From positions 1,548,501 to 1,612,500 of the forward strand of contig NZ_CP031188.1 in NCBI RefSeq assembly GCF_003344925.1: a stretch of DNA of 64,000 nucleotides, in the 5' to 3' direction. Numbering within the stretch: position 1 is the first letter of the stretch; every line of letters begins with the position of its first letter. The stretch is from Flavobacterium arcticum (lineage in GTDB: Bacteria; Bacteroidota; Bacteroidia; Flavobacteriales; Flavobacteriaceae). Below the pieces are notes generated by a model. That model was not told the DNA's origin. It was given only the letters and a program-made list of their open reading frames with translations, and did no database searches. A program made the position numbers and the translations under genes. Positions 1 through 64,000 of this stretch are shown one piece after another.

Positions 1-678
1 CGGAACATTAAAGCCAATGGCGAGCTTACCGATAATATGTCGTCTTTCTTTATACAATACCTGCAAAACAAAGGAGTGTATGCTGACGATAAAAATGAAT
101 ATGAGTTTGGTAATCCCAAACGCCTTTCTGTCCCTGATGAAGAAACACAACAACAGCCTACTATACAAGTGGTACAACAACGCCTAAATCCACAAGCGGT
201 AAAAATAGCGCAGCGCGAAGCCCTTATGTGGGGTAGTACTCAGCTAAAAGCAATAGCTTTTGGTAATGTAATGCACGAAATATTGGCTTTTGTAAAAACA
301 CCCGATGATATACCGCTAGCGGTAACAAAAGCAGTAGAGTCGGGACTTATAACACAAGGACAAAACGAAGAAGTAACTCATACGCTAAATGAAATAGTAA
401 ATCACCCTGATTTATCCGTATTTTTTATACCCGATGCTACAGTGTATAACGAGCAGCGTATTATAGGGTTAGGTATGCAAACTATAAAACCCGATAGGGT
501 AACAGTGAGTAATGGTAAAGCTTACTTGTTAGATTATAAAACAGGAGCACATCAGGCTAAATATGAAAAGCAATTAGATGGTTACCAGTCAGCGTTACAA
601 CAAATGGGCTTACAAGTCGCTAAAAAAACGCTTGTATATATAGGAGCGGAAATAAATGTAGTAAATTTGCCCGTGTAA
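1..678 (+). CDS. AddA-like UvrD/RecB helicase-nuclease, C-terminal fragment
   Basis: The reading frame is open from the first base of the window, so this is the 3' end of a longer gene; the ATG at 37 is internal. The visible part is a RecB-type PD-(D/E)XK nuclease domain: a GNVMHEIL helix that resembles the family's N-terminal His motif, then an acidic strand region (IGLGMQTIKPDRV) and the core motif LLDYKTG with the catalytic Asp and Lys, followed by the QLDGYQSAL helix. In Bacteroidota this domain closes a large UvrD-like helicase that works with an AddB-like partner in double-strand-break end processing. The likely partner lies at 4621-7392 on the same strand. The helicase motifs are outside the window, so the assignment rests on the nuclease end and the neighbour. 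Confidence 0.8.
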   Translation, partial: RNIKANGELTDNMSSFFIQYLQNKGVYADDKNEYEFGNPKRLSVPDEETQQQPTIQVVQQRLNPQAVKIAQREALMWGSTQLKAIAFGNVMHEILAFVKTPDDIPLAVTKAVESGLITQGQNEEVTHTLNEIVNHPDLSVFFIPDATVYNEQRIIGLGMQTIKPDRVTVSNGKAYLLDYKTGAHQAKYEKQLDGYQSALQQMGLQVAKKTLVYIGAEINVVNLPV

Positions 679-736
679 AAAGTTTACAGTCACAGTAAAT
701 AGTCTCAGTCAAAAATGCAGTTCATAAATAATAACT

Positions 737-1066
737 ATGGATTTTAGGGAATTAATAGGGTATAAGAAAGCATTTGAAATATCGATGGAGGTTTTTCATA
801 TCTCTAAATCATTCCCTGTTGAAGAAAAATATTCTCTTACCGATCAAATAAGGCGTTCATCACGTAGTGTATGCGCTAACTTTGCCGAGGCATATAGAAA
901 AAGACGTTATGTGAACCATTTTATAAGCAAGTTGACAGATTGTGATGCCGAAAACTCTGAAACAAATGTTTGGCTTGAATTTGCTCTCAAGTGTAATTAT
1001 ATAAATAATGAAACTTATATAGATTTAACTACAAAGAATGCAGAAGTAGGAAAAATTATAAGATAA
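737..1066 (+). CDS. Four-helix-bundle protein (23S rRNA intervening-sequence family), tail probably frameshifted
   Basis: Residues 1-105 match the pattern of the S23/four-helix-bundle family: DFRELIGYKKAFEIS at the start, the central LTDQIRRSSRSVCANFAEAY motif, and the ETNVWLEFA helix. Family members occur inside 23S rRNA intervening sequences and also as free-standing genes in Bacteroidota; the function is not known to me. The annotated frame stops at 1064-1066 after EVGKIIR. The family's usual last stretch (NNPEKFG) is present in another frame at 1054-1098, so one missing A in the A5 run at 1051-1055 would explain the early stop. It may be functional with a short tail, a recent pseudogene, or a sequencing error. 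It stands alone between the AddA-like gene and kbl. Confidence 0.8.
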   Translation: MDFRELIGYKKAFEISMEVFHISKSFPVEEKYSLTDQIRRSSRSVCANFAEAYRKRRYVNHFISKLTDCDAENSETNVWLEFALKCNYINNETYIDLTTKNAEVGKIIR

Positions 1067-1126
1067 ACAATCCTGAGAAATTTGGGTGTAAAATTTAATT
1101 TAAAGACTTTTAAAAGGAATTAGAGG

Positions 1127-1178
1127 AACTGTCAACTGAGACTGTCAACTGAGACTGAGCACTGCGACTGAAAACTAA
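1127..1178. repeat. Four tandem degenerate 13-bp repeats
   Basis: Four consecutive 13-base units of the type GACTGTCAACTGA / GACTGAAAACTAA lie just upstream of kbl. The same unit occurs at 12746-12771 and 13416-13428, and in inverse orientation near 690-710. The function is unknown; they sit only between genes. Confidence 0.75.
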
Positions 1179-1207
1179 TAAGAACAACAAACAAACTATA
1201 TAATAAT

Positions 1208-2401
1208 ATGTACGGAAAAATTAAAGAGTATTTGGCTGAGGAGCTAGAAACGATAAAAGAAAACGGACTGTATAAAAAAGAGCGCATTATCGCATCGCCA
1301 CAAGATGCCGAGATAACACTTACTGATGGTAGTAAAGTATTAAACTTTTGTGCCAACAACTATTTAGGGTTATCATCGCACCCAGAAGTAGTACAAGCAG
1401 CTAAAGATGCTATGGATACCCATGGTTTCGGTATGTCGTCAGTACGTTTCATTTGCGGTACGCAGGATATTCATAAAGAACTAGAGCAAAAAATAGCTAA
1501 TTTCTACGGTACAGAAGATACTATACTGTATGCAGCAGCTTTTGATGCTAATGGTGGTGTTTTTGAGCCATTACTTGGTGCCGAAGACGCTATAATATCT
1601 GATAGTCTTAACCATGCCTCTATTATAGATGGGGTGCGCCTTTGTAAAGCAGCACGTTACCGTTATGCGAATAACAACATGGAAGAGCTAGAACAACAGC
1701 TTATAAAAGCCAATGAAGAAAACAGACGTTTTAAAATCATTGTTACCGATGGGGTTTTCTCTATGGATGGGCTTGTAGCGCCATTAGACAAAATATGCGA
1801 CCTTGCCGATAAGTATGATGCACTTGTAATGGTAGATGAGTGCCATGCCGCAGGTTTTATAGGTGCTACAGGTAAAGGTACGCTAGAGGCTAAAGGTGTT
1901 ATGGGGCGTGTAGATATTATAACAGGTACACTAGGTAAAGCACTTGGTGGCGCTATGGGAGGTTATACAACAGCCAAAAAAGAAGTTATAGAGATACTAA
2001 GACAACGCTCTAGACCTTACCTTTTCTCTAACTCGCTTGCCCCTGCTATAGTTGGTGCATCTATTAAGGTGTTTGAGCTGTTAGAAAAAGACACTTCATT
2101 AAGAGATAAACTAGAGTGGAATACCAACTATTTTAAAGAAGGTATGAAAAAAGCAGGTTTTGATATTATAGATGGCGACTCGGCTATTGTACCCGTAATG
2201 TTGTATGATGCTAAACTTTCGCAGACGATGGCAGACGAGTTATTGAAGAAAGGAATTTATGTAATAGGGTTCTTTTTTCCTGTTGTTCCTAAGGATAAAG
2301 CACGTATTAGAGTGCAGCTTTCGGCAGCCCATACGCAGGCTCATTTAGATAAGGCAATAGCCTCATTTACAGAAGTTGGGAAGGCATTAACGATTATTTA
2401 A
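1208..2401 (+). CDS. kbl: Glycine C-acetyltransferase (2-amino-3-ketobutyrate CoA ligase)
   Basis: A PLP-dependent alpha-oxoamine synthase of 397 residues, the usual length for Kbl. It catalyses glycine plus acetyl-CoA to 2-amino-3-oxobutyrate, or the reverse thiolytic step of threonine breakdown, in the cytoplasm. Visible signatures are the substrate motif [15 protein letters not shown] (about 47-61), the conserved [15 protein letters not shown] (131-145), the PLP-contacting [11 protein letters not shown] (209-219), and the Schiff-base lysine K244 in [14 protein letters not shown]. The start YGKIKEYL is the typical Kbl N-terminus. No threonine dehydrogenase gene lies beside it. The intergenic stretch upstream holds the 13-bp tandem repeats; no terminator is evident downstream. 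Confidence 0.95.
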
Positions 2402-2444
2402 CTACAATTTAAGCCGTTTAGTAAGATAATTTTTAATAAATCGT

Positions 2445-2475
2445 TTTGCCATTATCTTTTAAGGGAGTAAATTTG
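2445..2475 (+). promoter_or_regulatory. Promoter of the OmpA-like gene
   Basis: TTTG at 2445-2448, a 19-base spacer, then TAAATTTG at 2468-2475. This fits the Bacteroidota consensus TTTG-N19/20-TAnnTTTG exactly. The predicted transcript would have a leader of about 30 nt before the ATG at 2514. Confidence 0.65.
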
Positions 2476-2513
2476 TTCCTGATATAACCTATTTGTAATT
2501 AAAAGAAAAAAGT

Positions 2514-3908
2514 ATGAAACATCTTAACAAACTATTCGTTGCTGCCCTTATGGTATTGGGACTAAATGCCAATGCGCAGGACGATAACAATCCTTGGGCC
2601 ATTTCCTTTGGTGCCAATGCAGTAAGTAACCGTTTTGGTGCTGCATCAGATTTTGGCGACCAGTTTGGTGGCTTTTTTAAAGCAAAAGAAAACTGGAATA
2701 TTATACCTTCAGTTTCTTATCTAACATTATCAAGAAATGTAGGTAATAACTTCTCTGTAGATCTTACAGGATCTGTAAATCAAATAGATAAGTTAGTGTC
2801 TCGTGAGCCTGGTACATCAGATTATAGTGTAAGCAATCCTGGCGATCTTACTTACTATGCTGCAGATGCTAACATCCGTTATAGCTTTATGGATATGATT
2901 GGTACTAGCTGGTTCGATCCTAGCCTTAACTTAGGTGGTGGTTATACTTGGTTAGACAATAAAGGTAATGGTACATTAAATGGAGGTGCTGGAGTAACAT
3001 TTTGGTTTGGTAAAAACGTAGGTCTTTCATTACGATCTATATACAAGCATACATTTGAAGACCAAGCAGAAGCTAACGTGCCAAGACACATTCAGCATTT
3101 TGCAGGTATAACTTTCAAATTTGGAGGAAAAGATACTGATAAAGATGGTATCTATGATAAAGATGACTTATGTCCTACAGAAGCTGGTCTTCCTCAGTTC
3201 CAAGGTTGTCCTGATACAGACGGTGATGGTATTGCTGATAAAGATGACAACTGTCCTAACATAGTTGGTCTTCCTGAATTTCAAGGTTGTCCTGATACAG
3301 ATGGCGACGGTATAATTGACAAAGAAGACAACTGTCCAGAAGTTGCAGGTCTTGCAAGCATGAAAGGATGTCCTGATACAGATGCTGATGGTATAACTGA
3401 TGCTGAAGATAACTGTCCTACAGTTGCAGGTCCTAGAGCTAACGGCGGATGCCCATGGCCAGATGCTGATAAAGATGGAGTATTAGACAAAGATGATCTT
3501 TGCCCAGAAGTACCAGGTACTAAAGCTAACCGTGGTTGTCCAGAAGTTTCTGACGATGTTATGAAACAACTTAACGAGTATGCTAGAACAATCCTTTTCA
3601 ACAGTGGTAAATCTTCTTTCAAAGATGAAACTATTCCTGTACTTCAAAGTATGAAAGAGATATTCAAAGAATACCCACATGCAAGATTTAGCATAGAAGG
3701 ACATACAGATAGCGATGGTAGTAACCAACTTAACCAAGAGCTTTCTGAAAACAGAGCTGCTGCTGTACTTAACTTCCTTGTTGAGAACGGAATTGCTAAA
3801 GACAGATTGATGTCTACAGGTTTTGGTGAAACAATGCCAATTGCTTCAAACAAAACTAAAGCTGGTAAAGCACAAAACAGAAGAGTAGAAGTTAAACTTA
3901 TCAAGTAA
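2514..3908 (+). CDS. OmpA-family outer-membrane protein with TSP3 repeats
   Basis: 464 residues in three parts. A signal peptide ends near NANA-Q (residue 21-22). An N-terminal region of about 180 residues is rich in aromatic and glycine residues, as in an eight-stranded outer-membrane barrel. Calcium-binding thrombospondin type 3 repeats follow from about 205 to 345 (repeated DTDGDGI..KDDNCP units). A C-terminal OmpA peptidoglycan-binding domain spans about 350-464, with [10 protein letters not shown] and the [11 protein letters not shown]...LSENRAAAV signature and NRRVEVKL at the end. It should anchor the outer membrane to peptidoglycan. The gene has a textbook promoter upstream and a strong terminator downstream, and its codon use suggests high expression. 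Flavobacteria carry several paralogues of this architecture. Confidence 0.93.
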
Positions 3909-3940
3909 TAAGTAAACCTACTTTCTAAAATAAAGAGAAG

Positions 3941-3969
3941 AATGCCTCCCATCGTGGAGGCATTTTTTT
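3941..3969. terminator. Rho-independent terminator after the OmpA-like gene
   Basis: Perfect 9-bp stem (AATGCCTCC, 3941-3949, pairing with 3956-3964), six-base loop, then seven Ts. Confidence 0.9.
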
Positions 3970-4019
3970 GTTATGTTTGTGTTGACTGACTGTAATTTGG
4001 AAAGTAAAAGATAACAGAT

Positions 4020-4508
4020 ATGAAATGTTTCGTGTTAGCAATATTATTAGTATTTATTTCAATTGATTGCCATTCTCAAGAAGGAAATATCATAAGTGAA
4101 TCAAATCAAAAATATGTGAAAGCGCTAGGATTTATTTTAGAATCTGAAGAATACCAATCGTTTCATGTAAATAATAAAAACTATGTAGTTTCTGAAGAAA
4201 TTTTATTTTTTGAGGAATTAGGTATGTGGTTCGATATGTCATTATCAATATCTCTGATTAATCAACCTTCTGTTTTTGAAACAGATGAAGAGTTACTAAG
4301 CCTCAATAAAAGAAAGCGTGGTAAAGTCAATATCTTCTTTTCTCAAGAGAAGGATGATACTTTCTTTGCTGAGATATTTTATACAATTAAGAGTCGTGTT
4401 TATAAGTATTCAGAAAGACCTTCTTTTGGTAGTAGTTATATTTATGTCTTTAGTAACGAAAAGGGTGAGGTTAAGTTGTTACAAGTAGAGCAAATACATT
4501 ACAATTAA
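4020..4508 (+). CDS. Small secreted protein of unknown function
   Basis: 162 residues. The first 19 form a clear signal peptide (MKCFVLAILLVFISIDCHS), so the protein is exported to the periplasm or beyond. The rest is polar and rich in Glu and Phe with no motif I recognise. A Cys at 17 lies in the signal region but the preceding residues do not form a good lipobox. The gene sits between two terminators with nearly identical stems (3941-3969 and 4579-4608), so it is its own transcription unit. Confidence 0.6.
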   Translation: MKCFVLAILLVFISIDCHSQEGNIISESNQKYVKALGFILESEEYQSFHVNNKNYVVSEEILFFEELGMWFDMSLSISLINQPSVFETDEELLSLNKRKRGKVNIFFSQEKDDTFFAEIFYTIKSRVYKYSERPSFGSSYIYVFSNEKGEVKLLQVEQIHYN

Positions 4509-4578
4509 TGTGTTTTAATATTCAGCTTATATATTTGATTATTTATATTTAAAAAGCAAAACTCAAATTATTATAAAG

Positions 4579-4609
4579 AATGCCTCCCTAATACAGAGGC
4601 ATTTTTTTT
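4579..4609. terminator. Rho-independent terminator after the small secreted protein
   Basis: Stem AATGCCTC (4579-4586) pairs with GAGGCATT (4596-4603), followed by a T-run. It ends 12 bases before the next start codon. Confidence 0.85.
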
Positions 4610-4620
4610 ATATTTATAGC

Positions 4621-7392
4621 ATGGCACAGCAAACGTTTCTTGATAAATTAAGTACAGAGATAATAGCTAATTATGGCAACTCGCTTTCGGGTATTACTAT
4701 TGTATTGCCCAATAAACGGGCAAGAATATTTTTAATAGAGGCATTAAAAAGACAGCTCGATGCTACGGTATTTGCACCAGAGATTATTAGTATAGAGGAT
4801 TTTATACAAGATGTTGCTGGCATCCGTAGTATAGATACTATAGAACTGCTGTTTGAGTTTTATACCATATACCTAGAGCTTACGCCAAAAGAAAAACAAC
4901 AACCCTTTGAAACGTTTGCCAATTGGGCAAAAACATTGTTGCAGGATTTTAACGAAATAGACCGTTACCTGCTACCTCCTGCTCATGTATTCTCGTACCT
5001 GAAAGATATTGAAGATATCAAGCACTGGTCGCTCGACTTGGAGAACCAAACCGATATGATAAAGAATTATTTGGAGTTTTGGGCACTACTACCGAAGTAT
5101 TATGAAACGCTGTATAATCATCTTATTCAAAAAGGTGCGGGTTATCAGGGGCTTATTTACAAAGAGGCGGTGGGTAATATTACCCACTTCTCGGAATCGT
5201 TTACAAAAGATCAGCTCCTATTTGCAGGTTTTAATGCGCTTAATGCAGCCGAAGAGTATATTATACAGCAATTAATGACCGATGGGAAAGCAAGTGTATA
5301 TTGGGATATCGACCGCACTTTCCTGAATGACCCTTACCATGATGCAGGCTTATTTATTCGTCGCTTTCAAAAAGAGTGGAAACAGTTTACTGTACAACCT
5401 TTTGAGTGGATAAGCGATGCGTTTAGCGAAGCCAAAAACATACAAATAATAGGTACGCCAAAAACCGTAGGACAGGCAAAAATAGCAGGAAAAATAGTAG
5501 AGGGGATACAGCAAAGCGGACAAACGCTAGATAAAACAGCACTGGTACTGGGCGAAGAGAATATGCTTGTGCCCATGCTGTACAGCCTGCCCAATAGTGT
5601 GGGTGCGCTTAATATAACTATGGGGTATAGTAGTAGGAACAATCCTGCGCAGATATTAGTACAGAAACTTTTTAAAATGCATACCAATGCATTGAACCGA
5701 AGCCAAACAAGTTATACACTCTACTATCGTGAGGTATTAGATGTATTGAATCACCCATTGGTAGCGCCTTACTTAGGGGCATCAAAACTGGTAGAGACTA
5801 TCAATAAAAACAATATTACTTTCTTCTCGCTTAATAAATTGTTTGAGATACAAGGCGAACCGTCTGAGTTGTTTAAACTATTATTTGAACGATGGGATAT
5901 TGATACGGGCGACGTGCTACAAAGGCTGTCGAGCATTCTGGTTATGTTAAAGTCGTTTTTAAGTAACGATGAAGAAGAGGACAAAATAACCAAAGCATTC
6001 CTATACTCTATATTCAAGGTGATTAATAAACTGATTAATTACTATGAACAGCACCCACAAATGAGCAATTTAACGATACTACAATCGGTGTACAAACAAG
6101 TTGTCGATCTTGCCGAGGTGTCGTTTGAGGGCGAGCCACTATCGGGACTTCAAGTAATGGGGGTGCTAGAAAGTCGTGTACTTGATTTTGAAAATGTAAT
6201 AATTACTTCGATGAACGAAGGGAAATTCCCAGCAGGAAAAACCCAAAATTCGTTTATACCCTATGATGTAAAGCGCGAACTTGGCTTACCTACTTATAAA
6301 GAAAAAGATGCTATATATAGCTACCACTTTTATCATTTATTGATGCGTGCCAAAAATGTTTACTTGCTGTATAATACCGAAAGCGAGGGGCTAGATGCAG
6401 GAGAACGAAGCCGTTTTTTAACCCAACTAGAAATAGAGAAAAAGCCAAACCATAACCTAAAAACGGTGTTGTATAATGCCAATTTACCTAAAAAGGCTTA
6501 TGAGCCTATGGTAGTGCCCAAGTCGGTTAAAGTACAAGAACGTATTAAGGAGATAGCAACAGGCAAAGGCTTTTCGCCATCGGCATTAACTGGGTATATT
6601 CGTAACCCTATGCAGTTTTACTATCAGCGGGTACTCCGCATTTATGAAGTAGATGAGGTGGAAGAGAGTATTGCGCTTAACACGCTAGGTACTATTATAC
6701 ACGGTGCGCTAGAGGAACTTTATAAGCCATATATTAATAAGTTTCTTGCTGTGCAAGATATTGATGCAATGGTTGCTCTTGCAGATGAGGAAGTAATGCG
6801 ACAGTTTGTAGCCGAGTATAAAGAGGGTGAAATCAAAAAGGGACGCAATCTTTTGGCTTTTGAAGTTGCTAAGCGAAATGTGCACAACTTACTAAAGCAG
6901 GAAAAGCAAAGCCTTAAAAATGACGATGCGGTAAAAGTATTGGCGCTAGAACAAACCTATGAGCGTTGGCTAGAAGATGACCGCTTGCCCTTTGCGGTAA
7001 AAATAGCAGGGAATATAGACCGTGTAGAACAGCGCAATGGTAAAATTAGGATTGTAGACTATAAAACAGGAAAAGTAGATAAATACAATTTAGTATTAAA
7101 AACATGGGACGGACTTACTACCGAGATTAAAAATGAAAAGATAATACAGCTATTATCGTATGCATTTATGTATGAACCGCACACCAATGGTATGGAGATG
7201 GAAGTGGGTATCATATCGTTTAAAAATATGAAAAGCGGGTTTATGAATTTCTGTTTTAAAGAGGGTGATGGCAAGGGCGCACCTAGCACCGAAGTTATAG
7301 ACCAAGCTATACTCAGTGATTTTAAAGCACAATTAGTGGTACTGATTAATGATATTTTTGATAAAGACACTCCTTTTACAGAGGTTGTATAA
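4621..7392 (+). CDS. AddB-like PD-(D/E)XK nuclease
   Basis: 923 residues. The N-terminus (ITIVLPNKRARIFLIEAL, about 24-41) resembles the degenerate Walker A region of AddB/RecC-like inactivated helicases. The long middle region is helical. The C-terminal third is a RecB-family nuclease: SPSALTGYIRNPMQFYYQRVLRI, then IIHGALEELY, and the core motif IVDYKTGKVD with D813 and K815. I see no four-cysteine iron-sulfur cluster of the kind in Bacillus AddB. Together with the AddA-like gene whose end is at 678, it should process double-strand DNA ends for recombination repair. The pair is separated here by four other genes. The start is only 12 bases after a terminator, so transcription probably begins within or upstream of that hairpin. 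Confidence 0.85.
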   Translation: MAQQTFLDKLSTEIIANYGNSLSGITIVLPNKRARIFLIEALKRQLDATVFAPEIISIEDFIQDVAGIRSIDTIELLFEFYTIYLELTPKEKQQPFETFANWAKTLLQDFNEIDRYLLPPAHVFSYLKDIEDIKHWSLDLENQTDMIKNYLEFWALLPKYYETLYNHLIQKGAGYQGLIYKEAVGNITHFSESFTKDQLLFAGFNALNAAEEYIIQQLMTDGKASVYWDIDRTFLNDPYHDAGLFIRRFQKEWKQFTVQPFEWISDAFSEAKNIQIIGTPKTVGQAKIAGKIVEGIQQSGQTLDKTALVLGEENMLVPMLYSLPNSVGALNITMGYSSRNNPAQILVQKLFKMHTNALNRSQTSYTLYYREVLDVLNHPLVAPYLGASKLVETINKNNITFFSLNKLFEIQGEPSELFKLLFERWDIDTGDVLQRLSSILVMLKSFLSNDEEEDKITKAFLYSIFKVINKLINYYEQHPQMSNLTILQSVYKQVVDLAEVSFEGEPLSGLQVMGVLESRVLDFENVIITSMNEGKFPAGKTQNSFIPYDVKRELGLPTYKEKDAIYSYHFYHLLMRAKNVYLLYNTESEGLDAGERSRFLTQLEIEKKPNHNLKTVLYNANLPKKAYEPMVVPKSVKVQERIKEIATGKGFSPSALTGYIRNPMQFYYQRVLRIYEVDEVEESIALNTLGTIIHGALEELYKPYINKFLAVQDIDAMVALADEEVMRQFVAEYKEGEIKKGRNLLAFEVAKRNVHNLLKQEKQSLKNDDAVKVLALEQTYERWLEDDRLPFAVKIAGNIDRVEQRNGKIRIVDYKTGKVDKYNLVLKTWDGLTTEIKNEKIIQLLSYAFMYEPHTNGMEMEVGIISFKNMKSGFMNFCFKEGDGKGAPSTEVIDQAILSDFKAQLVVLINDIFDKDTPFTEVV

Positions 7393-7462
7393 ATGATAAG
7401 CGATAATTTTTCGTGATAACAAAATAATAACGTTAAAAAGTTTACGTTATTAATAAAATTTT

Positions 7463-7470
7463 TATTTTTG
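7463..7470 (+). promoter_or_regulatory. Candidate -7 box for the lipoprotein cluster
   Basis: TATTTTTG fits TAnnTTTG; a TTTA at 7441-7444 could serve as a weak -33 element with an 18-base spacer. It would give a leader of about 85 nt before 7561. Confidence 0.4.
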
Positions 7471-7560
7471 AATTACTTATAGCTATAAGAATGTCACGAA
7501 TAGCCGACACAATGACAATAAATATTGAAGGTAGGCACTAAACATTTTAATCCAACATTA

Positions 7561-8238
7561 ATGAAAAAATTACTTTTATCCCTATTCGGGATTTTTGTCC
7601 TAGCGTCATGTTCTAATGACACAGAAGAATCGGTAACGTTTAATGAAGCGTCTGTAGAAGCAAACAGTTCTATGATGTTAAAAAGTGCATCGGCTGACCC
7701 TGTTTTAAAACAATTGTATATCGACAGGGTAAACTCTCAAAGCTATATCGATTTTGATAATGCCATAGTTGCTTTTAATGATAAACTGGGTACTACTATT
7801 CCTGATAGCGAGATGGACTCAAGCAATAAAATGTTAGGCTGGGTTCAAAATAACATTACACAAACAGGTTTTTTAAACTATCAGGAAGCAGAGGATAAAT
7901 GGGATAATGTAGAAACTTTATCTGCTATTGAGCTTAATGCGAACTACAATTTTCATGACTATTTAGCAGGAACTACTCCGGGTACATTGTTAATTGTAAT
8001 TGAAGAAGTAAGACCTGTTATTTCTTCGTGTAAAGAATGTTATGCTCAATTTTTAGTTTGCTCCAAAGCAGTGAATGATAATTATACAGGACTTATTGAA
8101 CTTGCGGTTGGTTTACATAAAGGGGGATATATCTCTAATAAAAGTTATTCTGTTATTTGTGCAGAAGCTGATTTACAAAGAATTAAGGGGGATAGAAAGT
8201 GTCATGAAACTATGGATGATTGCTGTACAGATGCATAA
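7561..8238 (+). CDS. Lipoprotein with C-terminal twin C-x6-C domain, copy 1
   Basis: Start taken at 7561 because MKKLLLSLFGIFVLASC forms a complete lipoprotein signal with lipobox LASC; an upstream in-frame ATG at 7525 would bury it. The mature protein of about 208 residues has a helical N-terminal part (DPVLKQLYIDRVNSQSYIDFDNA, GTTIPDSEMDSSNKMLGW) shared closely with the next gene. Its C-terminal domain has C-YAQFLV-C, 46 residues, then C-HETMDD-CC. Alternating Cx6C pairs suggest a helical hairpin closed by two disulfides. I do not recognise the family. The ATG is preceded by TCCAACATTA, a leader shared with the genes at 8318 and 9571. A terminator follows at 8244-8278. Confidence 0.8.
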   Translation: MKKLLLSLFGIFVLASCSNDTEESVTFNEASVEANSSMMLKSASADPVLKQLYIDRVNSQSYIDFDNAIVAFNDKLGTTIPDSEMDSSNKMLGWVQNNITQTGFLNYQEAEDKWDNVETLSAIELNANYNFHDYLAGTTPGTLLIVIEEVRPVISSCKECYAQFLVCSKAVNDNYTGLIELAVGLHKGGYISNKSYSVICAEADLQRIKGDRKCHETMDDCCTDA

Positions 8239-8243
8239 TCAGA

Positions 8244-8278
8244 TTTAATACCAACATTATGATGGTATTAAATTTTTT
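8244..8278 (+). terminator. Terminator after lipoprotein copy 1
   Basis: Stem TTTAATACCA (8244-8253) pairs perfectly with TGGTATTAAA (8263-8272), then six Ts. Confidence 0.75.
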
Positions 8279-8317
8279 AAAATAAAGACTACACAATTAT
8301 TTAAAATCCAACAAATT

Positions 8318-9022
8318 ATGAAAAAAATATTTTTATTTCTGCTAGGCGTTATTTCCCTAACATCATGTTCAAACGACATACAAGAATCTGTTACGTACGA
8401 TGATACGTCTATAATTACAAATTCAGTAAACCAAGAACAATTAATGCTAAAAAGTGCATCAGTTGATTCTGTTTTAAAACAACTCTATATCGATATGATA
8501 AATTCTCAAAGTTATATTGATTATGATACTGCAAGAGTTGCTTTTTATGATAAATTAGGTTATGATATTCCTGATAGTGAAATGGATTTAGGAAACAAAA
8601 TGCTTGGTTGGATTCAGAGTAATATTACACAAACAGGTTTTCTGAACTATCAAGAGGCGGTAGATAAACATGAAGATGTAGTAGCATTAGGTATTGCAGC
8701 AATACAGGCTAATTATAGTTTTTATAAATACTTAGCTGGTGCTGCACCGAATGTACTAGCCCCTATATTGGATGAGTTGCAACCTATACCTACTCTTTGT
8801 AGTGGGTGTGTAAAGACATATAATAATTGTGTAGGTATAGCCAACAGTGAATATGGAGCTGCTATGCAGCAAGCGAGTCAAAGCTTTATTAATGGAGGAG
8901 GGAGCTATGATGTGGGTAATTATCTAGAATATCACCGTACTATAGAAAAAGCTTATTATAGTAGAGATAGGTCTGTTAAAATGTGTGCAATGCATTTTAA
9001 GTCATGTTGTGAAGCGGCATAA
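8318..9022 (+). CDS. Lipoprotein with C-terminal twin C-x6-C domain, copy 2
   Basis: 234 residues with a lipoprotein signal (lipobox LTSC, Cys17). It is a clear tandem paralogue of the gene at 7561: shared segments include SNDIQES/SNDTEES, KSAS.D.VLKQLYID, NSQSYID, IPDSEMD, NKMLGW and NITQTGFLNYQEA. The C-terminal domain again has two Cys pairs, C-VKTYNN-C and C-AMHFKS-CC, with 51 residues between them. The N-terminal half is more conserved than the C-terminal half apart from the cysteines. The function is unknown; a periplasmic or surface-anchored binding or inhibitor protein is possible. The ATG follows ATCCAACAAATT, the same leader type as its neighbours. Confidence 0.8.
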   Translation: MKKIFLFLLGVISLTSCSNDIQESVTYDDTSIITNSVNQEQLMLKSASVDSVLKQLYIDMINSQSYIDYDTARVAFYDKLGYDIPDSEMDLGNKMLGWIQSNITQTGFLNYQEAVDKHEDVVALGIAAIQANYSFYKYLAGAAPNVLAPILDELQPIPTLCSGCVKTYNNCVGIANSEYGAAMQQASQSFINGGGSYDVGNYLEYHRTIEKAYYSRDRSVKMCAMHFKSCCEAA

Positions 9023-9075
9023 AAAAATTAAACAGGGTAGATATTTACTCTTACTAATTAAAACTACAAGTTATT

Positions 9076-9507
9076 ATGAGGAAAATTTTGATACTACTTA
9101 TTTTGTCAGTGACATTTTTTAGTTGCTCAATGAATAAATCAATAGTAGAAGAAGATGATATAATTGGACGATGGGAGGTGATACAAGAAGGGAAAGTTAA
9201 TAGGGTATCTCTGAAAGATATCGTAGTTGATTGTGAAGAAGGTACTTATGGGGTTTTATACACATTTGATATTGGAGATACATTTTCACAGAAGAGTATT
9301 TGTCCTAATGGTAAACCAACTAAAAAAGGAACATGGGTATATCGAGATAATATACTTAGTTTAACTATGGAGGGGGATAATGTGAAATTTTCTGTTTCTG
9401 ATGCAGGGAAAAACAAGATAAAGCTGTCATCATTATTAGTTAATATTGAAGGGAGTGTACTTGATAAATTTGACAATGGTTTTTATATTATTCTAGAAAA
9501 ACAGTAA
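9076..9507 (+). CDS. Lipocalin-like lipoprotein
   Basis: 143 residues. The signal MRKILILLILSVTFFSC has lipobox FFSC. The mature part opens with DDIIGRWEVIQEG, the G-x-W motif of lipocalin-like domains, and continues with alternating beta-strand segments (GTWVYRDNILSLTMEGD, GKNKIKLSSLL, FYIILEKQ). Small lipoproteins of this fold are common in Bacteroidota; the ligand is unknown. It sits between two members of the twin C-x6-C family but does not itself carry that domain. A perfect palindromic terminator follows. Confidence 0.75.
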   Translation: MRKILILLILSVTFFSCSMNKSIVEEDDIIGRWEVIQEGKVNRVSLKDIVVDCEEGTYGVLYTFDIGDTFSQKSICPNGKPTKKGTWVYRDNILSLTMEGDNVKFSVSDAGKNKIKLSSLLVNIEGSVLDKFDNGFYIILEKQ

Positions 9508-9514
9508 TAGATTT

Positions 9515-9544
9515 AAAAAAGGCAGGTTTAAACCTGCCTTTTTT
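9515..9544. terminator. Palindromic terminator after the lipocalin-like gene
   Basis: Perfect 15-bp inverted repeat with GGCAGGTTT against AAACCTGCC at the centre, flanked by A6 and T6, so it can act in either direction. Confidence 0.85.
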
Positions 9545-9570
9545 AAATAACTCATATACATCCAACATTT

Positions 9571-9891
9571 ATGAAAAAATTACTATTACTTCTGTTAGGG
9601 ATTTCTTTACTGTCATTGTATTCATGCTCTGATAAGAAAGAAAAAACAGTTATCCTTGATGAAAAGGCAACTTCGAAGCAAGAAGATTCTCTCTGTATGA
9701 CACAGTACATGGAATGTATTAAGCCTTTACAAAATGCATATTCACAAGTTGTGGAAAAAGCCGCTAATAAACGTAAAGCAGATTCTATTTCAAAAGATGA
9801 ATATGATGCTGCATGTGAAGAAGCTTACTCTATTATGCAAAAAGAAATAGAATACTGTGATAAAGTATTTGAAAAATGCTTAATTGAATAA
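9571..9891 (+). CDS. Small lipoprotein consisting of a twin C-x6-C domain
   Basis: 106 residues with lipoprotein signal MKKLLLLLLGISLLSLYSC (Cys19). The mature protein is essentially the C-terminal domain of the genes at 7561 and 8318 standing alone: C-MTQYME-C, then 46 residues, then C-DKVFEK-C. The 46-residue spacer has the same length as in the 7561 protein and carries an extra Cys at the same place (33rd residue of the spacer in both). The first pair has the common form C-x3-[YF]-x2-C. The sequence between is strongly helical (YSQVVEKAANKRKADSISKDEYDAACEEAYSIMQKE). The ATG follows CATCCAACATTT, shared with the neighbouring genes. The function is unknown. Confidence 0.75.
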   Translation: MKKLLLLLLGISLLSLYSCSDKKEKTVILDEKATSKQEDSLCMTQYMECIKPLQNAYSQVVEKAANKRKADSISKDEYDAACEEAYSIMQKEIEYCDKVFEKCLIE

Positions 9892-9915
9892 AAATTTTGC
9901 AAAGAGAGTACTAAG

Positions 9916-10695
9916 CTAACACTGCTTAATAAACTGTAATAGTTGCTTTAAGTAATCGTCGCGGTTTTCTATATGGCTCATGTGTCCGTCGAGGTAAGTA
10001 ACTAGGGTTACGTTAGTGCCTTCTACTTGGTTGGCGTGTTCGTCATAGGGCAACCCTTGGTCTTTTTTGCCCAATACTAGCATAATAGGATAAGGACCAA
10101 AATGCAGTAGTACTTCGCGGTCGTTGCGCACTTTCATCCCTTCGAGGGCTGCTACAATACCTTGCACAGGTGTTTTAAGTGCTTGGCTGCGTAGTGCTTC
10201 AATTTCGGGGAGCAGTCGCTCTCTGTTTTCTTCACTAAATAGATTGGCTATAGCAAGGCGCACAAAGCTGGTGTGGTCGCGCTTTACGGCTTGTATAGCA
10301 CGGTCGCGGTTCTTTTTACGCTCGTCGCTGTCGGGGCGTGCGGTAGAGTTTTGTAGTACGATACCTTTTACCATATCGGGGTATAGCTCGCCAAAAGCTA
10401 ACGCCACATAACCGCCCATAGAGTGCCCCACTAGTATTACTTTACGGATGCGTAGTTCTTGCAACACGGCATGTACGGTATCTGCCATGTCTTCCATACT
10501 GTGGATGTAGCCAATGCAGCCCGTTTGCCCATGACCCAACAGATCGAGGGTTATAACGCGGTGTTTTTTGCTGAGTTCGGGTACAAAGGCATTCCACATG
10601 GTTTGGTTTTCTAGAAAGCCATGTAGTAGCACTACGGCGGTGCCTTTACCTGTATCGGTATAGTTGATGGTTGTGTTTTTGTAAGCGAGTTGCAA
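9916..10695 (-). CDS. Alpha/beta hydrolase
   Basis: 259 residues, the usual size of a small soluble alpha/beta-fold hydrolase. Visible are the oxyanion strand VVLLHGFLENQTMW (21-34), the nucleophile elbow VGHSMGGY with S92, a likely acid in LVLGKKDQGLPY, and the terminal histidine region DGHMSHIEN (H241 most likely catalytic). The closest families by eye are carboxylesterase/BioH-like or haloalkane-dehalogenase-like hydrolases; the substrate cannot be told. It is convergent with the small lipoprotein gene (24 bases between stops) and has its own -7 box upstream. Confidence 0.85.
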   Translation of the reverse strand: MQLAYKNTTINYTDTGKGTAVVLLHGFLENQTMWNAFVPELSKKHRVITLDLLGHGQTGCIGYIHSMEDMADTVHAVLQELRIRKVILVGHSMGGYVALAFGELYPDMVKGIVLQNSTARPDSDERKKNRDRAIQAVKRDHTSFVRLAIANLFSEENRERLLPEIEALRSQALKTPVQGIVAALEGMKVRNDREVLLHFGPYPIMLVLGKKDQGLPYDEHANQVEGTNVTLVTYLDGHMSHIENRDDYLKQLLQFIKQC

Positions 10696-10721
10696 GTTTA
10701 GAGTTTATTAAAGTATTACTG

Positions 10722-10729
10722 CAAAATTA
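10722..10729 (-). promoter_or_regulatory. Candidate -7 box for the alpha/beta hydrolase
   Basis: CAAAATTA on the plus strand reads TAATTTTG on the minus strand, matching TAnnTTTG, 26 nt from the start codon. Confidence 0.4.
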
Positions 10730-10789
10730 AACCTTCTTTATAATAGAGACAAGGTTAAATATTTAAACTAAATATTAAATATGTTTTTA

Positions 10790-10797
10790 TATGTTTG
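10790..10797 (+). promoter_or_regulatory. Candidate -7 box for the LRR protein
   Basis: TATGTTTG matches TAnnTTTG, 36 nt before the ATG at 10834. No clear -33 element. Confidence 0.4.
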
Positions 10798-10833
10798 CCA
10801 CTTATTTAAATAAACACATATTCAATCAAAAAA

Positions 10834-12651
10834 ATGAAACAAACATTACTATTATTTATTGCTTTTTTGAGTGTAACTATTGTAAAAGCAGAGGATTTCA
10901 TTCAAGATGGTATAGCCTATAATATAATTGATGCGACTACTGTAGAGGTAACCTCTAAGGAAGGCGGATATATTGGAGATATAATTATACCTGGCACAGT
11001 TACTAATGCGGATGTTACTTATAATGTAACAGGTATTGGTTCTTCGGCATTTTCTTACTGTCATGACTTACTATCTATCGATATGCCTGAAAGTATAACT
11101 ACTATTGCAGATGGGGCTTTTTTAGCTTGTTCGGGGTTAACTTCTATAGTTATACCTGATGGAGTAACTAGTATAGGTTATCTTTTTTATAATTGTACTA
11201 GTTTGACCTCCGTGATTTTGCCTGAAGGTTTGACGAGTATTGAATATGGAGCATTTTTACAATGTGAAAGTTTAACATCTATATTTATACCGGAAGGTGT
11301 GATCAGTATAGGAAATAGAGCATTCTCAGATTGTACAAGTCTAACATTTTTGGTTGTGCCAGAAGGTACTACGACTATTGGAAATCGCGCATTTTCTAAC
11401 TGTACTAGTTTAACATCTGTAAGTTTGCCTAGCTCAATTACCAGTATTGAAGAGAATACATTTTATAACTGTACAGGTTTAACATCCATAATTATACCGG
11501 AGAATATTACTAGTATTGGAAATAATGCTTTTGAAAAATGTAGCAACATAACATCTGTAATTATGTCACAGAGTGTTACTACTATTGGAGATAGTGCGTT
11601 TTTAAATTGTACAAGTTTATCGGATATAAATTTACCTGAGAGTTTGACCGATATTGGAAGTAGAGCGTTTTCATACTGCGAAAGTTTAACATCTATAAAT
11701 CTCCCGGAAGATGTAACTAATATAGGGAGTGCTGCGTTTTCTCATTGTATAAGTTTAGTGTCTATAGTTGTGCCAGATGGTGTTACTGTTATCAATAATT
11801 TTGTGTTTTCTAGCTGTATTAGTTTAACATCTATAATTTTTCCTGAAAACTTAAGTACTATTGGTAGTAATGCTGTTTCGGGTTGTGGAAACTTAACATT
11901 TATAGATATACCTCAAAGTACAACTATTATTGGAGGGGCCGCATTCTCAGGTTGTGGAAACTTAACATCTATAACTATTCCTGAAAATGTAACGTCTATT
12001 GGAGACTCAGCATTTAGTTCTTGTCTTGGTCTAACATCTGTAAGCTTGCCGGAAAGCTTAAATAGTATTGGTGATTATGCTTTTCAATACTGTGAAAATT
12101 TAACATCTATGTTTATACCAGAGGGTGTACTCACTATTGGAAATAGAGCATTCTCAGGTTGTACGGGTTTAACATCTGTAGATATACCTCAAAGTATAAC
12201 TAGTATTGGAGGAAATGCATTTTGGAGTTGTATGGGTTTAACATCTGTAACTGTACATAGATGGAATCCACCAACGATAGCTTCAAATGCTTTTCAGAAT
12301 GTAGATGTTTCTCAAATACCTCTGTTTGTACCTGAGGGTCGTGAGTCGGCTTATTATATAGCTCCAGTATGGAAAAATTTTGGCAGTTTTAACGGAATGA
12401 TTTTAGGAACTGAAACAGATAGTTTAGAATCAGATATTGAAGTATATCCAAATCCTGTACAGGATGTTTTGTGCATAAAAGAAAACACTACTACAGCTAT
12501 ACAGCAGGTTAACATTTTTGATATTCAAGGAAAAGAAATTATGGCAACTACAGGTAACAACATAAATGTATCAGGTTTACAAAAAGGTTTGTATATCCTT
12601 CAAATAGAAACTGAGAAAGGAACAGTTACTAAAAAGTTTATTAAAGAATAA
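10834..12651 (+). CDS. BspA-like leucine-rich-repeat protein, T9SS type A cargo
   Basis: 605 residues. Signal peptide MKQTLLLFIAFLSVTIVKA. Residues about 75-495 hold 17 clean 23-residue LRR_5 (BspA/Treponema) repeats of the form LTSI.IPE.VTSIG..AF..C.S plus a degenerate last one. After a short linker comes a T9SS C-terminal sorting domain of about 80 residues: VYPNPVQDVLCIKEN, QVNIFDIQGKEI, GLQKGLYILQIETEKGTVTKKFIKE. The protein should cross the outer membrane by type IX secretion and be attached to the cell surface. BspA-type repeats are associated with adhesion in oral Bacteroidota and in Treponema; the ligand here is unknown. A terminator follows. Confidence 0.92.
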   Translation: MKQTLLLFIAFLSVTIVKAEDFIQDGIAYNIIDATTVEVTSKEGGYIGDIIIPGTVTNADVTYNVTGIGSSAFSYCHDLLSIDMPESITTIADGAFLACSGLTSIVIPDGVTSIGYLFYNCTSLTSVILPEGLTSIEYGAFLQCESLTSIFIPEGVISIGNRAFSDCTSLTFLVVPEGTTTIGNRAFSNCTSLTSVSLPSSITSIEENTFYNCTGLTSIIIPENITSIGNNAFEKCSNITSVIMSQSVTTIGDSAFLNCTSLSDINLPESLTDIGSRAFSYCESLTSINLPEDVTNIGSAAFSHCISLVSIVVPDGVTVINNFVFSSCISLTSIIFPENLSTIGSNAVSGCGNLTFIDIPQSTTIIGGAAFSGCGNLTSITIPENVTSIGDSAFSSCLGLTSVSLPESLNSIGDYAFQYCENLTSMFIPEGVLTIGNRAFSGCTGLTSVDIPQSITSIGGNAFWSCMGLTSVTVHRWNPPTIASNAFQNVDVSQIPLFVPEGRESAYYIAPVWKNFGSFNGMILGTETDSLESDIEVYPNPVQDVLCIKENTTTAIQQVNIFDIQGKEIMATTGNNINVSGLQKGLYILQIETEKGTVTKKFIKE

Positions 12652-12680
12652 TTTTTCTGATAAGTTCAGCATGACAAAAT

Positions 12681-12712
12681 AAAAATGCTTACCCAAACAG
12701 GTAAGCATTTTT
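12681..12712. terminator. Terminator after the LRR gene
   Basis: Stem AAAAATGCTTACC (12681-12693) with GGTAAGCATTTTT (12700-12712). The same stem recurs at 13351-13383. Confidence 0.85.
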
Positions 12713-12717
12713 TATAT

Positions 12718-12771
12718 AGACTGCTTCGTCGTGCCTCCTCGCAATGACTGAAAACTGCACCTGAAAACTGA
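12718..12771. repeat. 31-bp dispersed element (inverse) plus 13-bp repeats
   Basis: 12718-12748 is an inverse copy of a 31-bp element whose plus-strand form begins GTCATTGCGAGGAGG. It leads directly into two 13-bp units (GACTGAAAACTGC, ACCTGAAAACTGA) at 12746-12771. Other copies of the element are at 13389-13419, 32552-32581 and 32798-32827. Confidence 0.8.
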
Positions 12772-12774
12772 AAA

Positions 12775-13233
12775 CTATTCTTCCTCTGCTTCCAGTCGTT
12801 TTAGTATCGCTTTCATTTCGGCTATTTCTTTCTTTTGGGTTTCAATAATATCGGTGGCAAGTTTTCGAGCTTCGGGGTCGCTGATGTTAGCACGGGTACT
12901 GGTAAGTATGGCTGAGGAGTGGTGCGGAATCATGGCTTTCATCCACTGCTCATCTTGAACGGGTATTTGTTGGCGTAACCCGAAAAGACAAATAAAAAAT
13001 AAAGCTGCCGAACCGCCTATAATACCGTAATTCACTTTTTTGTTAGGATACATTTTCCACATAAAGAGCATCATGGATATTGCCATTGGGCATACCATCA
13101 GGAAAGTCATGTAAGTTCGGGTGGTGCTGAGGTAAATATGGTCGGTTTGAAATACATTCAGGAACATAACGGCATACATTATAACAAACGATACTACCAT
13201 CATCAGGAGAAATTTTAAGTAAGAAGTTTTCAT
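12775..13233 (-). CDS. DUF305-family membrane protein
   Basis: 152 residues with three predicted membrane helices (about 7-27, 41-59 and 68-86), followed by the DUF305 core: QWMKAMIPHHSSAILTS (HH at 104-105) and the helix IETQKKEIAEMKAIL. DUF305 domains carry conserved His and Met residues and are often found near copper-handling genes; metal binding is therefore plausible but not shown here. No copper resistance genes are adjacent. The gene stands alone between two copies of the same terminator/repeat module. Confidence 0.85.
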   Translation of the reverse strand: MKTSYLKFLLMMVVSFVIMYAVMFLNVFQTDHIYLSTTRTYMTFLMVCPMAISMMLFMWKMYPNKKVNYGIIGGSAALFFICLFGLRQQIPVQDEQWMKAMIPHHSSAILTSTRANISDPEARKLATDIIETQKKEIAEMKAILKRLEAEEE

Positions 13234-13350
13234 TTCGGTAATGTTTTAGGTTAGTTTTTATACCTTGATTATTAGGTTTATACTTAAAATTACCTTTTTA
13301 AGTAGGCTTATACAAGTTTGTCTTTCTTTTTTGTAATAATATTAAGAAAC

Positions 13351-13383
13351 AAAAAATGCTTACCCACTGGGTAAGCATTTTTT
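13351..13383. terminator. Terminator downstream of the aminopeptidase P gene
   Basis: Stem AAAAAATGCTTACCC (13351-13365) with GGGTAAGCATTTTTT (13369-13383). It can serve the minus-strand aminopeptidase gene. Confidence 0.8.
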
Positions 13384-13388
13384 AATAT

Positions 13389-13428
13389 AGATTGCCTTGT
13401 CATGCTTCCTTGCAATGACTGTAAACTG
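13389..13428. repeat. 31-bp dispersed element (inverse), second copy, with 13-bp unit
   Basis: 13389-13419 is a diverged inverse copy of the same 31-bp element as 12718-12748, again immediately after a GCTTACC-stem terminator and again running into a GACTGTAAACTGT unit. The whole terminator-plus-element module is thus duplicated on both sides of the DUF305 gene. Confidence 0.7.
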
Positions 13429-13440
13429 TGACTAAATTAA

Positions 13441-14733
13441 TTACTGATTCATTAAAGCCTCTATCTCATCAGCTTCGATAGGGATGTTGCGCATCAGGTT
13501 AAATGGCTCGCCGCTTTCTTGTATTACAACATCATCTTCTAAACGGATTCCAAAGCCTTCGTTAGGGATATAAATACCCGGTTCTACGGTAAACACCATG
13601 TTTGCCTGCATTGGTTCGTATAGTAGCCCGTAGTCATGTGTGTCTAGCCCCATGTGGTGCGACGTACCGTGCATAAAGTATTTTTTATAGGCAGGCCAAT
13701 CTGGGTTTTCGTTTTGCACATCAGCTTTGTCTAATAATCCAAGACCTAATAGTTCTGATGTCATTAGTTTACCTACTTCCACGTGGTACTGCTTCCATAG
13801 CGTACCCGGAACAAGCATTTTTGTAGCTTCGTTTTTTACGCGGAGTACAGCGTTATATACTTCTTTTTGCCTTGCTGTAAATTTGCCCGATACTGGTATG
13901 GTACGGCTCATATCGCTAGAGTAGTTCGCATACTCTGCACCTACGTCAAGCAAGATAAGATCGCCCGCGTTACATTGTTGGTTGTTCTCTATATAGTGTA
14001 ATACATTAGCATTGTTACCCGATGCCACAATTGGCGTATAGGCGAAGCCTTTAGAACGGTTACGTACAAACTCGTGAATAAACTCGGCTTCTATTTCATA
14101 CTCCATTACACCTGGTTTGGTAAACGATAGTATGCGTCGGAAACCTTTCTCGGTAATATCGCAGGCTTTTTGTATTAAGTCTAGCTCTTCACTTTCTTTT
14201 ACAGAGCGTATGCGTTGCAGTATAGGGTTGCTCTTAGCTACCTGATGTGCAGGATATTTCTCTTTCCACCATTTTACAAAACGCGCTTCACGGGTTTCGG
14301 TTACTACTGTTGCACGATAATGCTCGTTGGTGTTAATGTATATCGTCTCGCTATAGGTCATTAGCTCTGCAAGTACTTTTTCGAAATCTTGCAACCAGTG
14401 TACGTTTTTTATACCCGAAACTTCAAAGGCGCGCTCTTTAGTTAGTTTCTCACCTTCCCATACGGCAATATGCTCGTTGGTCTCTTTTAAGAAAAGTATT
14501 TCGCGTTGGTTTTCATAAGGTGCATCTGGGAAAAGTAACAGTATGCTTTCTTCTTGGTCAACTCCACTCAGGTAAAATATATCGCGGTGTTGCTGAAAAG
14601 GCATGGTGCTATCGGCACTAATTGGGTAAATATCGTTAGAGTTAAATACCGCCACGCTGTTGGGTTTCATTGCAGCCGTAAATTTTTTACGGTTTTTAAT
14701 GAACAGGTCGCGGTCTATTTGATGGTATTTCAT
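13441..14733 (-). CDS. pepP: Xaa-Pro aminopeptidase (aminopeptidase P family)
   Basis: 430 residues. An N-terminal creatinase-like domain (about 1-170, with SNDIYPISADSTMPFQQHRDIFYLSG) precedes the pita-bread M24 catalytic domain. The metal ligands are visible: D263 in LLDVGAEYANYSSD, D274, the His of HGTSHHMGLDTHD, and the two Glu of EPGIYI and RLEDDV. The enzyme removes an N-terminal residue preceding proline in the cytoplasm. Length and domain order are normal. A -7 box lies 23 nt upstream of the start. Confidence 0.93.
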   Translation of the reverse strand: MKYHQIDRDLFIKNRKKFTAAMKPNSVAVFNSNDIYPISADSTMPFQQHRDIFYLSGVDQEESILLLFPDAPYENQREILFLKETNEHIAVWEGEKLTKERAFEVSGIKNVHWLQDFEKVLAELMTYSETIYINTNEHYRATVVTETREARFVKWWKEKYPAHQVAKSNPILQRIRSVKESEELDLIQKACDITEKGFRRILSFTKPGVMEYEIEAEFIHEFVRNRSKGFAYTPIVASGNNANVLHYIENNQQCNAGDLILLDVGAEYANYSSDMSRTIPVSGKFTARQKEVYNAVLRVKNEATKMLVPGTLWKQYHVEVGKLMTSELLGLGLLDKADVQNENPDWPAYKKYFMHGTSHHMGLDTHDYGLLYEPMQANMVFTVEPGIYIPNEGFGIRLEDDVVIQESGEPFNLMRNIPIEADEIEALMNQ

Positions 14734-14756
14734 AATGTTGTTTTTTTATTGTACCT

Positions 14757-14764
14757 CAAAATTA
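14757..14764 (-). promoter_or_regulatory. Candidate -7 box for pepP
   Basis: Minus-strand TAATTTTG (plus CAAAATTA), 23 nt from the start codon. Confidence 0.4.
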
Positions 14765-14837
14765 GTGAGAATATTGGGAATAGTCAGAAAATGTGTCAAT
14801 GTTTTCTTTATATTTATTCTTTAGACAAATAACTAAA

Positions 14838-15293
14838 ATGGATACACAAAAAGCTATATCAGATATATTTGGTATTTTTCATGATGGGGGTGTTGAAGAT
14901 TTTAAGGGTGATAGTAATAAAATCGTTTTAAAGATAAACTGTCTTTATCTTGCGGAAAGGATACATGAAGATTTTGAACTTTTTTATCTGGAACTTGAAA
15001 CTGTTGAAAAACTTGAAATGGAATGCTGGACTTCCACAGAAGAAGATAATGTAATACTAACATCGTGGGAAGATATATTTGCAGGTGATATTGAAATTAG
15101 CTCAAGCAAAGTTGAAGATAATGAAGTTATAGTATATATGTATCAAAGAGATCCTCAACTTAATTATGTTGTAGGAGAATTACATGTAAAGGCAAAAAAA
15201 GCAAAAGTATTTCAACATGATATGCAAGAAGTTAATTTTAAATTTCTTGATAAGATACGAAATAGCTATTGGGATTCTTTCGGAAAGGCATAA
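14838..15293 (+). CDS. Hypothetical protein
   Basis: 151 residues if translation starts at the ATG at 14838 (MDTQKAISDIFGIFHDGG); an in-frame ATG at 14793 would add 15 residues that overlap the probable pepP promoter, so 14838 is preferred. No signal peptide or membrane segment. It is acidic with alternating beta segments (KIVLKINCLYLAERI, FELFYLELETVEKLEM, GELHVKAKKAKVF). I do not recognise the family; its size and acidity resemble some immunity-type proteins but nothing in the surroundings supports that. It is convergent with mvaS with a single base between the stop codons. Confidence 0.55.
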   Translation: MDTQKAISDIFGIFHDGGVEDFKGDSNKIVLKINCLYLAERIHEDFELFYLELETVEKLEMECWTSTEEDNVILTSWEDIFAGDIEISSSKVEDNEVIVYMYQRDPQLNYVVGELHVKAKKAKVFQHDMQEVNFKFLDKIRNSYWDSFGKA

Positions 15294-15294
15294 G

Positions 15295-16656
15295 CTACTC
15301 CACCCACTTATAATACCGCGCGCCATAAAGGTTTGGCGTTTCTTTCTCGATACGTTCTAAAATCCATTCGTTTTTAGGATGCTGTATGCTATTGCGTTGC
15401 TCTTTTTTGTGTAGTTTCAAGTAGGTATCAAAATCTATTTCATGGCTTTGTTGCAGGGTTTCAAAAAGCTGTGCTTTTTGCACTACTTCTGCCCAGCCTT
15501 GTTGTAATGTACCTTCAAACACTTTTGATTTTGAACCACTGCCGTAAGCCAAAAATCCGAACTTTTTACCGTTGCCGTCGTTGTCTTTTGCAGCGTGCTC
15601 GGTAAGCGTACTTAGTAGTCCCATAAATATAGAGCCTGTATATAGGTTACCTATAAGTGATGAGGCTACTTCGGCAGGTTGCAATTTTTGGTTTACAAAT
15701 GCTTTATAATTGGTACTTTTGCTTATTGTTTTTATTTTTTCCTTTTGTTCGCTTCGGGGTTCAGTGCCTGTCAGCAGGGGCGTTTCGGCATCAAGGGCAA
15801 AAAGCTCGGCAAACATCCTGCGCCCTTGGTAGGCGTAGGGCAGGTGCATAATAATGCTCTCCCAATTTTTGTAAAGCGAACCTTTGGTCTGCGTAAGCTC
15901 TTTAAACCTGAGGTAGGCTTCGCGGGTACGGTCGGTATAACATTGGTTGCTGTACTGTCCGTCAAAAATGGGTTGTGCTTTATTTATTTCGAGTACACGC
16001 TCTAAATGTCCAAACCAAGGGTCGTTAAAATCGTTGCCCATAATGTGCCATTTGCTCAAGGTGCGGTAGGGTTTAAAGAAGTCGAAAACACCTTTGGTAC
16101 TCACCGCCCAATGATTATCAATAGCCATAATGCGAGGGTTAGCACTAACGAGTAGCGCAACTGCTCCTGCGCCTTGAGTGTATTCGCCTGTTGACTCTAA
16201 ATCGTACTTGGCAATATCGGTTGTTACTACAATGGCTTTTTTGTCAGGATTAAGGCGCACAAAGTCAAGGCAGTTTTGCAGGGCATCTACTCCGCCTATA
16301 CAGGCAAATGTCATATCTGTTACATCGCAATGGCTAAGAGTACCATCGCCATACCGTTGTTCCATCAGTCCCACAAGATAAGAGCCTATGGGCTTGGCAC
16401 TATCTATACCGCTTTCTGTACCTACATATATGCGGGCTATATCGGCAGGGTTAAGGTTGGTTTGCTGTATGAGTTTTGTAAGTGCATTTGCTCCAAAAAC
16501 TACGCTATCCTGATGGGCATCGGGCAATGTCATTTTTAGTAACCCTAATCCTTTTTCGAGCTTTTCGGGTTCTATATTTCGAGCTTTGGCAAGTGTTTTT
16601 ATAGGTAGGTGTAGTTTTGCTACATCAAAGGTAATAGCGTCTATTCCAGTTTTCAT
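15295..16656 (-). CDS. mvaS: Hydroxymethylglutaryl-CoA synthase
   Basis: 453 residues, thiolase-fold HMG-CoA synthase family. It condenses acetyl-CoA with acetoacetyl-CoA in the first committed part of the mevalonate pathway to isoprenoids. The general acid/base Glu is E81 in YVGTESGIDSAKP and the acyl-enzyme cysteine C119 in DMTFACIGGVDAL; further conserved pieces are TTDIAKYDLESTGEYTQGAGAVALL and a C-terminal GSGSKSKVF. The N-terminus MKTGIDAITFD is typical. Flavobacteriaceae use the mevalonate route, which fits. No other pathway gene is next to it. Confidence 0.92.
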   Translation of the reverse strand: MKTGIDAITFDVAKLHLPIKTLAKARNIEPEKLEKGLGLLKMTLPDAHQDSVVFGANALTKLIQQTNLNPADIARIYVGTESGIDSAKPIGSYLVGLMEQRYGDGTLSHCDVTDMTFACIGGVDALQNCLDFVRLNPDKKAIVVTTDIAKYDLESTGEYTQGAGAVALLVSANPRIMAIDNHWAVSTKGVFDFFKPYRTLSKWHIMGNDFNDPWFGHLERVLEINKAQPIFDGQYSNQCYTDRTREAYLRFKELTQTKGSLYKNWESIIMHLPYAYQGRRMFAELFALDAETPLLTGTEPRSEQKEKIKTISKSTNYKAFVNQKLQPAEVASSLIGNLYTGSIFMGLLSTLTEHAAKDNDGNGKKFGFLAYGSGSKSKVFEGTLQQGWAEVVQKAQLFETLQQSHEIDFDTYLKLHKKEQRNSIQHPKNEWILERIEKETPNLYGARYYKWVE

Positions 16657-16835
16657 TTTTCCATATTTTGAAGTATAAAATTAATGACCGAAATTGAGAT
16701 AAACGCTACAAAAACGCTATTGCACAGCACTTTTACCAATATGAAAAAAATAAGGAGTTAATTTTTATAAATCTGTAATTCTGTTCTGCCCGTTTATGAT
16801 TAATTTAGCAGGCAGTAACCTTTTTTATATTTAAA

Positions 16836-17687
16836 ATGAAATTATATTATACTCTTACGGCGCTTGTACTATGTGTTTTTATGAATGCGCAAGACAAACA
16901 ACCGTATCAGCTTTATACCAAAAATGGTAAAAAAGTAACTTATAAAAAATTATTGAAAGCTTCGGCTAAAGCCGATGTTGTACTCTTTGGTGAGCATCAT
17001 AACGATGCGCTTATTCACTGGTTGCAACTGGAACTTACTAAAGATTTAGCTGAAGATAACGAATTGGTGCTGGGTGCCGAGATGATTGAAGCGGATAATC
17101 AAACACAGCTTAACCAATACCTAAAAGGAGAAATAGACCAAAAGGCGTTTGATACTGTAGCACGACTTTGGAATAATCATAAAACGGATTATAAGCCGCT
17201 TGTAGATTTTGCTAAAGAAAAACAGGTTAGCTTTATAGCCACTAATATTCCGCGTCGCTATGCTAGTATGGTGTTCAAAAAAGGATTTCCTGTATTAGAT
17301 ACTTTGCCAGATAACGAAAAAGCATGGATAGCACCACTACCTATTGCCTATGATGCTACCTTGCCTGGTTATGTAAAGATGCTGGAAATGATGGGTGGTC
17401 ATGGTGGCGATAACTTGCCAAAAGCTCAAGCAGTAAAAGATGCTACTATGGCATATTTTATAGCACAAAATTTAAAACCTAATACTGTTTTTATCCATTA
17501 TAACGGAACGTACCATAGTGATAATTTTGAAGGGATTAACTGGTATTTAAAACGCAATAAGCCCGAAGTAAAAATTATTACTATTGCCGCTGTGTCGCAA
17601 AAAGATATCAGTAAGCTGGAAGAAGAGTACCTACAAACAGCAGATTTTATATTGGTAGTGGATGAGGATATGACCAAGACATATTAA
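16836..17687 (+). CDS. ChaN-family (haem-binding uptake/Tiki-like) protein
   Basis: 283 residues. An N-terminal signal (MKLYYTLTALVLCVFMNAQ) could be cleaved at NAQ-D or, less likely, act as a lipoprotein signal at LVLC. The mature part has the EreA/ChaN-like VVLFGEHHNDALIHWLQLEL segment with the paired histidines, the EMIEADNQTQLNQYL helix, and a late VFIHYNGTYHSDNFEGI segment. ChaN of Campylobacter binds haem, and the family was proposed to help iron uptake; whether this protein does so is not visible. No TonB receptor or haem transport genes are adjacent. Confidence 0.85.
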   Translation: MKLYYTLTALVLCVFMNAQDKQPYQLYTKNGKKVTYKKLLKASAKADVVLFGEHHNDALIHWLQLELTKDLAEDNELVLGAEMIEADNQTQLNQYLKGEIDQKAFDTVARLWNNHKTDYKPLVDFAKEKQVSFIATNIPRRYASMVFKKGFPVLDTLPDNEKAWIAPLPIAYDATLPGYVKMLEMMGGHGGDNLPKAQAVKDATMAYFIAQNLKPNTVFIHYNGTYHSDNFEGINWYLKRNKPEVKIITIAAVSQKDISKLEEEYLQTADFILVVDEDMTKTY

Positions 17688-17709
17688 TGTGGTTGTTTAT
17701 TTTATCTAA

Positions 17710-18258
17710 ATGAAAGAGCTTTTTAAAGAAATAGCTGAAAAATATAATGGCTTTCTAAGCATAAGTGAAGATAAGTGGTTTAATGGTCATACCTATCTGC
17801 CAGTGTACCTATATGATTTAGATTTTTCTTATAGAGGATGGGATTTTATGGTAAGGCATGAATTTCGTTCTTCTGAGTTTAGTAAATCTGGTGCAATTGG
17901 TTTAGATACTTTTAGTGACAGACATTTATTTGATATAAAAGTAACTGCTAAAAATGTAACATTGCCTGATTTTGAAGTTCTAACAAAAGGTTTTTTTGCT
18001 AAAATTTTTGCGAAGAGTGAATCGAAAAATTTTAAAGTAAAAAGCCGCGATAAAAACTTTATAGAACAGCTTTTTAATAACACTGAACTTATTGATATAT
18101 ATAAATCTACAGACTCAGAGTTTAGTCCTGAGTTGTATGGTGTTGGTAAAAAAGGTAGCTATATGCTTACTGTTCGATATACTACACAACAAAAACGTAT
18201 AGAGCTGTTAAAAAGCATGATAAGTTTTATTACTAAATTTCCTGAAATTAAAACTTGA
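17710..18258 (+). CDS. Hypothetical protein
   Basis: 182 residues, starting 22 bases after the ChaN-like stop, so the two may be co-transcribed. No signal peptide or membrane helix. The N-terminal half is aromatic-rich (YLPVYLYDLDFSYRGWDFMVRHEF) and the C-terminal part is helical with many Lys. I do not recognise the family and infer no function. Confidence 0.55.
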   Translation: MKELFKEIAEKYNGFLSISEDKWFNGHTYLPVYLYDLDFSYRGWDFMVRHEFRSSEFSKSGAIGLDTFSDRHLFDIKVTAKNVTLPDFEVLTKGFFAKIFAKSESKNFKVKSRDKNFIEQLFNNTELIDIYKSTDSEFSPELYGVGKKGSYMLTVRYTTQQKRIELLKSMISFITKFPEIKT

Positions 18259-18301
18259 CAAAAATCATTACTTTAAACTGATTATAAATTACCTCGCAAT
18301 G

Positions 18302-18333
18302 GTTGTAGTTATTGGCTTTTAACTGTATTTTTG
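18302..18333 (+). promoter_or_regulatory. Promoter of sdhCAB
   Basis: GTTG at 18302-18305, 20-base spacer, TATTTTTG at 18326-18333 (TAnnTTTG). Leader of about 35 nt before sdhC. Confidence 0.5.
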
Positions 18334-18374
18334 TTTGGATTTTTATATAAAACTTATTACTTTAATTAAATACT

Positions 18375-19211
18375 ATGGCAAAATCTGCGCTATTAAAGTC
18401 TTCGCTAGGCAAAAAGTACTGGATGGCTTTAACAGGTTTATTTTTGTGTCTTTTCTTAACGGGACACTTATTAGGTAACCTTCAGTTGCTTTCAAGCGGT
18501 AAGGATGCAGCACTACACTTTAACCAGTATGCATTGTTTATGACAAGCAATCCTGCTGTAAAACTACTGTCTTACCTTACTTATCTATCTATTTTATTTC
18601 ATGCTATAGATGGTATATTGCTAGCGGTACAAAACCGAAAAGCAAGACCAATACAGTATGCTAACAACAAGCCACAAGCCAATACTATTTGGGCTTCTAG
18701 AAACATGGCAGTACTAGGTACTATTATTTTGGTATTTATAGTTACACACATGGTAAACTTTTGGGCAAAGATGCACTTTGACGAAAAAATGCCACTACAA
18801 ACTACTACTATAAATGCAGGAGGTATGCCACAAGAGTTTTACATTACTACAGATGGTTCATACCTATCAAAAGCTCAAGTAGATCAAGGAGCTATAGAAA
18901 TAAAAAACAGAACAGAGTTTTATGATACTGCTGCAGGGGTAAAAGTAAAAGATGGTTATAAAGATCTTTACAAAATTACTGTAGCTTTCTTTAAAAACCC
19001 TGATTATGGTTTAATAGCTTCTATACTATATGCACTAGCTATGGTGGTACTTGGTTTTCACTTGTATCATGGTTTTGGCAGTGCGTTTCAGTCTATGGGT
19101 GCAAATAACCCTAAGTACACACCATTTATTAAAAATTTCGGAAAAGCTTTCTCAATAGTAGTACCACTACTATTTGCTATCATTCCGTTATATATTCATT
19201 TCATACTTTAA
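18375..19211 (+). CDS. sdhC: Succinate dehydrogenase cytochrome b subunit
   Basis: 278 residues, the single fused membrane subunit found in Bacteroidota-type succinate:quinone oxidoreductases (di-haem type). Hydrophobic helices are visible at about 15-35, 57-78, 106-128, 211-234 and 254-277, with histidines that could ligate haem in GHLLGN, ILFHAIDG, VTHMVNFWAKMHF and LGFHLYHGFGSAFQ. A hydrophilic insert of about 55 residues lies between helices three and four. It anchors SdhA and SdhB to the cytoplasmic membrane and passes electrons to menaquinone. It is the first gene of sdhCAB, 12 bases before sdhA. Confidence 0.95.
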   Translation: MAKSALLKSSLGKKYWMALTGLFLCLFLTGHLLGNLQLLSSGKDAALHFNQYALFMTSNPAVKLLSYLTYLSILFHAIDGILLAVQNRKARPIQYANNKPQANTIWASRNMAVLGTIILVFIVTHMVNFWAKMHFDEKMPLQTTTINAGGMPQEFYITTDGSYLSKAQVDQGAIEIKNRTEFYDTAAGVKVKDGYKDLYKITVAFFKNPDYGLIASILYALAMVVLGFHLYHGFGSAFQSMGANNPKYTPFIKNFGKAFSIVVPLLFAIIPLYIHFIL

Positions 19212-19223
19212 AAGTATAGTATT

Positions 19224-21224
19224 ATGGCTTTAGATTCTAAAATACCAAACGGACCCATTGCTGATAAATGGACCGATTATAAAGACCACATTAACCTTGT
19301 AAACCCTGCCAACAAGCGTAACATAGATGTTATTGTTGTAGGTACAGGACTTGCAGGAGGCTCTGCTGCGGCTACACTTGCCGAGCTGGGGTATAACGTA
19401 AAAGCATTTTGTTTTCAAGATTCTCCACGACGTGCACACTCTATTGCTGCACAGGGAGGTATAAACGCAGCTAAGAACTATCAAGGTGATGGTGACTCTA
19501 GCTTCAGATTATTTTATGATACTGTAAAAGGTGGTGACTACCGTGCGCGTGAAGCAAACGTTCACCGTCTTGCTGAGCTTTCGGCTAATATTATCGACCA
19601 GTGTGTGGCACAAGGTGTACCATTGGCAAGAGAATATGGCGGATTGTTAGATAACCGTTCTTTTGGTGGGGTACTAGTTTCTCGTACTTTTTATGCAAAA
19701 GGACAAACAGGACAACAATTACTATTAGGTGCATACTCTGCTATGAACCGCCAAATAGGTCGTGGTAAAATACAAATGTATAACCGCCACGAAATGCTAG
19801 ATGTAGTAGTAGTAGGTGGTAAAGCAAGAGGTATTATTGCTAGAAACCTTATAACGGGTGAAATAGAAAGACATTCGGCACATGCTGTAGTAATAGCATC
19901 TGGAGGTTATGGTAATGTATTCTTCCTTTCTACAAACGCTATGGGTAGTAATGCTACCGCAGCTTGGAAAGTGCATAAAAAAGGAGCATATTTTGCTAAT
20001 CCTTGTTATACACAAATTCACCCAACCTGTATTCCAGTATCGGGTGACCATCAATCAAAATTAACCCTAATGTCAGAGTCATTACGTAATGACGGACGTA
20101 TATGGGTACCTAAAAATATAGAGGATGCACAAGCTATTCGCGAAGGCAGACTTAAACCTACAGAGCTTGCTGAAGCTGACAGAGATTACTACCTAGAAAG
20201 AAGATACCCATCTTTTGGTAACCTTGTACCTCGTGATGTTGCATCGCGTGCAGCAAAAGAAAGATGTGATGCTGGTTATGGTGTAAACAAAACAGGCGAG
20301 GCTGTTTATCTTGACTTTGCTTCGGCAATACAGCGTTATGGTAAAGAGCAGGCAAGAATAAAAGATCTTGATGATAATGATGATGCTTTAGTGAAAAAAC
20401 TAGGTACAGAAGTTATTGAGAACAAATATGGTAACCTGTTCCAGATGTATGAGAAAATTGTAGATGAAAATCCGTATCAAACCCCAATGATGATATACCC
20501 TGCGGTACACTATACCATGGGAGGTGTTTGGGTAGACTATAACCTTATGACTACTATAGAGGGTTGCTACGCTATTGGTGAGGCAAACTTCTCAGATCAC
20601 GGTGCTAACCGTCTTGGTGCTTCGGCATTAATGCAAGGTCTTGCCGATGGTTATTTTGTATTACCATACACAATTGGCGATTACTTGTCTAAAGATATTC
20701 GTACTGGTGCAATCTCTACCGATTTACCAGAATTTGAAGAGGCAGAGAAAAACGTAAGAGGACAGTTAGAGCGTTTAATAAACAATAATGGTAAGCATAG
20801 TGTAGACCACTTCCATAAACGTTTAGGTAAAATTATGTGGGATAAAGTAGGTATGGCGCGTAATGCACAAGGACTTACTGAAGCCATTAGCGAAATTGCC
20901 GCACTACGTGAGGAGTTTTATAATGATGTAAAAGTACCAGGCGATATGAATGGTTTTAACCAAGAGCTAGAAAAAGCAATGCGAGTTGCCGATTTTCTTG
21001 AGCTTGGAGAGCTATTTGCTAAAGATGCGTTACACAGAAACGAATCGTGTGGTGGTCACTTTAGAGAAGAATATCAAACTGAAGAAGGTGAAGCACAACG
21101 TGATGATGAAAATTTTGCTTATGTAGCTGCTTGGGAGTATAAAGGAAAACCAAGCGAAGCAGTGCTTCATAAAGAAGACCTTGTTTTTGATAATGTTAAA
21201 CTAGTACAACGTAGCTATAAATAA
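19224..21224 (+). CDS. sdhA: Succinate dehydrogenase/fumarate reductase flavoprotein subunit
   Basis: 666 residues, normal for this family. An FAD-binding Rossmann motif [19 protein letters not shown] is near residue 37-55, followed by [17 protein letters not shown] with the histidine that carries covalent FAD. The substrate-site signature is in the middle and late parts ([50 protein letters not shown] with the catalytic Arg region). It oxidises succinate to fumarate in the TCA cycle, or the reverse. Second gene of the operon. Confidence 0.97.
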
Positions 21225-21290
21225 GATTTTAGTATTGAGCTGTTATACGATAGTATGCTCTCAATACTCATTACTTAATACTTATAAAAG

Positions 21291-22034
21291 ATGAATCTTA
21301 CATTAAAAATATGGCGTCAGAAAAACGCTCAGGATAAAGGAAAAATGGTTGATTATCAAATCAACGATATTTCAGGAGATATGTCGTTCTTAGAAATGCT
21401 CGATGTATTAAATGAAGACCTTAACAACAAGGGTGAAGACCCTGTTGCTTTTGACCACGATTGCCGCGAAGGTATTTGTGGTATGTGTTCGCTGTTTATT
21501 AACGGCGAAGCACACGGACCTGACAGGGGAGTAACTACCTGCCAGCTTCACATGAGAAAATTTAAAGATGGCGATACAATATATATAGAACCTTTCCGTG
21601 CTAAGGCATTTCCTGTAATAAAAGACTTGGTTGTTGACCGTACGTCTTTTGACAAGATACAGCAAGCAGGTGGTTTTATATCGGTAAACACATCTGGTAA
21701 TACTCAGGATGCAAATAACATTCCTATCCAGAAACATAATGCCGATATGGCGTTTGACGCTGCTACCTGTATTGGTTGTGGTGCATGTGTAGCGAGTTGT
21801 AAAAATGCATCGGCTATGCTGTTTGTTTCGGCAAAAGTATCGCAGTTTGCATTGTTGCCACAAGGTAGAATAGAAGCTACTGAGCGTGTGCTTAACATGG
21901 TGGCTAAAATGGACGAAGAAGGTTTTGGTGCATGTACTAATACTGGAGCTTGTGAGGTAGAATGTCCTAAAGGAATTTCTTTAGAAAACATTGCTCGTAT
22001 GAACAGAGAATATCTGTTTGCAAGTCTTAAATAA
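21291..22034 (+). CDS. sdhB: Succinate dehydrogenase iron-sulfur subunit
   Basis: 247 residues. The [2Fe-2S] ligands are C58, C63, C66 and C84 (CREGICGMC and TTC). The [4Fe-4S] and [3Fe-4S] ligands are C160, C163, C166, C170 and C215, C221, C225 ([22 protein letters not shown]). It relays electrons from the flavin to the membrane haems. A 66-base gap separates it from sdhA, and a very strong terminator follows, closing the operon. Confidence 0.97.
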
Positions 22035-22047
22035 GAAACAACTATCG

Positions 22048-22099
22048 TTTTACAACAACAAAGCGCATCCTGTTCGGGATGCGCTTTGTTGTTGTAAAA
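22048..22099. terminator. Strong terminator closing sdhCAB
   Basis: Perfect 23-bp stem: 22048-22070 pairs with 22077-22099 around a six-base loop; the stem ends in T/A runs so it may work both ways. Confidence 0.92.
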
Positions 22100-22400
22100 A
22101 CAATTAAACTAATATCTAAAAATGGCTATTTTTTAATAGCGAATATTTAAAGATTTATTAAATAGAAGAAAGAGTGTTCAATGATTTTTCTTCGTAATAT
22201 GGTTTTTTTAAAATTTAGCTTTTTTTATTCGTATTACTATATATTCAATAATATTAAAATATTTATAGCGTTAAATATTATAAGTCCTAAAGTAAATTTC
22301 TACAATTATTATTGTAGTTTTTTTGTTTAGTAATGCGCTTTAAAAGTATAATAGATTATTCGTAATTAATCCAATATAAAAAATTAAAAAACAAAACGGT
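22100..22400. other. Gene-free AT-rich stretch before the YadA-head gene
   Basis: About 300 bases of very AT-rich sequence with no open frame of note, no hairpin I trust and no TAnnTTTG box. It presumably holds the promoter and leader of the gene at 22401, but I cannot place them. Confidence 0.6.
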
Positions 22401-24380
22401 ATGGCAGAAAAAACTAGAGTTGAATTAAAACAATACTTTGAAACGGGTGATAGACCAACAGAAGATCAGTTTGCAGACTTAATAGATAGTTTTGTAAATA
22501 GATTAGAAGATGATTATTTGGTTAGCCCACAGGGTTTAGAAAAAATAACTGAAGGAGAAAATACAGGCTGGCGACTGGCAGGTAGAGATCCTTTATTTCA
22601 CGGTAATATAGGTGAAAATGCAGTTGATTTATCAGTCAGTACTGATGCCTCTGACTCTAGAGGTGCTACTGGTGATGATTCGATTGCTTTCGGAAAGAAT
22701 ACTAGAGCTGCGGGTGTTTCTTCAACGGCTTCGGGCTATAACAGTAAGGCAAGTGGTGATTATTCAACAGTTTCGGGTTATGGTAATAGAGCAGATGGGC
22801 AATACTCAATAGCATTAGGTTCTCTTTCACACGCAAATGCAACTAACGCTATTGCTTTAGGTAGCGGGGCTGTTGCCGATAAAGATCATGCAATTGCTCT
22901 TGGTAGGAATGCACAAGCTATGGAAGAATATTCTGTTGCTTTTGGTAGAGAAACACATGCTACAGGTGATACTTCAACCGCTTTTGGTAATGCTACCACA
23001 GCATCTGGTAGTAATTCTACTGCTTTTGGGGATAGTTCAGAAGCTATTGGTAGTACTTCTACTGCTTTTGGAGTTAATACACTTGCAAGCGGTGATGGCT
23101 CTACTGCTTTTGGTTCTAATACACAGGCAATAGGAAAAGGCTCTACTGCTTTTGGTATTACTGCACAAGCCACTGGATATAGAGCAACTGCTTTTGGTAA
23201 TGCTACAGTAGCAGGAGCTACTCATGCTACCTCTTTTGGTAATGGGACACAGGCGAGTGGAGATTATTCTACTGCTTTTGGTGTTGGGTCAATAGCAGCA
23301 GGTACTCGTGCTACTGCTTTTGGTTCTAATACACAGGCAAATGGAGATTATTCTACTGCTTTTGGTCTTGATACAGAAACAAATGGAATTCACTCTGTTG
23401 CTTTTGGTTATAAAACAAAGGCATCATTACCAGCAACGGAAACTGATCCAGATGTACAAAATTATACTACTGCCTTTGGTCATACCACACAGGCAACTGG
23501 AAATACCGCTACTGCATTTGGTAGAGGTACGAAGGCAAGTGGTTATATTTCTACTGCTTTTGGTAGTGTTACACAAGCCACAGGCGATACTGCTTTAGCT
23601 TTTGGTAAGGAGACAGAAGCATCTGGAATTCTTTCTACTGCTTTTGGTAACCAATCTAAAGCAACAGAATATACTTCTACTGCCTTTGGTGCTGCTACAC
23701 AAGCAACAGCATCTTATGCTACCTCTTTTGGTTCAGGAACACATGCACAAGGTTCTAATGCTACTGCATTTGGTAGTGACACCACAGCTAAGGGTAGTTT
23801 CTCTACTTCTTTCGGTAGAGGTACATTAGCAGAGGGATATTGTTCTACTGCTTTTGGGGATGAGGCTCAAGCAAATGGTCCTTATTCTGTCGCTTTTGGT
23901 ATTGAATCAAGAGCAAATAGTTTTGGCGAAACTTGTTTTGGTGTATATCCAGAAGATCTAGTAGCTACTTCTGCTAGTGCCATTGATGAGAATGATTATG
24001 TTTTAAGGATTGGTATAGGTACAACTATAGAAAATAAGAAAGACGGTTTTAGAATACAGAAAAATGGTGTTGTTACTGCCAATGCTTTAACACCTGATTT
24101 AATAGATGCCGCAGACGATACTGCACTTGTTACTAAAGAGTGGGTGAATAATAATTTTTCTACAAATATAGAGGGAGAGGTAACCGTAAGTGCATCTGGT
24201 ACAGAGGTTATAACAATACCCCACACTATAGGTGTTAAACCTAGCGTATATTTAGTAAATGCTATTACAGCCGATGCAGCAGGTATTTTATATATAACAG
24301 CCGATGAAAATAATGTTTATGTGCACTATGCTACAGTTCCTACGGGAGCGTTGTCTTATCAGGTATTGATTAAAGAGTAG
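22401..24380 (+). CDS. YadA-head-repeat fibre protein without signal peptide
   Basis: 659 residues. The first 45 residues (AEKTRVELKQYFETGDRPTEDQFADLIDSFVNRLEDD as two runs, KTRVELKQYF and GDRPTEDQFADLIDSFV) form a soluble helical module that, from memory, precedes varied repeat and tail-fibre-like domains in Bacteroidota. Residues about 85-525 consist of about 29 YadA-head repeats of 14 residues (YSTAFGSNTQATGD type), encoded by 42-bp tandem units. The C-terminus (DGFRIQKNGVVTANAL, KEWVNNNF, then a beta-rich domain) resembles tail-fibre ends. There is no signal peptide, YadA membrane anchor or T9SS sorting domain, so how it would leave the cell is unclear. No tail, T6SS or eCIS genes are nearby. 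Confidence 0.85.
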   Translation: MAEKTRVELKQYFETGDRPTEDQFADLIDSFVNRLEDDYLVSPQGLEKITEGENTGWRLAGRDPLFHGNIGENAVDLSVSTDASDSRGATGDDSIAFGKNTRAAGVSSTASGYNSKASGDYSTVSGYGNRADGQYSIALGSLSHANATNAIALGSGAVADKDHAIALGRNAQAMEEYSVAFGRETHATGDTSTAFGNATTASGSNSTAFGDSSEAIGSTSTAFGVNTLASGDGSTAFGSNTQAIGKGSTAFGITAQATGYRATAFGNATVAGATHATSFGNGTQASGDYSTAFGVGSIAAGTRATAFGSNTQANGDYSTAFGLDTETNGIHSVAFGYKTKASLPATETDPDVQNYTTAFGHTTQATGNTATAFGRGTKASGYISTAFGSVTQATGDTALAFGKETEASGILSTAFGNQSKATEYTSTAFGAATQATASYATSFGSGTHAQGSNATAFGSDTTAKGSFSTSFGRGTLAEGYCSTAFGDEAQANGPYSVAFGIESRANSFGETCFGVYPEDLVATSASAIDENDYVLRIGIGTTIENKKDGFRIQKNGVVTANALTPDLIDAADDTALVTKEWVNNNFSTNIEGEVTVSASGTEVITIPHTIGVKPSVYLVNAITADAAGILYITADENNVYVHYATVPTGALSYQVLIKE

Positions 24381-24385
24381 AGGGA

Positions 24386-24409
24386 GCTCAAAGATTTTAA
24401 TTTTTGAGC
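24386..24409. terminator. Short hairpin after the YadA-head gene
   Basis: GCTCAAA (24386-24392) with TTTGAGC (24403-24409), 6 bases after the stop codon; weak on its own, followed by a better one. Confidence 0.4.
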
Positions 24410-24436
24410 CTATAGTGCTTTAATTGTCATATTTAA

Positions 24437-24471
24437 AAAAACGACTTACAGTATGTAAGTCGTTTTTGTTT
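24437..24471. terminator. Terminator after the YadA-head gene
   Basis: Stem AAAAACGACTTACA (24437-24450), three-base loop, TGTAAGTCGTTTTT (24454-24467), more Ts after. Confidence 0.88.
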
Positions 24472-24511
24472 TTAGCTATAAAGCAGTAATTTTATAAGAA
24501 AATAATACCGC

Positions 24512-25276
24512 ATGAAAATCTCCCTGATACAAACTCCGCTTACTTGGGAAAACCATAAAGCGAACCGCGACAATTTTACCGAGAGGATAAACAGCATAGA
24601 AGCAACCGACTTAATAGTATTGCCCGAAATGTTTACTACAGGATTTACTATGCAACCCGAAGGAGTTGCCGAAAAAATGGAGGGGGAATCGGTAGTGTGG
24701 ATGCAGGAAATGGCAAAAGCTAAAGACTGCGCCATAACAGGGAGTTTGGTTATCACGGAAGATGGTAAGTATTATAACAGATTGTTTTTTGTATATCCCG
24801 ATGGGAGCTATAAAACGTATGACAAACGTCACCTCTTTACTCTTGCAGGTGAAGAGAAGTACTACACCGCAGGCAGTGACAGGCTGGTTTTAGAGTATCG
24901 TGGCTGGAAGATATGCCCGCTAGTGTGTTATGACCTTCGGTTCCCTATTTTTTCGCGTAATACGGAAGATTTTGACTTGTTGCTGTATGTTGCCAACTGG
25001 CCACAAGTGCGCATACAGGCTTGGGACGCTTTACTTAAAGCCCGTGCTATAGAAAATATGTGCTATATAGCGGGTGTAAACCGTATAGGGCAAGATAACA
25101 ACGGACATAACTATAGCGGACACTCGCAGGTAATAGGTGGTTTAGGCGATTATGTGGTAGAGCCGTTTGGTTATGAAGATGTTTTTACTGTTGAATTGGA
25201 TAAAACAGCATTACACAAAACCCGCAAAAAGTTTGGTTTTCTTAACGATAGGGATAGTTTTACCCTCCTAGATTAA
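24512..25276 (+). CDS. Omega-amidase / nitrilase-family hydrolase (YafV-like)
   Basis: 254 residues, nitrilase superfamily. The catalytic triad is visible: E39 in VLPEMFTTGF, K105 in YDKRHLFTL and C139 in PLVCYDLRFP. Residues MFTTGFTM and the KRHLFTLAGE segment match the YafV/Nit2 omega-amidase branch, which hydrolyses alpha-ketoglutaramate and similar amides in the cytoplasm (metabolite repair). The last 17 bases overlap the end of the convergent gene on the other strand. Confidence 0.9.
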   Translation: MKISLIQTPLTWENHKANRDNFTERINSIEATDLIVLPEMFTTGFTMQPEGVAEKMEGESVVWMQEMAKAKDCAITGSLVITEDGKYYNRLFFVYPDGSYKTYDKRHLFTLAGEEKYYTAGSDRLVLEYRGWKICPLVCYDLRFPIFSRNTEDFDLLLYVANWPQVRIQAWDALLKARAIENMCYIAGVNRIGQDNNGHNYSGHSQVIGGLGDYVVEPFGYEDVFTVELDKTALHKTRKKFGFLNDRDSFTLLD

Positions 25277-26882
25277 AATCTTCGTTTACATCCCATAGTG
25301 CCATTAGTTTTATAGGTTTTCCTTGCCTATAAATTACTTGTTCGGGTTGTCTTTTTTCGAGGTAGTTACCTGTGTCCCATTCTTTATTGCCATTGTCGTC
25401 ATATATTACGCGCAGTATATACTCATCTGGTAACATGCCATCGAAGTTTATTTGGGTTTCTCCTTCCGAGTAATATTCGGCTTTTACATCTTCACTAGCA
25501 TTTAATACCTGTAGGATTAAAGGGAATCTATTTACGTTAGATAGTTTTATTCTTAGGTTTCCGTAGTCGTTTAAAGAACGCGTAGATAGCTTATAAGTAA
25601 GCGTGTCGTTTTCTTTTTCATAAAAATCGCGCAGCGCACCTGGCATTAGGTTAAAGACATATTTTTGATCTTCTTCTTTTTCAAAATCAAATTTTAACTC
25701 TTGCTTAAAATCGTCATACGCATAGGTAAAAGGTACTGCGGTAGAGTCTTTTCGGGTAAGGGTTATCTTGGTACTGTCTATGGTAGTTAACGGCGTAGTA
25801 GTGTTTAGCGTAAATTTTTCGCGAAAGTGCAACCCGCTTTTTTGTACAGCTGTTACAGAGAGGGAATCGGCAGCCTTCATTTCTTTAAACTTGACAATAA
25901 AATCTTTTATAGAGTCGCGATAAGCCATATTCATGCTAAGCGAATCGGCTGTAATGTTGCGGGGTAACCATACTTGTACTGAGTCTTTATCCTTAATGTA
26001 AGTAGTTATGCTTTGTATGGCCTCGTTGTTGGCAGCATTGGCAACTTTAATTTTAATGTCTTTTCCTTTTGCTGTACCCTCATAACCTGCAATAAACCTG
26101 TTAATGCTTTCTTGTTTAGGTCTTTTGGCTTTAAAAGGTAACTCTTCTTTAAATAACTCTAATTGATACAGCGTGTCGTTAGGAACGCTTACGGTATAGG
26201 GTAAAAAAGCAATTTTATCGCTCTTAGGGTCATATTTATAATTGTTGTTATTGTCTTTTAAAGCAAACAGACGATACCTGCCTTCTTTCAGGTTTTGCAG
26301 TGAGTACATGGTCATGCTGTCTAGTGTGTTGGTAACATAACGCGGACGTTCTTTAAATACGGTGGAGTCGGTGTAGGTTTCGTTATCTTCATACATTAGT
26401 ATGGTAACAAAGTTATCGGGCTTTTGGCTAAAGGCATCTTTAATTTTTCCGCCCAGTGTTAGCGAGTCGATGTATGTACCTGTAGAGAATACAAACTTAA
26501 ATTGTGAGTAGGGATTACCCTCGTTGTTATCGGTAATACTTTGCCCAAAGTTAAAACTGTAGGTAGTGTTAGGCTGTAGGGTATCTTTTATTTTTATACT
26601 AATGTACTTACTAGCACTACCCATAGGGGTAATAATAGGAGCATTTTCCATAGGTGGCGAAATGATAAGCTGCTTATTTACATCTTTAATTTTGACATAC
26701 TCATCAAAATCGACACGTAACTCGGTACCATTAAATTGTGTACTCATGTTGCGCGGTGTACTTCCTGTAAGTACAGGAGCAAGCGTGTCTTTTGCTCCAC
26801 CTGTTATAGAGCCTCTTTTGGCACAACTGGTAAGCGACAGCGCAATGAAAAATATATAAAGCAGAAATCTGTTCTTCAGCAT
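25260..26882 (-). CDS. Lipoprotein with SbsA-type Ig-like domain
   Basis: 540 residues. The lipoprotein signal ends in SLTSC (Cys19 or so). It is followed by the conserved GSITGGAKDTLAPVLTGSTPRNMSTQFNGTELRVDFDEYVKI, a bacterial Ig-like (Big_5/SbsA) domain at about 30-130, and then a long beta-rich region with no known catalytic motif. Proteins of this layout are common in Flavobacteriia, attached to the periplasmic or surface face of a membrane; their role is unknown. Its 3' end overlaps that of the omega-amidase gene. Confidence 0.85.
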   Translation of the reverse strand: MLKNRFLLYIFFIALSLTSCAKRGSITGGAKDTLAPVLTGSTPRNMSTQFNGTELRVDFDEYVKIKDVNKQLIISPPMENAPIITPMGSASKYISIKIKDTLQPNTTYSFNFGQSITDNNEGNPYSQFKFVFSTGTYIDSLTLGGKIKDAFSQKPDNFVTILMYEDNETYTDSTVFKERPRYVTNTLDSMTMYSLQNLKEGRYRLFALKDNNNNYKYDPKSDKIAFLPYTVSVPNDTLYQLELFKEELPFKAKRPKQESINRFIAGYEGTAKGKDIKIKVANAANNEAIQSITTYIKDKDSVQVWLPRNITADSLSMNMAYRDSIKDFIVKFKEMKAADSLSVTAVQKSGLHFREKFTLNTTTPLTTIDSTKITLTRKDSTAVPFTYAYDDFKQELKFDFEKEEDQKYVFNLMPGALRDFYEKENDTLTYKLSTRSLNDYGNLRIKLSNVNRFPLILQVLNASEDVKAEYYSEGETQINFDGMLPDEYILRVIYDDNGNKEWDTGNYLEKRQPEQVIYRQGKPIKLMALWDVNEDFNLGG

Positions 26883-26946
26883 GGTGTATTCTTTAACTGC
26901 ACAAAATAACGATTATATTCAGTTTAATTAAAATGTTTTTTAAAAT

Positions 26947-27630
26947 TTAAGAGTGGGCATAGGCAATAGTTGCTATGCTCAGTTTACTATTGGGTGTTTT
27001 TAGTAACGCTTTACCGCACGACTCTAATGTTGCTCCTGTAGTGATAACGTCGTCTATCAGTAAAAAGTGTTTGCTACTATCAGCATCGGTATAGGTAACA
27101 TCAAATGCACTGCCTATAATAGCTGCCCTTGCATCTCGGTTCTTTTTGGTTTGTGTTTTGTTGTAAGTAGTACGCAGTAATATATCTTGGTTATAGTTTA
27201 CGTTAAGCCCTTCGGCTAAGGCTTTCCCGAACTCGGTAACTTGGTTGTACCCACGTTCGCGAAGTTTTTTGGGGTGTAGTGGTACGGGTATTACATCGGT
27301 GACAGATTGTAGTGCACCTACATTTTTTAGTTCGTGGGCATACCATTGCCCCATGAGTTTGCCAATGTCCTGCTGTCCTTTGTACTTGAGGTTATGAATA
27401 AGCTGTTGTACCAACCCCTCTTTATGAAAATACAGCAATGCCGAAGCGTGTTCTAATGGCAACCTGCCATAAAACTTTTTAAAGGTTTCATTATTTGAAA
27501 CTAAATGGTGGTGTGTGTAAGGCATTTCGTGAATACAGGCAGTACATATTGTGTGTTCGCTTTCTAGTAAAATAGTATCGCAACCCGAACAGGTTTTTGG
27601 GAATAGTATATTGATAAGGTTTTTAAGCAT
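26947..27630 (-). CDS. comF: ComF-family phosphoribosyltransferase-like protein
   Basis: 227 residues if it starts at MLKNLINILF (27630); an in-frame ATG at 27681 would add 17 atypical residues. An N-terminal four-cysteine zinc site (C14, C17, C29, C32 in CSGC...CTAC) is followed by a PRTase domain with the PRPP-binding motif LLIDDVITTGATLESC near residue 180. ComF proteins act in DNA uptake and processing of single-stranded DNA in competent bacteria; in Bacteroidota the role is untested as far as I know. It is divergent from glyS. Confidence 0.9.
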   Translation of the reverse strand: MLKNLINILFPKTCSGCDTILLESEHTICTACIHEMPYTHHHLVSNNETFKKFYGRLPLEHASALLYFHKEGLVQQLIHNLKYKGQQDIGKLMGQWYAHELKNVGALQSVTDVIPVPLHPKKLRERGYNQVTEFGKALAEGLNVNYNQDILLRTTYNKTQTKKNRDARAAIIGSAFDVTYTDADSSKHFLLIDDVITTGATLESCGKALLKTPNSKLSIATIAYAHS

Positions 27631-27798
27631 ATTCAGGTAATTGTTTAGCGGATTTAAAGATATAAAAATCAGGTTTTGCACAATAATATATTTGGCTTAT
27701 ACCTCAAGGTCTATTTAAACCTCTATGATTAACAAAAAAGGTATGTTCTTTTACCTATTTTCTAATGCATTACTGCTATGATATATAATCGCTTTTTA

Positions 27799-27806
27799 TA
27801 TTTTTG
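27799..27806 (+). promoter_or_regulatory. Candidate -7 box abutting the glyS start
   Basis: TATTTTTG matches TAnnTTTG and ends 4 nt before the ATG at 27811, so the predicted transcript would be leaderless or nearly so. Confidence 0.45.
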
Positions 27807-27810
27807 CATC

Positions 27811-29352
27811 ATGGCAAAACAAGAAGATATTTTTAAGAATGTAATTTCGCACGCTAAAGAGTATGGGTATATATTCCCATCGAGCGAAATATATGACGGA
27901 CTAAGCGCAGTATATGACTATGGGCAAAATGGTGCCGAGTTAAAAAAGAACATCCGTGACTACTGGTGGAAAGCAATGGTACAAATGCACGAAAATATAG
28001 TGGGTATAGATGCCTCTATATTTATGCATCCTACTACTTGGAAAGCATCGGGGCACGTAGATGCGTTTAACGACCCGTTGATAGATAATAAAGACAGTAA
28101 GAAACGATATAGGGCAGATGTGCTTATTGAGGATTATGCCGAGAAGCTAAACATTAAAGCCCAAAAAGAAATAGAGAAAGCTAAGAAACGTTTTGGCGAA
28201 GCCTTTAACGAAGAAGAGTTTGTAACGACCAACCCGCGTGTAGTAGGCTACCTTTCTAAAAGAGCTGAGATACTAAAACGTATGGGGCATTCGTTAGAAA
28301 CAGAGAACCTTGCCGACGTGAAAGCGCTTATTGAAGAGCTTGAAATTGCCGACCCTGATACAGGTAGTAAAAGCTGGACAGAGGTACGCCAGTTTAACCT
28401 AATGTTTGGTACTAAGCTGGGTGCTGAGGCTGCACATGCTATGGACTTGTACCTGCGCCCAGAAACGGCACAAGGTATATTTGTAAACTTCTCGAATGTG
28501 CAAAAAACAGGTAGAATGAAAATTCCGTTTGGTATTGCACAAACGGGTAAGGCGTTCCGTAACGAGATTGTAGCGCGTCAGTTTATCTTCCGTATGCGTG
28601 AGTTTGAACAAATGGAAATGCAGTTTTTTGTACGCCCAGGCGAAGAAATGAAATGGTATGAGTACTGGAAAGAAACCCGTTTAAAATGGCACATGTCATT
28701 AGGGTTAGATAAAGAAAATTATCGTTTCCATGACCACGATAAGTTGGCACACTATGCTAATGCGGCTGCCGATATAGAGTTTAATTTCCCATTTGGGTTT
28801 AAAGAGTTAGAGGGTATCCACTCTCGTACTGATTTTGACCTGAAAGCACACGAAGAGCATAGTGGTAAAAAATTACAGTTTTTTGATACGGAACTAAATC
28901 AAAACTATGTGCCGTATGTAGTAGAAACGTCTATTGGTCTTGACAGGATGTTTCTTGCTGTGTTCTCTTCGTCATTAAAAGAGGAAACACTAGAAGACGG
29001 TTCTGTACGTACAGTACTTAGCCTTCCTGCTGTACTTGCGCCAACTAAGGCTGCGGTACTGCCATTGGTTAAAAAAGACGGACTGCCAGAAGTAGCACGT
29101 GAAATTATAGAAGACCTTAAATGGGACTTTAATGTAGCCTATGATGAGAAAGATGCCGTAGGGCGACGTTACCGCAGGCAAGATGCATTGGGTACACCTT
29201 TCTGTATTACGGTTGACCACCAAACGCTGGAAGATAAAACAGTAACCATTCGTCATCGTGATAGTATGAAACAAGATAGGGTTGCCATAGCCGACCTTAG
29301 AAATATAATCAATGAAGAGGTTTCTGTAAGAAAATGGTTGATGAAGATGTAA
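27811..29352 (+). CDS. glyS: Glycine--tRNA ligase
   Basis: 513 residues from the ATG at 27811 (MAKQEDIFKNVISHAKEYGYIFPSSEIYDGLSAVYDYG in two runs: MAKQEDIFKNVISHAKEYG and YIFPSSEIYDGLSAVYDYG), the usual N-terminus of the dimeric alpha2 glycyl-tRNA synthetase; an ATG at 27778 would add 11 residues upstream of the probable promoter. Class II motif 2 is in KAFRNEIVARQFIFRMREFEQME and motif 3 in ETSIGLDRMFLAV. The anticodon-binding domain (LPAVLAPTKAAVLPLV onward) is complete. Single copy, followed by a terminator. Confidence 0.95.
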   Translation: MAKQEDIFKNVISHAKEYGYIFPSSEIYDGLSAVYDYGQNGAELKKNIRDYWWKAMVQMHENIVGIDASIFMHPTTWKASGHVDAFNDPLIDNKDSKKRYRADVLIEDYAEKLNIKAQKEIEKAKKRFGEAFNEEEFVTTNPRVVGYLSKRAEILKRMGHSLETENLADVKALIEELEIADPDTGSKSWTEVRQFNLMFGTKLGAEAAHAMDLYLRPETAQGIFVNFSNVQKTGRMKIPFGIAQTGKAFRNEIVARQFIFRMREFEQMEMQFFVRPGEEMKWYEYWKETRLKWHMSLGLDKENYRFHDHDKLAHYANAAADIEFNFPFGFKELEGIHSRTDFDLKAHEEHSGKKLQFFDTELNQNYVPYVVETSIGLDRMFLAVFSSSLKEETLEDGSVRTVLSLPAVLAPTKAAVLPLVKKDGLPEVAREIIEDLKWDFNVAYDEKDAVGRRYRRQDALGTPFCITVDHQTLEDKTVTIRHRDSMKQDRVAIADLRNIINEEVSVRKWLMKM

Positions 29353-29377
29353 TATTCATTTTCCTTTTTATGAATAT

Positions 29378-29406
29378 AAACGCCTCCACATTGTGGGGGC
29401 GTTTTT
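29378..29406. terminator. Terminator after glyS
   Basis: AAACGCCTCCACA (29378-29390) with TGTGGGGGCGTTT (29392-29404), one G-T pair, T-run following. Confidence 0.85.
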
Positions 29407-29460
29407 AATTTTTCTTTATTCGTTATATTTACCAGCTATATATATTAATGGTTTCTAAAT

Positions 29461-29904
29461 ATGGAAGAAAGAGAGCTAATAATCTTAAAAAAGTCGCTTA
29501 AAATAATCGGAGACTTTGCAGAAAGGTGCGATTATGTAAATTCTGCACATGAATATGTGAAAATTCATGAACGAAATATAGAATCATTACATTCATTAGC
29601 TTCAATAAGAGGTTCTCAATATTTTTATGACAGAATAAATAAATATCCAAAGATATCTGTTGAAGAATTAAATGAGTATTTAAAAGTTAAAAGAAAAGAG
29701 GTAAGCCTTATCCGCTTTATTGGAGGACTGCTTATAGATAAACTATTTAGACTACTGATGTCTAGAGGGAATACTTTTAAATTTATAGAAAAGAAAGTGC
29801 AGTTGATTAGTAAATTGAATAATGATTTGATTTTGGTTATTGAAAACCCACACTATGAATTACTAGATGCTGAGCGTAAAAAAATGAATCGTAAATATGA
29901 GTAA
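29461..29904 (+). CDS. Hypothetical protein
   Basis: 147 residues, cytoplasmic by appearance (no signal peptide). Predominantly helical and basic at the C-terminus. One moderately hydrophobic segment (RFIGGLLIDKLFRLLM) is amphipathic rather than clearly membrane-spanning. I do not recognise it. It lies 49 bases before a small lipoprotein gene on the same strand without an intervening terminator, so the two may form a unit. Confidence 0.5.
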   Translation: MEERELIILKKSLKIIGDFAERCDYVNSAHEYVKIHERNIESLHSLASIRGSQYFYDRINKYPKISVEELNEYLKVKRKEVSLIRFIGGLLIDKLFRLLMSRGNTFKFIEKKVQLISKLNNDLILVIENPHYELLDAERKKMNRKYE

Positions 29905-29953
29905 TACAAAAGCTTAGATTTGTTGATTTTTTATAATTTAATACATAATATCA

Positions 29954-30334
29954 ATGAGAAAATATTTTATTCTTTTAGTTTCTTTTTCCTTACTTGGCTG
30001 CCTATCAAAAAAAGAGGAGGAAGAAGGTTTTGTTTGTGAACAGGAAAACAGAGTCGTAAAGCTTGAATTTGAAAACGGGCAAGAATATTTAAAATTAAAT
30101 CAGCCTACTGAGTTAAGGACTTCTTTTAAGAATATAAAACGTGCAGAATCTAGTATATATGGTATAGGTATTAGAATGTTAGGCAAGAAATGCGGGGATA
30201 ATTGTTTTTTGTGTTCTGTAACCGTTAATGAAAAATCTGTAGTTGATGGCAAATATGAAATAATAGTTAACTATAGAGTAGATGATGACAAGGAATTAAA
30301 GAAGTGTAAATTTCTTATTCCTGTAGAAGAATAA
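29954..30334 (+). CDS. Small lipoprotein of unknown function
   Basis: 126 residues. The signal MRKYFILLVSFSLLGC has lipobox LLGC with Cys16. The mature protein is beta-rich with four further cysteines (FVCEQ, KKCGDNCFLCS, KKCKF). The segment QPTELRTSFKNI and the ending YEIIVNYRVDDD resemble an Ig-like or GldM-type beta domain only loosely. The terminator overlaps the stop codon. Confidence 0.6.
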   Translation: MRKYFILLVSFSLLGCLSKKEEEEGFVCEQENRVVKLEFENGQEYLKLNQPTELRTSFKNIKRAESSIYGIGIRMLGKKCGDNCFLCSVTVNEKSVVDGKYEIIVNYRVDDDKELKKCKFLIPVEE

Positions 30335-30361
30335 AAAAAGCTCCCGATTGGGAGCTTTTTT
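30333..30361. terminator. Shared terminator between a lipoprotein gene and thiL
   Basis: Stem AAAAAAGCTCCC with GGGAGCTTTTTT around GATT; serves the plus-strand gene and possibly thiL on the minus strand. Confidence 0.85.
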
Positions 30362-30381
30362 ATTTATATAGAATTAAAAAA

Positions 30382-31434
30382 TTATTCTTCGTCGTTAATG
30401 GCATTCCAACCGCGGGCTTTAAGTGCTATTTTAGTATTGGCACGGGTTATCAGGTGTGCACCTTCGCTTTCCTGCGTCATGTGCCCGATAATGCTAAAAT
30501 TAGGGTTCGCCTTAATCTTCTCGAAGTCTTCCATTTTTATGGTAAACAGTAATTCGTAGTCTTCGCCACCATTTAGAGCTACGGTAGTGATATCAATATT
30601 AAACTCTTCGCATACGTTTATCAGTTGCGGGTCTAACGGAATTTTATCTTCATACAGGTTACAGCCCACGTTGCTCTGCTTGCACAGGTGCAGTATCTCT
30701 GACGATAACCCATCAGAAATATCAATCATTGCGGTAGGTTGTATTTCAAGGGCTTTTAGCAGCTCTTTTACATCTTTACGGGCTTCGGGTTTTAACTGAC
30801 GCTCGATAAGATAATCGTATGCCTCTAAATCGGGCTGATTATTAGGGTTCACTTTAAATACTTCTTTCTCGCGGTCTAGTACTTGCAAGCCCATATAGGC
30901 TGCGCCTACGTCGCCACTTACTACAAGCAGGTCGGTATCAGTAGCACCTACGCGGTAGGTAATATCGGCTTCTTCGGCCTCGCCAATGGCGGTTATCGAG
31001 ATAATTAGTCCTTTTTGCGAAGAGGTCGTGTCGCCACCTACGATATCTACATCATATACCTTGGCAGCATGACGAATACCGCTGTAGAGTTCCTCTAATG
31101 CTTCCAGCGGGAAACGATTAGATACTGCTATGCTTACCGTTATTTGGGTAGGTTTGGCGTTCATAGCACAAATATCAGATAGGTTTACTACCACGGCTTT
31201 GTAGCCTAAATGCTTTAACGGCATATAGGCAAGGTCGAAGTGTACGCCCTCTACCAGCATATCGGTGCTTATTACGGTGCGCTTGTCTTTAAAGTCGAGT
31301 ACAGCAGCGTCGTCGCCAATACCTTTTAGGGTACTAGGTTGGTTTATCTCGATATCTTTGGTAAGGTGGTCTATCAGTCCGAATTCGCCCATGCTCGAAA
31401 GGCTGGTGCGTTCTTGGTTTTTATCTTCTAACAT
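30382..31434 (-). CDS. thiL: Thiamine-phosphate kinase
   Basis: 350 residues. The N-terminus EFGLIDHLTKDI and GIGDDAAVLDF carry the ATP/Mg-binding signature of ThiL (PurM/AIRS-like fold); TTDMLVEGVHFD, GYKAVVVNLSDICAMNA, VGGDTTSS and MIDISDGLSSEILHL are further family motifs. It phosphorylates thiamine monophosphate to the diphosphate cofactor. Slightly longer than the enterobacterial enzyme, as is usual in Bacteroidota. No TPP riboswitch is evident upstream; a -7 box lies 39 nt from the start. Confidence 0.93.
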   Translation of the reverse strand: MLEDKNQERTSLSSMGEFGLIDHLTKDIEINQPSTLKGIGDDAAVLDFKDKRTVISTDMLVEGVHFDLAYMPLKHLGYKAVVVNLSDICAMNAKPTQITVSIAVSNRFPLEALEELYSGIRHAAKVYDVDIVGGDTTSSQKGLIISITAIGEAEEADITYRVGATDTDLLVVSGDVGAAYMGLQVLDREKEVFKVNPNNQPDLEAYDYLIERQLKPEARKDVKELLKALEIQPTAMIDISDGLSSEILHLCKQSNVGCNLYEDKIPLDPQLINVCEEFNIDITTVALNGGEDYELLFTIKMEDFEKIKANPNFSIIGHMTQESEGAHLITRANTKIALKARGWNAINDEE

Positions 31435-31439
31435 AGTTG

Positions 31440-31530
31440 TCGAAAGTCGTAAAGTTTATAAAATCGTAAAAGGCAAAGGTACGACTAAGTTATAAAGTCG
31501 TAAAATGGAAAGCTGTAAAGTTTAAAACGG
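31440..31530. repeat. Degenerate short repeats upstream of thiL
   Basis: Several near-copies of GTCGTAAAGTTTATAAA / AGTCGTAAAATGG / GCTGTAAAGTTTA lie between thiL and the YoaK-like gene. The TAnnTTTG box for thiL (minus-strand TACCTTTG, 31474-31481) sits inside them. Confidence 0.5.
31474..31481 (-). promoter_or_regulatory. Candidate -7 box for thiL
   Basis: Minus-strand TACCTTTG (plus CAAAGGTA) matches TAnnTTTG, 39 nt from the start codon. Confidence 0.4.
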
Positions 31531-32262
31531 TTAGTGTTTGTGTGTTGTTACCTTATGTTTTATGGTGTAATAGCGCAGCAAGATGCTATCATATACCAAT
31601 GCTAGTAGTAAAAAACAGCAAGCAACAAGCAGTGTTTTTAGTGCAATTTCTTTATAGAGCAATCCGCCTACAATTCCGCCTGCAAAGAAAAACAGAATTA
31701 TAGAAAGTTTTAAATAAACACCTCTTTTAAGCTGCTGTAGTTCGCGTTTTTCTTTATAGAAAAAGAGTTGCGAGAGTTCGATGCCTAAATCAGTAAACAA
31801 GCCTGTGAGGTGGGTTGTCCTGACTACCGATTGTGAAACTTTTGTAACGAGTGAGTTTTGTAATCCCATAGCAAAAAGGAGTATGGCAGCGATGTATTCG
31901 GGGTGTTGTAACTCTTTTGGGTTTATAAAGAGGGCTACTCCCGCAATAATGAGTATTTCTATATTTATGGGTACAGCATAGGCTAGTGATGGCTTTTTTC
32001 GAGAAACGAGTTCGATGGTAAGGTTCGAAATAAACGAACCTGCCAAAAAGCAAAGCACATAGAAGACGCTTATAAATGCAGTTTTATAATTATTGTTTAC
32101 AAAGGCTTCCGATAAAAAGGCAAAGTGCCCTGTAAGGTTGGTGGTTAGTATGTTTAATGATAGTAATCCCGATATATTAACGATACCTGCTACAAATGAT
32201 AATAGTGTTGCAAGCCTGATGTTGTGCTGATATGCTCTTTTTTTGCCTCTGTTTTTGAGCAT
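31531..32262 (-). CDS. YoaK-family (DUF1275) membrane protein
   Basis: 243 residues with about six membrane helices. The start ATLLSFVAGIVNISGLLSLNILTTNLTGHFAFL carries the conserved aspects of DUF1275/YoaK (a G-x-D/N-x2-G helix followed by TNLTGH), and QNSLVTKVSQSVVRTTHLTGLFTDLG is the matching second half. A permease role is often suggested for the family but the substrate is not established. A -7 box (32285-32292) lies 22 nt upstream. Confidence 0.85.
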   Translation of the reverse strand: MLKNRGKKRAYQHNIRLATLLSFVAGIVNISGLLSLNILTTNLTGHFAFLSEAFVNNNYKTAFISVFYVLCFLAGSFISNLTIELVSRKKPSLAYAVPINIEILIIAGVALFINPKELQHPEYIAAILLFAMGLQNSLVTKVSQSVVRTTHLTGLFTDLGIELSQLFFYKEKRELQQLKRGVYLKLSIILFFFAGGIVGGLLYKEIALKTLLVACCFLLLALVYDSILLRYYTIKHKVTTHKH

Positions 32263-32284
32263 TGGTGTATTGTGATTAGTAGCA

Positions 32285-32292
32285 CAAATTTA
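32285..32292 (-). promoter_or_regulatory. Candidate -7 box for the YoaK-like gene
   Basis: Minus-strand TAAATTTG (plus CAAATTTA), 22 nt from the start codon. Confidence 0.4.
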
Positions 32293-32342
32293 GCGGTTTT
32301 GGTTGTGCTTTATCGTGTTTTTGGGGTATAATCTTTTATCTT

Positions 32343-32880
32343 TTCTTTTGTCTTGACACAAAAGAACCAAAAGGTCAAGGCTATAACGCCTTAGGCTAAA
32401 AATCACGGCACTCGGCTAAAGCATTCGAACTCGCTGTCGCTCAAACACCGAATGCTTCTTTACGCCATGTTTGTAATTTTCTATACGCCACGGCGTTTAA
32501 TGCCAAAGCTTCACTCATGCGTTGTGCTGTTGCTTCACCAGTTCGGGGTTTGTCATTGCGAGGAGGTACGACGTGGCAATCTTTTTTATTTCTTCTTTTG
32601 TCTTGACACAAAAGAACCAAAAGTCAAGGCTCTAACACCTAGGCTAAAAATTATTGCACTTGGCTAAAGCATTCGAACTCGCTGTCGCTCAAACACCGAA
32701 TGCTTCTTTACGCCATGTTTGTAATTTTCTATACGCCACGGCGTTTAATGCCAGAGCTTCACTCATGCGTTGTGTTGTTGCTTCGTCAGTTGGGGTTGTC
32801 ATTGCGAGGAGGTACGACGTGGCAATCTTTTTTATTTCTTCTTTTGTCTTGACACAAAAGAACCAAAAAGTCAAGGCTGG
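32343..32880. repeat. Tandem repeat island, two full 246-250-bp units plus a partial third
   Basis: Unit starts (TTCTTTTGTCTTGACAC) are at 32343, 32593 and 32839. Each full unit contains, in order, an imperfect palindrome around CTTTTGTCTTGACACAAAAG, a conserved central block (CATTCGAACTCGCTGTCGC and on), a TTTACGCCATG block, and the 31-bp element beginning GTCATTGCGAGGAGG (32552-32581 and 32798-32827). The third copy stops after the first 40 or so bases. The two full copies differ by scattered substitutions. Open frames here change character with the repeat and look non-coding. Confidence 0.9.
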
Positions 32881-33030
32881 AATGATTTTTGATAATATAT
32901 AGCATGGGAGCGTGTTTTGATTTCATTATATGATGAAATGCTTTCTTAAAATCAATTAGATAGGTTAAGAATGGGTAGAGCAAGGGTTTTTATAATAACC
33001 TCTTAATTCTTTTTAAAGATTTAAATTTAG

Positions 33031-33038
33031 TATCTTTG
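33031..33038 (+). promoter_or_regulatory. Candidate -7 box for the Panacea unit
   Basis: TATCTTTG matches TAnnTTTG, 18 nt before the ATG at 33057; the unit therefore seems to have its own promoter just after the repeat island. Confidence 0.45.
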
Positions 33039-33056
33039 ATTAAATAAAATTCAAGA

Positions 33057-33569
33057 ATGTATAATCCTATAGACATAGCGAATTATTTTCTAAAAAAATA
33101 TGGGGATAAGTCTGAAATAACTCCAATGAAGTTAGTCAAGCTTGTTTACATTGCTCATGGATGGTATTTAGGGATTAGTGATAAAGCTTTAATTGATGAA
33201 AATCCAGAGGCTTGGAAATATGGTCCTGTTATTCCTAGGGTTTATCACCACTTTAAAGACTATGGCAGAAAAGCTATAACTATAAATTATTTTCCTAATG
33301 ACCCTGATGATAATCTTCCTGAAAAAATTAAAACTTTTTTGGATAAGATATGGCAAGTGTATGGCAAGTTTTCAGCAATACAGTTAAGTGCAAAAACTCA
33401 TGAAATAGGCACTCCTTGGTATATAACATGGAGTAAATTAATTCAGAATAATAATATGAAAAGAAAAACGGGTTTTGGCATTTTTTCTTCTCAAATCCCT
33501 GATAATATAATTAAGGAATATTATAAGAAAAAAGTTGCAATTAATAAGGTTGAATCTAAATCAAGTTAA
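33057..33569 (+). CDS. Panacea-domain (DUF4065) protein, candidate antitoxin
   Basis: 170 residues. The Panacea/SocA-like core is visible: DIANYFLKKYGDKSEITPMKLVKLVYIAHGWYLG (in two runs, DIANYFLKKYG and ITPMKLVKLVYIAHGWYLG) at about 6-41, then NPEAWKYGPVIPRVYHHFKDYG (50-71) and a C-terminal helix with SAKTHEIGTPWY. Panacea proteins have been shown to act as antitoxins for many unrelated small toxins (PanAT pairs), and related SocA acts as a proteolytic adaptor. Here the gene is followed 14 bases later by a small acidic membrane protein, which fits a two-gene unit. AT-rich codon use and position beside a repeat island suggest accessory DNA. Whether it is an antitoxin is inference. Confidence 0.85.
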   Translation: MYNPIDIANYFLKKYGDKSEITPMKLVKLVYIAHGWYLGISDKALIDENPEAWKYGPVIPRVYHHFKDYGRKAITINYFPNDPDDNLPEKIKTFLDKIWQVYGKFSAIQLSAKTHEIGTPWYITWSKLIQNNNMKRKTGFGIFSSQIPDNIIKEYYKKKVAINKVESKSS

Positions 33570-33583
33570 ATCAGAGTAGTCTA

Positions 33584-33985
33584 ATGGTTGATGATGAAGA
33601 TAAACATAAAGATTTAGAGGACCTTAGTTTCATTAGTGAGGATAGCTATGAGTATACAAGTTTTGGGACTGAAAACAACAATAATGATAATCTTGCCATT
33701 AAGGAAGAGAAAAATTGGGGTAAAGAAAGAGGTGAACTTGATGGAAAGCATGGTGTAATTCTCGAGAAAGCACTTTTTCGAATTGCTGTGTTTTTTATTT
33801 ATCTATTGTCTATTTTGTTTTGTCTACTACTACTAATATGGTTTTATCATTTGGTTACACCTAAATGTTACAAATGGTTAGGTCATGAATCGGTACAATC
33901 AATAGAGAGAATTTTATTTGCCTCCACACTTTTATCTTTAGCAGGAAAATATTTTTCTAAATATGAAATCCTTAAGAGAAGTTAG
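33584..33985 (+). CDS. Small membrane protein, candidate Panacea partner
   Basis: 133 residues. The first 60 are acidic and low-complexity (DDEDKHKDLEDLSF..., NNNNDNLAIKEEK). A strong membrane helix spans about 63-91 (ALFRIAVFFIYLLSILFCLLLLIWFYHLV as ALFRIAVFFIYLL then SILFCLLLLIWFYHLV), followed by an amphipathic helix at 106-124 (SIERILFASTLLSLAGKYF) and a basic tail. No known toxin family is recognised. Some toxins paired with Panacea antitoxins act on membranes, so this could be the toxin; it could also be a membrane sensor or a passive neighbour. Confidence 0.65.
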   Translation: MVDDEDKHKDLEDLSFISEDSYEYTSFGTENNNNDNLAIKEEKNWGKERGELDGKHGVILEKALFRIAVFFIYLLSILFCLLLLIWFYHLVTPKCYKWLGHESVQSIERILFASTLLSLAGKYFSKYEILKRS

Positions 33986-34087
33986 TGTTTTTTGGTCTAT
34001 GAGAGCCTTTCTATTATTTCTTTGACTTTAAAAGAGGAATTAAATCGATTAATTGAAACTTAGATTAATAAATTTGCTTCAACACAA

Positions 34088-34120
34088 CAAAAAACCCCGA
34101 TACATAAGCATCGGGTTTTA
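34088..34120. terminator. Terminator between the Panacea unit and lepA
   Basis: AAAACCCCGAT...ATCGGGTTTT hairpin with an eight-base loop and flanking A and T runs; convergent position, may serve both strands. Confidence 0.75.
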
Positions 34121-34156
34121 TTATCTTAATTCTTTGTACTTCGTTCTTACTACTTC

Positions 34157-35953
34157 TTAATCATTCAGTTTCAACACCGCCATAAAGGCTTCTTGTGGTA
34201 TCTCTACGTTACCCACTTGGCGCATACGCTTTTTACCTTTTTTCTGTTTTTCCAGTAGTTTACGCTTACGCGATATATCACCACCATAACATTTTGCGGT
34301 AACATCTTTACGGAGTGCCTTAATGGTTTCGCGGCTAATGACCTTAACCCCAATTGCTGCCTGAATAGGAATATCGAACTGTTGGCGTGGTATAAGTTCT
34401 TTTAGCTTCTCACACATTTTTTTACCTATGTTGTGTGCGTTATCTACGTGTATTAATGCCGATAGTGCATCTACAATTTGCCCGTTAAGCAGTATATCTA
34501 CTTTAACAAGGTTAGAGGTGCGCATCCCTATAGGCGAGTAGTCAAACGAGGCATACCCTTTCGATACTGTTTTTAGCCTATCATAAAAGTCAAATACAAT
34601 CTCGGCAAGCGGCATATCAAACGTTAGCTCTACACGCTCTGGTGTAAGGTAGGTTTGGTTCGTTATAAGTCCACGCTTCTCTATACACAGGCTCATTACT
34701 TGCCCCACAAAGTCAGATTTTGTAATGATGGTTGCTTTTATGTATGGCTCTTCTACATGATCCATTCTGCTTGGTTCAGGTAGGTCGCTTGGGTTGTTTA
34801 CCACTATAGGTACTTCGGGTTCTTTTTTGCTATAGGCAAAATATGAAACGTTGGGTACGGTAGTAATCACCGTCATGTCGAACTCACGTTCTAGTCGCTC
34901 CTGAATAATTTCCATGTGTAGCATTCCTAAGAATCCACAACGGAAACCAAAACCTAGTGCTGCCGAACTTTCGGGTAAAAATACTAACGAGGCATCGTTT
35001 AGCTGTAGTTTCTCCATAGAGTTACGCAGCTCTTCATAATCCTCTGTATCTACAGGATATATACCTGCAAATACCATTGGTTTTACGTTCTCGAAACCGC
35101 CAATCATGTTTTTGGTAGGCTCTTTGGCATCGGTAATAGTATCACCCACTTTTACTTCGCGGGCTTCTTTTATTCCAGAGATGAGGTAACCCACATCGCC
35201 CGTTTTTATTTCTTGTTTAGGAACTTGGTTTAGTTTTAGCGTACCAATTTCGTCGGCAAAATATTCTTTGCCCGTAGCCATAAACTTAATTTTTTGTCCC
35301 TTTTTTATCGTGCCGTTTGTTACTCTAAAGATAACTTCTATACCACGAAACGGGTTATATACCGAGTCGAATATCAAAGCCTGTAGTGGCTCGTCTTCTA
35401 CACCTTTTGGTGGTGGTATGCGGTTTATAATGGCTTCGAGTATTTTATCTACACCCAGTCCTGTTTTTCCACTAGCAGGTATAATATCTTCATACTCGCA
35501 TCCTAATAAATCGACAATATCGTCGCTCACCTCTTCGGGGTTTGCGCTTGGTAAGTCTATTTTATTAAGTACAGGTATAATCTCAAGGTCATTTTCTAAG
35601 GCTAAGTATAGGTTACTTATGGTTTGTGCCTGTATGCTTTGTGCAGCATCTACTATAAGTAGTGCGCCTTCGCACGCTGCTATAGAACGCGATACCTCGT
35701 AAGAGAAATCTACGTGCCCAGGAGTGTCTATAAGGTTAAGGGTATATTGCTCGCCATTGTGTATATAGTCCATCTGTATAGCGTGGCTCTTTATGGTAAT
35801 ACCACGCTCGCGCTCTAAGTCCATATTGTCTAGAAGTTGCGCTTGCTGTTCGCGTGCTGTTACCGTTTGGGTAGCATCTAGCAGTCTATCGGCAAGTGTA
35901 CTTTTACCATGGTCGATATGGGCAATAATACAAAAATTTCTAATGTGCTTCAT
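34157..35953 (-). CDS. lepA: Elongation factor 4 (LepA)
   Basis: 598 residues, the family's standard length. GTPase motifs: G1 AHIDHGKST (11-19), G2 region RGITI, G3 DTPGHVDF, G4 NKIDLP. The EF-4-specific C-terminal domain is present ([26 protein letters not shown] in two runs, [15 protein letters not shown] and [11 protein letters not shown]; ends [13 protein letters not shown]). It binds the ribosome and back-translocates or aids initiation. A -7 box lies 62 nt upstream. Confidence 0.97.
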
Positions 35954-36015
35954 CTTCGTCGTTTATCAGTTGTGGGCGTGCCCAGTGGCTATACTAAAGG
36001 TAGCCAATTAATCGG

Positions 36016-36023
36016 CAAATATA
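36016..36023 (-). promoter_or_regulatory. Candidate -7 box for lepA
   Basis: Minus-strand TATATTTG (plus CAAATATA), 62 nt from the start codon. Confidence 0.4.
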
Positions 36024-36078
36024 GTTAAAGTTAGCGAGTTATAAAGGGAATAAAAATTTTAGGCTAATGGCGTAAAAA

Positions 36079-36104
36079 AAACAGCACCCCGAAGGGTGCT
36101 GTTT
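36079..36104 (-). terminator. Terminator of the large T9SS gene
   Basis: AAACAGCACCC (36079-36089) with GGGTGCTGTTT (36094-36104); read on the minus strand it is followed by a T-run. Confidence 0.85.
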
Positions 36105-36129
36105 GATTATTTTATAAAAATATAAGTTG

Positions 36130-39100
36130 TTATCTTTTTATAAATCGTGTGCTATAAGTAGCTCCTGTTTCGGTTTTTAGTTTTAGGATATAAATTCCAG
36201 TTTCTAAATCGCCAACTTGTAGCATAACTTGACTACTTCCGTTAAATGGCTGTGAAGTATTAAATACTTTTTGACCTATAGTGTTATAAATAGCTACATC
36301 TGCCGTTTGGTATGCTTCTGGCGCGTTAATGTAAAGCTCGCTTCCGCTTAATGGGTTAGGGAATAGACTAAAGTTATTTTTAGTTATAGGGTTCTCAGTG
36401 CTTAATGCAGCAGCTCTAAATACTATTGCAAATCGTGCAGCATCAGTACTCGCTTCTATATCTTCGTTTACACTAAACTCGAAGTTTGTAGTGTTGCCTT
36501 GTTCTAGTAAGGTTTCTTCGTTTAGGTAGTAATCTTTAATATATACATCAAGTTCTTCAAAGAAACCAAGTTCTAGTTTCATTACATAGTTAGATGTTCT
36601 GTAGCGCGATACAGCAAGAGGTAGTTCTTCGTCTATTGCTGGTAGGTTTCTGTTCTCCATTGCAATATACTCCTCGCCATTAAGACGTGAAATGTTTTCG
36701 TCTAAATTGCCAAATTTCTTAGCGTCATTAAAGTCAACATCGTTGTTGTATCCTTCTCTAAAATCAATTCTTAAACCATCTGCTGAGGTATGCTCATTTA
36801 TAAATTCTGTTTCAGCAAAAAGATCAAGCGCTATATATGGTGTGCCCGATGTTCTAAAAACAGCTGTTTGCGCTGCGGTCGTTCTTTTGTATGCCTCCTT
36901 AAAGGTAAGTATTGGTGTAGTACCCTGAGATGACGTTTGTACAAAGAAAGCTTGGTATGGCTGTGCATAACGAGTAGCTGCTGAGCTAGAGTTGCTTTTT
37001 TCTCCTGTAGAGGCATTTATTGTTACATAAGCCCCACGCCCTCCAGAAACACCTACTACAGGTGTGCCTCCTAAGGTAGGATCCCAAACGTAATAGAAAT
37101 TGGTAAGGTTAGAGGCGTTACCCATTACTTTATTCATGTCTACAATGGTATGATATGGGTTTGCTACAAAGTTATAATCGCCTTCTGTAGAAGAAAGACC
37201 ATTTATAGCAGTAGTACCACTTGTTATAGTTCCGGTAGCACGTAGTTTGGTATTGCTTGGCGGTGTAGCGTTTGATGTGATATCTGCACTACGAGAGCCT
37301 CTTATAAGTACACGGTATGGTGTTCCTGCTGTAAGCACATCGGTAGTATTACTAACAGCCTCCCACGATTGTGTACTGTTGTTAAATGTAAATATAGACG
37401 ATGCTCCTGATGGTTGCCAGTCGAACCCATTAGTACCATCAGCAGACTCAGGGTCTGATCCTGATGAACCATAACCTGTAATATGAATACCATATCCTGG
37501 GTTAGGATTGTCATTATAAGCAGAAGCATTTTCTTGCCAGTTTTCGCGGATGCTTGATGTGGTTGTTACTGTAGGTGTTACAAGCCTATAGGCACGACGT
37601 GCAGGAAAACATTGCTCTGTAGTGATAAGTCCAGATATACTACTTCCGCTCTCTATTTTGTCTATTTGTCCTGTTTTGTTTGGGCTAAATGAACATACTA
37701 GTGTAACGATATCATTTGTTTCGAAGTTACCAGACTCTATGTTAAGAATACCACTAAGATACATTGGGTTTAATGTACTTACACCTGCTGCATTTTCTAC
37801 AGTAAAGTTGCCAATTTCGCCATCTAATATAAATCCGTCAGGAATAGTTTGTGTAGTAGTACCTGACATGTATAATTCAGAATCTTCGTGGCTTGCATCA
37901 ATATAAGCGGTTTCATCTTTAGTGATATTGCCTTTAATGGCAAATAGTTTACCGTTTAAATTAATGGTTGCTCCTGCTCCCATACTAAGGTTGTTTGCTC
38001 CTGCATTAGCAGTTAATACAGGGTAGTTAGGTCGTCCTGTAGGGATAGTTACATCATTGTTAGCGTTTGGTATATCTGCAATTGTCCAGTTGGCAGTATC
38101 ATTCCATGCTGTACCATTGTTTCCTGTCCATTCGTTACTACTACAATTGGTATCGCCTATTATATTTTCGGTAATACCTGCTTTTAGGCTAGTGTTTTCA
38201 AAGCGTATAGTGTGGTCACCACCAATTTCAAATGATAAATCATTAAAAGTAGCCAGTCCTGTAGCATCGGTAGCTTGTGTAACTGTACCTAAAAGCTCTC
38301 CAGGACCTGTCTCCATATAAGCGGTAATCTCATAACCTGCTTGCTCTACATTATCGCCAAAAGAGTCAGCAAGTTGTACGGTAAAGTCGCTAGGCATAAT
38401 ACCATCACAGTCAGACCCTGTAGGTTGTGTTTTTACTATAATTTGTTGCGCAACGCCTATAGAGGGCTCGTTATAAGCAATAAAAGCAGGGTCAGATGAT
38501 CCTCCTGGTTGGTATATTAGTTTTCTAACACTTGTATAGTTAGCCTCTGTAATACCAAACTGCGAAATATCGGCAGTAAAGAATTTTACAGTTCTATTTG
38601 TGTTTATATAATTATTTTCTGATTGTGTACTGTCATTATTGTAAAAATCAACATTCCAGTTTGCAACCGTAGGGAATAATGAATTGTTAGAAAGATTAAT
38701 GCTTATAGAGTTACCTACAAGGTTACCATTAATGTCGGCAAAATATAATTTATCTACCCCTGTACCTGTTGGTTGAGCTATTTGACTTACTAATATATCA
38801 GGGATACCATCATTTACATTATCAATTGTTATCCCATTAATACTAAGGTTAAAAGTAAGGTCGTTACCTGTAGGTATATTAGTAAGACAAGTACCAAGAT
38901 CAAGTCCGTTTTCTCCAGTAGTTAGATAGCTTGCCTTAAGTGCCCCTGTGGTAACTAATGGGTTTATAGCAGTACTTGTCACGCCGTTAGCAACACCATC
39001 GGTTAGCGCACCAAGACCAACAAAGTACGCGTTTTGAGGGCTTGTTAATGGCACAGTGGTAATGGGTAGTGCTCTAAACTTTGTGCTTTGAAACGTTACG

Positions 39101-39318
39101 CCATTAGATGTTAATTTAGCATCATCTACTCCTGTAGAGTAAGTAACTCCAGACCAAGTAAACGCTAATAAGTTGTGCGATAAATTAGGTTGTGTACTAT
39201 TTATACTTGAAGAACTCGATGTCCAGAAATTGTTATAATCAGTATAAACTTGTGTTACCTGTGCTTGTGCAAAGTTGAATGCAAAGCACAATAGTATAAT
39301 ATAATAAATTTTTTTCAT
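36130..39318 (-). CDS. Large secreted protein, T9SS type A sorting domain
   Basis: 1062 residues. Signal peptide MKKIYYIILLCFAFNFAQAQ. The N-terminal 300 residues form a beta-rich region (VTQVYTDYNNFWTSSSSSINSTQPNLSHN...). An Ig/Big-like segment follows (IVKTQPTGSDCDG, then ATDATGLATFNDLSFEIGGDHTI), then repeats of the kind found in flavobacterial surface proteins (WTGNNGTAWNDTANWTIADIPNANNDVTIP). The last 80 residues are a T9SS type A domain (FSLFPNPLSGSELYIN, VAIYNTIGQKVF, LETGIYILKLKTETGATYSTRFIKR). It should be exported by type IX secretion. It lies 23 bases after a small C-terminally anchored protein gene, probably in one transcript. Confidence 0.92.
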   Translation of the reverse strand: MKKIYYIILLCFAFNFAQAQVTQVYTDYNNFWTSSSSSINSTQPNLSHNLLAFTWSGVTYSTGVDDAKLTSNGVTFQSTKFRALPITTVPLTSPQNAYFVGLGALTDGVANGVTSTAINPLVTTGALKASYLTTGENGLDLGTCLTNIPTGNDLTFNLSINGITIDNVNDGIPDILVSQIAQPTGTGVDKLYFADINGNLVGNSISINLSNNSLFPTVANWNVDFYNNDSTQSENNYINTNRTVKFFTADISQFGITEANYTSVRKLIYQPGGSSDPAFIAYNEPSIGVAQQIIVKTQPTGSDCDGIMPSDFTVQLADSFGDNVEQAGYEITAYMETGPGELLGTVTQATDATGLATFNDLSFEIGGDHTIRFENTSLKAGITENIIGDTNCSSNEWTGNNGTAWNDTANWTIADIPNANNDVTIPTGRPNYPVLTANAGANNLSMGAGATINLNGKLFAIKGNITKDETAYIDASHEDSELYMSGTTTQTIPDGFILDGEIGNFTVENAAGVSTLNPMYLSGILNIESGNFETNDIVTLVCSFSPNKTGQIDKIESGSSISGLITTEQCFPARRAYRLVTPTVTTTSSIRENWQENASAYNDNPNPGYGIHITGYGSSGSDPESADGTNGFDWQPSGASSIFTFNNSTQSWEAVSNTTDVLTAGTPYRVLIRGSRSADITSNATPPSNTKLRATGTITSGTTAINGLSSTEGDYNFVANPYHTIVDMNKVMGNASNLTNFYYVWDPTLGGTPVVGVSGGRGAYVTINASTGEKSNSSSAATRYAQPYQAFFVQTSSQGTTPILTFKEAYKRTTAAQTAVFRTSGTPYIALDLFAETEFINEHTSADGLRIDFREGYNNDVDFNDAKKFGNLDENISRLNGEEYIAMENRNLPAIDEELPLAVSRYRTSNYVMKLELGFFEELDVYIKDYYLNEETLLEQGNTTNFEFSVNEDIEASTDAARFAIVFRAAALSTENPITKNNFSLFPNPLSGSELYINAPEAYQTADVAIYNTIGQKVFNTSQPFNGSSQVMLQVGDLETGIYILKLKTETGATYSTRFIKR

Positions 39319-39341
39319 GTAGATAGTGTGAGAATTTGTGT

Positions 39342-39560
39342 TTAAGCTCTAAGCTTCGATTTTTTTGATAAAAGATAATAACCTGCAGTTGCGCCTAATA
39401 ATAACGTTAAGCTTGTATATCCTGATATACTTGCTGCTGCTGGTTCATCGTTAGCATCATCATCAAATTCTATTTGTGCATAAGCCGAAGTACTGCCTAT
39501 AGCTAAAGTAAAAATAATAGCAAGAAATGCCTTTTTTGTTTTGGGGGTATTCATAATCAA
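39342..39560 (-). CDS. Small exported protein with C-terminal membrane anchor (PID-CTERM-like)
   Basis: 72 residues (70 if the second ATG, 39554, is used). Signal peptide to about SAYAQ, an acidic linker (IEFDDDANDEPAAAS), one hydrophobic helix (YTSLTLLLGATAGYYLL) and a basic tail (SKKSKLRA). This is the layout of the small PID-CTERM proteins of Bacteroidota, but the Pro-Ile-Asp signature before the helix is replaced by ASISG. Such proteins are often found beside T9SS cargo, as here; their role is unknown. A -7 box is 24 nt upstream. Confidence 0.75.
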   Translation of the reverse strand: MIMNTPKTKKAFLAIIFTLAIGSTSAYAQIEFDDDANDEPAAASISGYTSLTLLLGATAGYYLLSKKSKLRA

Positions 39561-39584
39561 AGGGTTTCATTTAAAAATTAACTG

Positions 39585-39592
39585 CAAAAGTA
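39585..39592 (-). promoter_or_regulatory. Candidate -7 box for the small anchor protein and T9SS gene
   Basis: Minus-strand TACTTTTG (plus CAAAAGTA), 24 nt from the start codon. Confidence 0.4.
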
Positions 39593-39883
39593 CTGCTAAT
39601 ACTTAATTTCTTAACCATAGATTAACTGTTTTTTAACCGCTTGAAACTTGTTGTTAAAATGACTTTTATACTGTAAATATTGATGTATCATAGTTAATGA
39701 TGCAGTTGTTTTTTTTGTCTTTATGCTAAAATTTTGACAAATTGATTGTTTAGTAAATGGATAAATAAAAATTATTTTAATAGTATGCGGCTAAAAGAGT
39801 CTTATAATATTCTCTTTACACTTAGTTTTTAGGATAATAGCATAGCTGTGTCGTAATGCTAAACACACTATTGTAAATTATTG
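39593..39883. other. Divergent intergenic region, nothing further seen
   Basis: About 290 bases between the two divergent -7 boxes, AT-rich, without an open frame or strong hairpin that I can support. Confidence 0.5.
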
Positions 39884-39891
39884 TAATTTTG
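39884..39891 (+). promoter_or_regulatory. Candidate -7 box abutting the dusB start
   Basis: TAATTTTG matches TAnnTTTG and ends 6 nt before ATG 39898 (15 nt before the alternative ATG at 39907). Confidence 0.45.
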
Positions 39892-39897
39892 CACAAA

Positions 39898-40893
39898 ATG
39901 AAAGAGATGATTAAGATAGGAAATATAGAGTTGCCCGATTTTCCGTTACTACTTGCACCAATGGAAGATGTGAGCGATCCGCCATTTAGGAGATTATGCA
40001 AGCTACATGGTGCCGACCTTATGTACAGCGAGTTCATTTCGTCGGAAGGGTTGATTAGAGATGCAATGAAAAGCAGGCAAAAGCTCGATATTTTTGATTA
40101 TGAACGTCCTGTAGGTATACAGATATTTGGTGGCGATGAAGAGGCAATGGCTATGTCGGCAAAAATTGTCGAAACTGTAAATCCTGATATTGTAGATATC
40201 AACTTTGGCTGCCCTGTAAAAAAAGTAGTTTGCAAAGGTGCAGGTGCTGGAGTGCTAAAAGATATCGATCTTATGGTGCGCCTTACCAAAGCTGTTGTAA
40301 ACAGTACTCACCTTCCTGTAACGGTAAAAACCCGACTGGGGTGGGATGACGATTCTATTAACATAGATGAGGTAGCCGAAAGACTGCAAGATGTAGGTGT
40401 TAAGGCGCTTACTATACATGGGCGTACTCGTGCGCAAATGTATAAGGGGGAGGCCGACTGGGAACCTATTGCCCGAGTGAAGAATAACCCGCGTATAACC
40501 ATGCCTATTTTTGGTAATGGCGATATAGATAGCCCCGAAAAGGCATTAGAATATAAAAATAAATACGGACTGGACGGTATCATGATAGGGCGTGCTGCCA
40601 TTGGCTACCCTTGGATATTCAATGAGATAAAACACTTTTTTGAGACAGGCGAACGTTTGCCTGCTCCAACGATAGAGGATAGGGTAGAAGCAGCACGTAA
40701 TCACTTAACATGGTCGATAGACTGGAAAGGTGAGCGCGTAGGCGTGGTAGAAACGCGCAGGCATTATACTAACTACTTTAAAGGTATACCACACTTTAAA
40801 GAATATCGCCAACGTATGGTAACACTTGATAGTCCCGCCGATGTATATGGTGTAATGGATGAGGTGTTGGAAAAGTTTAGTGCTACAGTATAG
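39898..40893 (+). CDS. dusB: tRNA-dihydrouridine synthase
   Basis: 331 residues from ATG 39898 (MKEMIKIGN); a second ATG at 39907 is possible, and the TTG at 39889 is not needed. FMN-dependent TIM barrel: LLLAPMEDVSDPPFRRLC at the start, VDINFGCPVKKVVCKGAGAG with the catalytic Cys, KTRLGWDD, the ALTIHGRTRAQMYKGEADW segment and GNGDI, then MIGRAAIGYPWIF. It reduces uridines in tRNA D-loops; this is the DusB-type set of motifs. Convergent with the CBS-HEPN gene, no terminator between. Confidence 0.93.
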   Translation: MKEMIKIGNIELPDFPLLLAPMEDVSDPPFRRLCKLHGADLMYSEFISSEGLIRDAMKSRQKLDIFDYERPVGIQIFGGDEEAMAMSAKIVETVNPDIVDINFGCPVKKVVCKGAGAGVLKDIDLMVRLTKAVVNSTHLPVTVKTRLGWDDDSINIDEVAERLQDVGVKALTIHGRTRAQMYKGEADWEPIARVKNNPRITMPIFGNGDIDSPEKALEYKNKYGLDGIMIGRAAIGYPWIFNEIKHFFETGERLPAPTIEDRVEAARNHLTWSIDWKGERVGVVETRRHYTNYFKGIPHFKEYRQRMVTLDSPADVYGVMDEVLEKFSATV

Positions 40894-40933
40894 TTTTTCA
40901 TATATAATACAATATAAAGAATTACTTATTTAA

Positions 40934-41932
40934 TTAGCAGTTGTTATGATAGTCTTTTAAAAAATTTGACATTGTTTTTAAAAGTTCTAAATCTTTATCG
41001 TCACCACCCTCGGCACTAAAGTGCATTACTCTATTTCGAATATTTCTTATTTCATGTAACTCATTTACAAAATCTGATTTTATAAATGGAAGATTAAGGA
41101 TGTCCCAAAATGTATCGTTCTCAAGAACAAGTATATATTCACCAAATGTTAAATCACCTATAGATTCTATTTTTTTATTATCAGTCCTTTCTTTTAGAAC
41201 ACTTTTTATATCTTTAAGTATTAGTTTATCGTGTAAAAACAGTCTTATAAAATTCTCAATTTGCTCAAGTAATATATACGGTTCTATTTTCTCAATATAC
41301 TCTTCATTAACATCAAAAGTTGTTACAGGTCCTTTAATTGTACTATCAATGTCAGTAACAAAAATTACTCCACATTTAAAGACTTCTTTTATGGCTTCAA
41401 ATAGTGATGTATTATGGTTTAAGACCTTGAAATCATTAGTCATGAAATCTTTGACTTGGTTAGATTTTTTTTTAGCTATTAAACCTTTTGCAATCGATTC
41501 CCAACTAATAATCCCCAATACTTTTCTTGAGTCATTCATCACAGGTAACTGTGAAAAATTATTTTTCCACATAAGGTGATATGCTTTGGTAAGATCAGAT
41601 TCTTTTGTAATTGATGTTGGGTTTTTTGATGCGGCGGGTAATATACTCAATCGGCTAATTGGATCAAATTCGTCTTCGCTTTTACAATCATGGGTTATTT
41701 TTACTTTATCAATCTCCCGTATTTCAATTTCATGATCAATCCAGCCATTTTGAAAATTTGGAACAACTTCTAATTTTTCTTGCTCAAGAAATTCATTTAT
41801 TCGCCAAACATTACCACTTGTACGTTTCTCATACCAGTCAAAAAGCCAGATGAAATCGCGTTTTGACATTTTTCTTGATTTTTTTTCTTTCTTGATTCTA
41901 TTAACTAAATCAATAAATTCTGGTCTTGGCAT
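40934..41932 (-). CDS. CBS-pair protein with C-terminal HEPN-like domain
   Basis: 332 residues. An N-terminal helical module (about 17-72, FIWLFDWYEKRTSGNVWRINEFL then VVPNFQNGWIDHEI) resembles the winged-helix-like leader seen, from memory, on several restriction- and stress-linked proteins. Two CBS repeats occupy about 90-212 (LPAASKNPTSITKESDL, SQLPVMNDSRKVLGIISWESIAKG; VKDFMTNDFKVLNHNTSL, VIFVTDIDSTIKGPVTTFDV), which usually bind adenine nucleotides. The C-terminal helical domain (215-332) has ELHEIRNIRNRVMHF with R299-x4-H304, the HEPN RNase-type motif. A nucleotide-gated RNase is plausible but unproven. It is a single gene with no obvious partner. Confidence 0.75.
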   Translation of the reverse strand: MPRPEFIDLVNRIKKEKKSRKMSKRDFIWLFDWYEKRTSGNVWRINEFLEQEKLEVVPNFQNGWIDHEIEIREIDKVKITHDCKSEDEFDPISRLSILPAASKNPTSITKESDLTKAYHLMWKNNFSQLPVMNDSRKVLGIISWESIAKGLIAKKKSNQVKDFMTNDFKVLNHNTSLFEAIKEVFKCGVIFVTDIDSTIKGPVTTFDVNEEYIEKIEPYILLEQIENFIRLFLHDKLILKDIKSVLKERTDNKKIESIGDLTFGEYILVLENDTFWDILNLPFIKSDFVNELHEIRNIRNRVMHFSAEGGDDKDLELLKTMSNFLKDYHNNC

Positions 41933-42204
41933 ATTTTAAAGTTGAAGAGATTAAAATGAGTGTAAAAAATTTAGTTCTATTCTTTCTCTTCATCAATTAA
42001 ATTTTTAATTAATTATTGAGAACAAGCTAAGTTATATTCAAATATCAAGATGTACAATACCTATCAATGTGTATTTTTATAACTTCGTAATTATTGAAAA
42101 CGCTGTTCCAGGTGACAAGATATATGTCGACCCATTGGTTTCTGATTATAGGGATTGATGAGGTGGTAGTTAGCTTACAGTCAAATGATTAAATATAAAG
42201 CAAT
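41933..42204. other. Gene-free stretch between the CBS-HEPN and MATE genes
   Basis: AT-rich; contains one short open stretch (42051-42158) without a start codon, described under rejected observations. No promoter for the CBS-HEPN gene could be placed. Confidence 0.5.
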
Positions 42205-42239
42205 AAAAAAAGACAGAGAGCATATTTCTGTCTTTTTTT
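42205..42239. terminator. Terminator downstream of the MATE gene
   Basis: AAAAAAAGACAGA (42205-42217) with TCTGTCTTTTTTT (42227-42239); symmetric, can end minus-strand transcription from the MATE gene. Confidence 0.8.
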
Positions 42240-42245
42240 GAGAAA

Positions 42246-42319
42246 TGTCATTCTGAACGAAGCTTAAGCGGAGTGAAGAATCTATTTTAGTTTAAGATTT
42301 TTCCTTCGTCAGAATGACA
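42246..42319. repeat. Palindromic MITE-like element
   Basis: TGTCATTCTGAACGAAG (42246-42262) and CTTCGTCAGAATGACA (42304-42319) are inverted repeats with one unpaired base; inside them GAAGAATCT and AGATTTTTCCTTC form a second imperfect stem. The whole 74 bases can fold as one hairpin. Similar sequences are, from memory, dispersed in many Bacteroidota genomes. Confidence 0.8.
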
Positions 42320-42336
42320 GTTTGGTGTTTTATCTA

Positions 42337-43761
42337 TTACACTTCAGTTTGTTTCCATTTACCTCTACGGAAAAGTATAATACTCGCTATAGTAATAGCT
42401 GTTTCCGAAACAGGTATGGCTATAAATACCCCTACAGGACCAAGCTCGAAAACCTTTGCCAGTATATAAGCTAACGGAATCTGGAAAAGCCAAAACCCGA
42501 AAAAGTTAATATATGTTGGTGTTTTGGTATCGCCAGCACCATTAAAGGCATTCATTAATACCATGCCTGCGCCATAAAACACAAAAGCGACACTTAGTAT
42601 TTTAATAGCCTGTACCGCTATATCATGCACGTGAGTATTATTGGTAAAAAACCACATAATAGGGTCGGCAGCAAGAAAGGTAATCCCTGTAATAGCTGCC
42701 ATGTATATAACGTTATATTTTGCGGTAACAAATACCGACCGTTCCGCGCGCTCTACTTGTTTCGCACCTAGGTTTTGCCCTACCAGTGTAGCAGCAGCAT
42801 TGCTAAGCCCCCAAGCTGGTAGTAAGAAAAACATCATGATACGCAAAGCACTCTGGTAGCCTGCCGAGCCTTCGTCGCCACCCGTAGTGGCAACTAGTTG
42901 TGCCAAAAATATCCAACTGCATGATGCAATTACAAACTGCATTATACCTGGTGCTGCAATTTTTACTAATGCTTTTATTTGTTCCCAATGCGGAATGAAG
43001 TAAGAGGCTGCAACCTTGAGCATGCCTTTACCGTTAAAGAGGTTGTAAAGCTGATAGCTTACGCCAATACCTCGCCCTATTGTGGTTGCCATTGCAGCAC
43101 CTGTAAGTCCGTAAGCAGGTATAAACCAAAACCCGTTAATGAAAATAGGACATAGTATAATGTTACATATATTGGCTATCCAAAGGCTTTTCATGGCTAT
43201 GGCAGCGTTACCTGCACCACGAAATATTCCGTTGAACAAGAAAAGTAGCATGATAACAAAGCTACCACCCATCATAATTTGAACAAAATCAGTTCCGTAT
43301 ATTGCTGAAGCTTCTGATGAACCCATGAGTAGCAGAATATCAGTAGCATAAATAAAACCAAAAACAGCAATTACAGTGTTTATGGCTACGGCTACAACTA
43401 TTGCCTGCATTCCTGCTCGTGCCGCTGCTTCTGGGTTTTTTTCGCCCACACGGCGTGCCACTACTGCTGTGGCTGCCATACTCATGCCTATGGCTATAGA
43501 GTATATTATGGTAAGTACAGATTCTGTAAGTCCTACGGTTTGTACGGCAAAACTGCTATTTTCTAAATGCCCTACAAAATAGAGATCGACCAGTGCAAAT
43601 ACTGATTCCATTGCCATTTCGAGCATCATAGGTATAGCGAGTAGTAATACGGCTCTGCGAATGCTACCTTTTGTAAAATCGATATTGCCACCTGTAAGTG
43701 ACTGTTTTAGTAATATAAAAAATCGGGAAAACGCATTTTTCCTTTGTACAATTTGTGTCAT
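42337..43761 (-). CDS. MATE-family efflux transporter
   Basis: 474 residues with twelve predicted membrane helices in two halves. The first half opens GSIRRAVLLLAIPMMLEMAMESVFALVDLYFVGHL with the family's typical P-x2 kink and D-x-YFVG motif; the second half repeats the pattern (LVKIAAPGIMQFVIASCSWIFLAQLVATTGG). It exports cationic drugs or metabolites in exchange for Na+ or H+; the substrate is unknown. It follows the FtsX-like gene by 171 bases on the same strand and ends near a palindromic element. Confidence 0.92.
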   Translation of the reverse strand: MTQIVQRKNAFSRFFILLKQSLTGGNIDFTKGSIRRAVLLLAIPMMLEMAMESVFALVDLYFVGHLENSSFAVQTVGLTESVLTIIYSIAIGMSMAATAVVARRVGEKNPEAAARAGMQAIVVAVAINTVIAVFGFIYATDILLLMGSSEASAIYGTDFVQIMMGGSFVIMLLFLFNGIFRGAGNAAIAMKSLWIANICNIILCPIFINGFWFIPAYGLTGAAMATTIGRGIGVSYQLYNLFNGKGMLKVAASYFIPHWEQIKALVKIAAPGIMQFVIASCSWIFLAQLVATTGGDEGSAGYQSALRIMMFFLLPAWGLSNAAATLVGQNLGAKQVERAERSVFVTAKYNVIYMAAITGITFLAADPIMWFFTNNTHVHDIAVQAIKILSVAFVFYGAGMVLMNAFNGAGDTKTPTYINFFGFWLFQIPLAYILAKVFELGPVGVFIAIPVSETAITIASIILFRRGKWKQTEV

Positions 43762-43932
43762 TGTATTTTGTGTATAATATAAATAATAGTGATGCAGGCA
43801 ATAAAGTGATATTGCCTTTGGTTTAATTTGCGAAAAGAGGTAGTCCTATTTTACAAGGACAGCAAAAACTATCATATTCCTAATGCGTTAGGATACAAAT
43901 GTAAAATAAAAAATAAAAAAGAGATAAAATTC

Positions 43933-45138
43933 TTATGAATTTTTGAGCAGTTTAGCATTAACACGGTTGGCAGCTAGCCACGAGGCAAGTATGCCCAGTG
44001 TATATATAGTGGCTAAGACTATCAGTATGTTAATAAAAGTAAATTGCATAGGGTAGGCGAGGGTGTTGGTTAGCATAATAAGGCTGTAGTGCTGTTGTGC
44101 CAATACCACACCAACGCTTATGGCGAGCCCTATAATTACACCAAGGGTGGTAATGAATATACCCTGATATAAAAAAATCTTACGAAGCTCAGTAACGGCT
44201 GTACCTAAACTATAGAGTGTTTTTATGTTTTCGCGTTTGTCTAGTATCAGCATTATGAGTGCGCCTGCAAGGCAAAACAATGTCATAACCACTACTAGTG
44301 AGCAAAATAGGTAGGTAACTAAGTTTTCAATATTCAGCATTTTGTATAATGATGCGTTTAGCTGTGCCCTGTTTTTAATGTTTATTTTTCCTTTAAAAAT
44401 GGAGTTTAGCTGTTCTCTTATCTTTGCTTCATCAGTATTAGGAGCAAGTTTTATATCCAGAGCCGTTATTTGTTCGGATTTAAAGTTTAGTAGTTCCTGT
44501 GCTAAACCTAGGTCGGCAAACACATATTGGCTATCTACATCATCATTTATAGAGTAAAAACCTATAGGTACAAGGGCTGCTTTTTTAAACCCGTCTTCGG
44601 GCGAGTTAATAAGTCCTTTTCCTGGTTTAGGGACATATACTTCTAGTGCATTATTAAAGTCGAATAATCCCATAGATAGTTTAGACATAATGCCATAGCC
44701 TACTACTACTTGGCTTGTTTCGGGTTGTAGCCAGTTACCCTGAATTACTTTTTCTTTAACAGGGTTTACATCAGTATAAATACTATCTACACCTTTTAAA
44801 TAAGCTACCTGCTCTTTTCCGTCATAGTAAAAGAGCACGCGCTCTTCGGCTATTTTGCTGTAATGGGTTATTTCGCCCATTTTTTTTAGTTCCTGTTCTT
44901 GCTCTCCCGATATCGTAAACGATTTTCCTAATGCGGGTATAACTCTTAGTTCAGGATCAGTAGCATTGGTAAATGATACTGTAAACTCGCGTAGCCCACT
45001 AAATGCCGACATTATTATAAATAGTGCTGCGGTACTGGCTATTATGCCTAGTGCTGCAATGCCAGTAATAATGTTTACGGCTGAGCTTTTACTCCTGCTT
45101 ATAGTATATCGTCGGGCTATGTATAGGGAGAAGCTCAA
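43933..45138 (-). CDS. FtsX-like / LolC-E-type ABC permease
   Basis: 401 residues. One N-terminal membrane helix (about 20-45, AVNIITGIAALGIIASTAALFIIMSAFSGL as AVNIITGIAALGIIAS and TAALFIIMSAFSGL), a periplasmic domain of some 220 residues, and three C-terminal helices (270-400) in the FtsX/MacB arrangement. The start SLYIARRYTISRSKSSAVN is typical of LolC/LolE-type permeases that release lipoproteins from the inner membrane. No ATPase gene is adjacent. It starts 9 bases after rbfA, an arrangement I recall as conserved in Flavobacteriia. Confidence 0.88.
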   Translation of the reverse strand: MSFSLYIARRYTISRSKSSAVNIITGIAALGIIASTAALFIIMSAFSGLREFTVSFTNATDPELRVIPALGKSFTISGEQEQELKKMGEITHYSKIAEERVLFYYDGKEQVAYLKGVDSIYTDVNPVKEKVIQGNWLQPETSQVVVGYGIMSKLSMGLFDFNNALEVYVPKPGKGLINSPEDGFKKAALVPIGFYSINDDVDSQYVFADLGLAQELLNFKSEQITALDIKLAPNTDEAKIREQLNSIFKGKINIKNRAQLNASLYKMLNIENLVTYLFCSLVVVMTLFCLAGALIMLILDKRENIKTLYSLGTAVTELRKIFLYQGIFITTLGVIIGLAISVGVVLAQQHYSLIMLTNTLAYPMQFTFINILIVLATIYTLGILASWLAANRVNAKLLKNS

Positions 45139-45147
45139 ATTAAGGTG

Positions 45148-45540
45148 CTATAATTTTTTACGCTTGTCTAGCAATTCTGGGTTAGTAATAGGGTTGTTTT
45201 CACCTTTTAACTCGTGATCTATTTTTTCTATCTGGTCGAGTGTATCGTCGATATAAAAAATAAGGTTTGGTACTTTTCGTAGTTGCATTTTTACGCGCTG
45301 CGAAAGGTCGTGTTTTATAAGTGGTGTGTTAGAACGGATAGCCGCCAACAGTTCATCAGCCTTATTAGTAGGGAAAATACTAAGATATACCTTTGCTATA
45401 GAAAGGTCGCTAGTAACGTTTACTTTTGATATAGATATGATGAGGTTGCTAATGTTGTTTTTGCGCACCTCGCCCTGAAGGATATCTACTAAATCCTTTT
45501 GCAGTAGTGTGCCTATTTTTTTCTGCCTATTTGTTTCCAT
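45148..45540 (-). CDS. rbfA: Ribosome-binding factor A
   Basis: 130 residues, normal length. The KH-like core is visible: NRQKKIGTLLQKDLVDILQGE, ISISKVNVTSDLSIAKVYLSIFP and LRKVPNLIFYIDDTLDQIEKID. RbfA binds the 30S subunit during late 16S rRNA maturation. It shares an operon with the FtsX-like permease (9-base gap). A -7 box ends only 4 nt before the start codon. Confidence 0.94.
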   Translation of the reverse strand: METNRQKKIGTLLQKDLVDILQGEVRKNNISNLIISISKVNVTSDLSIAKVYLSIFPTNKADELLAAIRSNTPLIKHDLSQRVKMQLRKVPNLIFYIDDTLDQIEKIDHELKGENNPITNPELLDKRKKL

Positions 45541-45544
45541 GGTA

Positions 45545-45552
45545 CAAAAGTA
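45545..45552 (-). promoter_or_regulatory. Candidate -7 box abutting the rbfA start
   Basis: Minus-strand TACTTTTG (plus CAAAAGTA), 4 nt from the start codon; implies a leaderless or nearly leaderless transcript. Confidence 0.45.
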
Positions 45553-45619
45553 CTCAATTTATGGTTTCAGGTTTACAGTTACTTGTGTAAAGTTGCATTA
45601 TAGACCTGTAATATACTAA

Positions 45620-46021
45620 TTATGCTATCTCTTGGCACAGTTCTATTAGTACACCATTAGTGCCTTTTGGGTGTAAAAAAGCTACCATTTTATTGTCGGC
45701 TCCTTTTTTAGGTGTTTCGTTTAGTACTATAAAGCCTTCGTTTTTAAGTCGGGCTATTTCGCTAATAATATCTTCTACGTCAAAGGCTATATGGTGTATA
45801 CCTTCGCCTTTTTTTTCTAAAAATTTAGCAATAGGGCTATCGGGGTTAGTGGCTTCTAGTAGTTCTATCTTGTTAGGACCATTCATAAAGAAAGAGGTCT
45901 TTACCCCTTCGCTTGCTACTTCTTCCATTTTATAAGCTGGTGCACCAAATAGTTTTTCAAATAACTGGTTAGATGTTTCAAGGTCTTTTACGGCGATGCC
46001 TATATGTTCTATTTTTCTCAT
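45620..46021 (-). CDS. mce: Methylmalonyl-CoA epimerase
   Basis: 133 residues, vicinal-oxygen-chelate fold. The metal ligands are H6 in IEHIGIAVKDL, a His in GEGIHHIAFDVED, and the terminal Glu in GVLIELCQ. It interconverts the S and R epimers of methylmalonyl-CoA between propionyl-CoA carboxylase and the mutase. No mutase gene is within the window. 79 bases upstream of rbfA on the same strand. Confidence 0.92.
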   Translation of the reverse strand: MRKIEHIGIAVKDLETSNQLFEKLFGAPAYKMEEVASEGVKTSFFMNGPNKIELLEATNPDSPIAKFLEKKGEGIHHIAFDVEDIISEIARLKNEGFIVLNETPKKGADNKMVAFLHPKGTNGVLIELCQEIA

Positions 46022-46209
46022 AATGTTGTTTTGTGTACAATGTGTAAAAATAGTGATTTTACTATGTATGGTATAAAAAGCGCCAACAAATACTAACGAA
46101 TTATTAATTTATTACCGTTAAATTTATCATAAATGTTTTAAATATAATGGTTAAGCTATTTTTAAACCTTTAGTTTTATCAAAACTGCTACGAATTTTAA
46201 TATTTTTTA

Positions 46210-47208
46210 ATGGATTTTACTAACCCGTTGGTGTACGGAGTACCTTGTTTTTTAGGCTTAATTCTTCTTGAATTGAGTTACAGTAAACTTACAACCCGAA
46301 AAAAACTTTATAATTGGAAAGACCTTGCCTCTAGTGTTAGTATAGGTTTAGGCTCTGCTGTGCTTGCGGCTTTGCTAAAAACGGTTACGGCTATTGTTAT
46401 TTTTACCTTTGTGTATGATGTTTTTAACCCAATGGTAGACGGTGTGCGTACTAATATATTTGGTTGGGAGTCTTTTGGGTATGCTTGGTATATATGGTTA
46501 TTATGCCAGCTTGCCGATGATTTTAGCTACTATTGGTTTCATAGACAAAACCACATGGTTCGGTTTTTTTGGGCAGCACATATAGTACATCATTCTTCGC
46601 ACCAATTTAATTTAGGTACAGCGGTGCGCAACGGCTGGTTTACTTTGTTTTACAAGCCCTTCTTTTATATGTGGATTGTTGCAATAGGTTTTCCTCCCGA
46701 AATGCTTTTAGTGTGTTTAGGTATAGAGTCGTTATGGCAGTTTCAACTACACTCGGTATATGTACCAAAACTGGGCTTTATAGAAAAAATATTTAATACG
46801 CATAGAATGCACCAAGTACACCACTCTAAAAACTTAGAGTATATGGATAAAAACCATGGTGGGTTTCTTAATGCTTTCGATAAACTGTTTGGTACTTTTA
46901 AAGACTATGACGAAAATATTGATATAGAATATGGTGTTACTTCTCCGCCTAACTCTTATAATCCTTATGTGATATTAACCCATGAGTATGCTAATATTTG
47001 GCAGGACATGAAAAAGTCGAAAAACTGGAAGCATAAGTTTATGTACATTTTTGGTCCGCCTGGTTGGAGCCATGATGGGAGTACCAAAACGGTAAAGCAA
47101 ATGCGTAAAGAACTGAAGCAATTGAATTATGCTAATGAATCGCCTAAAGAGTCGTGTACAGCTCGATTTAAAACATCTGAGCCAGAACATAACTCTGTTG
47201 GTATATAA
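46210..47208 (+). CDS. Fatty acid hydroxylase / sterol desaturase-family membrane protein
   Basis: 332 residues with four to five membrane helices in the first 180. The di-iron histidine clusters are all present: H111-x3-H115 (HRQNH), H124-x2-HH (HIVHH), and H198, H201, H204-H205 (HRMHQVHH). The family inserts oxygen or double bonds into lipids; bacterial members act on fatty acids, carotenoids or hopanoids. The substrate here is unknown. Its stop codon lies inside a perfect palindromic terminator. Confidence 0.9.
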   Translation: MDFTNPLVYGVPCFLGLILLELSYSKLTTRKKLYNWKDLASSVSIGLGSAVLAALLKTVTAIVIFTFVYDVFNPMVDGVRTNIFGWESFGYAWYIWLLCQLADDFSYYWFHRQNHMVRFFWAAHIVHHSSHQFNLGTAVRNGWFTLFYKPFFYMWIVAIGFPPEMLLVCLGIESLWQFQLHSVYVPKLGFIEKIFNTHRMHQVHHSKNLEYMDKNHGGFLNAFDKLFGTFKDYDENIDIEYGVTSPPNSYNPYVILTHEYANIWQDMKKSKNWKHKFMYIFGPPGWSHDGSTKTVKQMRKELKQLNYANESPKESCTARFKTSEPEHNSVGI

Positions 47209-47247
47209 AAACAAACCCCTGTAGTACTACAGGGGTTTGTTTTTATA
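47204..47247. terminator. Perfect 22-bp palindromic terminator shared by convergent genes
   Basis: 47204-47225 and 47226-47247 are exact reverse complements with no loop base, with A5 and T5 near the ends. The stop codon of the desaturase-family gene (47206-47208) is part of the left arm. Confidence 0.9.
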
Positions 47248-47253
47248 CTTGTT

Positions 47254-48096
47254 TTAATTTTCTATGCTAGGCATAGTATTCCATATACCTGTTGCAGCAG
47301 TTTCTGTTACATATAGTGAAAAATCTTTTGGTTTTCTACCCAGTACCTTTTCTATATCATTCGTTATTTCTGAGTTTCTTTCATCGCCTAATACTTCGGT
47401 AAACAAATAGTTTATTAGCCAAATAACATCGGCAGGTACTTCTTGTTGTTGCATTACTTGTGTGTAAGCCTCGAGAGTAACAGATATAAAAGTAATATCT
47501 CTTTTGGTAGCTGTGGCAATTTCGGTTACAACCTCTTTAAAGGTTAGGGTTCTTGTTCCTGTAAGTTCATAAATTTCGCCATTATGTTTATCATGTAATA
47601 ATGCTGCAACTGCCACATCGGCAATATCTTTAGTGTCTACATAGGGTACTTCAGCATCGGGTTGAGGTAGTGCTACTAGCCCCGCCTGTAGTGGTTCGAG
47701 TAAAAAGCTTTCGCTAAAATTTTGATTAAACCAACTGGCTCTTACTATAGTATAGTCAATACCCGAATTGATGACTACTTGTTCGCAAAGCTCGGCTTCT
47801 CGTTCTCCTTTACCCGATAGTAGTACCATTTTTTTGACACTGCTTTTTTGTGCTTGTTTGGTTAATGCCTCTATAGCCTCCAGCGCTCCAGGGACTGCTA
47901 AGTCTGGCTGAAAGGTAATGTACATTTTTTCTATTCCTTCCATCACGGTTGCCCATGTTTCTGGTTTTTCCCAGTCGAATGCTGGTGTTGCACTGCGCGA
48001 GCCAATTCTTATGTTGTGCCCTAATTGTTGTAGTCGTTGTGCTACTCTACTTCCTGTTTTTCCAGTTCCGCCAATTACTAAAATGTTAGTGTTCAT
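47254..48096 (-). CDS. NmrA-family NAD(P)-binding protein
   Basis: 280 residues. A Rossmann motif ILVIGGTGKTGSRVAQRL (5-22) starts an NmrA/atypical SDR fold, continued by KMVLLSGKGEREAE and YTIVRASWFNQNFSESF. The Tyr-x3-Lys active site of classical SDRs is missing, as usual for NmrA-like redox sensors and quinone reductases. First or second gene of a minus-strand group with a small membrane protein and an AraC regulator. Confidence 0.87.
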   Translation of the reverse strand: MNTNILVIGGTGKTGSRVAQRLQQLGHNIRIGSRSATPAFDWEKPETWATVMEGIEKMYITFQPDLAVPGALEAIEALTKQAQKSSVKKMVLLSGKGEREAELCEQVVINSGIDYTIVRASWFNQNFSESFLLEPLQAGLVALPQPDAEVPYVDTKDIADVAVAALLHDKHNGEIYELTGTRTLTFKEVVTEIATATKRDITFISVTLEAYTQVMQQQEVPADVIWLINYLFTEVLGDERNSEITNDIEKVLGRKPKDFSLYVTETAATGIWNTMPSIEN

Positions 48097-48134
48097 TTTC
48101 TTGCTGTTTAAATGATTAATGATAAATGTGTTTG

Positions 48135-48521
48135 TTATAGTTTTTTAGTTTTCCATATTCTTTTGCTAAGCACAACAATTAAGAGGTACTCAATAACAAT
48201 TAGCCAAAAAGCAATAGATATAAAGAACTCGATATAAGTGCCACCATTTGGTATAATGAGTAAGGGCACGGTAAGAGTGGCGTCTAGTACAGTGCTTGTA
48301 AATAGCATAATCAATCCTGTTTTAATACCAGAAGTGTTTGTGTATGTTGAAAAGTAAGATTTTGAGACTATACCAACTATGGGTATAAGCGCAATAGATA
48401 ATATGATGTTTGCTTGTAGGTCTAAATCGTTTAATAGAGGAGCGTAATAGGATAACGTAAATATGGTAACACCTAAAACCCATATGATAATTCCTGATGC
48501 GATGGCTCTGATAGTTTTCAT
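48135..48521 (-). CDS. Small four-helix membrane protein
   Basis: 128 residues from MKTIRAIASG (48521); an upstream in-frame ATG at 48560 would add 13 polar residues and is less likely. Four hydrophobic helices (IASGIIIWVLGVTIFTLSYYA, NIILSIALIPIVGIVS, GLIMLFTSTVLDATLTVPLLI, FFISIAFWLIVIEYLLIVVL). I recognise no family. It lies between the NmrA-like gene and the AraC regulator on the same strand. Confidence 0.65.
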   Translation of the reverse strand: MKTIRAIASGIIIWVLGVTIFTLSYYAPLLNDLDLQANIILSIALIPIVGIVSKSYFSTYTNTSGIKTGLIMLFTSTVLDATLTVPLLIIPNGGTYIEFFISIAFWLIVIEYLLIVVLSKRIWKTKKL

Positions 48522-48612
48522 GTTTTTTATTTTTGAATAATTACATGGCAAAACTACCACCTAGCTATAGGGGCTATTTATCGTAAAAGGAGTATGATTT
48601 ATTCGAAAAGGA

Positions 48613-49470
48613 TTATTTTTTTATTTGACTGGGGCGGTAACCAAACTTTTTGGCAAAAGCATTAGAGAAAGAGCTAAGGCTATCATAACCTACATGCCAA
48701 GCGGCTTCTTGTACTGTTGCTTCTTCATTACGAATCATTTGGTGGGCTATAGTAAGCCGTTCGTTTTGTAAATATTTAAAAACAGGAGTGCCAAAGAGTT
48801 CTTTAAAGTTTTTTTTGAGCTTAAAGGTGTTTAGCCCTATTTCTTTAGAAAGTTCTGATAGTGAGGGCGGATTGTTAAGGTTTTTAAATAAAATTTCTTT
48901 AGCAAGATAGAGTTTCTCACGTTCAGATTCGTTTATGCTCTGATTGTCCTGTTGTGATAGCTGCCCGAAAAAATGAGAGAGTAGCGCTGTAATTTGGCTT
49001 CTAAAAAACATCATTTTGGTTTTGCCTTCATACTGAATGTTGAATAACGATTGTATGATGTTTTCCATTTCGGGAGTCATAAAAAATCGAGGACCTTCTA
49101 CATAATGGTCTTTAGGGTGTACTAACTGGTGGAGTAAGCTAGAAAAAATTTCGCCCTCTGCATTGGGTAAGTTATCTAGGTTTTTAATGCTAGTGGCTAC
49201 TACAATGCATTGCAAAGGTTTACTGGGCGATACTGTGTGTGCAAATTCTACTTTTTCATCTGCATAAAAAGCAAGTGTTAATCCTTTAGTATTACTGTAT
49301 AGCTGTTCTTTACCATTATATTTTACAGATAAATCTACATTGCCCGAGCCATAAAAAGCCACACCAATAAGAGGTTCTTCAAAACAACAGGCATCTGTCG
49401 TTGGTTTGTCGGCAGAGGCGACTTCTACCAATATGGTAAAATCGTTAATATGTATTATATCTCTTGTCAC
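48613..49470 (-). CDS. AraC-family transcriptional regulator
   Basis: 285 residues. The C-terminal 100 hold two helix-turn-helix motifs of the AraC/XylS type (PPSLSELSKEIGLNTFKLKKNFKELFG; then VQEAAWHVGYDSLSSFSNAFAKKFGYRPSQ, given here in pieces). The N-terminal 170 residues form a cupin-like sensing region with no obvious ligand motif, as in the PchR/YSxT-type regulators of Bacteroidota. It probably controls the two genes downstream and may control the divergent gene at 49664. Confidence 0.9.
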   Translation of the reverse strand: MTRDIIHINDFTILVEVASADKPTTDACCFEEPLIGVAFYGSGNVDLSVKYNGKEQLYSNTKGLTLAFYADEKVEFAHTVSPSKPLQCIVVATSIKNLDNLPNAEGEIFSSLLHQLVHPKDHYVEGPRFFMTPEMENIIQSLFNIQYEGKTKMMFFRSQITALLSHFFGQLSQQDNQSINESEREKLYLAKEILFKNLNNPPSLSELSKEIGLNTFKLKKNFKELFGTPVFKYLQNERLTIAHQMIRNEEATVQEAAWHVGYDSLSSFSNAFAKKFGYRPSQIKK

Positions 49471-49560
49471 TAGTAGTGTGTAATGGTACAGAGCGAATTT
49501 AGTGAAAAGTAATTAAAGAGTATTTGCCATAACTTTTATTATTTATTTCATAGGCTAACT

Positions 49561-49608
49561 GCTTTAAGTTTATGTAAAGCAATAAAAAATACCTGTATGT
49601 AGGTATTT
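49561..49608. promoter_or_regulatory. Inverted repeats between the AraC regulator and the gene at 49664
   Basis: Two small inverted repeats: GCTTTA...TAAAGC (49561-49580) and AAATACCT-GTATGT-AGGTATTT (49587-49608). They could be an operator, or the second a weak attenuator in the leader of the 49664 gene. Confidence 0.35.
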
Positions 49609-49663
49609 ATATTATTTTAAAAATCACTTACTTAGTAGTTCTAAATCATAACAACTAAAAAAC

Positions 49664-51304
49664 ATGAAAAAAAGTGAATCGATATTTATAGCCGGATTAG
49701 AAAATAAAGGCTTTAATAGCAATTTTTTTAATGAGATTGCAGCAGAACTAGAAATAGGAGTTGCTGCTACTGATGATAAACTGACAGAGTTTAAAGTAGA
49801 GCAAAAAATAGCAAACCTTGATGCTAGTTCAGAGTTTAGTTTTGGGGGTTTTGTAAATTCTAATTCTAAAGTAAGATCGTTAAAAACATACTATATGGCA
49901 GCATTGCTGTCTAACCGTTATAAACCACTAATGGGTAGTAATGGCGAAGTATTAGCTTTAAGAAGGTACGGAATAGGATTTGCCTTAACGCTAGATGTTA
50001 AAGATGTAGAAACAAAAATAAATGCTAATTATGGTATTGTAGCTGCAGCTGGCGCTTTAGACCTTTCTAGAGTGTCTTATAAAATATCGGTATATGGTGT
50101 TTTAACACCCGAACTTACACAGTATTTGCCAGAACAAGAAGGTGATTTTACGAATGATATTTTCCTTAAAATTCAAGATTTTTTCGGGAAGGCTAAAGAG
50201 CATATAGGTAATATGCCCCAAGCAGCATTATATCCTATAGAAATAATAAAAAATACTCAAATAGTTCCTGATAAGTCCAATACTAAATCAATTTACTATG
50301 CAGCCCGCGCTATTGCATCTCACAAAAGCCTATCAGAATCTATAAAGCTATATCAAGAAAAAAAGCTGAATATAAATGATAACGTAATTCAATTTATGTA
50401 CAGCTATTTTGGTATTAAAGATGCCTATGTAACCCCATCAGTAACACAAAGACAAGATGCTACTAAATGGATTTCGGGTAACTATAATAAAGTAGAGAAT
50501 ACTGCCACAGATACTGCATGGGTAGAAATAGACTCGGCATATACATATAGCCTTAACGAAGATAGTAAGTATAAGCCTCATCCTGTTCCTGCAAACTGGG
50601 CAGAAGCGCCAAAAGTGCTAGAAGATGAAAATTTTGAAATTAGTGCGAATTACTCTTCTGAGATTAAAATTGGAGCAATGCTAAATGCATCATCAGAGTT
50701 TAATACCTATACACTAGGTAGACGCATTGTACATTATATGGATACTAATGATAACGCCGACACGGGAAGTAAAGTGATAGAAACGCGTTATGGTGTGGGT
50801 ATTCGTGTAATAATGAAAATCTCTAATACCGAGTTTGGTACAGATGTTAGTTTTGCGAGCATTGGTGCTATTGCAGAGTTGAGTTTAGGAAACGTTGAAT
50901 ATGAAATTTCAGGGATAGGTATTAGTGATAGCGATTTGATTAAATTACTACCCGTGCCTCAAAATATAAACCAGAGCACCTTTAGTGAGATTAATAAAAC
51001 AATCGAAACACTAAAAACCAAAATTTCAGGTATGGATCCTGCCGATTTTGAACCACAGGCACTGCGTATAAGGGTAGAAGAGCCTGAAAATGTAGACCCT
51101 ACGCTCTATGCACAATCTACTGCTTTTGCATACAATAATATAAAAGAGAAAGAAAGGCTTGATGAAACACTTAGTAAGGCCAAATCATTAGGGCTATTAG
51201 AAGAGCCAATAAAAGAGGTGTATAAAGATTTAGGAATTGAGGGTAACGATAGACCAAGACGATCTGATAGACTAGAGGCTATAGAGTGGCTAGAGTTTGA
51301 ATAG
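49664..51304 (+). CDS. Internally duplicated protein of unknown function
   Basis: 546 residues without a signal peptide or membrane helix. Two copies of one domain can be aligned by eye: residues about 55-170 (SSEFSFGGFVNSN..., RRYGIGFALTLDVKDVE, LDLSRVSYKISVYGVLTPEL) and about 340-455 (SSEFNTYTLGRRI..., TRYGVGIRVIMKISNTE, LSLGNVEYEISGIGISDSDL). Each copy is beta-rich, ends with a Tyr-x-Ile-Ser-x-x-Gly strand, and is followed by a helical segment. The N-terminal 50 residues and the acidic C-terminus are unique. No family is recognised. It is a single gene with no obvious partner. Confidence 0.75.
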   Translation: MKKSESIFIAGLENKGFNSNFFNEIAAELEIGVAATDDKLTEFKVEQKIANLDASSEFSFGGFVNSNSKVRSLKTYYMAALLSNRYKPLMGSNGEVLALRRYGIGFALTLDVKDVETKINANYGIVAAAGALDLSRVSYKISVYGVLTPELTQYLPEQEGDFTNDIFLKIQDFFGKAKEHIGNMPQAALYPIEIIKNTQIVPDKSNTKSIYYAARAIASHKSLSESIKLYQEKKLNINDNVIQFMYSYFGIKDAYVTPSVTQRQDATKWISGNYNKVENTATDTAWVEIDSAYTYSLNEDSKYKPHPVPANWAEAPKVLEDENFEISANYSSEIKIGAMLNASSEFNTYTLGRRIVHYMDTNDNADTGSKVIETRYGVGIRVIMKISNTEFGTDVSFASIGAIAELSLGNVEYEISGIGISDSDLIKLLPVPQNINQSTFSEINKTIETLKTKISGMDPADFEPQALRIRVEEPENVDPTLYAQSTAFAYNNIKEKERLDETLSKAKSLGLLEEPIKEVYKDLGIEGNDRPRRSDRLEAIEWLEFE

Positions 51305-51368
51305 AAAGAATGAATAATTGATTTATTATTTTAATACCCAAGCTTTACCGTTTTGTAAGGTTTGGGCA

Positions 51369-52145
51369 TTAATTTTTACCCTCTTTCTCATTTAGATATT
51401 TCCAGTAACGTTTAGGTACATGCTGTAGGTGTAGTTTCATGTTTTTGCGTGCAGGAATGTTAGTGCTGTTAAAATAATCTTTCCAAAGCAACGATGCTAG
51501 TTCCTCGCCTTTATCGGTTAGTTCTAATGGCAGATTAACTTTACTAGTGTCTAATTCTGATACAAAATCATAGGTAATTTCGGTAACGGTGTGCAGGTCA
51601 TAGTAAAGTCCATATTTTCGTTTTACATCATATATAATCCATTGCTGGTCGGCATAGCGGTTTTTAAAAAAAGGAATAATTAATGGTAGCACATTAAAAT
51701 CAGGTTCTACGGGTGCATAATACATCCCGTCGGCAGTTTTTTGGAATCGAATAAAAGCTTTCATTCTATGGCGTTCTCTACCTACTTTTTTTACTATTTG
51801 AGATACTGCTATAACATAGGGGTTGCCATAGTTTTTTTCGGCACCTTTTGGGTTGTCAAAAATATAACAGGCAAAATCAAATAAATCCTGAAAGGTTTGC
51901 GGCTGTTCTGATAAGTAAGCAACATAAAACTGTTTTAACCATTCTGGCGATAGCTTTTTTTGTAAGCCATTCCATACCCGCTTTGCTTTTACTTCATTGT
52001 TTATTATGGTAACCGTTTCTTGCAGCATAGTAGGCTGATGCAGTTTTTGCCACACCAGCTGTACCGCTTGTGGTTTTTGTTCATAAAATTCAAAAATAGC
52101 GGTAAGTAGCCCTTCTAGTGAGCCGTCAAAAACATAAGTAACCAT
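51369..52145 (-). CDS. Putative DNA metabolism protein, TIGR03915 family
   Basis: 258 residues. The start TYVFDGSLEGLLTAIFEFYEQKPQAV matches the TIGR03915 domain (DUF4130), and the middle segment MKAFIRFQKTADGMYYAPVEPDFNVLPLI with FFKNRYADQQWIIYDVKRKYGLYYD is the family core, related to DNA glycosylase-like proteins. It begins 2 bases after the stop of the radical SAM gene, so the two are co-transcribed and probably co-translated. This pairing is the known context of the family; the reaction is not established. Confidence 0.88.
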   Translation of the reverse strand: MVTYVFDGSLEGLLTAIFEFYEQKPQAVQLVWQKLHQPTMLQETVTIINNEVKAKRVWNGLQKKLSPEWLKQFYVAYLSEQPQTFQDLFDFACYIFDNPKGAEKNYGNPYVIAVSQIVKKVGRERHRMKAFIRFQKTADGMYYAPVEPDFNVLPLIIPFFKNRYADQQWIIYDVKRKYGLYYDLHTVTEITYDFVSELDTSKVNLPLELTDKGEELASLLWKDYFNSTNIPARKNMKLHLQHVPKRYWKYLNEKEGKN

Positions 52146-52147
52146 AA

Positions 52148-53410
52148 TTAAAACAGACTTAATTGATTTTGAGGGGTTTTTAGGTATTTACTAGTACTCT
52201 CGGCAAGTATTATGTTCTTTATATGCAGGGCATCAGGCTCATTTATTAGATAAGTGCTATCGGCACAGCGAATAAAATGCTTGGCGCGGTTGTAGGCAAC
52301 ACCTATTTTTTGGAGCTGATGGCTGCGTAGTTTGCCAAACTTGCGTGCCTGTACTATTTTTTGTGCTGACCGAACGCCAATACCTGGTATACGCATAATC
52401 ATCTTATAATCGGCGGTATTAATATCTATAGGGAAATGCTCCATGTTACGCAGCGCCCAGCTTAGCTTTGGGTCAATATCAGTGTCTAAGTGTGGGTTTT
52501 TGGGGTTTAGTAGTTCTTGTACGTTAAATCCATAAAAACGCATAAGCCAGTCGGTTTGGTATAGCCTGTTTTCGCGTAATAACGGGGGCTGGCTGCCTAT
52601 TATAGGCATTCTAGTATCATAACTTATAGGTATGTACCCAGAGTAATACACTCGCTTTAGGTTAAAGTTGTTGTAGTACTGCGCTGCGCTGTACATAATT
52701 TCCATATCGCTCTCGGGGGTTGCCCCAATAACCATTTGGGTACTTTGCCCTGCGGGTACAAACTTTGGGATGCTTTTTATAAGCCCTGTTTTTTTCTCTT
52801 CTTTATATTGTGTTATGGTGTTTTGTATAAAACCCAAAGGCTTTTTTACATCATCATGCGATTTATCGGGAGCTAATAATTTTAACCCGCTCTCAGTAGG
52901 CATTTCTAGATTAATACTCATCCTGTCGGCATATAGCCCTGCCTCTGTAAGGAGTTCTTCGCTTGCACCAGGTATAGTTTTAAGATGTATGTAGCCATTA
53001 AACCTTTCTTCGATACGCAATTTCTTGACAATGCGCGTTAATCTCTCCATAGTAAAATCGGCATTTTTAAATATACCCGAGCTTAAAAAAAGTCCTTCTA
53101 TATAATTACGACGATAAAAACTCATAGTAAGTTCTACTACTTCATCTACTGTAAAGGCAGCGCGCTTTACATCGTTACTTTTCCGCGATACGCAAAAAGC
53201 ACAGTCATATATACAATGATTAGTGAGTAAAATTTTGAGTAATGATACACACCTGCCATCCTCTGTATAGGTATGGCAAATACCACTACTACTGCTGTCG
53301 CCTATACCTTTATTGGTGTTTTTTCGGTTGCCGCCGCTGCTTGAACACGATACATCATATTTTGCTGCATCGGCAAGTATAGTAAGTTTTTCTCTTATCC
53401 TATCTGACAT
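52148..53410 (-). CDS. Putative DNA modification/repair radical SAM protein, TIGR03916 family
   Basis: 420 residues. The radical SAM cluster motif is C66-x3-C70-x2-C73 (NHCIYDCAFC), preceded by a conserved basic/serine-rich N-terminal segment with GICHTYTEDGRC. The barrel continues with LFLSSGIFKNADFTMERL and the methyl-transfer-like INLEMPTESG. The C-terminus contains a helix-hairpin-helix DNA-binding motif (MRIPGIGVRSAQKIVQARKFG) near 341-365. With its partner it probably acts on damaged or modified DNA; the substrate is unknown. A -7 box lies 16 nt upstream. Confidence 0.9.
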   Translation of the reverse strand: MSDRIREKLTILADAAKYDVSCSSSGGNRKNTNKGIGDSSSSGICHTYTEDGRCVSLLKILLTNHCIYDCAFCVSRKSNDVKRAAFTVDEVVELTMSFYRRNYIEGLFLSSGIFKNADFTMERLTRIVKKLRIEERFNGYIHLKTIPGASEELLTEAGLYADRMSINLEMPTESGLKLLAPDKSHDDVKKPLGFIQNTITQYKEEKKTGLIKSIPKFVPAGQSTQMVIGATPESDMEIMYSAAQYYNNFNLKRVYYSGYIPISYDTRMPIIGSQPPLLRENRLYQTDWLMRFYGFNVQELLNPKNPHLDTDIDPKLSWALRNMEHFPIDINTADYKMIMRIPGIGVRSAQKIVQARKFGKLRSHQLQKIGVAYNRAKHFIRCADSTYLINEPDALHIKNIILAESTSKYLKTPQNQLSLF

Positions 53411-53426
53411 GTGGTATTATTTTCTT

Positions 53427-53434
53427 CAAAAGTA
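53427..53434 (-). promoter_or_regulatory. Candidate -7 box for the radical SAM/TIGR03915 operon
   Basis: Minus-strand TACTTTTG (plus CAAAAGTA), 16 nt from the start codon. Confidence 0.45.
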
Positions 53435-53861
53435 AGAAAATAATCTTATTTAATTATAATTTAATGATTTGGTAAATTTATATGACTAGGGTTTTTTGTT
53501 ATTTAGCTGTTTTATTATGCATGTCATCTATATTATATGGCATATCATCGAATTTAACAGGTGTTCCCAGTTTTCACTAGGTAATTTTACGTGCTTAATA
53601 TAAAAATTAAATAGTATGCGCTGCGAGATTTGATAATTAAAACAAGGATTTTGTTATAAAAATAGATAAATTGTGATTATTTTTTTAAGTGTTTGTTAAA
53701 TAGTTTTGTTATTTTTAATAATGGTGTCAAATTATGATATCGAAGTATAAGTTTTATATTTGCGCTTTATTTAAAAAACTGTAGATTAAGTTTTTAACGC
53801 TCGGGGGGGAGTAGTAAAACACTACTTTCCAATAATATATAAATGGTGTATAACTCAAATT
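53435..53861. other. Long AT-rich leader region of the giant secreted protein gene
   Basis: About 430 bases without a credible gene. It contains the -7 box at 53755-53762 and a GGGGGG run at 53803-53808 in an otherwise AT-rich leader; I see no riboswitch or attenuator that I can name. Confidence 0.5.
53755..53762 (+). promoter_or_regulatory. Candidate -7 box for the giant secreted protein gene
   Basis: TATATTTG matches TAnnTTTG, 99 nt before the ATG at 53862, giving a leader of about 90 nt. Confidence 0.4.
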
Positions 53862-56800
53862 ATGAAAAAGAATTTACTCCTTTTTGCTTTATTGGTAGTA
53901 TCAATAAACGTTTTTTCGCAGGGAATTGTGGTCACGCCACACCCTACAAACAATGCTGCTGCAACCACGCAGCTTGTTACTGATGTTTTATTGAATAATG
54001 CTTGTTTGGCTCAGGTTTCTAATGTTACAAAAAGCACAGGTACAGATTATGGTTACTCTCAAGGTAATGGTATAGGTACATTTAGCAACACTAACACGGC
54101 TTTTCCTTTTACAGAGGGTGTTTTATTAACATCTGGTAATGCAGTAGCGGCTCAGGGACCAAATACTAATACATCTAGTTTCTCTGCACCATCATGGGCA
54201 GGAGATGCAGCAATAAATGCTGCAATAACTATGAACTCTAAAAATGCCACGATACTTGAGTTTGATTTTATTCCGGCAACTACAACTTTTTCTATAGATT
54301 ATATTTTTGCATCAGAAGAGTATGGTACATACCAGTGTGAGTCTAACGATGGTTTTGCTTTGTTGCTTACTAATGTTACAGCAGGTGGTACAGTACAAAA
54401 CGTAGCCTTAATACCATCTACAACTCAGCCTATATCTATAAGCTCTATTAAAGATGATATAAATAACTCTGCATGTCCTTCGGTAAATCCAGAATATTTT
54501 GGAGCTTTTTATGGAGGTGGCGATGGGGCTACAGCACCTATTAACTATGAGGGGCGCACTGTATTAATGAATGCTTCTACAACACTTGTACCGGGTGACA
54601 CTTATCATTTAAAAATAGTTATTGCAGATGATGGTGGTGACGATAATACTGATGGAGAGTATGATTCGGCTGTGTTTTTTCCGCAAGGAGGTTTTAACCT
54701 TGGTCAAGAATTATTTGGCTTAGACCTTACATTGGCTAATAATACAGCATTGTGTGTTGGAGATACTTTTACACTCGATACAGGATTAGAGCCTAATGAA
54801 GGTTTATATACATTTGCATGGACGAGAGATGGTGGTAGTATACCAGGAGGTGCAGTTATAACAGATAATCAGCCAGGAACATATGCTGTTACCGTAACAA
54901 GAATAGGATCTACTTGTACCAGTACACAAGATATTATAGTAGAATATGCACCGCTTATTGTAGCTAACACACCTAACGACCTTTATGCTTGTAATGATGG
55001 TAGTGCTACTTATACTTACAATTTAGCATTAAATACTCCTGTGGTTAAACAAGGGCTTAACCCTGCTACAACAGTGTCTTATCATGCTACAGAAACTAAT
55101 GCAGAAGACAATATAGCACCTCTAGGTAATACTTATGTTAGTCCAAGTAACGAAACAATATGGGTAAGGGTTAAAAGTCATAACAGTAATTGTTATGATG
55201 TGCAATCTTTTGAGCTACTAACAGCACCAGCACCTACAGCTACTCAGCCTAATAACTTTATTTCATGTGAAGATGCTGAAGGCTCAGGAGAAGCGATATT
55301 CGATCTTTCATTACAAAACGGAGTAATATTAGGCTCGCAACCAGTAAACGAAAACACAATATTATATTTTACCTCTATGGCTGCCGCTCAAGATGGTTCG
55401 GCACCTATAGATACACCTTCGGCTTATACAAGTACTAGTCAAACTATATATGCAAGGGTAGAGCGAAATTTTGATTCTGATTGTTATACATTAACATCTT
55501 TTGATGTTGTTGTTGTGCCTCTTCCGGTACTAACAGCTCCTGCAGATGTACAGGCTTGTAATACGTATACGTTGCCTGCACTATCAGTAGGGGATTACTT
55601 TACAGGTACAAACGGTACAGGTACTATGATTGCAGATGGTACAGAGATAACGACATCGCAAACTCTATTTATATATGCTGTAAATACACAGGGCACCACA
55701 AGCTGTTCTAGCGAAGTAAGTTTTGATGTTGAAATTATTACTGCAGCTACCTCGCCAGATGATGTTTCTTCTTGTGGTAGTTACACGCTTCCAATGTTAC
55801 CTGACGGTCAGTTATATTATAATGGTCCTGCTGGTACAGGCGGAGAAATTGCAGGAGGAACTGTAATTACAACTACACAAACAATATATTTTTATATCCC
55901 TGCAGCAGCATCGTGTACAGAGAATAATAACTTTACAGTTACAATTACCAGCCCTCCAGCTATTACTGATCCTGCCGATGTGAATGAATGTAGTCCTTAT
56001 GTATTGCCTGCATTACCTGCGGGTCAAAATTACTATACAGGCTCAGGTGGTACAGGTACACAAGTGGCAGCAGGAACTACAATAGGCTCTAGCCAAACAT
56101 TATATATATATAGTATAGACCCTGCTAATCCTGATTGTAACTCAGAGGAAAGTTTTGAAATTATAATAAATAATATACAAGTAAATGATATGGCAGATGT
56201 TACCCGTTGTGGTAATTATGTACTGCCAGTTCTACCAGCAGGTCAAAACTATTATACAGGTCCTAATGGTACAGGCGATATGTTGGCAGTATCAACATCG
56301 TTAACATCTACTCAAACGGTTTATATATATGCTGTTAGTACTACTAACCCAGCATGTAATGATCAGGAAGATTTTCTTGTCACTATAAATCCACGTCCTG
56401 AACTATCGTTTATTCCAGATGTAGTGGCATGTTCAAGCTATACTCTGCCAGATACATTACCTTCTTATGCTGATTATTATACAGGCAGTTCAGGTTCAGG
56501 CACATTATTGCCAGCAGGTACGGTTTTAACTACTGACCAAGCAATATATGTTTATGCAGTTTCGCCAAACGGTTGTACAAGGCAAAGAACTTTTGATGTG
56601 ACTATAATAGATGTAAATGCGCTTGCTCCAGATGATATAGAAAGATGTGGGGCTTATACATTGCCTCCTTTATCTGTAGGAGATTATTATACAGAGTCAG
56701 GTGGTATGGGGGTTCAGTTAACGCCTGGTGCAAATGTTACATCAACACAAACTATATATGTATACGTAGCGTCTAATACTACACCTGCATGTACTGCCGA

Positions 56801-59756
56801 GGAAAGTTTTGAGGTTACTATAAACCCAAACCCTATTTTGCCTTCCATGCCCGATGAACTTGTTTGTGGGAGTTATGCATTACCAAATACACTACCATCT
56901 TATGCGCAATATTATACAGGTCCAGATGGAACGGGTACTATGTTGCCTGCTGGTACAATAATTAGTTCTCCACAAACAATATATATATATTCTATTTCTT
57001 CGCTTGGATGTGCAAAAGAAAAAACATTTGATATTACTATAATAAACGGCTCTATAGCTCCTGCCGATGTTGATGCATGTGGTAGTTATGTACTTCCTGC
57101 ATTACCTCTTGGGGGTTATTATACAGCACCTTCGGGTGGAGGAGTTTCTTTAAGTGTTGGTTCATCTATAACAAGTACTCAAACTGTTTATACATATGCC
57201 TCTGTTACTAGTGGTGCTAACTGTACAAATAATGACAGCTTTACTGTTACAATATCGCCTGCTGCCATAGCAGATGATCCTGCTGATGTTACTTCTTGTG
57301 TTGATTATGAGCTTCCGCCGCTTACTAATGGTGATTATTATACTGGTGTAAACGGAACAGGTACTATGCTTAATGCCGGAGATATTATTACTGCAGATAC
57401 TACTTTGCATGTGTACTATGAAAATACATCGATACCGGGTTGTTTTGATGATAATGCTTTTACAATTACGATTAATGATTTTAATATACCAGACCCTGCA
57501 GATCAATTAGTGTGTGATGGATATGTGCTTCCTCAGCTTGCAATAGGAGATTATTATATGCTGTCTGGAGGTCCTAATACACCTGGTCAAGTACAATATG
57601 CTGTGGGCTATACTATTGATGCAGATCAGGATGTTTATGTGTATGGAGAAACAAACACACTACCTACATGTGCTGATGAGGGAGTTTTTACCGTAACTAT
57701 TAAGCCTGCTCCGGCTATAGATACACCTGCTAACGTAGGTTCATGTGGTACTTATACATTACCTGCTTTGACAGTAGGTGATTATTATACAGGACCTGGA
57801 GGTACGGGTACACAACTTTTTGCAGGACAAGTAATAAGTGCAGATACTGATCTTTATATTTATGCCGAAACAGGAGGCGTTCCTAACTGTGAAGCAGAAC
57901 ATATGTTCTCTATATTCATTAATCCTCAGGCACCTGTTAGTGCAACAGTGTGTGATAGCTATGTGCTCCCTGAGCTACCAGTAGGTAATTATTATACAGG
58001 TCCTGCAGGAACAGGTTTCCAACTTTTTGCAGGCGATGTAATAACATCTACCCAAGATATATATGTGTATATAGAAATGGTTGCAACGCCAAACTGTACC
58101 GATAATAACTTTTTTACAATAACAGTAAACCAGTCGCCAGTGCTAGCTCCTGTGCCAGTATTAGAGCCGATGTGTGATGAGTATGAACTTCCTGAAATTG
58201 TAGTAGGTAATTATTATACACAACCCGATGGTGAGGGTACGTTGTTAGAAGCAGGTAGTTTAATAACAAGCACACAAACAGTTTATGTTTATGCCGAAAC
58301 GGGTACAGCTCCTAACTGTATATCACAGGATAGTTTTGAAGTAGAGATTAACTATACACCAATTCCTGATGCACGTTCTTTAGTAGAAAGATGTGATCAA
58401 TATGTACTTGATGAGCTTATTGTTGGGGATTATTATGCGTTATTAGGAGGTCCAGATGTTCCTGGTCAGCAGCAATATTTTGCAGGAGATATAATTACTG
58501 AATCAATCGAGACGATGTATATCTATGCAGAATCAGGCACAACACCAAATTGTTCTGCAGAAAATAGTTTTGAAATAAGAATACATAGTATAACAGCCGA
58601 TAACCCTGAAAATGGAGCAATATCTGTTTGTGATAGTTATACACTTCCAGAACTTGGAGTAGGAGACTACTACCTGTTATCAGGAGGTCCTGATACAGTA
58701 GGTCAGTTACTGTATGAAGCAGGTGACGTTATAACAGCTACCCAAACACTTTATGTATATGCAGAATTGGGAGGAAGGATAAACTGTAATGATGAAAATG
58801 AATTTGAAATTACAATATTTAATACTCCAATAGTAGATGCTAATCCAGTAAGCGAATCGGTATGTTTCCAGTATGAGTTACCACCGCTTACTGTAGGTAA
58901 TTACTATACAGGTCCTAGCGGAACAGGAACAATGCTAAATGCAGGAGATATTATAACATCAACACAAGAAATATATATATACGAAGCTACAGGAGATGCT
59001 TTTGTAACTTGTTCAAACGAGCGTAGTTTTATTATAACAGTAAACTCTGTTTACGTTCCTGAAGTTGAAGATTTTGCAGTTTGCGAAAATTATATATTAC
59101 CAGCCCTTGCCGAAGGTAATTATTTTACAGCTCCTGGAGGTACAGGTACACAGCTTGCCGAAGGTACAGTGATAACAACTACAAGTACGATATACATCTA
59201 TGCAGAAACGAATACAGTTCCTGTTTGTACAGCCGAGAGTGATTTTGAAGTGACAGTTGTTTCTTCACCAACATTTGTACAGCCTGATCCGATTGAAACT
59301 TGTGGTATAGACGATCTTGGACACGGTATATTTAACCTTGCTCCCTCTATGCAAGCTGCATTAGATAATCAAACTGATGTTTCGGTAACTGTACATGAAA
59401 CGTTAATAGATGCAGAGTTTAATAACTCACCTATTACTAATCTAAGTGCTTACCCTAATATAGTAGCCAATAACCAAATATTATATATAAGATTACAGTC
59501 AGATATTGTATCTACATGTTATACTATTGTAGCACTTAATCTTGTTGTAAATCCACGCCCTATCGCCGCCATCCCAACCGACTATGCTTTATGTGATGCA
59601 GGACTAGACGACACCGATGGAGTTACCATCTTCGATCTAAGCACCAAAGACGAAGAAATACTCGATGGAATGGACCCAGCCCAATACAGCGTAGGCTACT
59701 ACCAAACTATGGCAGATAACAACAACGAACAATCAACGATAAGGGTTTTACCCTGA
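53862..59756 (+). CDS. Giant choice-of-anchor L repeat protein, C-terminal sorting domain missing
   Basis: 1964 residues. Signal peptide MKKNLLLFALLVVSINVFSQ. A choice-of-anchor L domain spans about 25-290 (TTFSIDYIFASEEYGTYQCESNDGFALLL is its hallmark; shown in pieces, SIDYIFASEEYGTYQC). Then come Ig/PKD-like segments and 17 repeats of about 70-75 residues built on C-x2-Y-x-LP-x-L-x2-G-x-YYTGP-x-GTG. Relatives normally end in a T9SS type B domain; here the frame stops after STIRVLP and no sorting domain is present. From residue 1899 on (base 59556) codon choice shifts abruptly to C-ending codons. The 3' end is therefore probably a recombination or assembly junction. Confidence 0.88.
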   Translation: MKKNLLLFALLVVSINVFSQGIVVTPHPTNNAAATTQLVTDVLLNNACLAQVSNVTKSTGTDYGYSQGNGIGTFSNTNTAFPFTEGVLLTSGNAVAAQGPNTNTSSFSAPSWAGDAAINAAITMNSKNATILEFDFIPATTTFSIDYIFASEEYGTYQCESNDGFALLLTNVTAGGTVQNVALIPSTTQPISISSIKDDINNSACPSVNPEYFGAFYGGGDGATAPINYEGRTVLMNASTTLVPGDTYHLKIVIADDGGDDNTDGEYDSAVFFPQGGFNLGQELFGLDLTLANNTALCVGDTFTLDTGLEPNEGLYTFAWTRDGGSIPGGAVITDNQPGTYAVTVTRIGSTCTSTQDIIVEYAPLIVANTPNDLYACNDGSATYTYNLALNTPVVKQGLNPATTVSYHATETNAEDNIAPLGNTYVSPSNETIWVRVKSHNSNCYDVQSFELLTAPAPTATQPNNFISCEDAEGSGEAIFDLSLQNGVILGSQPVNENTILYFTSMAAAQDGSAPIDTPSAYTSTSQTIYARVERNFDSDCYTLTSFDVVVVPLPVLTAPADVQACNTYTLPALSVGDYFTGTNGTGTMIADGTEITTSQTLFIYAVNTQGTTSCSSEVSFDVEIITAATSPDDVSSCGSYTLPMLPDGQLYYNGPAGTGGEIAGGTVITTTQTIYFYIPAAASCTENNNFTVTITSPPAITDPADVNECSPYVLPALPAGQNYYTGSGGTGTQVAAGTTIGSSQTLYIYSIDPANPDCNSEESFEIIINNIQVNDMADVTRCGNYVLPVLPAGQNYYTGPNGTGDMLAVSTSLTSTQTVYIYAVSTTNPACNDQEDFLVTINPRPELSFIPDVVACSSYTLPDTLPSYADYYTGSSGSGTLLPAGTVLTTDQAIYVYAVSPNGCTRQRTFDVTIIDVNALAPDDIERCGAYTLPPLSVGDYYTESGGMGVQLTPGANVTSTQTIYVYVASNTTPACTAEESFEVTINPNPILPSMPDELVCGSYALPNTLPSYAQYYTGPDGTGTMLPAGTIISSPQTIYIYSISSLGCAKEKTFDITIINGSIAPADVDACGSYVLPALPLGGYYTAPSGGGVSLSVGSSITSTQTVYTYASVTSGANCTNNDSFTVTISPAAIADDPADVTSCVDYELPPLTNGDYYTGVNGTGTMLNAGDIITADTTLHVYYENTSIPGCFDDNAFTITINDFNIPDPADQLVCDGYVLPQLAIGDYYMLSGGPNTPGQVQYAVGYTIDADQDVYVYGETNTLPTCADEGVFTVTIKPAPAIDTPANVGSCGTYTLPALTVGDYYTGPGGTGTQLFAGQVISADTDLYIYAETGGVPNCEAEHMFSIFINPQAPVSATVCDSYVLPELPVGNYYTGPAGTGFQLFAGDVITSTQDIYVYIEMVATPNCTDNNFFTITVNQSPVLAPVPVLEPMCDEYELPEIVVGNYYTQPDGEGTLLEAGSLITSTQTVYVYAETGTAPNCISQDSFEVEINYTPIPDARSLVERCDQYVLDELIVGDYYALLGGPDVPGQQQYFAGDIITESIETMYIYAESGTTPNCSAENSFEIRIHSITADNPENGAISVCDSYTLPELGVGDYYLLSGGPDTVGQLLYEAGDVITATQTLYVYAELGGRINCNDENEFEITIFNTPIVDANPVSESVCFQYELPPLTVGNYYTGPSGTGTMLNAGDIITSTQEIYIYEATGDAFVTCSNERSFIITVNSVYVPEVEDFAVCENYILPALAEGNYFTAPGGTGTQLAEGTVITTTSTIYIYAETNTVPVCTAESDFEVTVVSSPTFVQPDPIETCGIDDLGHGIFNLAPSMQAALDNQTDVSVTVHETLIDAEFNNSPITNLSAYPNIVANNQILYIRLQSDIVSTCYTIVALNLVVNPRPIAAIPTDYALCDAGLDDTDGVTIFDLSTKDEEILDGMDPAQYSVGYYQTMADNNNEQSTIRVLP

Positions 59757-59762
59757 GCTTAT

Positions 59763-59808
59763 AAAAACAAAAACCCCGCTACACATTGTGTAACGGGGTT
59801 TGTTTTTT
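59763..59808. terminator. Terminator between the giant gene and queD
   Basis: AAAACAAAAACCCCG with CGGGGTTTGTTTTTT and an inner ACACA/TGTGT stem; symmetric, between convergent genes. Confidence 0.85.
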
Positions 59809-59822
59809 ATTATCTTCTTCTC

Positions 59823-60272
59823 CTAATTATCACTTTGATACCATTCTGCAAAAGAGCTTTCGGTTTCTTGTAATTTTAAAGAGTGTAGCTTTATAGAATC
59901 GGGTAGTCGGTTTTTTATTTTCTTAGCAAAATCAATCACCATATTTTCACTCGTAGGTTGGTAGTCTACAAGTATAACGTGATGCTCACGTTTTTGTAGC
60001 TCTTTAGCCAACTCTATATGTGGTGTATTTTGGTTAAATACTGTAGCATGATCAAAAACATCTACAATTTCTTCTTTTACTATCTTCTTTAAATCGCCAA
60101 AGTCTATAACCATACCATATTTTACATGATTATTATCTGTTATTGGTATGCCTATAACTGTAACTGATAGTTTATAACTATGTCCATGAACATTTTTACA
60201 TTTGCCATCATAGCCATATAAGGCGTGTCCAGTTTCGAAAGTAAATTGTTTTGTAATCCTTATTTTACTCAT
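59823..60272 (-). CDS. queD: 6-carboxytetrahydropterin synthase
   Basis: 149 residues, QueD/PTPS fold. Zinc ligands H16, H29 and H31 (FETGHALYG; NVHGHSYKL) and the catalytic C25 (GKCKN) are visible, with DFGDLKKIVKEEIVDVFDHATVFN and a C-terminal LQETESSFAEW containing the pterin-anchoring Glu. It converts dihydroneopterin triphosphate to 6-carboxytetrahydropterin for queuosine-type deazapurines. No other queuosine gene is adjacent. Confidence 0.92.
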   Translation of the reverse strand: MSKIRITKQFTFETGHALYGYDGKCKNVHGHSYKLSVTVIGIPITDNNHVKYGMVIDFGDLKKIVKEEIVDVFDHATVFNQNTPHIELAKELQKREHHVILVDYQPTSENMVIDFAKKIKNRLPDSIKLHSLKLQETESSFAEWYQSDN

Positions 60273-60292
60273 AAGTAAAGGTGTTAAGGCTG

Positions 60293-60300
60293 CAAATTTA
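60293..60300 (-). promoter_or_regulatory. Candidate -7 box for queD
   Basis: Minus-strand TAAATTTG (plus CAAATTTA), 20 nt from the start codon. Confidence 0.4.
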
Positions 60301-60381
60301 CTAAATAAAATCGACGGTAATAATTTATTAACAGCGTATTGTTTTTCAGGTTACCTTTGCTCGCTTTTTAAATTACATCTA

Positions 60382-61020
60382 ATGAATGGAACAGGGCTTA
60401 ATCCGCTATATGAAAAGGTTATAACCGACTTAGTGGAACAGCAATATAGTGTTGTCGAAAATTTTTTTTCGGCTACCGAAGTGCTTGCACTCCGTGAAAG
60501 CCTTTTGGTAAAATATGATGAGGACATGTTTAAAAAATCGGCTATAGGTAATATGGCTAATGAAGTAATCGTTGAGGCGATTAGAGGCGATTTTATTTTT
60601 TGGCTTGATGAAAGTATTTATAATAGTGCCGAACGTCAGTTTTTTGATAAGATTAATGATTTTACGACTTACCTTAATCGTACTTGTTTTATGGGTATTG
60701 CCGATCAGGAGTTTCATTATGCAGTATACCCTCCAGGTACTTTTTATAAAAGGCATTTAGACACTTTTCAGAATGATAGTAAACGTAAATTGTCTATCGT
60801 ATGTTATTTGAATGATGAAGATTGGTTGCCAGAGTATGGAGGTGAGCTTACACTATATCATACTAACGACGGTGTAGAAACGGCGTTAAATATATATCCT
60901 GTGCAAGGTCGTATGGTAATTTTTGAAAGTCAAGTTTTAGAACACGAGGTAAAACCAGTACAGCAAGAACGCCTTAGTATTACAGGATGGTTAAAATCGC
61001 GACCTGAGATTGTATTTTAA
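60382..61020 (+). CDS. 2OG-Fe(II) oxygenase (prolyl 4-hydroxylase-like)
   Basis: 212 residues. The double-stranded beta-helix core has the iron ligands H125-x-D127 (YKRHLDTF) and H188 (VLEHEV), and R197 (ERLSITGW) for 2-oxoglutarate. YAVYPPGTFY and GGELTLYHTNDG are typical of the P4H/Ofd1-like group. The substrate could be a protein proline or another small target; there is no partner gene to point to one. It is divergent from queD. Confidence 0.9.
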   Translation: MNGTGLNPLYEKVITDLVEQQYSVVENFFSATEVLALRESLLVKYDEDMFKKSAIGNMANEVIVEAIRGDFIFWLDESIYNSAERQFFDKINDFTTYLNRTCFMGIADQEFHYAVYPPGTFYKRHLDTFQNDSKRKLSIVCYLNDEDWLPEYGGELTLYHTNDGVETALNIYPVQGRMVIFESQVLEHEVKPVQQERLSITGWLKSRPEIVF

Positions 61021-61134
61021 TAAATATCAAAGCATTAATGATATTTTGGTGTAGAAATATAACATTAGCACTTAACTTTGTTATTACCGTTCTTTTAACA
61101 TAATGGTTTTAGTTTTTCTTTAACAAAAACGTGT

Positions 61135-61142
61135 TACATTTG
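61135..61142 (+). promoter_or_regulatory. Candidate -7 box for the T9SS gene at 61179
   Basis: TACATTTG matches TAnnTTTG, 36 nt before the chosen start; it would lie inside the coding region if the upstream ATG were used, which supports 61179. Confidence 0.45.
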
Positions 61143-61178
61143 TTAATGTACCTATTTTTTAACCAAACCATTCATTTT

Positions 61179-63560
61179 ATGAAAAGAAAAATACTTTTGC
61201 TATGTGGGGTTTTCTCACTTTTTGCTTTTGAAACAATTACAGCCCAAGAATATGAATATTTAGAGATTACATCTGGATTAAATGAAGATGTAATAGCCAA
61301 TGGTGCTAATACTGCAGCTGCATCTATAAGTACAATTGTAGATAATGATAGTTTTGCTTTTGTTGCTGCCGATTTTCAGCCTACAGGGACATCTATTCCA
61401 CCAGCTTATGCGCTTCCTGTAGATGGCAATATAGCCTCGATGGCTACGCCAGGATTAAGTTATCAATTAGCTGATTATTCAGTTAACAACTCACTAAGAA
61501 TACACGGTACTACTCCAGCACCTACTGTTACTACAGGAACTTTGGTTTTCTCTAATCAAGTTAGTGCTAAAAAACTTTATGTTTTAGCTACTTCGGGTAG
61601 TGGTGCATCTACTGTAACTGCTATTGTTAATTTTACTGATGCTACTTCACAAACTATAACAGGAGCTGTTTTGCCTGATTGGTATAATAGTACTGTATTA
61701 CCCGTTGCAGCATCAGGTTTTGGACGTGTAAGTGTAGCAACTAATAATGTTGAAAACCCATCGGGTAATCCAAGAATGTATCAACTTACTATAGATATAG
61801 ATGTTGAAAACCAAATAAAAGAAATAGAGAGTATTCAATTTACCAAGACTTCTACAGCCCAAGGTGTAGCTAATATATTTGCTGTAACCGCAGAGCTATT
61901 AGGTAGTTGTCCTTCTCCTGATGGTTTAACGGCTGTTTTTGGAATAACTACGGGAGCTGTTACATGGGCAGAGTCTATAATAGAGCCTGGAGATGGTTAT
62001 GACTATTACTTTAGTACAAGTGCCGATGCACCAACAGAAGCTACAGTGCCAACAGGTAATGTTGCATCTGATGTAATGACTGTTGAGTTTTCAGAATTAG
62101 AAATAGGAGCAACATACTATTTTTGGGTGCGCTCTAACTGTGGTGATGGCGATGTAGGTGCTTGGGTAGCTACTACTTTTACAACAGGTCAAATTTCGTC
62201 TACTTATACAGAAGGCGATATAGAAACATTATATAATACCTTTCCAACAATAACATCAACAACTACTTGTCCTGGAACAATGACTATTTCAATTCCTGAC
62301 GGATACCAAATAGGAGATGTAGCAACATCATATACTATGACTACTGCAAGTAACGGGTATAAATCAGAACAGCGTTCGCTATTGGTTTGTACTACTACCA
62401 ATACTTCTGAATCAAGTCTTTATTCTGGTACAGGTAATGGAGGAACACAAGAATACAACCGTACAGATTTAACATTTGCCAATGGTGCTACGGGTGAGGT
62501 GGAGTTTGAACTAAGAGCATGGAGAACTTATGGTAGTTCTGGTTGTACTACAAGTCATAATTTTGTAGACAATAATAGCTGGACAGTTACAGTAACTTAT
62601 GAATGTGTTACACCGTTAACTCCGCAAGCTGATGACCAAACATTTTGTACTGCTAGTACAGTAGCTGATTTGGTTGCTGCAACAGATTATGACGACGCTA
62701 CAATTCGTTGGTATGCAACAGAAGAAAGCGTAGAGCCACTTGCCGAAGAAACAGTACTTGAATCAGGAACATATTATGTATCACAATACAGGTATACTTG
62801 CGAGAGTGAAAGACAGGCTGTAGTGGTAACACTAGGTACTGCAACATTACCATTAACAGAAACTGAGCAGTCATTTTGTACAGCGACTAATATATCAGGT
62901 TTATATGTAGATACTATAGAGGGCGGAGTTATCAATTGGTATGCAACAGCAGACAGTGAAGAATTATTAGCAGAAGAGTTAGTGTTAGAAACAGGCTCTT
63001 ACTTTGTGTCACAAACTGTAGGAGGCTGTGAGAGTGATAGAATAGAAGTAGCTGTTACCATTAATGCTACACCTGATGCGCCTACAGGCGATATGATGCA
63101 AGACTTTAATACAGGCGAAACTCTTGCAAGTCTTGAGGTTGATTTTGTTGAATTTGGAACTGCTAACTGGTATGTAATGACTGTAGAAGGGAATTATGAA
63201 GCCGTAGATGCTACTACAGTATTAGAAAATGGTGTTACTTATTATGTTTCGCAAACACTTCTTAGTTGTGAGAGCGAAATGCTAGCTATAACAGCAAATG
63301 AAGTACTTAGTACAGTAACTCATGAGTTCTCAGGATTAAAAGTATATCCTAACCCTGCTAATGCAATGATTACTATTGCAAATGTGGGTGTTATAGAAAA
63401 TGTAAAAGTTGCTAACCTTTTAGGGCAAACAGTACTAAACCGTACTGCTAATACTGAAACGGTAGAACTTAATGTATCTAGTCTTGCTGCGGGTACTTAT
63501 ATACTTAATGTACAGTTGCAAAATGGCGCAACAACATCAGTTAAGATTGTTAAGCAATAA
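61179..63560 (+). CDS. Secreted fibronectin/Ig-like protein, T9SS type A sorting domain
   Basis: 793 residues from ATG 61179, where MKRKILLLCGVFSLFAFETITAQ forms a proper signal peptide; an in-frame ATG at 61131 would spoil it. The first 215 mature residues are a beta-sandwich-like region. A fibronectin type III domain follows (CPSPDGLTAVFGITTGAVTWAE..., GATYYFWVRSNCGDGDVG), then a GEVEFELRAWRTYGSSGC segment with paired cysteines. Three Ig-like units of about 75 residues end in TYYVSQ...CESER. The last 75 residues are a T9SS type A domain (LKVYPNPANAMITIAN, VANLLGQTVLNR, LAAGTYILNVQLQNGATTSVKIVKQ). Likely surface protein or adhesin. Confidence 0.92.
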   Translation: MKRKILLLCGVFSLFAFETITAQEYEYLEITSGLNEDVIANGANTAAASISTIVDNDSFAFVAADFQPTGTSIPPAYALPVDGNIASMATPGLSYQLADYSVNNSLRIHGTTPAPTVTTGTLVFSNQVSAKKLYVLATSGSGASTVTAIVNFTDATSQTITGAVLPDWYNSTVLPVAASGFGRVSVATNNVENPSGNPRMYQLTIDIDVENQIKEIESIQFTKTSTAQGVANIFAVTAELLGSCPSPDGLTAVFGITTGAVTWAESIIEPGDGYDYYFSTSADAPTEATVPTGNVASDVMTVEFSELEIGATYYFWVRSNCGDGDVGAWVATTFTTGQISSTYTEGDIETLYNTFPTITSTTTCPGTMTISIPDGYQIGDVATSYTMTTASNGYKSEQRSLLVCTTTNTSESSLYSGTGNGGTQEYNRTDLTFANGATGEVEFELRAWRTYGSSGCTTSHNFVDNNSWTVTVTYECVTPLTPQADDQTFCTASTVADLVAATDYDDATIRWYATEESVEPLAEETVLESGTYYVSQYRYTCESERQAVVVTLGTATLPLTETEQSFCTATNISGLYVDTIEGGVINWYATADSEELLAEELVLETGSYFVSQTVGGCESDRIEVAVTINATPDAPTGDMMQDFNTGETLASLEVDFVEFGTANWYVMTVEGNYEAVDATTVLENGVTYYVSQTLLSCESEMLAITANEVLSTVTHEFSGLKVYPNPANAMITIANVGVIENVKVANLLGQTVLNRTANTETVELNVSSLAAGTYILNVQLQNGATTSVKIVKQ

Positions 63561-63592
63561 CAATTACATTATTACAATATAGTTATATCATA

Positions 63593-63624
63593 AAAAAGGG
63601 TTTAGCAATTGCTAAACCCTTTTT
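63593..63624. terminator. Palindromic terminator between the T9SS gene and the crotonase gene
   Basis: 16-bp perfect inverted repeat AAAAAGGGTTTAGCAA / TTGCTAAACCCTTTTT with no loop base, convergent position. Confidence 0.88.
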
Positions 63625-63645
63625 ACTTTTCTATATAAGTATGAC

Positions 63646-64000
63646 TTATTTTCTATAAGGCTCAAGTGCTTTTTTAGTAGCGTCAGATAGTACTAGTTTA
63701 CCTGATATTGCAGCTCTATCGGCAAGTAATGTGTTCCATGTTTCTGTGCCTTCCCATAATACTTTTTTCATTGCTTGCAATGCTTCGGGGTTATAGCCTG
63801 CCAGCTTGCTTGTAAGAATATCAATTTCTTTATCAAGATCTTCTACATTGTCAAATACTTTGGCATACAATCCTTTTTCTTTTGCCCAATAGGCATTTTT
63901 CCACTCATCGGCAGCAATAGTCATTTCGGCAAGAGCAGCAACGCCCATTTTTCGTTCTACGGCAGGTGCAATTACAAATGGTCCTATACCTATGGTAAAT
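63646..64000 (-). CDS. Enoyl-CoA hydratase/isomerase family protein, C-terminal part
   Basis: The minus-strand frame is open to the window edge, so the N-terminal part lies beyond base 64000. The visible 117 residues read IGIGPFVIAPAVERKMGVAALAEMTIAADEW (in two runs, IGIGPFVIAPAVERK and MGVAALAEMTIAADEW), then AKEKGLYAKVFDNVEDLDKEI and the crotonase C-terminal helix NPEALQAMKKVLW. This is the second half of a crotonase fold as found in enoyl-CoA hydratases; the catalytic Glu region is at the edge and cannot be judged. Fatty acid or amino acid degradation is the likely role. Confidence 0.82.
   Translation of the reverse strand, partial: FTIGIGPFVIAPAVERKMGVAALAEMTIAADEWKNAYWAKEKGLYAKVFDNVEDLDKEIDILTSKLAGYNPEALQAMKKVLWEGTETWNTLLADRAAISGKLVLSDATKKALEPYRK

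Follow-up and report, generated by a model that had tools for sequence, protein, structure and literature searches.

The Panacea gene, its small neighbor and their chromosomal setting

The window, i.e., the whole stretch of 64,000 nucleotides from Flavobacterium arcticum that we analyzed, holds two neighboring genes on the forward strand. ORF1 (33057 to 33569) encodes a stand-alone, single-domain Panacea (SocA/DUF4065) protein of 170 aa and is the predicted antitoxin PanA. ORF2 (33584 to 33985) follows 14 nt downstream and encodes a membrane protein of 133 aa, the predicted toxin PanT, which homologues, alignments (A1 to A3), a structural model and signature counts place in a family here called family A. 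Both reading frames and their spacing agree with an initial annotation of this DNA.

That annotation had also named ORF1 a DUF4065/Panacea gene, and a Pfam search supports this with a match to PF13274 (SocA_Panacea) at 1.3e-19 and 71.6 bits, over the cut-off of 25.7. ORF1 additionally matched PHROG_1281 at 5.4e-44. Its score against the NCBIfam SocA equivalog was 93.5 bits, below the cut-off of 190, and by this score it does not belong to the SocAB systems. A weak PDB sequence match of ORF1 to oligo-1,6-glucosidase (E 0.0024) was judged to be chance. In A6, an alignment that comprises 12 Panaceas, H115 is invariant and Y55 nearly so (window Panacea numbering). Measured against the features used to recognize PanAT pairs (Kurata 2022), ORF1 has a PF13274 match above the curated cut-off, the distance of 14 nt lies within the 100 nt allowed, and the window copy, the one considered here, is not part of a conserved operon of more than three genes.

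The description of ORF2 as a protein with an acidic N-terminus, a strong membrane helix and a basic tail is borne out by charge and hydropathy counts. Residues 1-62 contain 18 D/E and 8 K/R, residues 63-91 have a mean hydropathy of 2.37, and residues 125-133 carry 3 K/R against 1 D/E. The amphipathic helix proposed at residues 106-124 is recovered as a helix, but its amphipathy is weak, with an Eisenberg moment of 0.14-0.23; the highest moment among the ORF2 segments listed is 0.48, at residues 94-111. An AlphaFold2 model from a 17-sequence alignment, of modest confidence (whole-model mean pLDDT 68.9), has a long helix at 34-91, a second helix at 101-126 and a low-confidence N-terminus. A distant Pseudomonas relative, modeled from its own 15-sequence alignment (mean pLDDT 60.9), has a similar layout with helices at 24-45, 47-81 and 97-124 and two short strands between the last two. 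The predicted layout of ORF2 is one firm membrane helix with a second, moderately hydrophobic helix, and not a single membrane helix with a clearly amphipathic one.

As the initial annotation had found, ORF2 could not be assigned to a toxin family: none of Pfam, PADLOC, PHROGs and NCBIfam gave a match for it with E up to 1. No PADLOC family matched ORF1 or ORF2 at E up to 1 when the pair was compared with known anti-phage defence systems. PDB sequence matches of family A (E 0.28 and 0.92) were judged to be chance, and a fold search of the PDB gave no match. Compared with the Panacea of viral contig L006, ORF1 has a dN/dS of about 0.15 at a dS of 2.0, which is near saturation. ORF2 aligns with its L006 counterpart in two in-frame pieces (48 and 35 codons), with pN/pS values of 0.18 and 0.35 at saturated synonymous sites. 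Judged from these comparisons, both genes look to be under purifying selection.

As accessory DNA, the pair lies next to conserved genes, which we take to be lepA and thiL. Neither ORF1 nor ORF2 was found within a flank of roughly 1.5 kb at the lepA ends of 29 relatives. The thiL-like gene, which lies to the left of the pair in the window, is within reach of lepA in 6 of 18 same-genus relatives, and in L066 the gene adjoining lepA resembles the one found between lepA and thiL in the other relatives. Downstream of the pair the next gene is on the other strand, and upstream there is a repeat island at 32361 to 32887 (no strand assigned), with units of about 248 nt and three copies of a 28-mer; its tie to the pair is positional. 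Two more copies of the 28-mer, with 1-2 mismatches, lie about 70-75 kb upstream in the genome. The island had been read as a setting of mobile DNA. While the 248-nt units are real, the island alone does not mark an insertion, since no repeat was found to the right of the pair, the search spanning 32250 to 33050 only. Among the ORFs at 25000-42000 around the window copy, no phage gene was recognized by eye.

The pair was also thought to have its own TAnnTTTG box. Such a match, a possible -7 box, is present at 33031 to 33038 on the forward strand, but it is indistinguishable from chance. The window contains 100 TAnnTTTG matches where 91 are expected, and none of its four matches to TTTG-18/22-TAnnTTTG falls at 33031-33038; the box is therefore no evidence of a promoter.

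Pairing of family A with Panacea and the family signature

Members of family A are found in Bacteroidota as well as in phages of Pseudomonas and Halomonas. Besides ORF2 itself, phmmer found 7 relatives and a profile search 17, and a profile that includes the phage forms gave 31, 15 of them (P0019-P0033) of the Pseudomonas type. Named phages gave no tblastn match to ORF2 itself, and the relatives there were reached via Panacea and via the partner in phage Pacha. In named plasmids, no family A member was found. The family is rare in bacterial genomes: matches were seen in 4 of 299 genomes of the genus (two real), in 4 of 395 in the phylum draw (all real) and in 4 of 395 in the order draw (one real, the window itself), with the window genome counted in all three figures. 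Six candidates were dropped as chance matches, namely L005 (Mixta, 46 residues at 28%), L009 and L010 (in-frame stops and no Panacea), and L058-L060 (several stops and a position antisense to a long gene).

The pairing was counted from both sides. Searches with the small protein only gave the window, L004, L006, L008, L054, L055, L056, L057, L061 and 15 phage records, and a Panacea lies immediately upstream in all 23 places that have upstream sequence, across two phyla and phages. L057 is left out of these 23, as it sits at a contig edge that starts 50 bases before its ORF. Pseudomonas phages account for 14 of the 15 phage records, and their partners share 94-100% identity. Frames are broken in the partner of L006 and L056 and in the Panacea of L008. 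The initial annotation had named homologues lying mostly away from Panacea genes as the outcome that would speak against the pairing; the opposite was found. Two of the phage copies have an integrase-type gene nearby. The partner gene of Halomonas phage H4907 directly adjoins one whose product is annotated as an Arm DNA-binding domain protein, probably an integrase, and that of Pseudomonas phage Pacha_bin_1 is 0.45 kb away from an integrase.

For the Panacea side, viral sequences were scanned with A6, whose 12 Panaceas have A or B partners (family B is described below), and families were called by thresholds above the best of 2000 shuffled decoys. A Panacea is present in all of the best 80 of 326 viral loci. 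The downstream gene in these 80 belongs to family A in 22, B in 32, C in 8 and D in 7, and is unclassified in 11. Hence 69 of the best 80 have a membrane partner, a figure drawn from the A/B-linked clade that does not apply to Panacea at large, and in 65 of the 69 the partner starts no more than 60 nt before or after the Panacea stop. Near-identical coliphage copies make up 24 of the 32 viral B loci, and L092 is the same contig as L006, so that it is counted in both the partner-side and the Panacea-side tallies. The unclassified loci are three at a contig end (L127, L132 and L169), an A-like fragment (L125) and seven others (L107, L117, L120, L126, L131, L136 and L138).

Families C and D are also small membrane proteins in the Panacea partner slot of viral contigs. 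Family C has a PTNIAG...FGSA-type end and family D a length of about 165-172 aa; their loci are L106, L108, L114, L123, L099, L101, L105 and L135, and L100, L102, L103, L109, L111, L113 and L115, respectively.

Within family A, conservation is concentrated directly after the membrane helix. In alignment A2, 19 of 23 invariant columns fall within residues 86-126. Among 36 non-redundant members, the near-invariant residues from position 60 on are H89 (35/36), P93 (36/36), W98 (30/36) and L99 (34/36), with H89 and P93 kept across phyla. These form the signature HxxxP...WL, which in ORF2 covers codons 89-99 (33848 to 33880, forward strand). Its general form, HxxxP...[WFY][LIV], directly follows the membrane helix in 35 of 36 family A proteins and in 0 of 23 members of other Panacea-linked membrane families, although the 36 were chosen by profiles containing the signature region, so that this count and contrast are partly circular. 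Shuffling the C-terminal 70 residues gave the signature in 0.8 of 36 on average. The weakest member, L130, scores 23.4 bits against 18.4 for the top decoy and is without the signature. By our searches, family A is without a name in the four libraries covered (Pfam, PHROG, NCBIfam and PADLOC), and the signature offers a handle for annotating it. It may already figure among the 88 clusters of Kurata 2022.

Membrane partners in one Panacea clade

In a tree of 47 Panacea rows, all 10 rows with an A partner and all 8 with a B partner fall in one clade of 28 rows (99/94). The clade holds none of the soluble 'S' partners, and its other 10 rows carry no A, B or S label. Among these ten, L044 and L045 (identical) and L049 have a downstream protein that lacks a membrane segment; thus, the clade is not purely membrane-linked. 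The nearest kin of the window Panacea is that of viral L006, which has an A partner and shares 65% identity over 150 columns. These two are sister (97/89) to a group with a prophage Panacea from the same genome whose partner belongs to family B. The A and B rows do not separate but interleave, and the tree needs four label changes for A, two of which are forced by well-supported branches. Partner swapping within PanA clades has already been reported by Kurata 2022 (PMC8832971).

The second Panacea of this genome, in L003 (3244-4610; G000:C1, about 1489243-1490609), is probably in a prophage, as its neighbors are presumably terminase-like genes. Its partner (126 aa, 3717-4097) belongs to family B, and an identical partner occurs in viral contig L098. 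A third gene then follows (156 aa, 3244-3714), whose product combines hydrophobic stretches with a tail resembling a coiled coil.

Family B also connects the clade to an experimentally validated antitoxin. In coliphage PhiR47_1 the family B partner is annotated as PanT, and an E. coli chromosome stretch identical to that of the phage lies beside Panacea WP_000287252.1, where the B partner is WP_000019187.1. The PhiR47_1 Panacea (L039) equals WP_000287252.1 in 157 of 157 residues and falls in the 28-row clade. WP_000287252.1 is listed as a PanA in Table 1 of Kurata 2022 with membrane toxin WP_000019185.1, which depolarizes membranes and forms pores (PMC8832971).

Our sequence comparisons gave no firm homology between families A and B, although a remote relationship is conceivable. 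Hhalign gave probabilities of 14% and 5%, with nominal E-values of 0.0019 and 0.0073 over 14 and 40 columns. An apparent link from iterated jackhmmer was dropped, because iteration from the window seed also recruited decoys: of 649 shuffled or reversed sequences, 41 had entered after 3 rounds, 68 after 5 and 83 after 8, with E-values down to about 1e-14. L121 and L130 match both the A and the B profile at weak E-values, and among the best 80 of 326 viral loci no partner was above the decoy threshold on both. The activity of family B hence transfers to family A by position and layout, and not by proven descent. A short hydrophobic N-terminal motif, seen by eye across A to D as a shared Panacea-binding site, was rejected. 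A different, DxxAKKE-like motif learnt on A failed to transfer to B, C and D (P 0.67, 0.18 and 0.23).

Panacea occurs with other partners outside this clade. PF13274 was found in 20 of 397 genomes in the draw from the bacterial family, and other Panacea lineages of that family have at least nine loci followed by soluble proteins. One genome of the family (G513) has seven Panacea matches (L015, L030 and L032-L036), and small proteins with hydrophobic segments come after several of them. L016, L018, L020 and L021 encode longer Panacea proteins (about 336-339 aa) that carry additional N-terminal sequence; at L016, L020 and L021 a small protein of 115-118 aa that has no membrane segment comes before the Panacea, a possible toxin-first order. 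Cylindrospermopsis phage Cr-LKS4 (L042, 1822-3389) has a Panacea with no obvious partner, located between two annotated CRISPR arrays.

Interpretation and comparison with known Panacea systems

The ORF1-ORF2 pair is probably a PanAT toxin-antitoxin pair with a membrane-depolarizing toxin. This reading is supported by the Panacea domain, the adjacency in 23 of 23 places, the clade kinship with the validated PanA WP_000287252.1 and purifying selection; the gene arrangement and the presence in phages are likewise observed directly. For the window pair itself, we infer toxicity, the binding site, depolarization, the trigger and a role in defence, as follows. In a type II module of the PanAT kind, the Panacea would be the antitoxin and the 133-aa protein the toxin. 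During normal growth, the Panacea would bind the acidic, probably disordered N-terminus and the helix before the membrane segment, keeping the toxin inactive. Loss of the Panacea, or its sensing of a trigger, perhaps phage infection, would release the toxin, whose membrane helix and HxxxP...WL/second-helix region might then act in the inner membrane to cause depolarization and growth arrest. The module would travel on phages, the window copy being accessory chromosomal DNA. A role in defence is plausible given the phage setting. Among the observations that count against parts of this explanation, the strong extramembrane signature exceeds what one would expect a generic pore helix to require, some Panaceas of the 28-row clade have no membrane partner, and ten further pairs predicted by NetFlax were non-toxic in E. 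coli.

The first of these bears on whether the toxin forms a pore at all. It might instead hit a specific membrane target, e.g., a divisome, respiratory or secretion protein, via HxxxP...WL and the second helix, within the same kind of toxin-antitoxin pair. The concentration of invariant columns at 86-126 and the retention of H89 and P93 across phyla would fit this, as would the Panacea-paired Gelidibacter toxFtsL, which affects the divisome without depolarization. We nevertheless consider it unlikely, as all three membrane PanTs tested by Kurata 2022 depolarize (PMC8832971), and as ORF2 has no convincing match to any described family or solved structure in the libraries and the PDB searched. 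The pair could also be a non-toxic phage accessory operon in which the Panacea helps or senses while the membrane protein excludes superinfecting phages or aids lysis. Exclusion systems and holins characteristically involve small membrane proteins, and many of the copies come from phage genomes or viral contigs, including the two with an integrase-type gene nearby. Yet the ORFs at 25000-42000 around the window copy showed no phage gene recognizable by eye, the 28-row clade includes a validated antitoxin, and four different membrane partners share one slot, which makes an accessory operon quite improbable. That ORF2 is a chance neighbor unrelated to the Panacea is hardly credible in view of 23 adjacent places out of 23 in two phyla and phages, even though the very many partners of Panacea mean that single cases can mislead (PMC8832971).

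A bolder reading is conceivable, if rather doubtful: family A could be a separate class of Panacea-controlled membrane effector, largely phage-carried, in which the near-invariant, interfacial histidine and proline of HxxxP, together with the WL-helix behind them, would serve as a specific channel gate or as the place where one host membrane protein docks, with Panacea as an interchangeable sensing lid for at least four effector families (A, B, C and D). How one small domain neutralizes many unrelated toxins, and what triggers their release, are questions raised for Panacea in PMC10440598. With two related Panaceas in one genome, one having an A partner in the window and the other a B partner in a prophage, and with four families in one slot, direct swap experiments between natural pairs are possible. 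Exchange of N-termini or membrane parts between A and B would show which part each Panacea recognizes.

The proposal of a membrane-acting toxin of a new type stands in part. A Panacea with a membrane-acting partner is well supported, but the type is not new, as small membrane PanT toxins with charged N-termini are validated as depolarizers, two of the three membrane PanTs tested forming large pores, in Kurata 2022, where Panacea pairs with very many partners (PMC8832971). A stand-alone Panacea with a small membrane toxin is thus published, and this toxin family is unnamed in the four libraries. Among the closest known systems is the E. coli PanA-PanT pair (T3, Kurata 2022), which like the window pair has a stand-alone Panacea first and a small membrane protein with a long charged N-terminus second. 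It is prophage-borne, and its Panacea shares the 28-row clade with that of the window. Unlike family A, its toxin type (family B) has two hydrophobic segments, with an LLGT[ST]..[SN][VI].G-like second segment, and lacks HxxxP...WL (0/13). By sequence homology, ORF2 could not be placed among the T3-type membrane PanTs (the hhalign probabilities of 14% and 5% given above).

The Bartonella choladocola (apis) pair (T12; NetFlax D11) resembles the window pair in its stand-alone Panacea and in a toxin with an unstructured N-terminus and a helix before the membrane segment; T12 and D11 are presumably the same cluster, judging from the species. This PanT is a membrane depolarizer (Kurata 2022, PMC8832971), and for PanT_D11 a prediction backed by antitoxin mutants has the Panacea bind the toxin at its unstructured N-terminal region and at a short helix that precedes the TM (PMC10440598). 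The ORF2 model, of modest confidence, fits the published layout, with WP_077993242.1 compared by description only, and since ORF2 shares this layout, an N-terminal Panacea contact may be expected for it as well. The B. choladocola PanA substitutions Y56A and H120E destroy neutralization (PMC10440598), and Y55 and H115 of the window Panacea may be the equivalents of Y56 and H120.

Gelidibacter toxFtsL:PanA (NetFlax D9) likewise joins a stand-alone Panacea to a membrane toxin, but unlike ORF2 this toxin has 281 aa with GAF and FtsL-like domains and blocks division without depolarizing. In Caulobacter SocAB, SocA has a Panacea domain as in the window, but the window Panacea falls well short of the score required of a SocA equivalog, and whereas SocB acts at the sliding clamp, ORF2 matches no toxin model.
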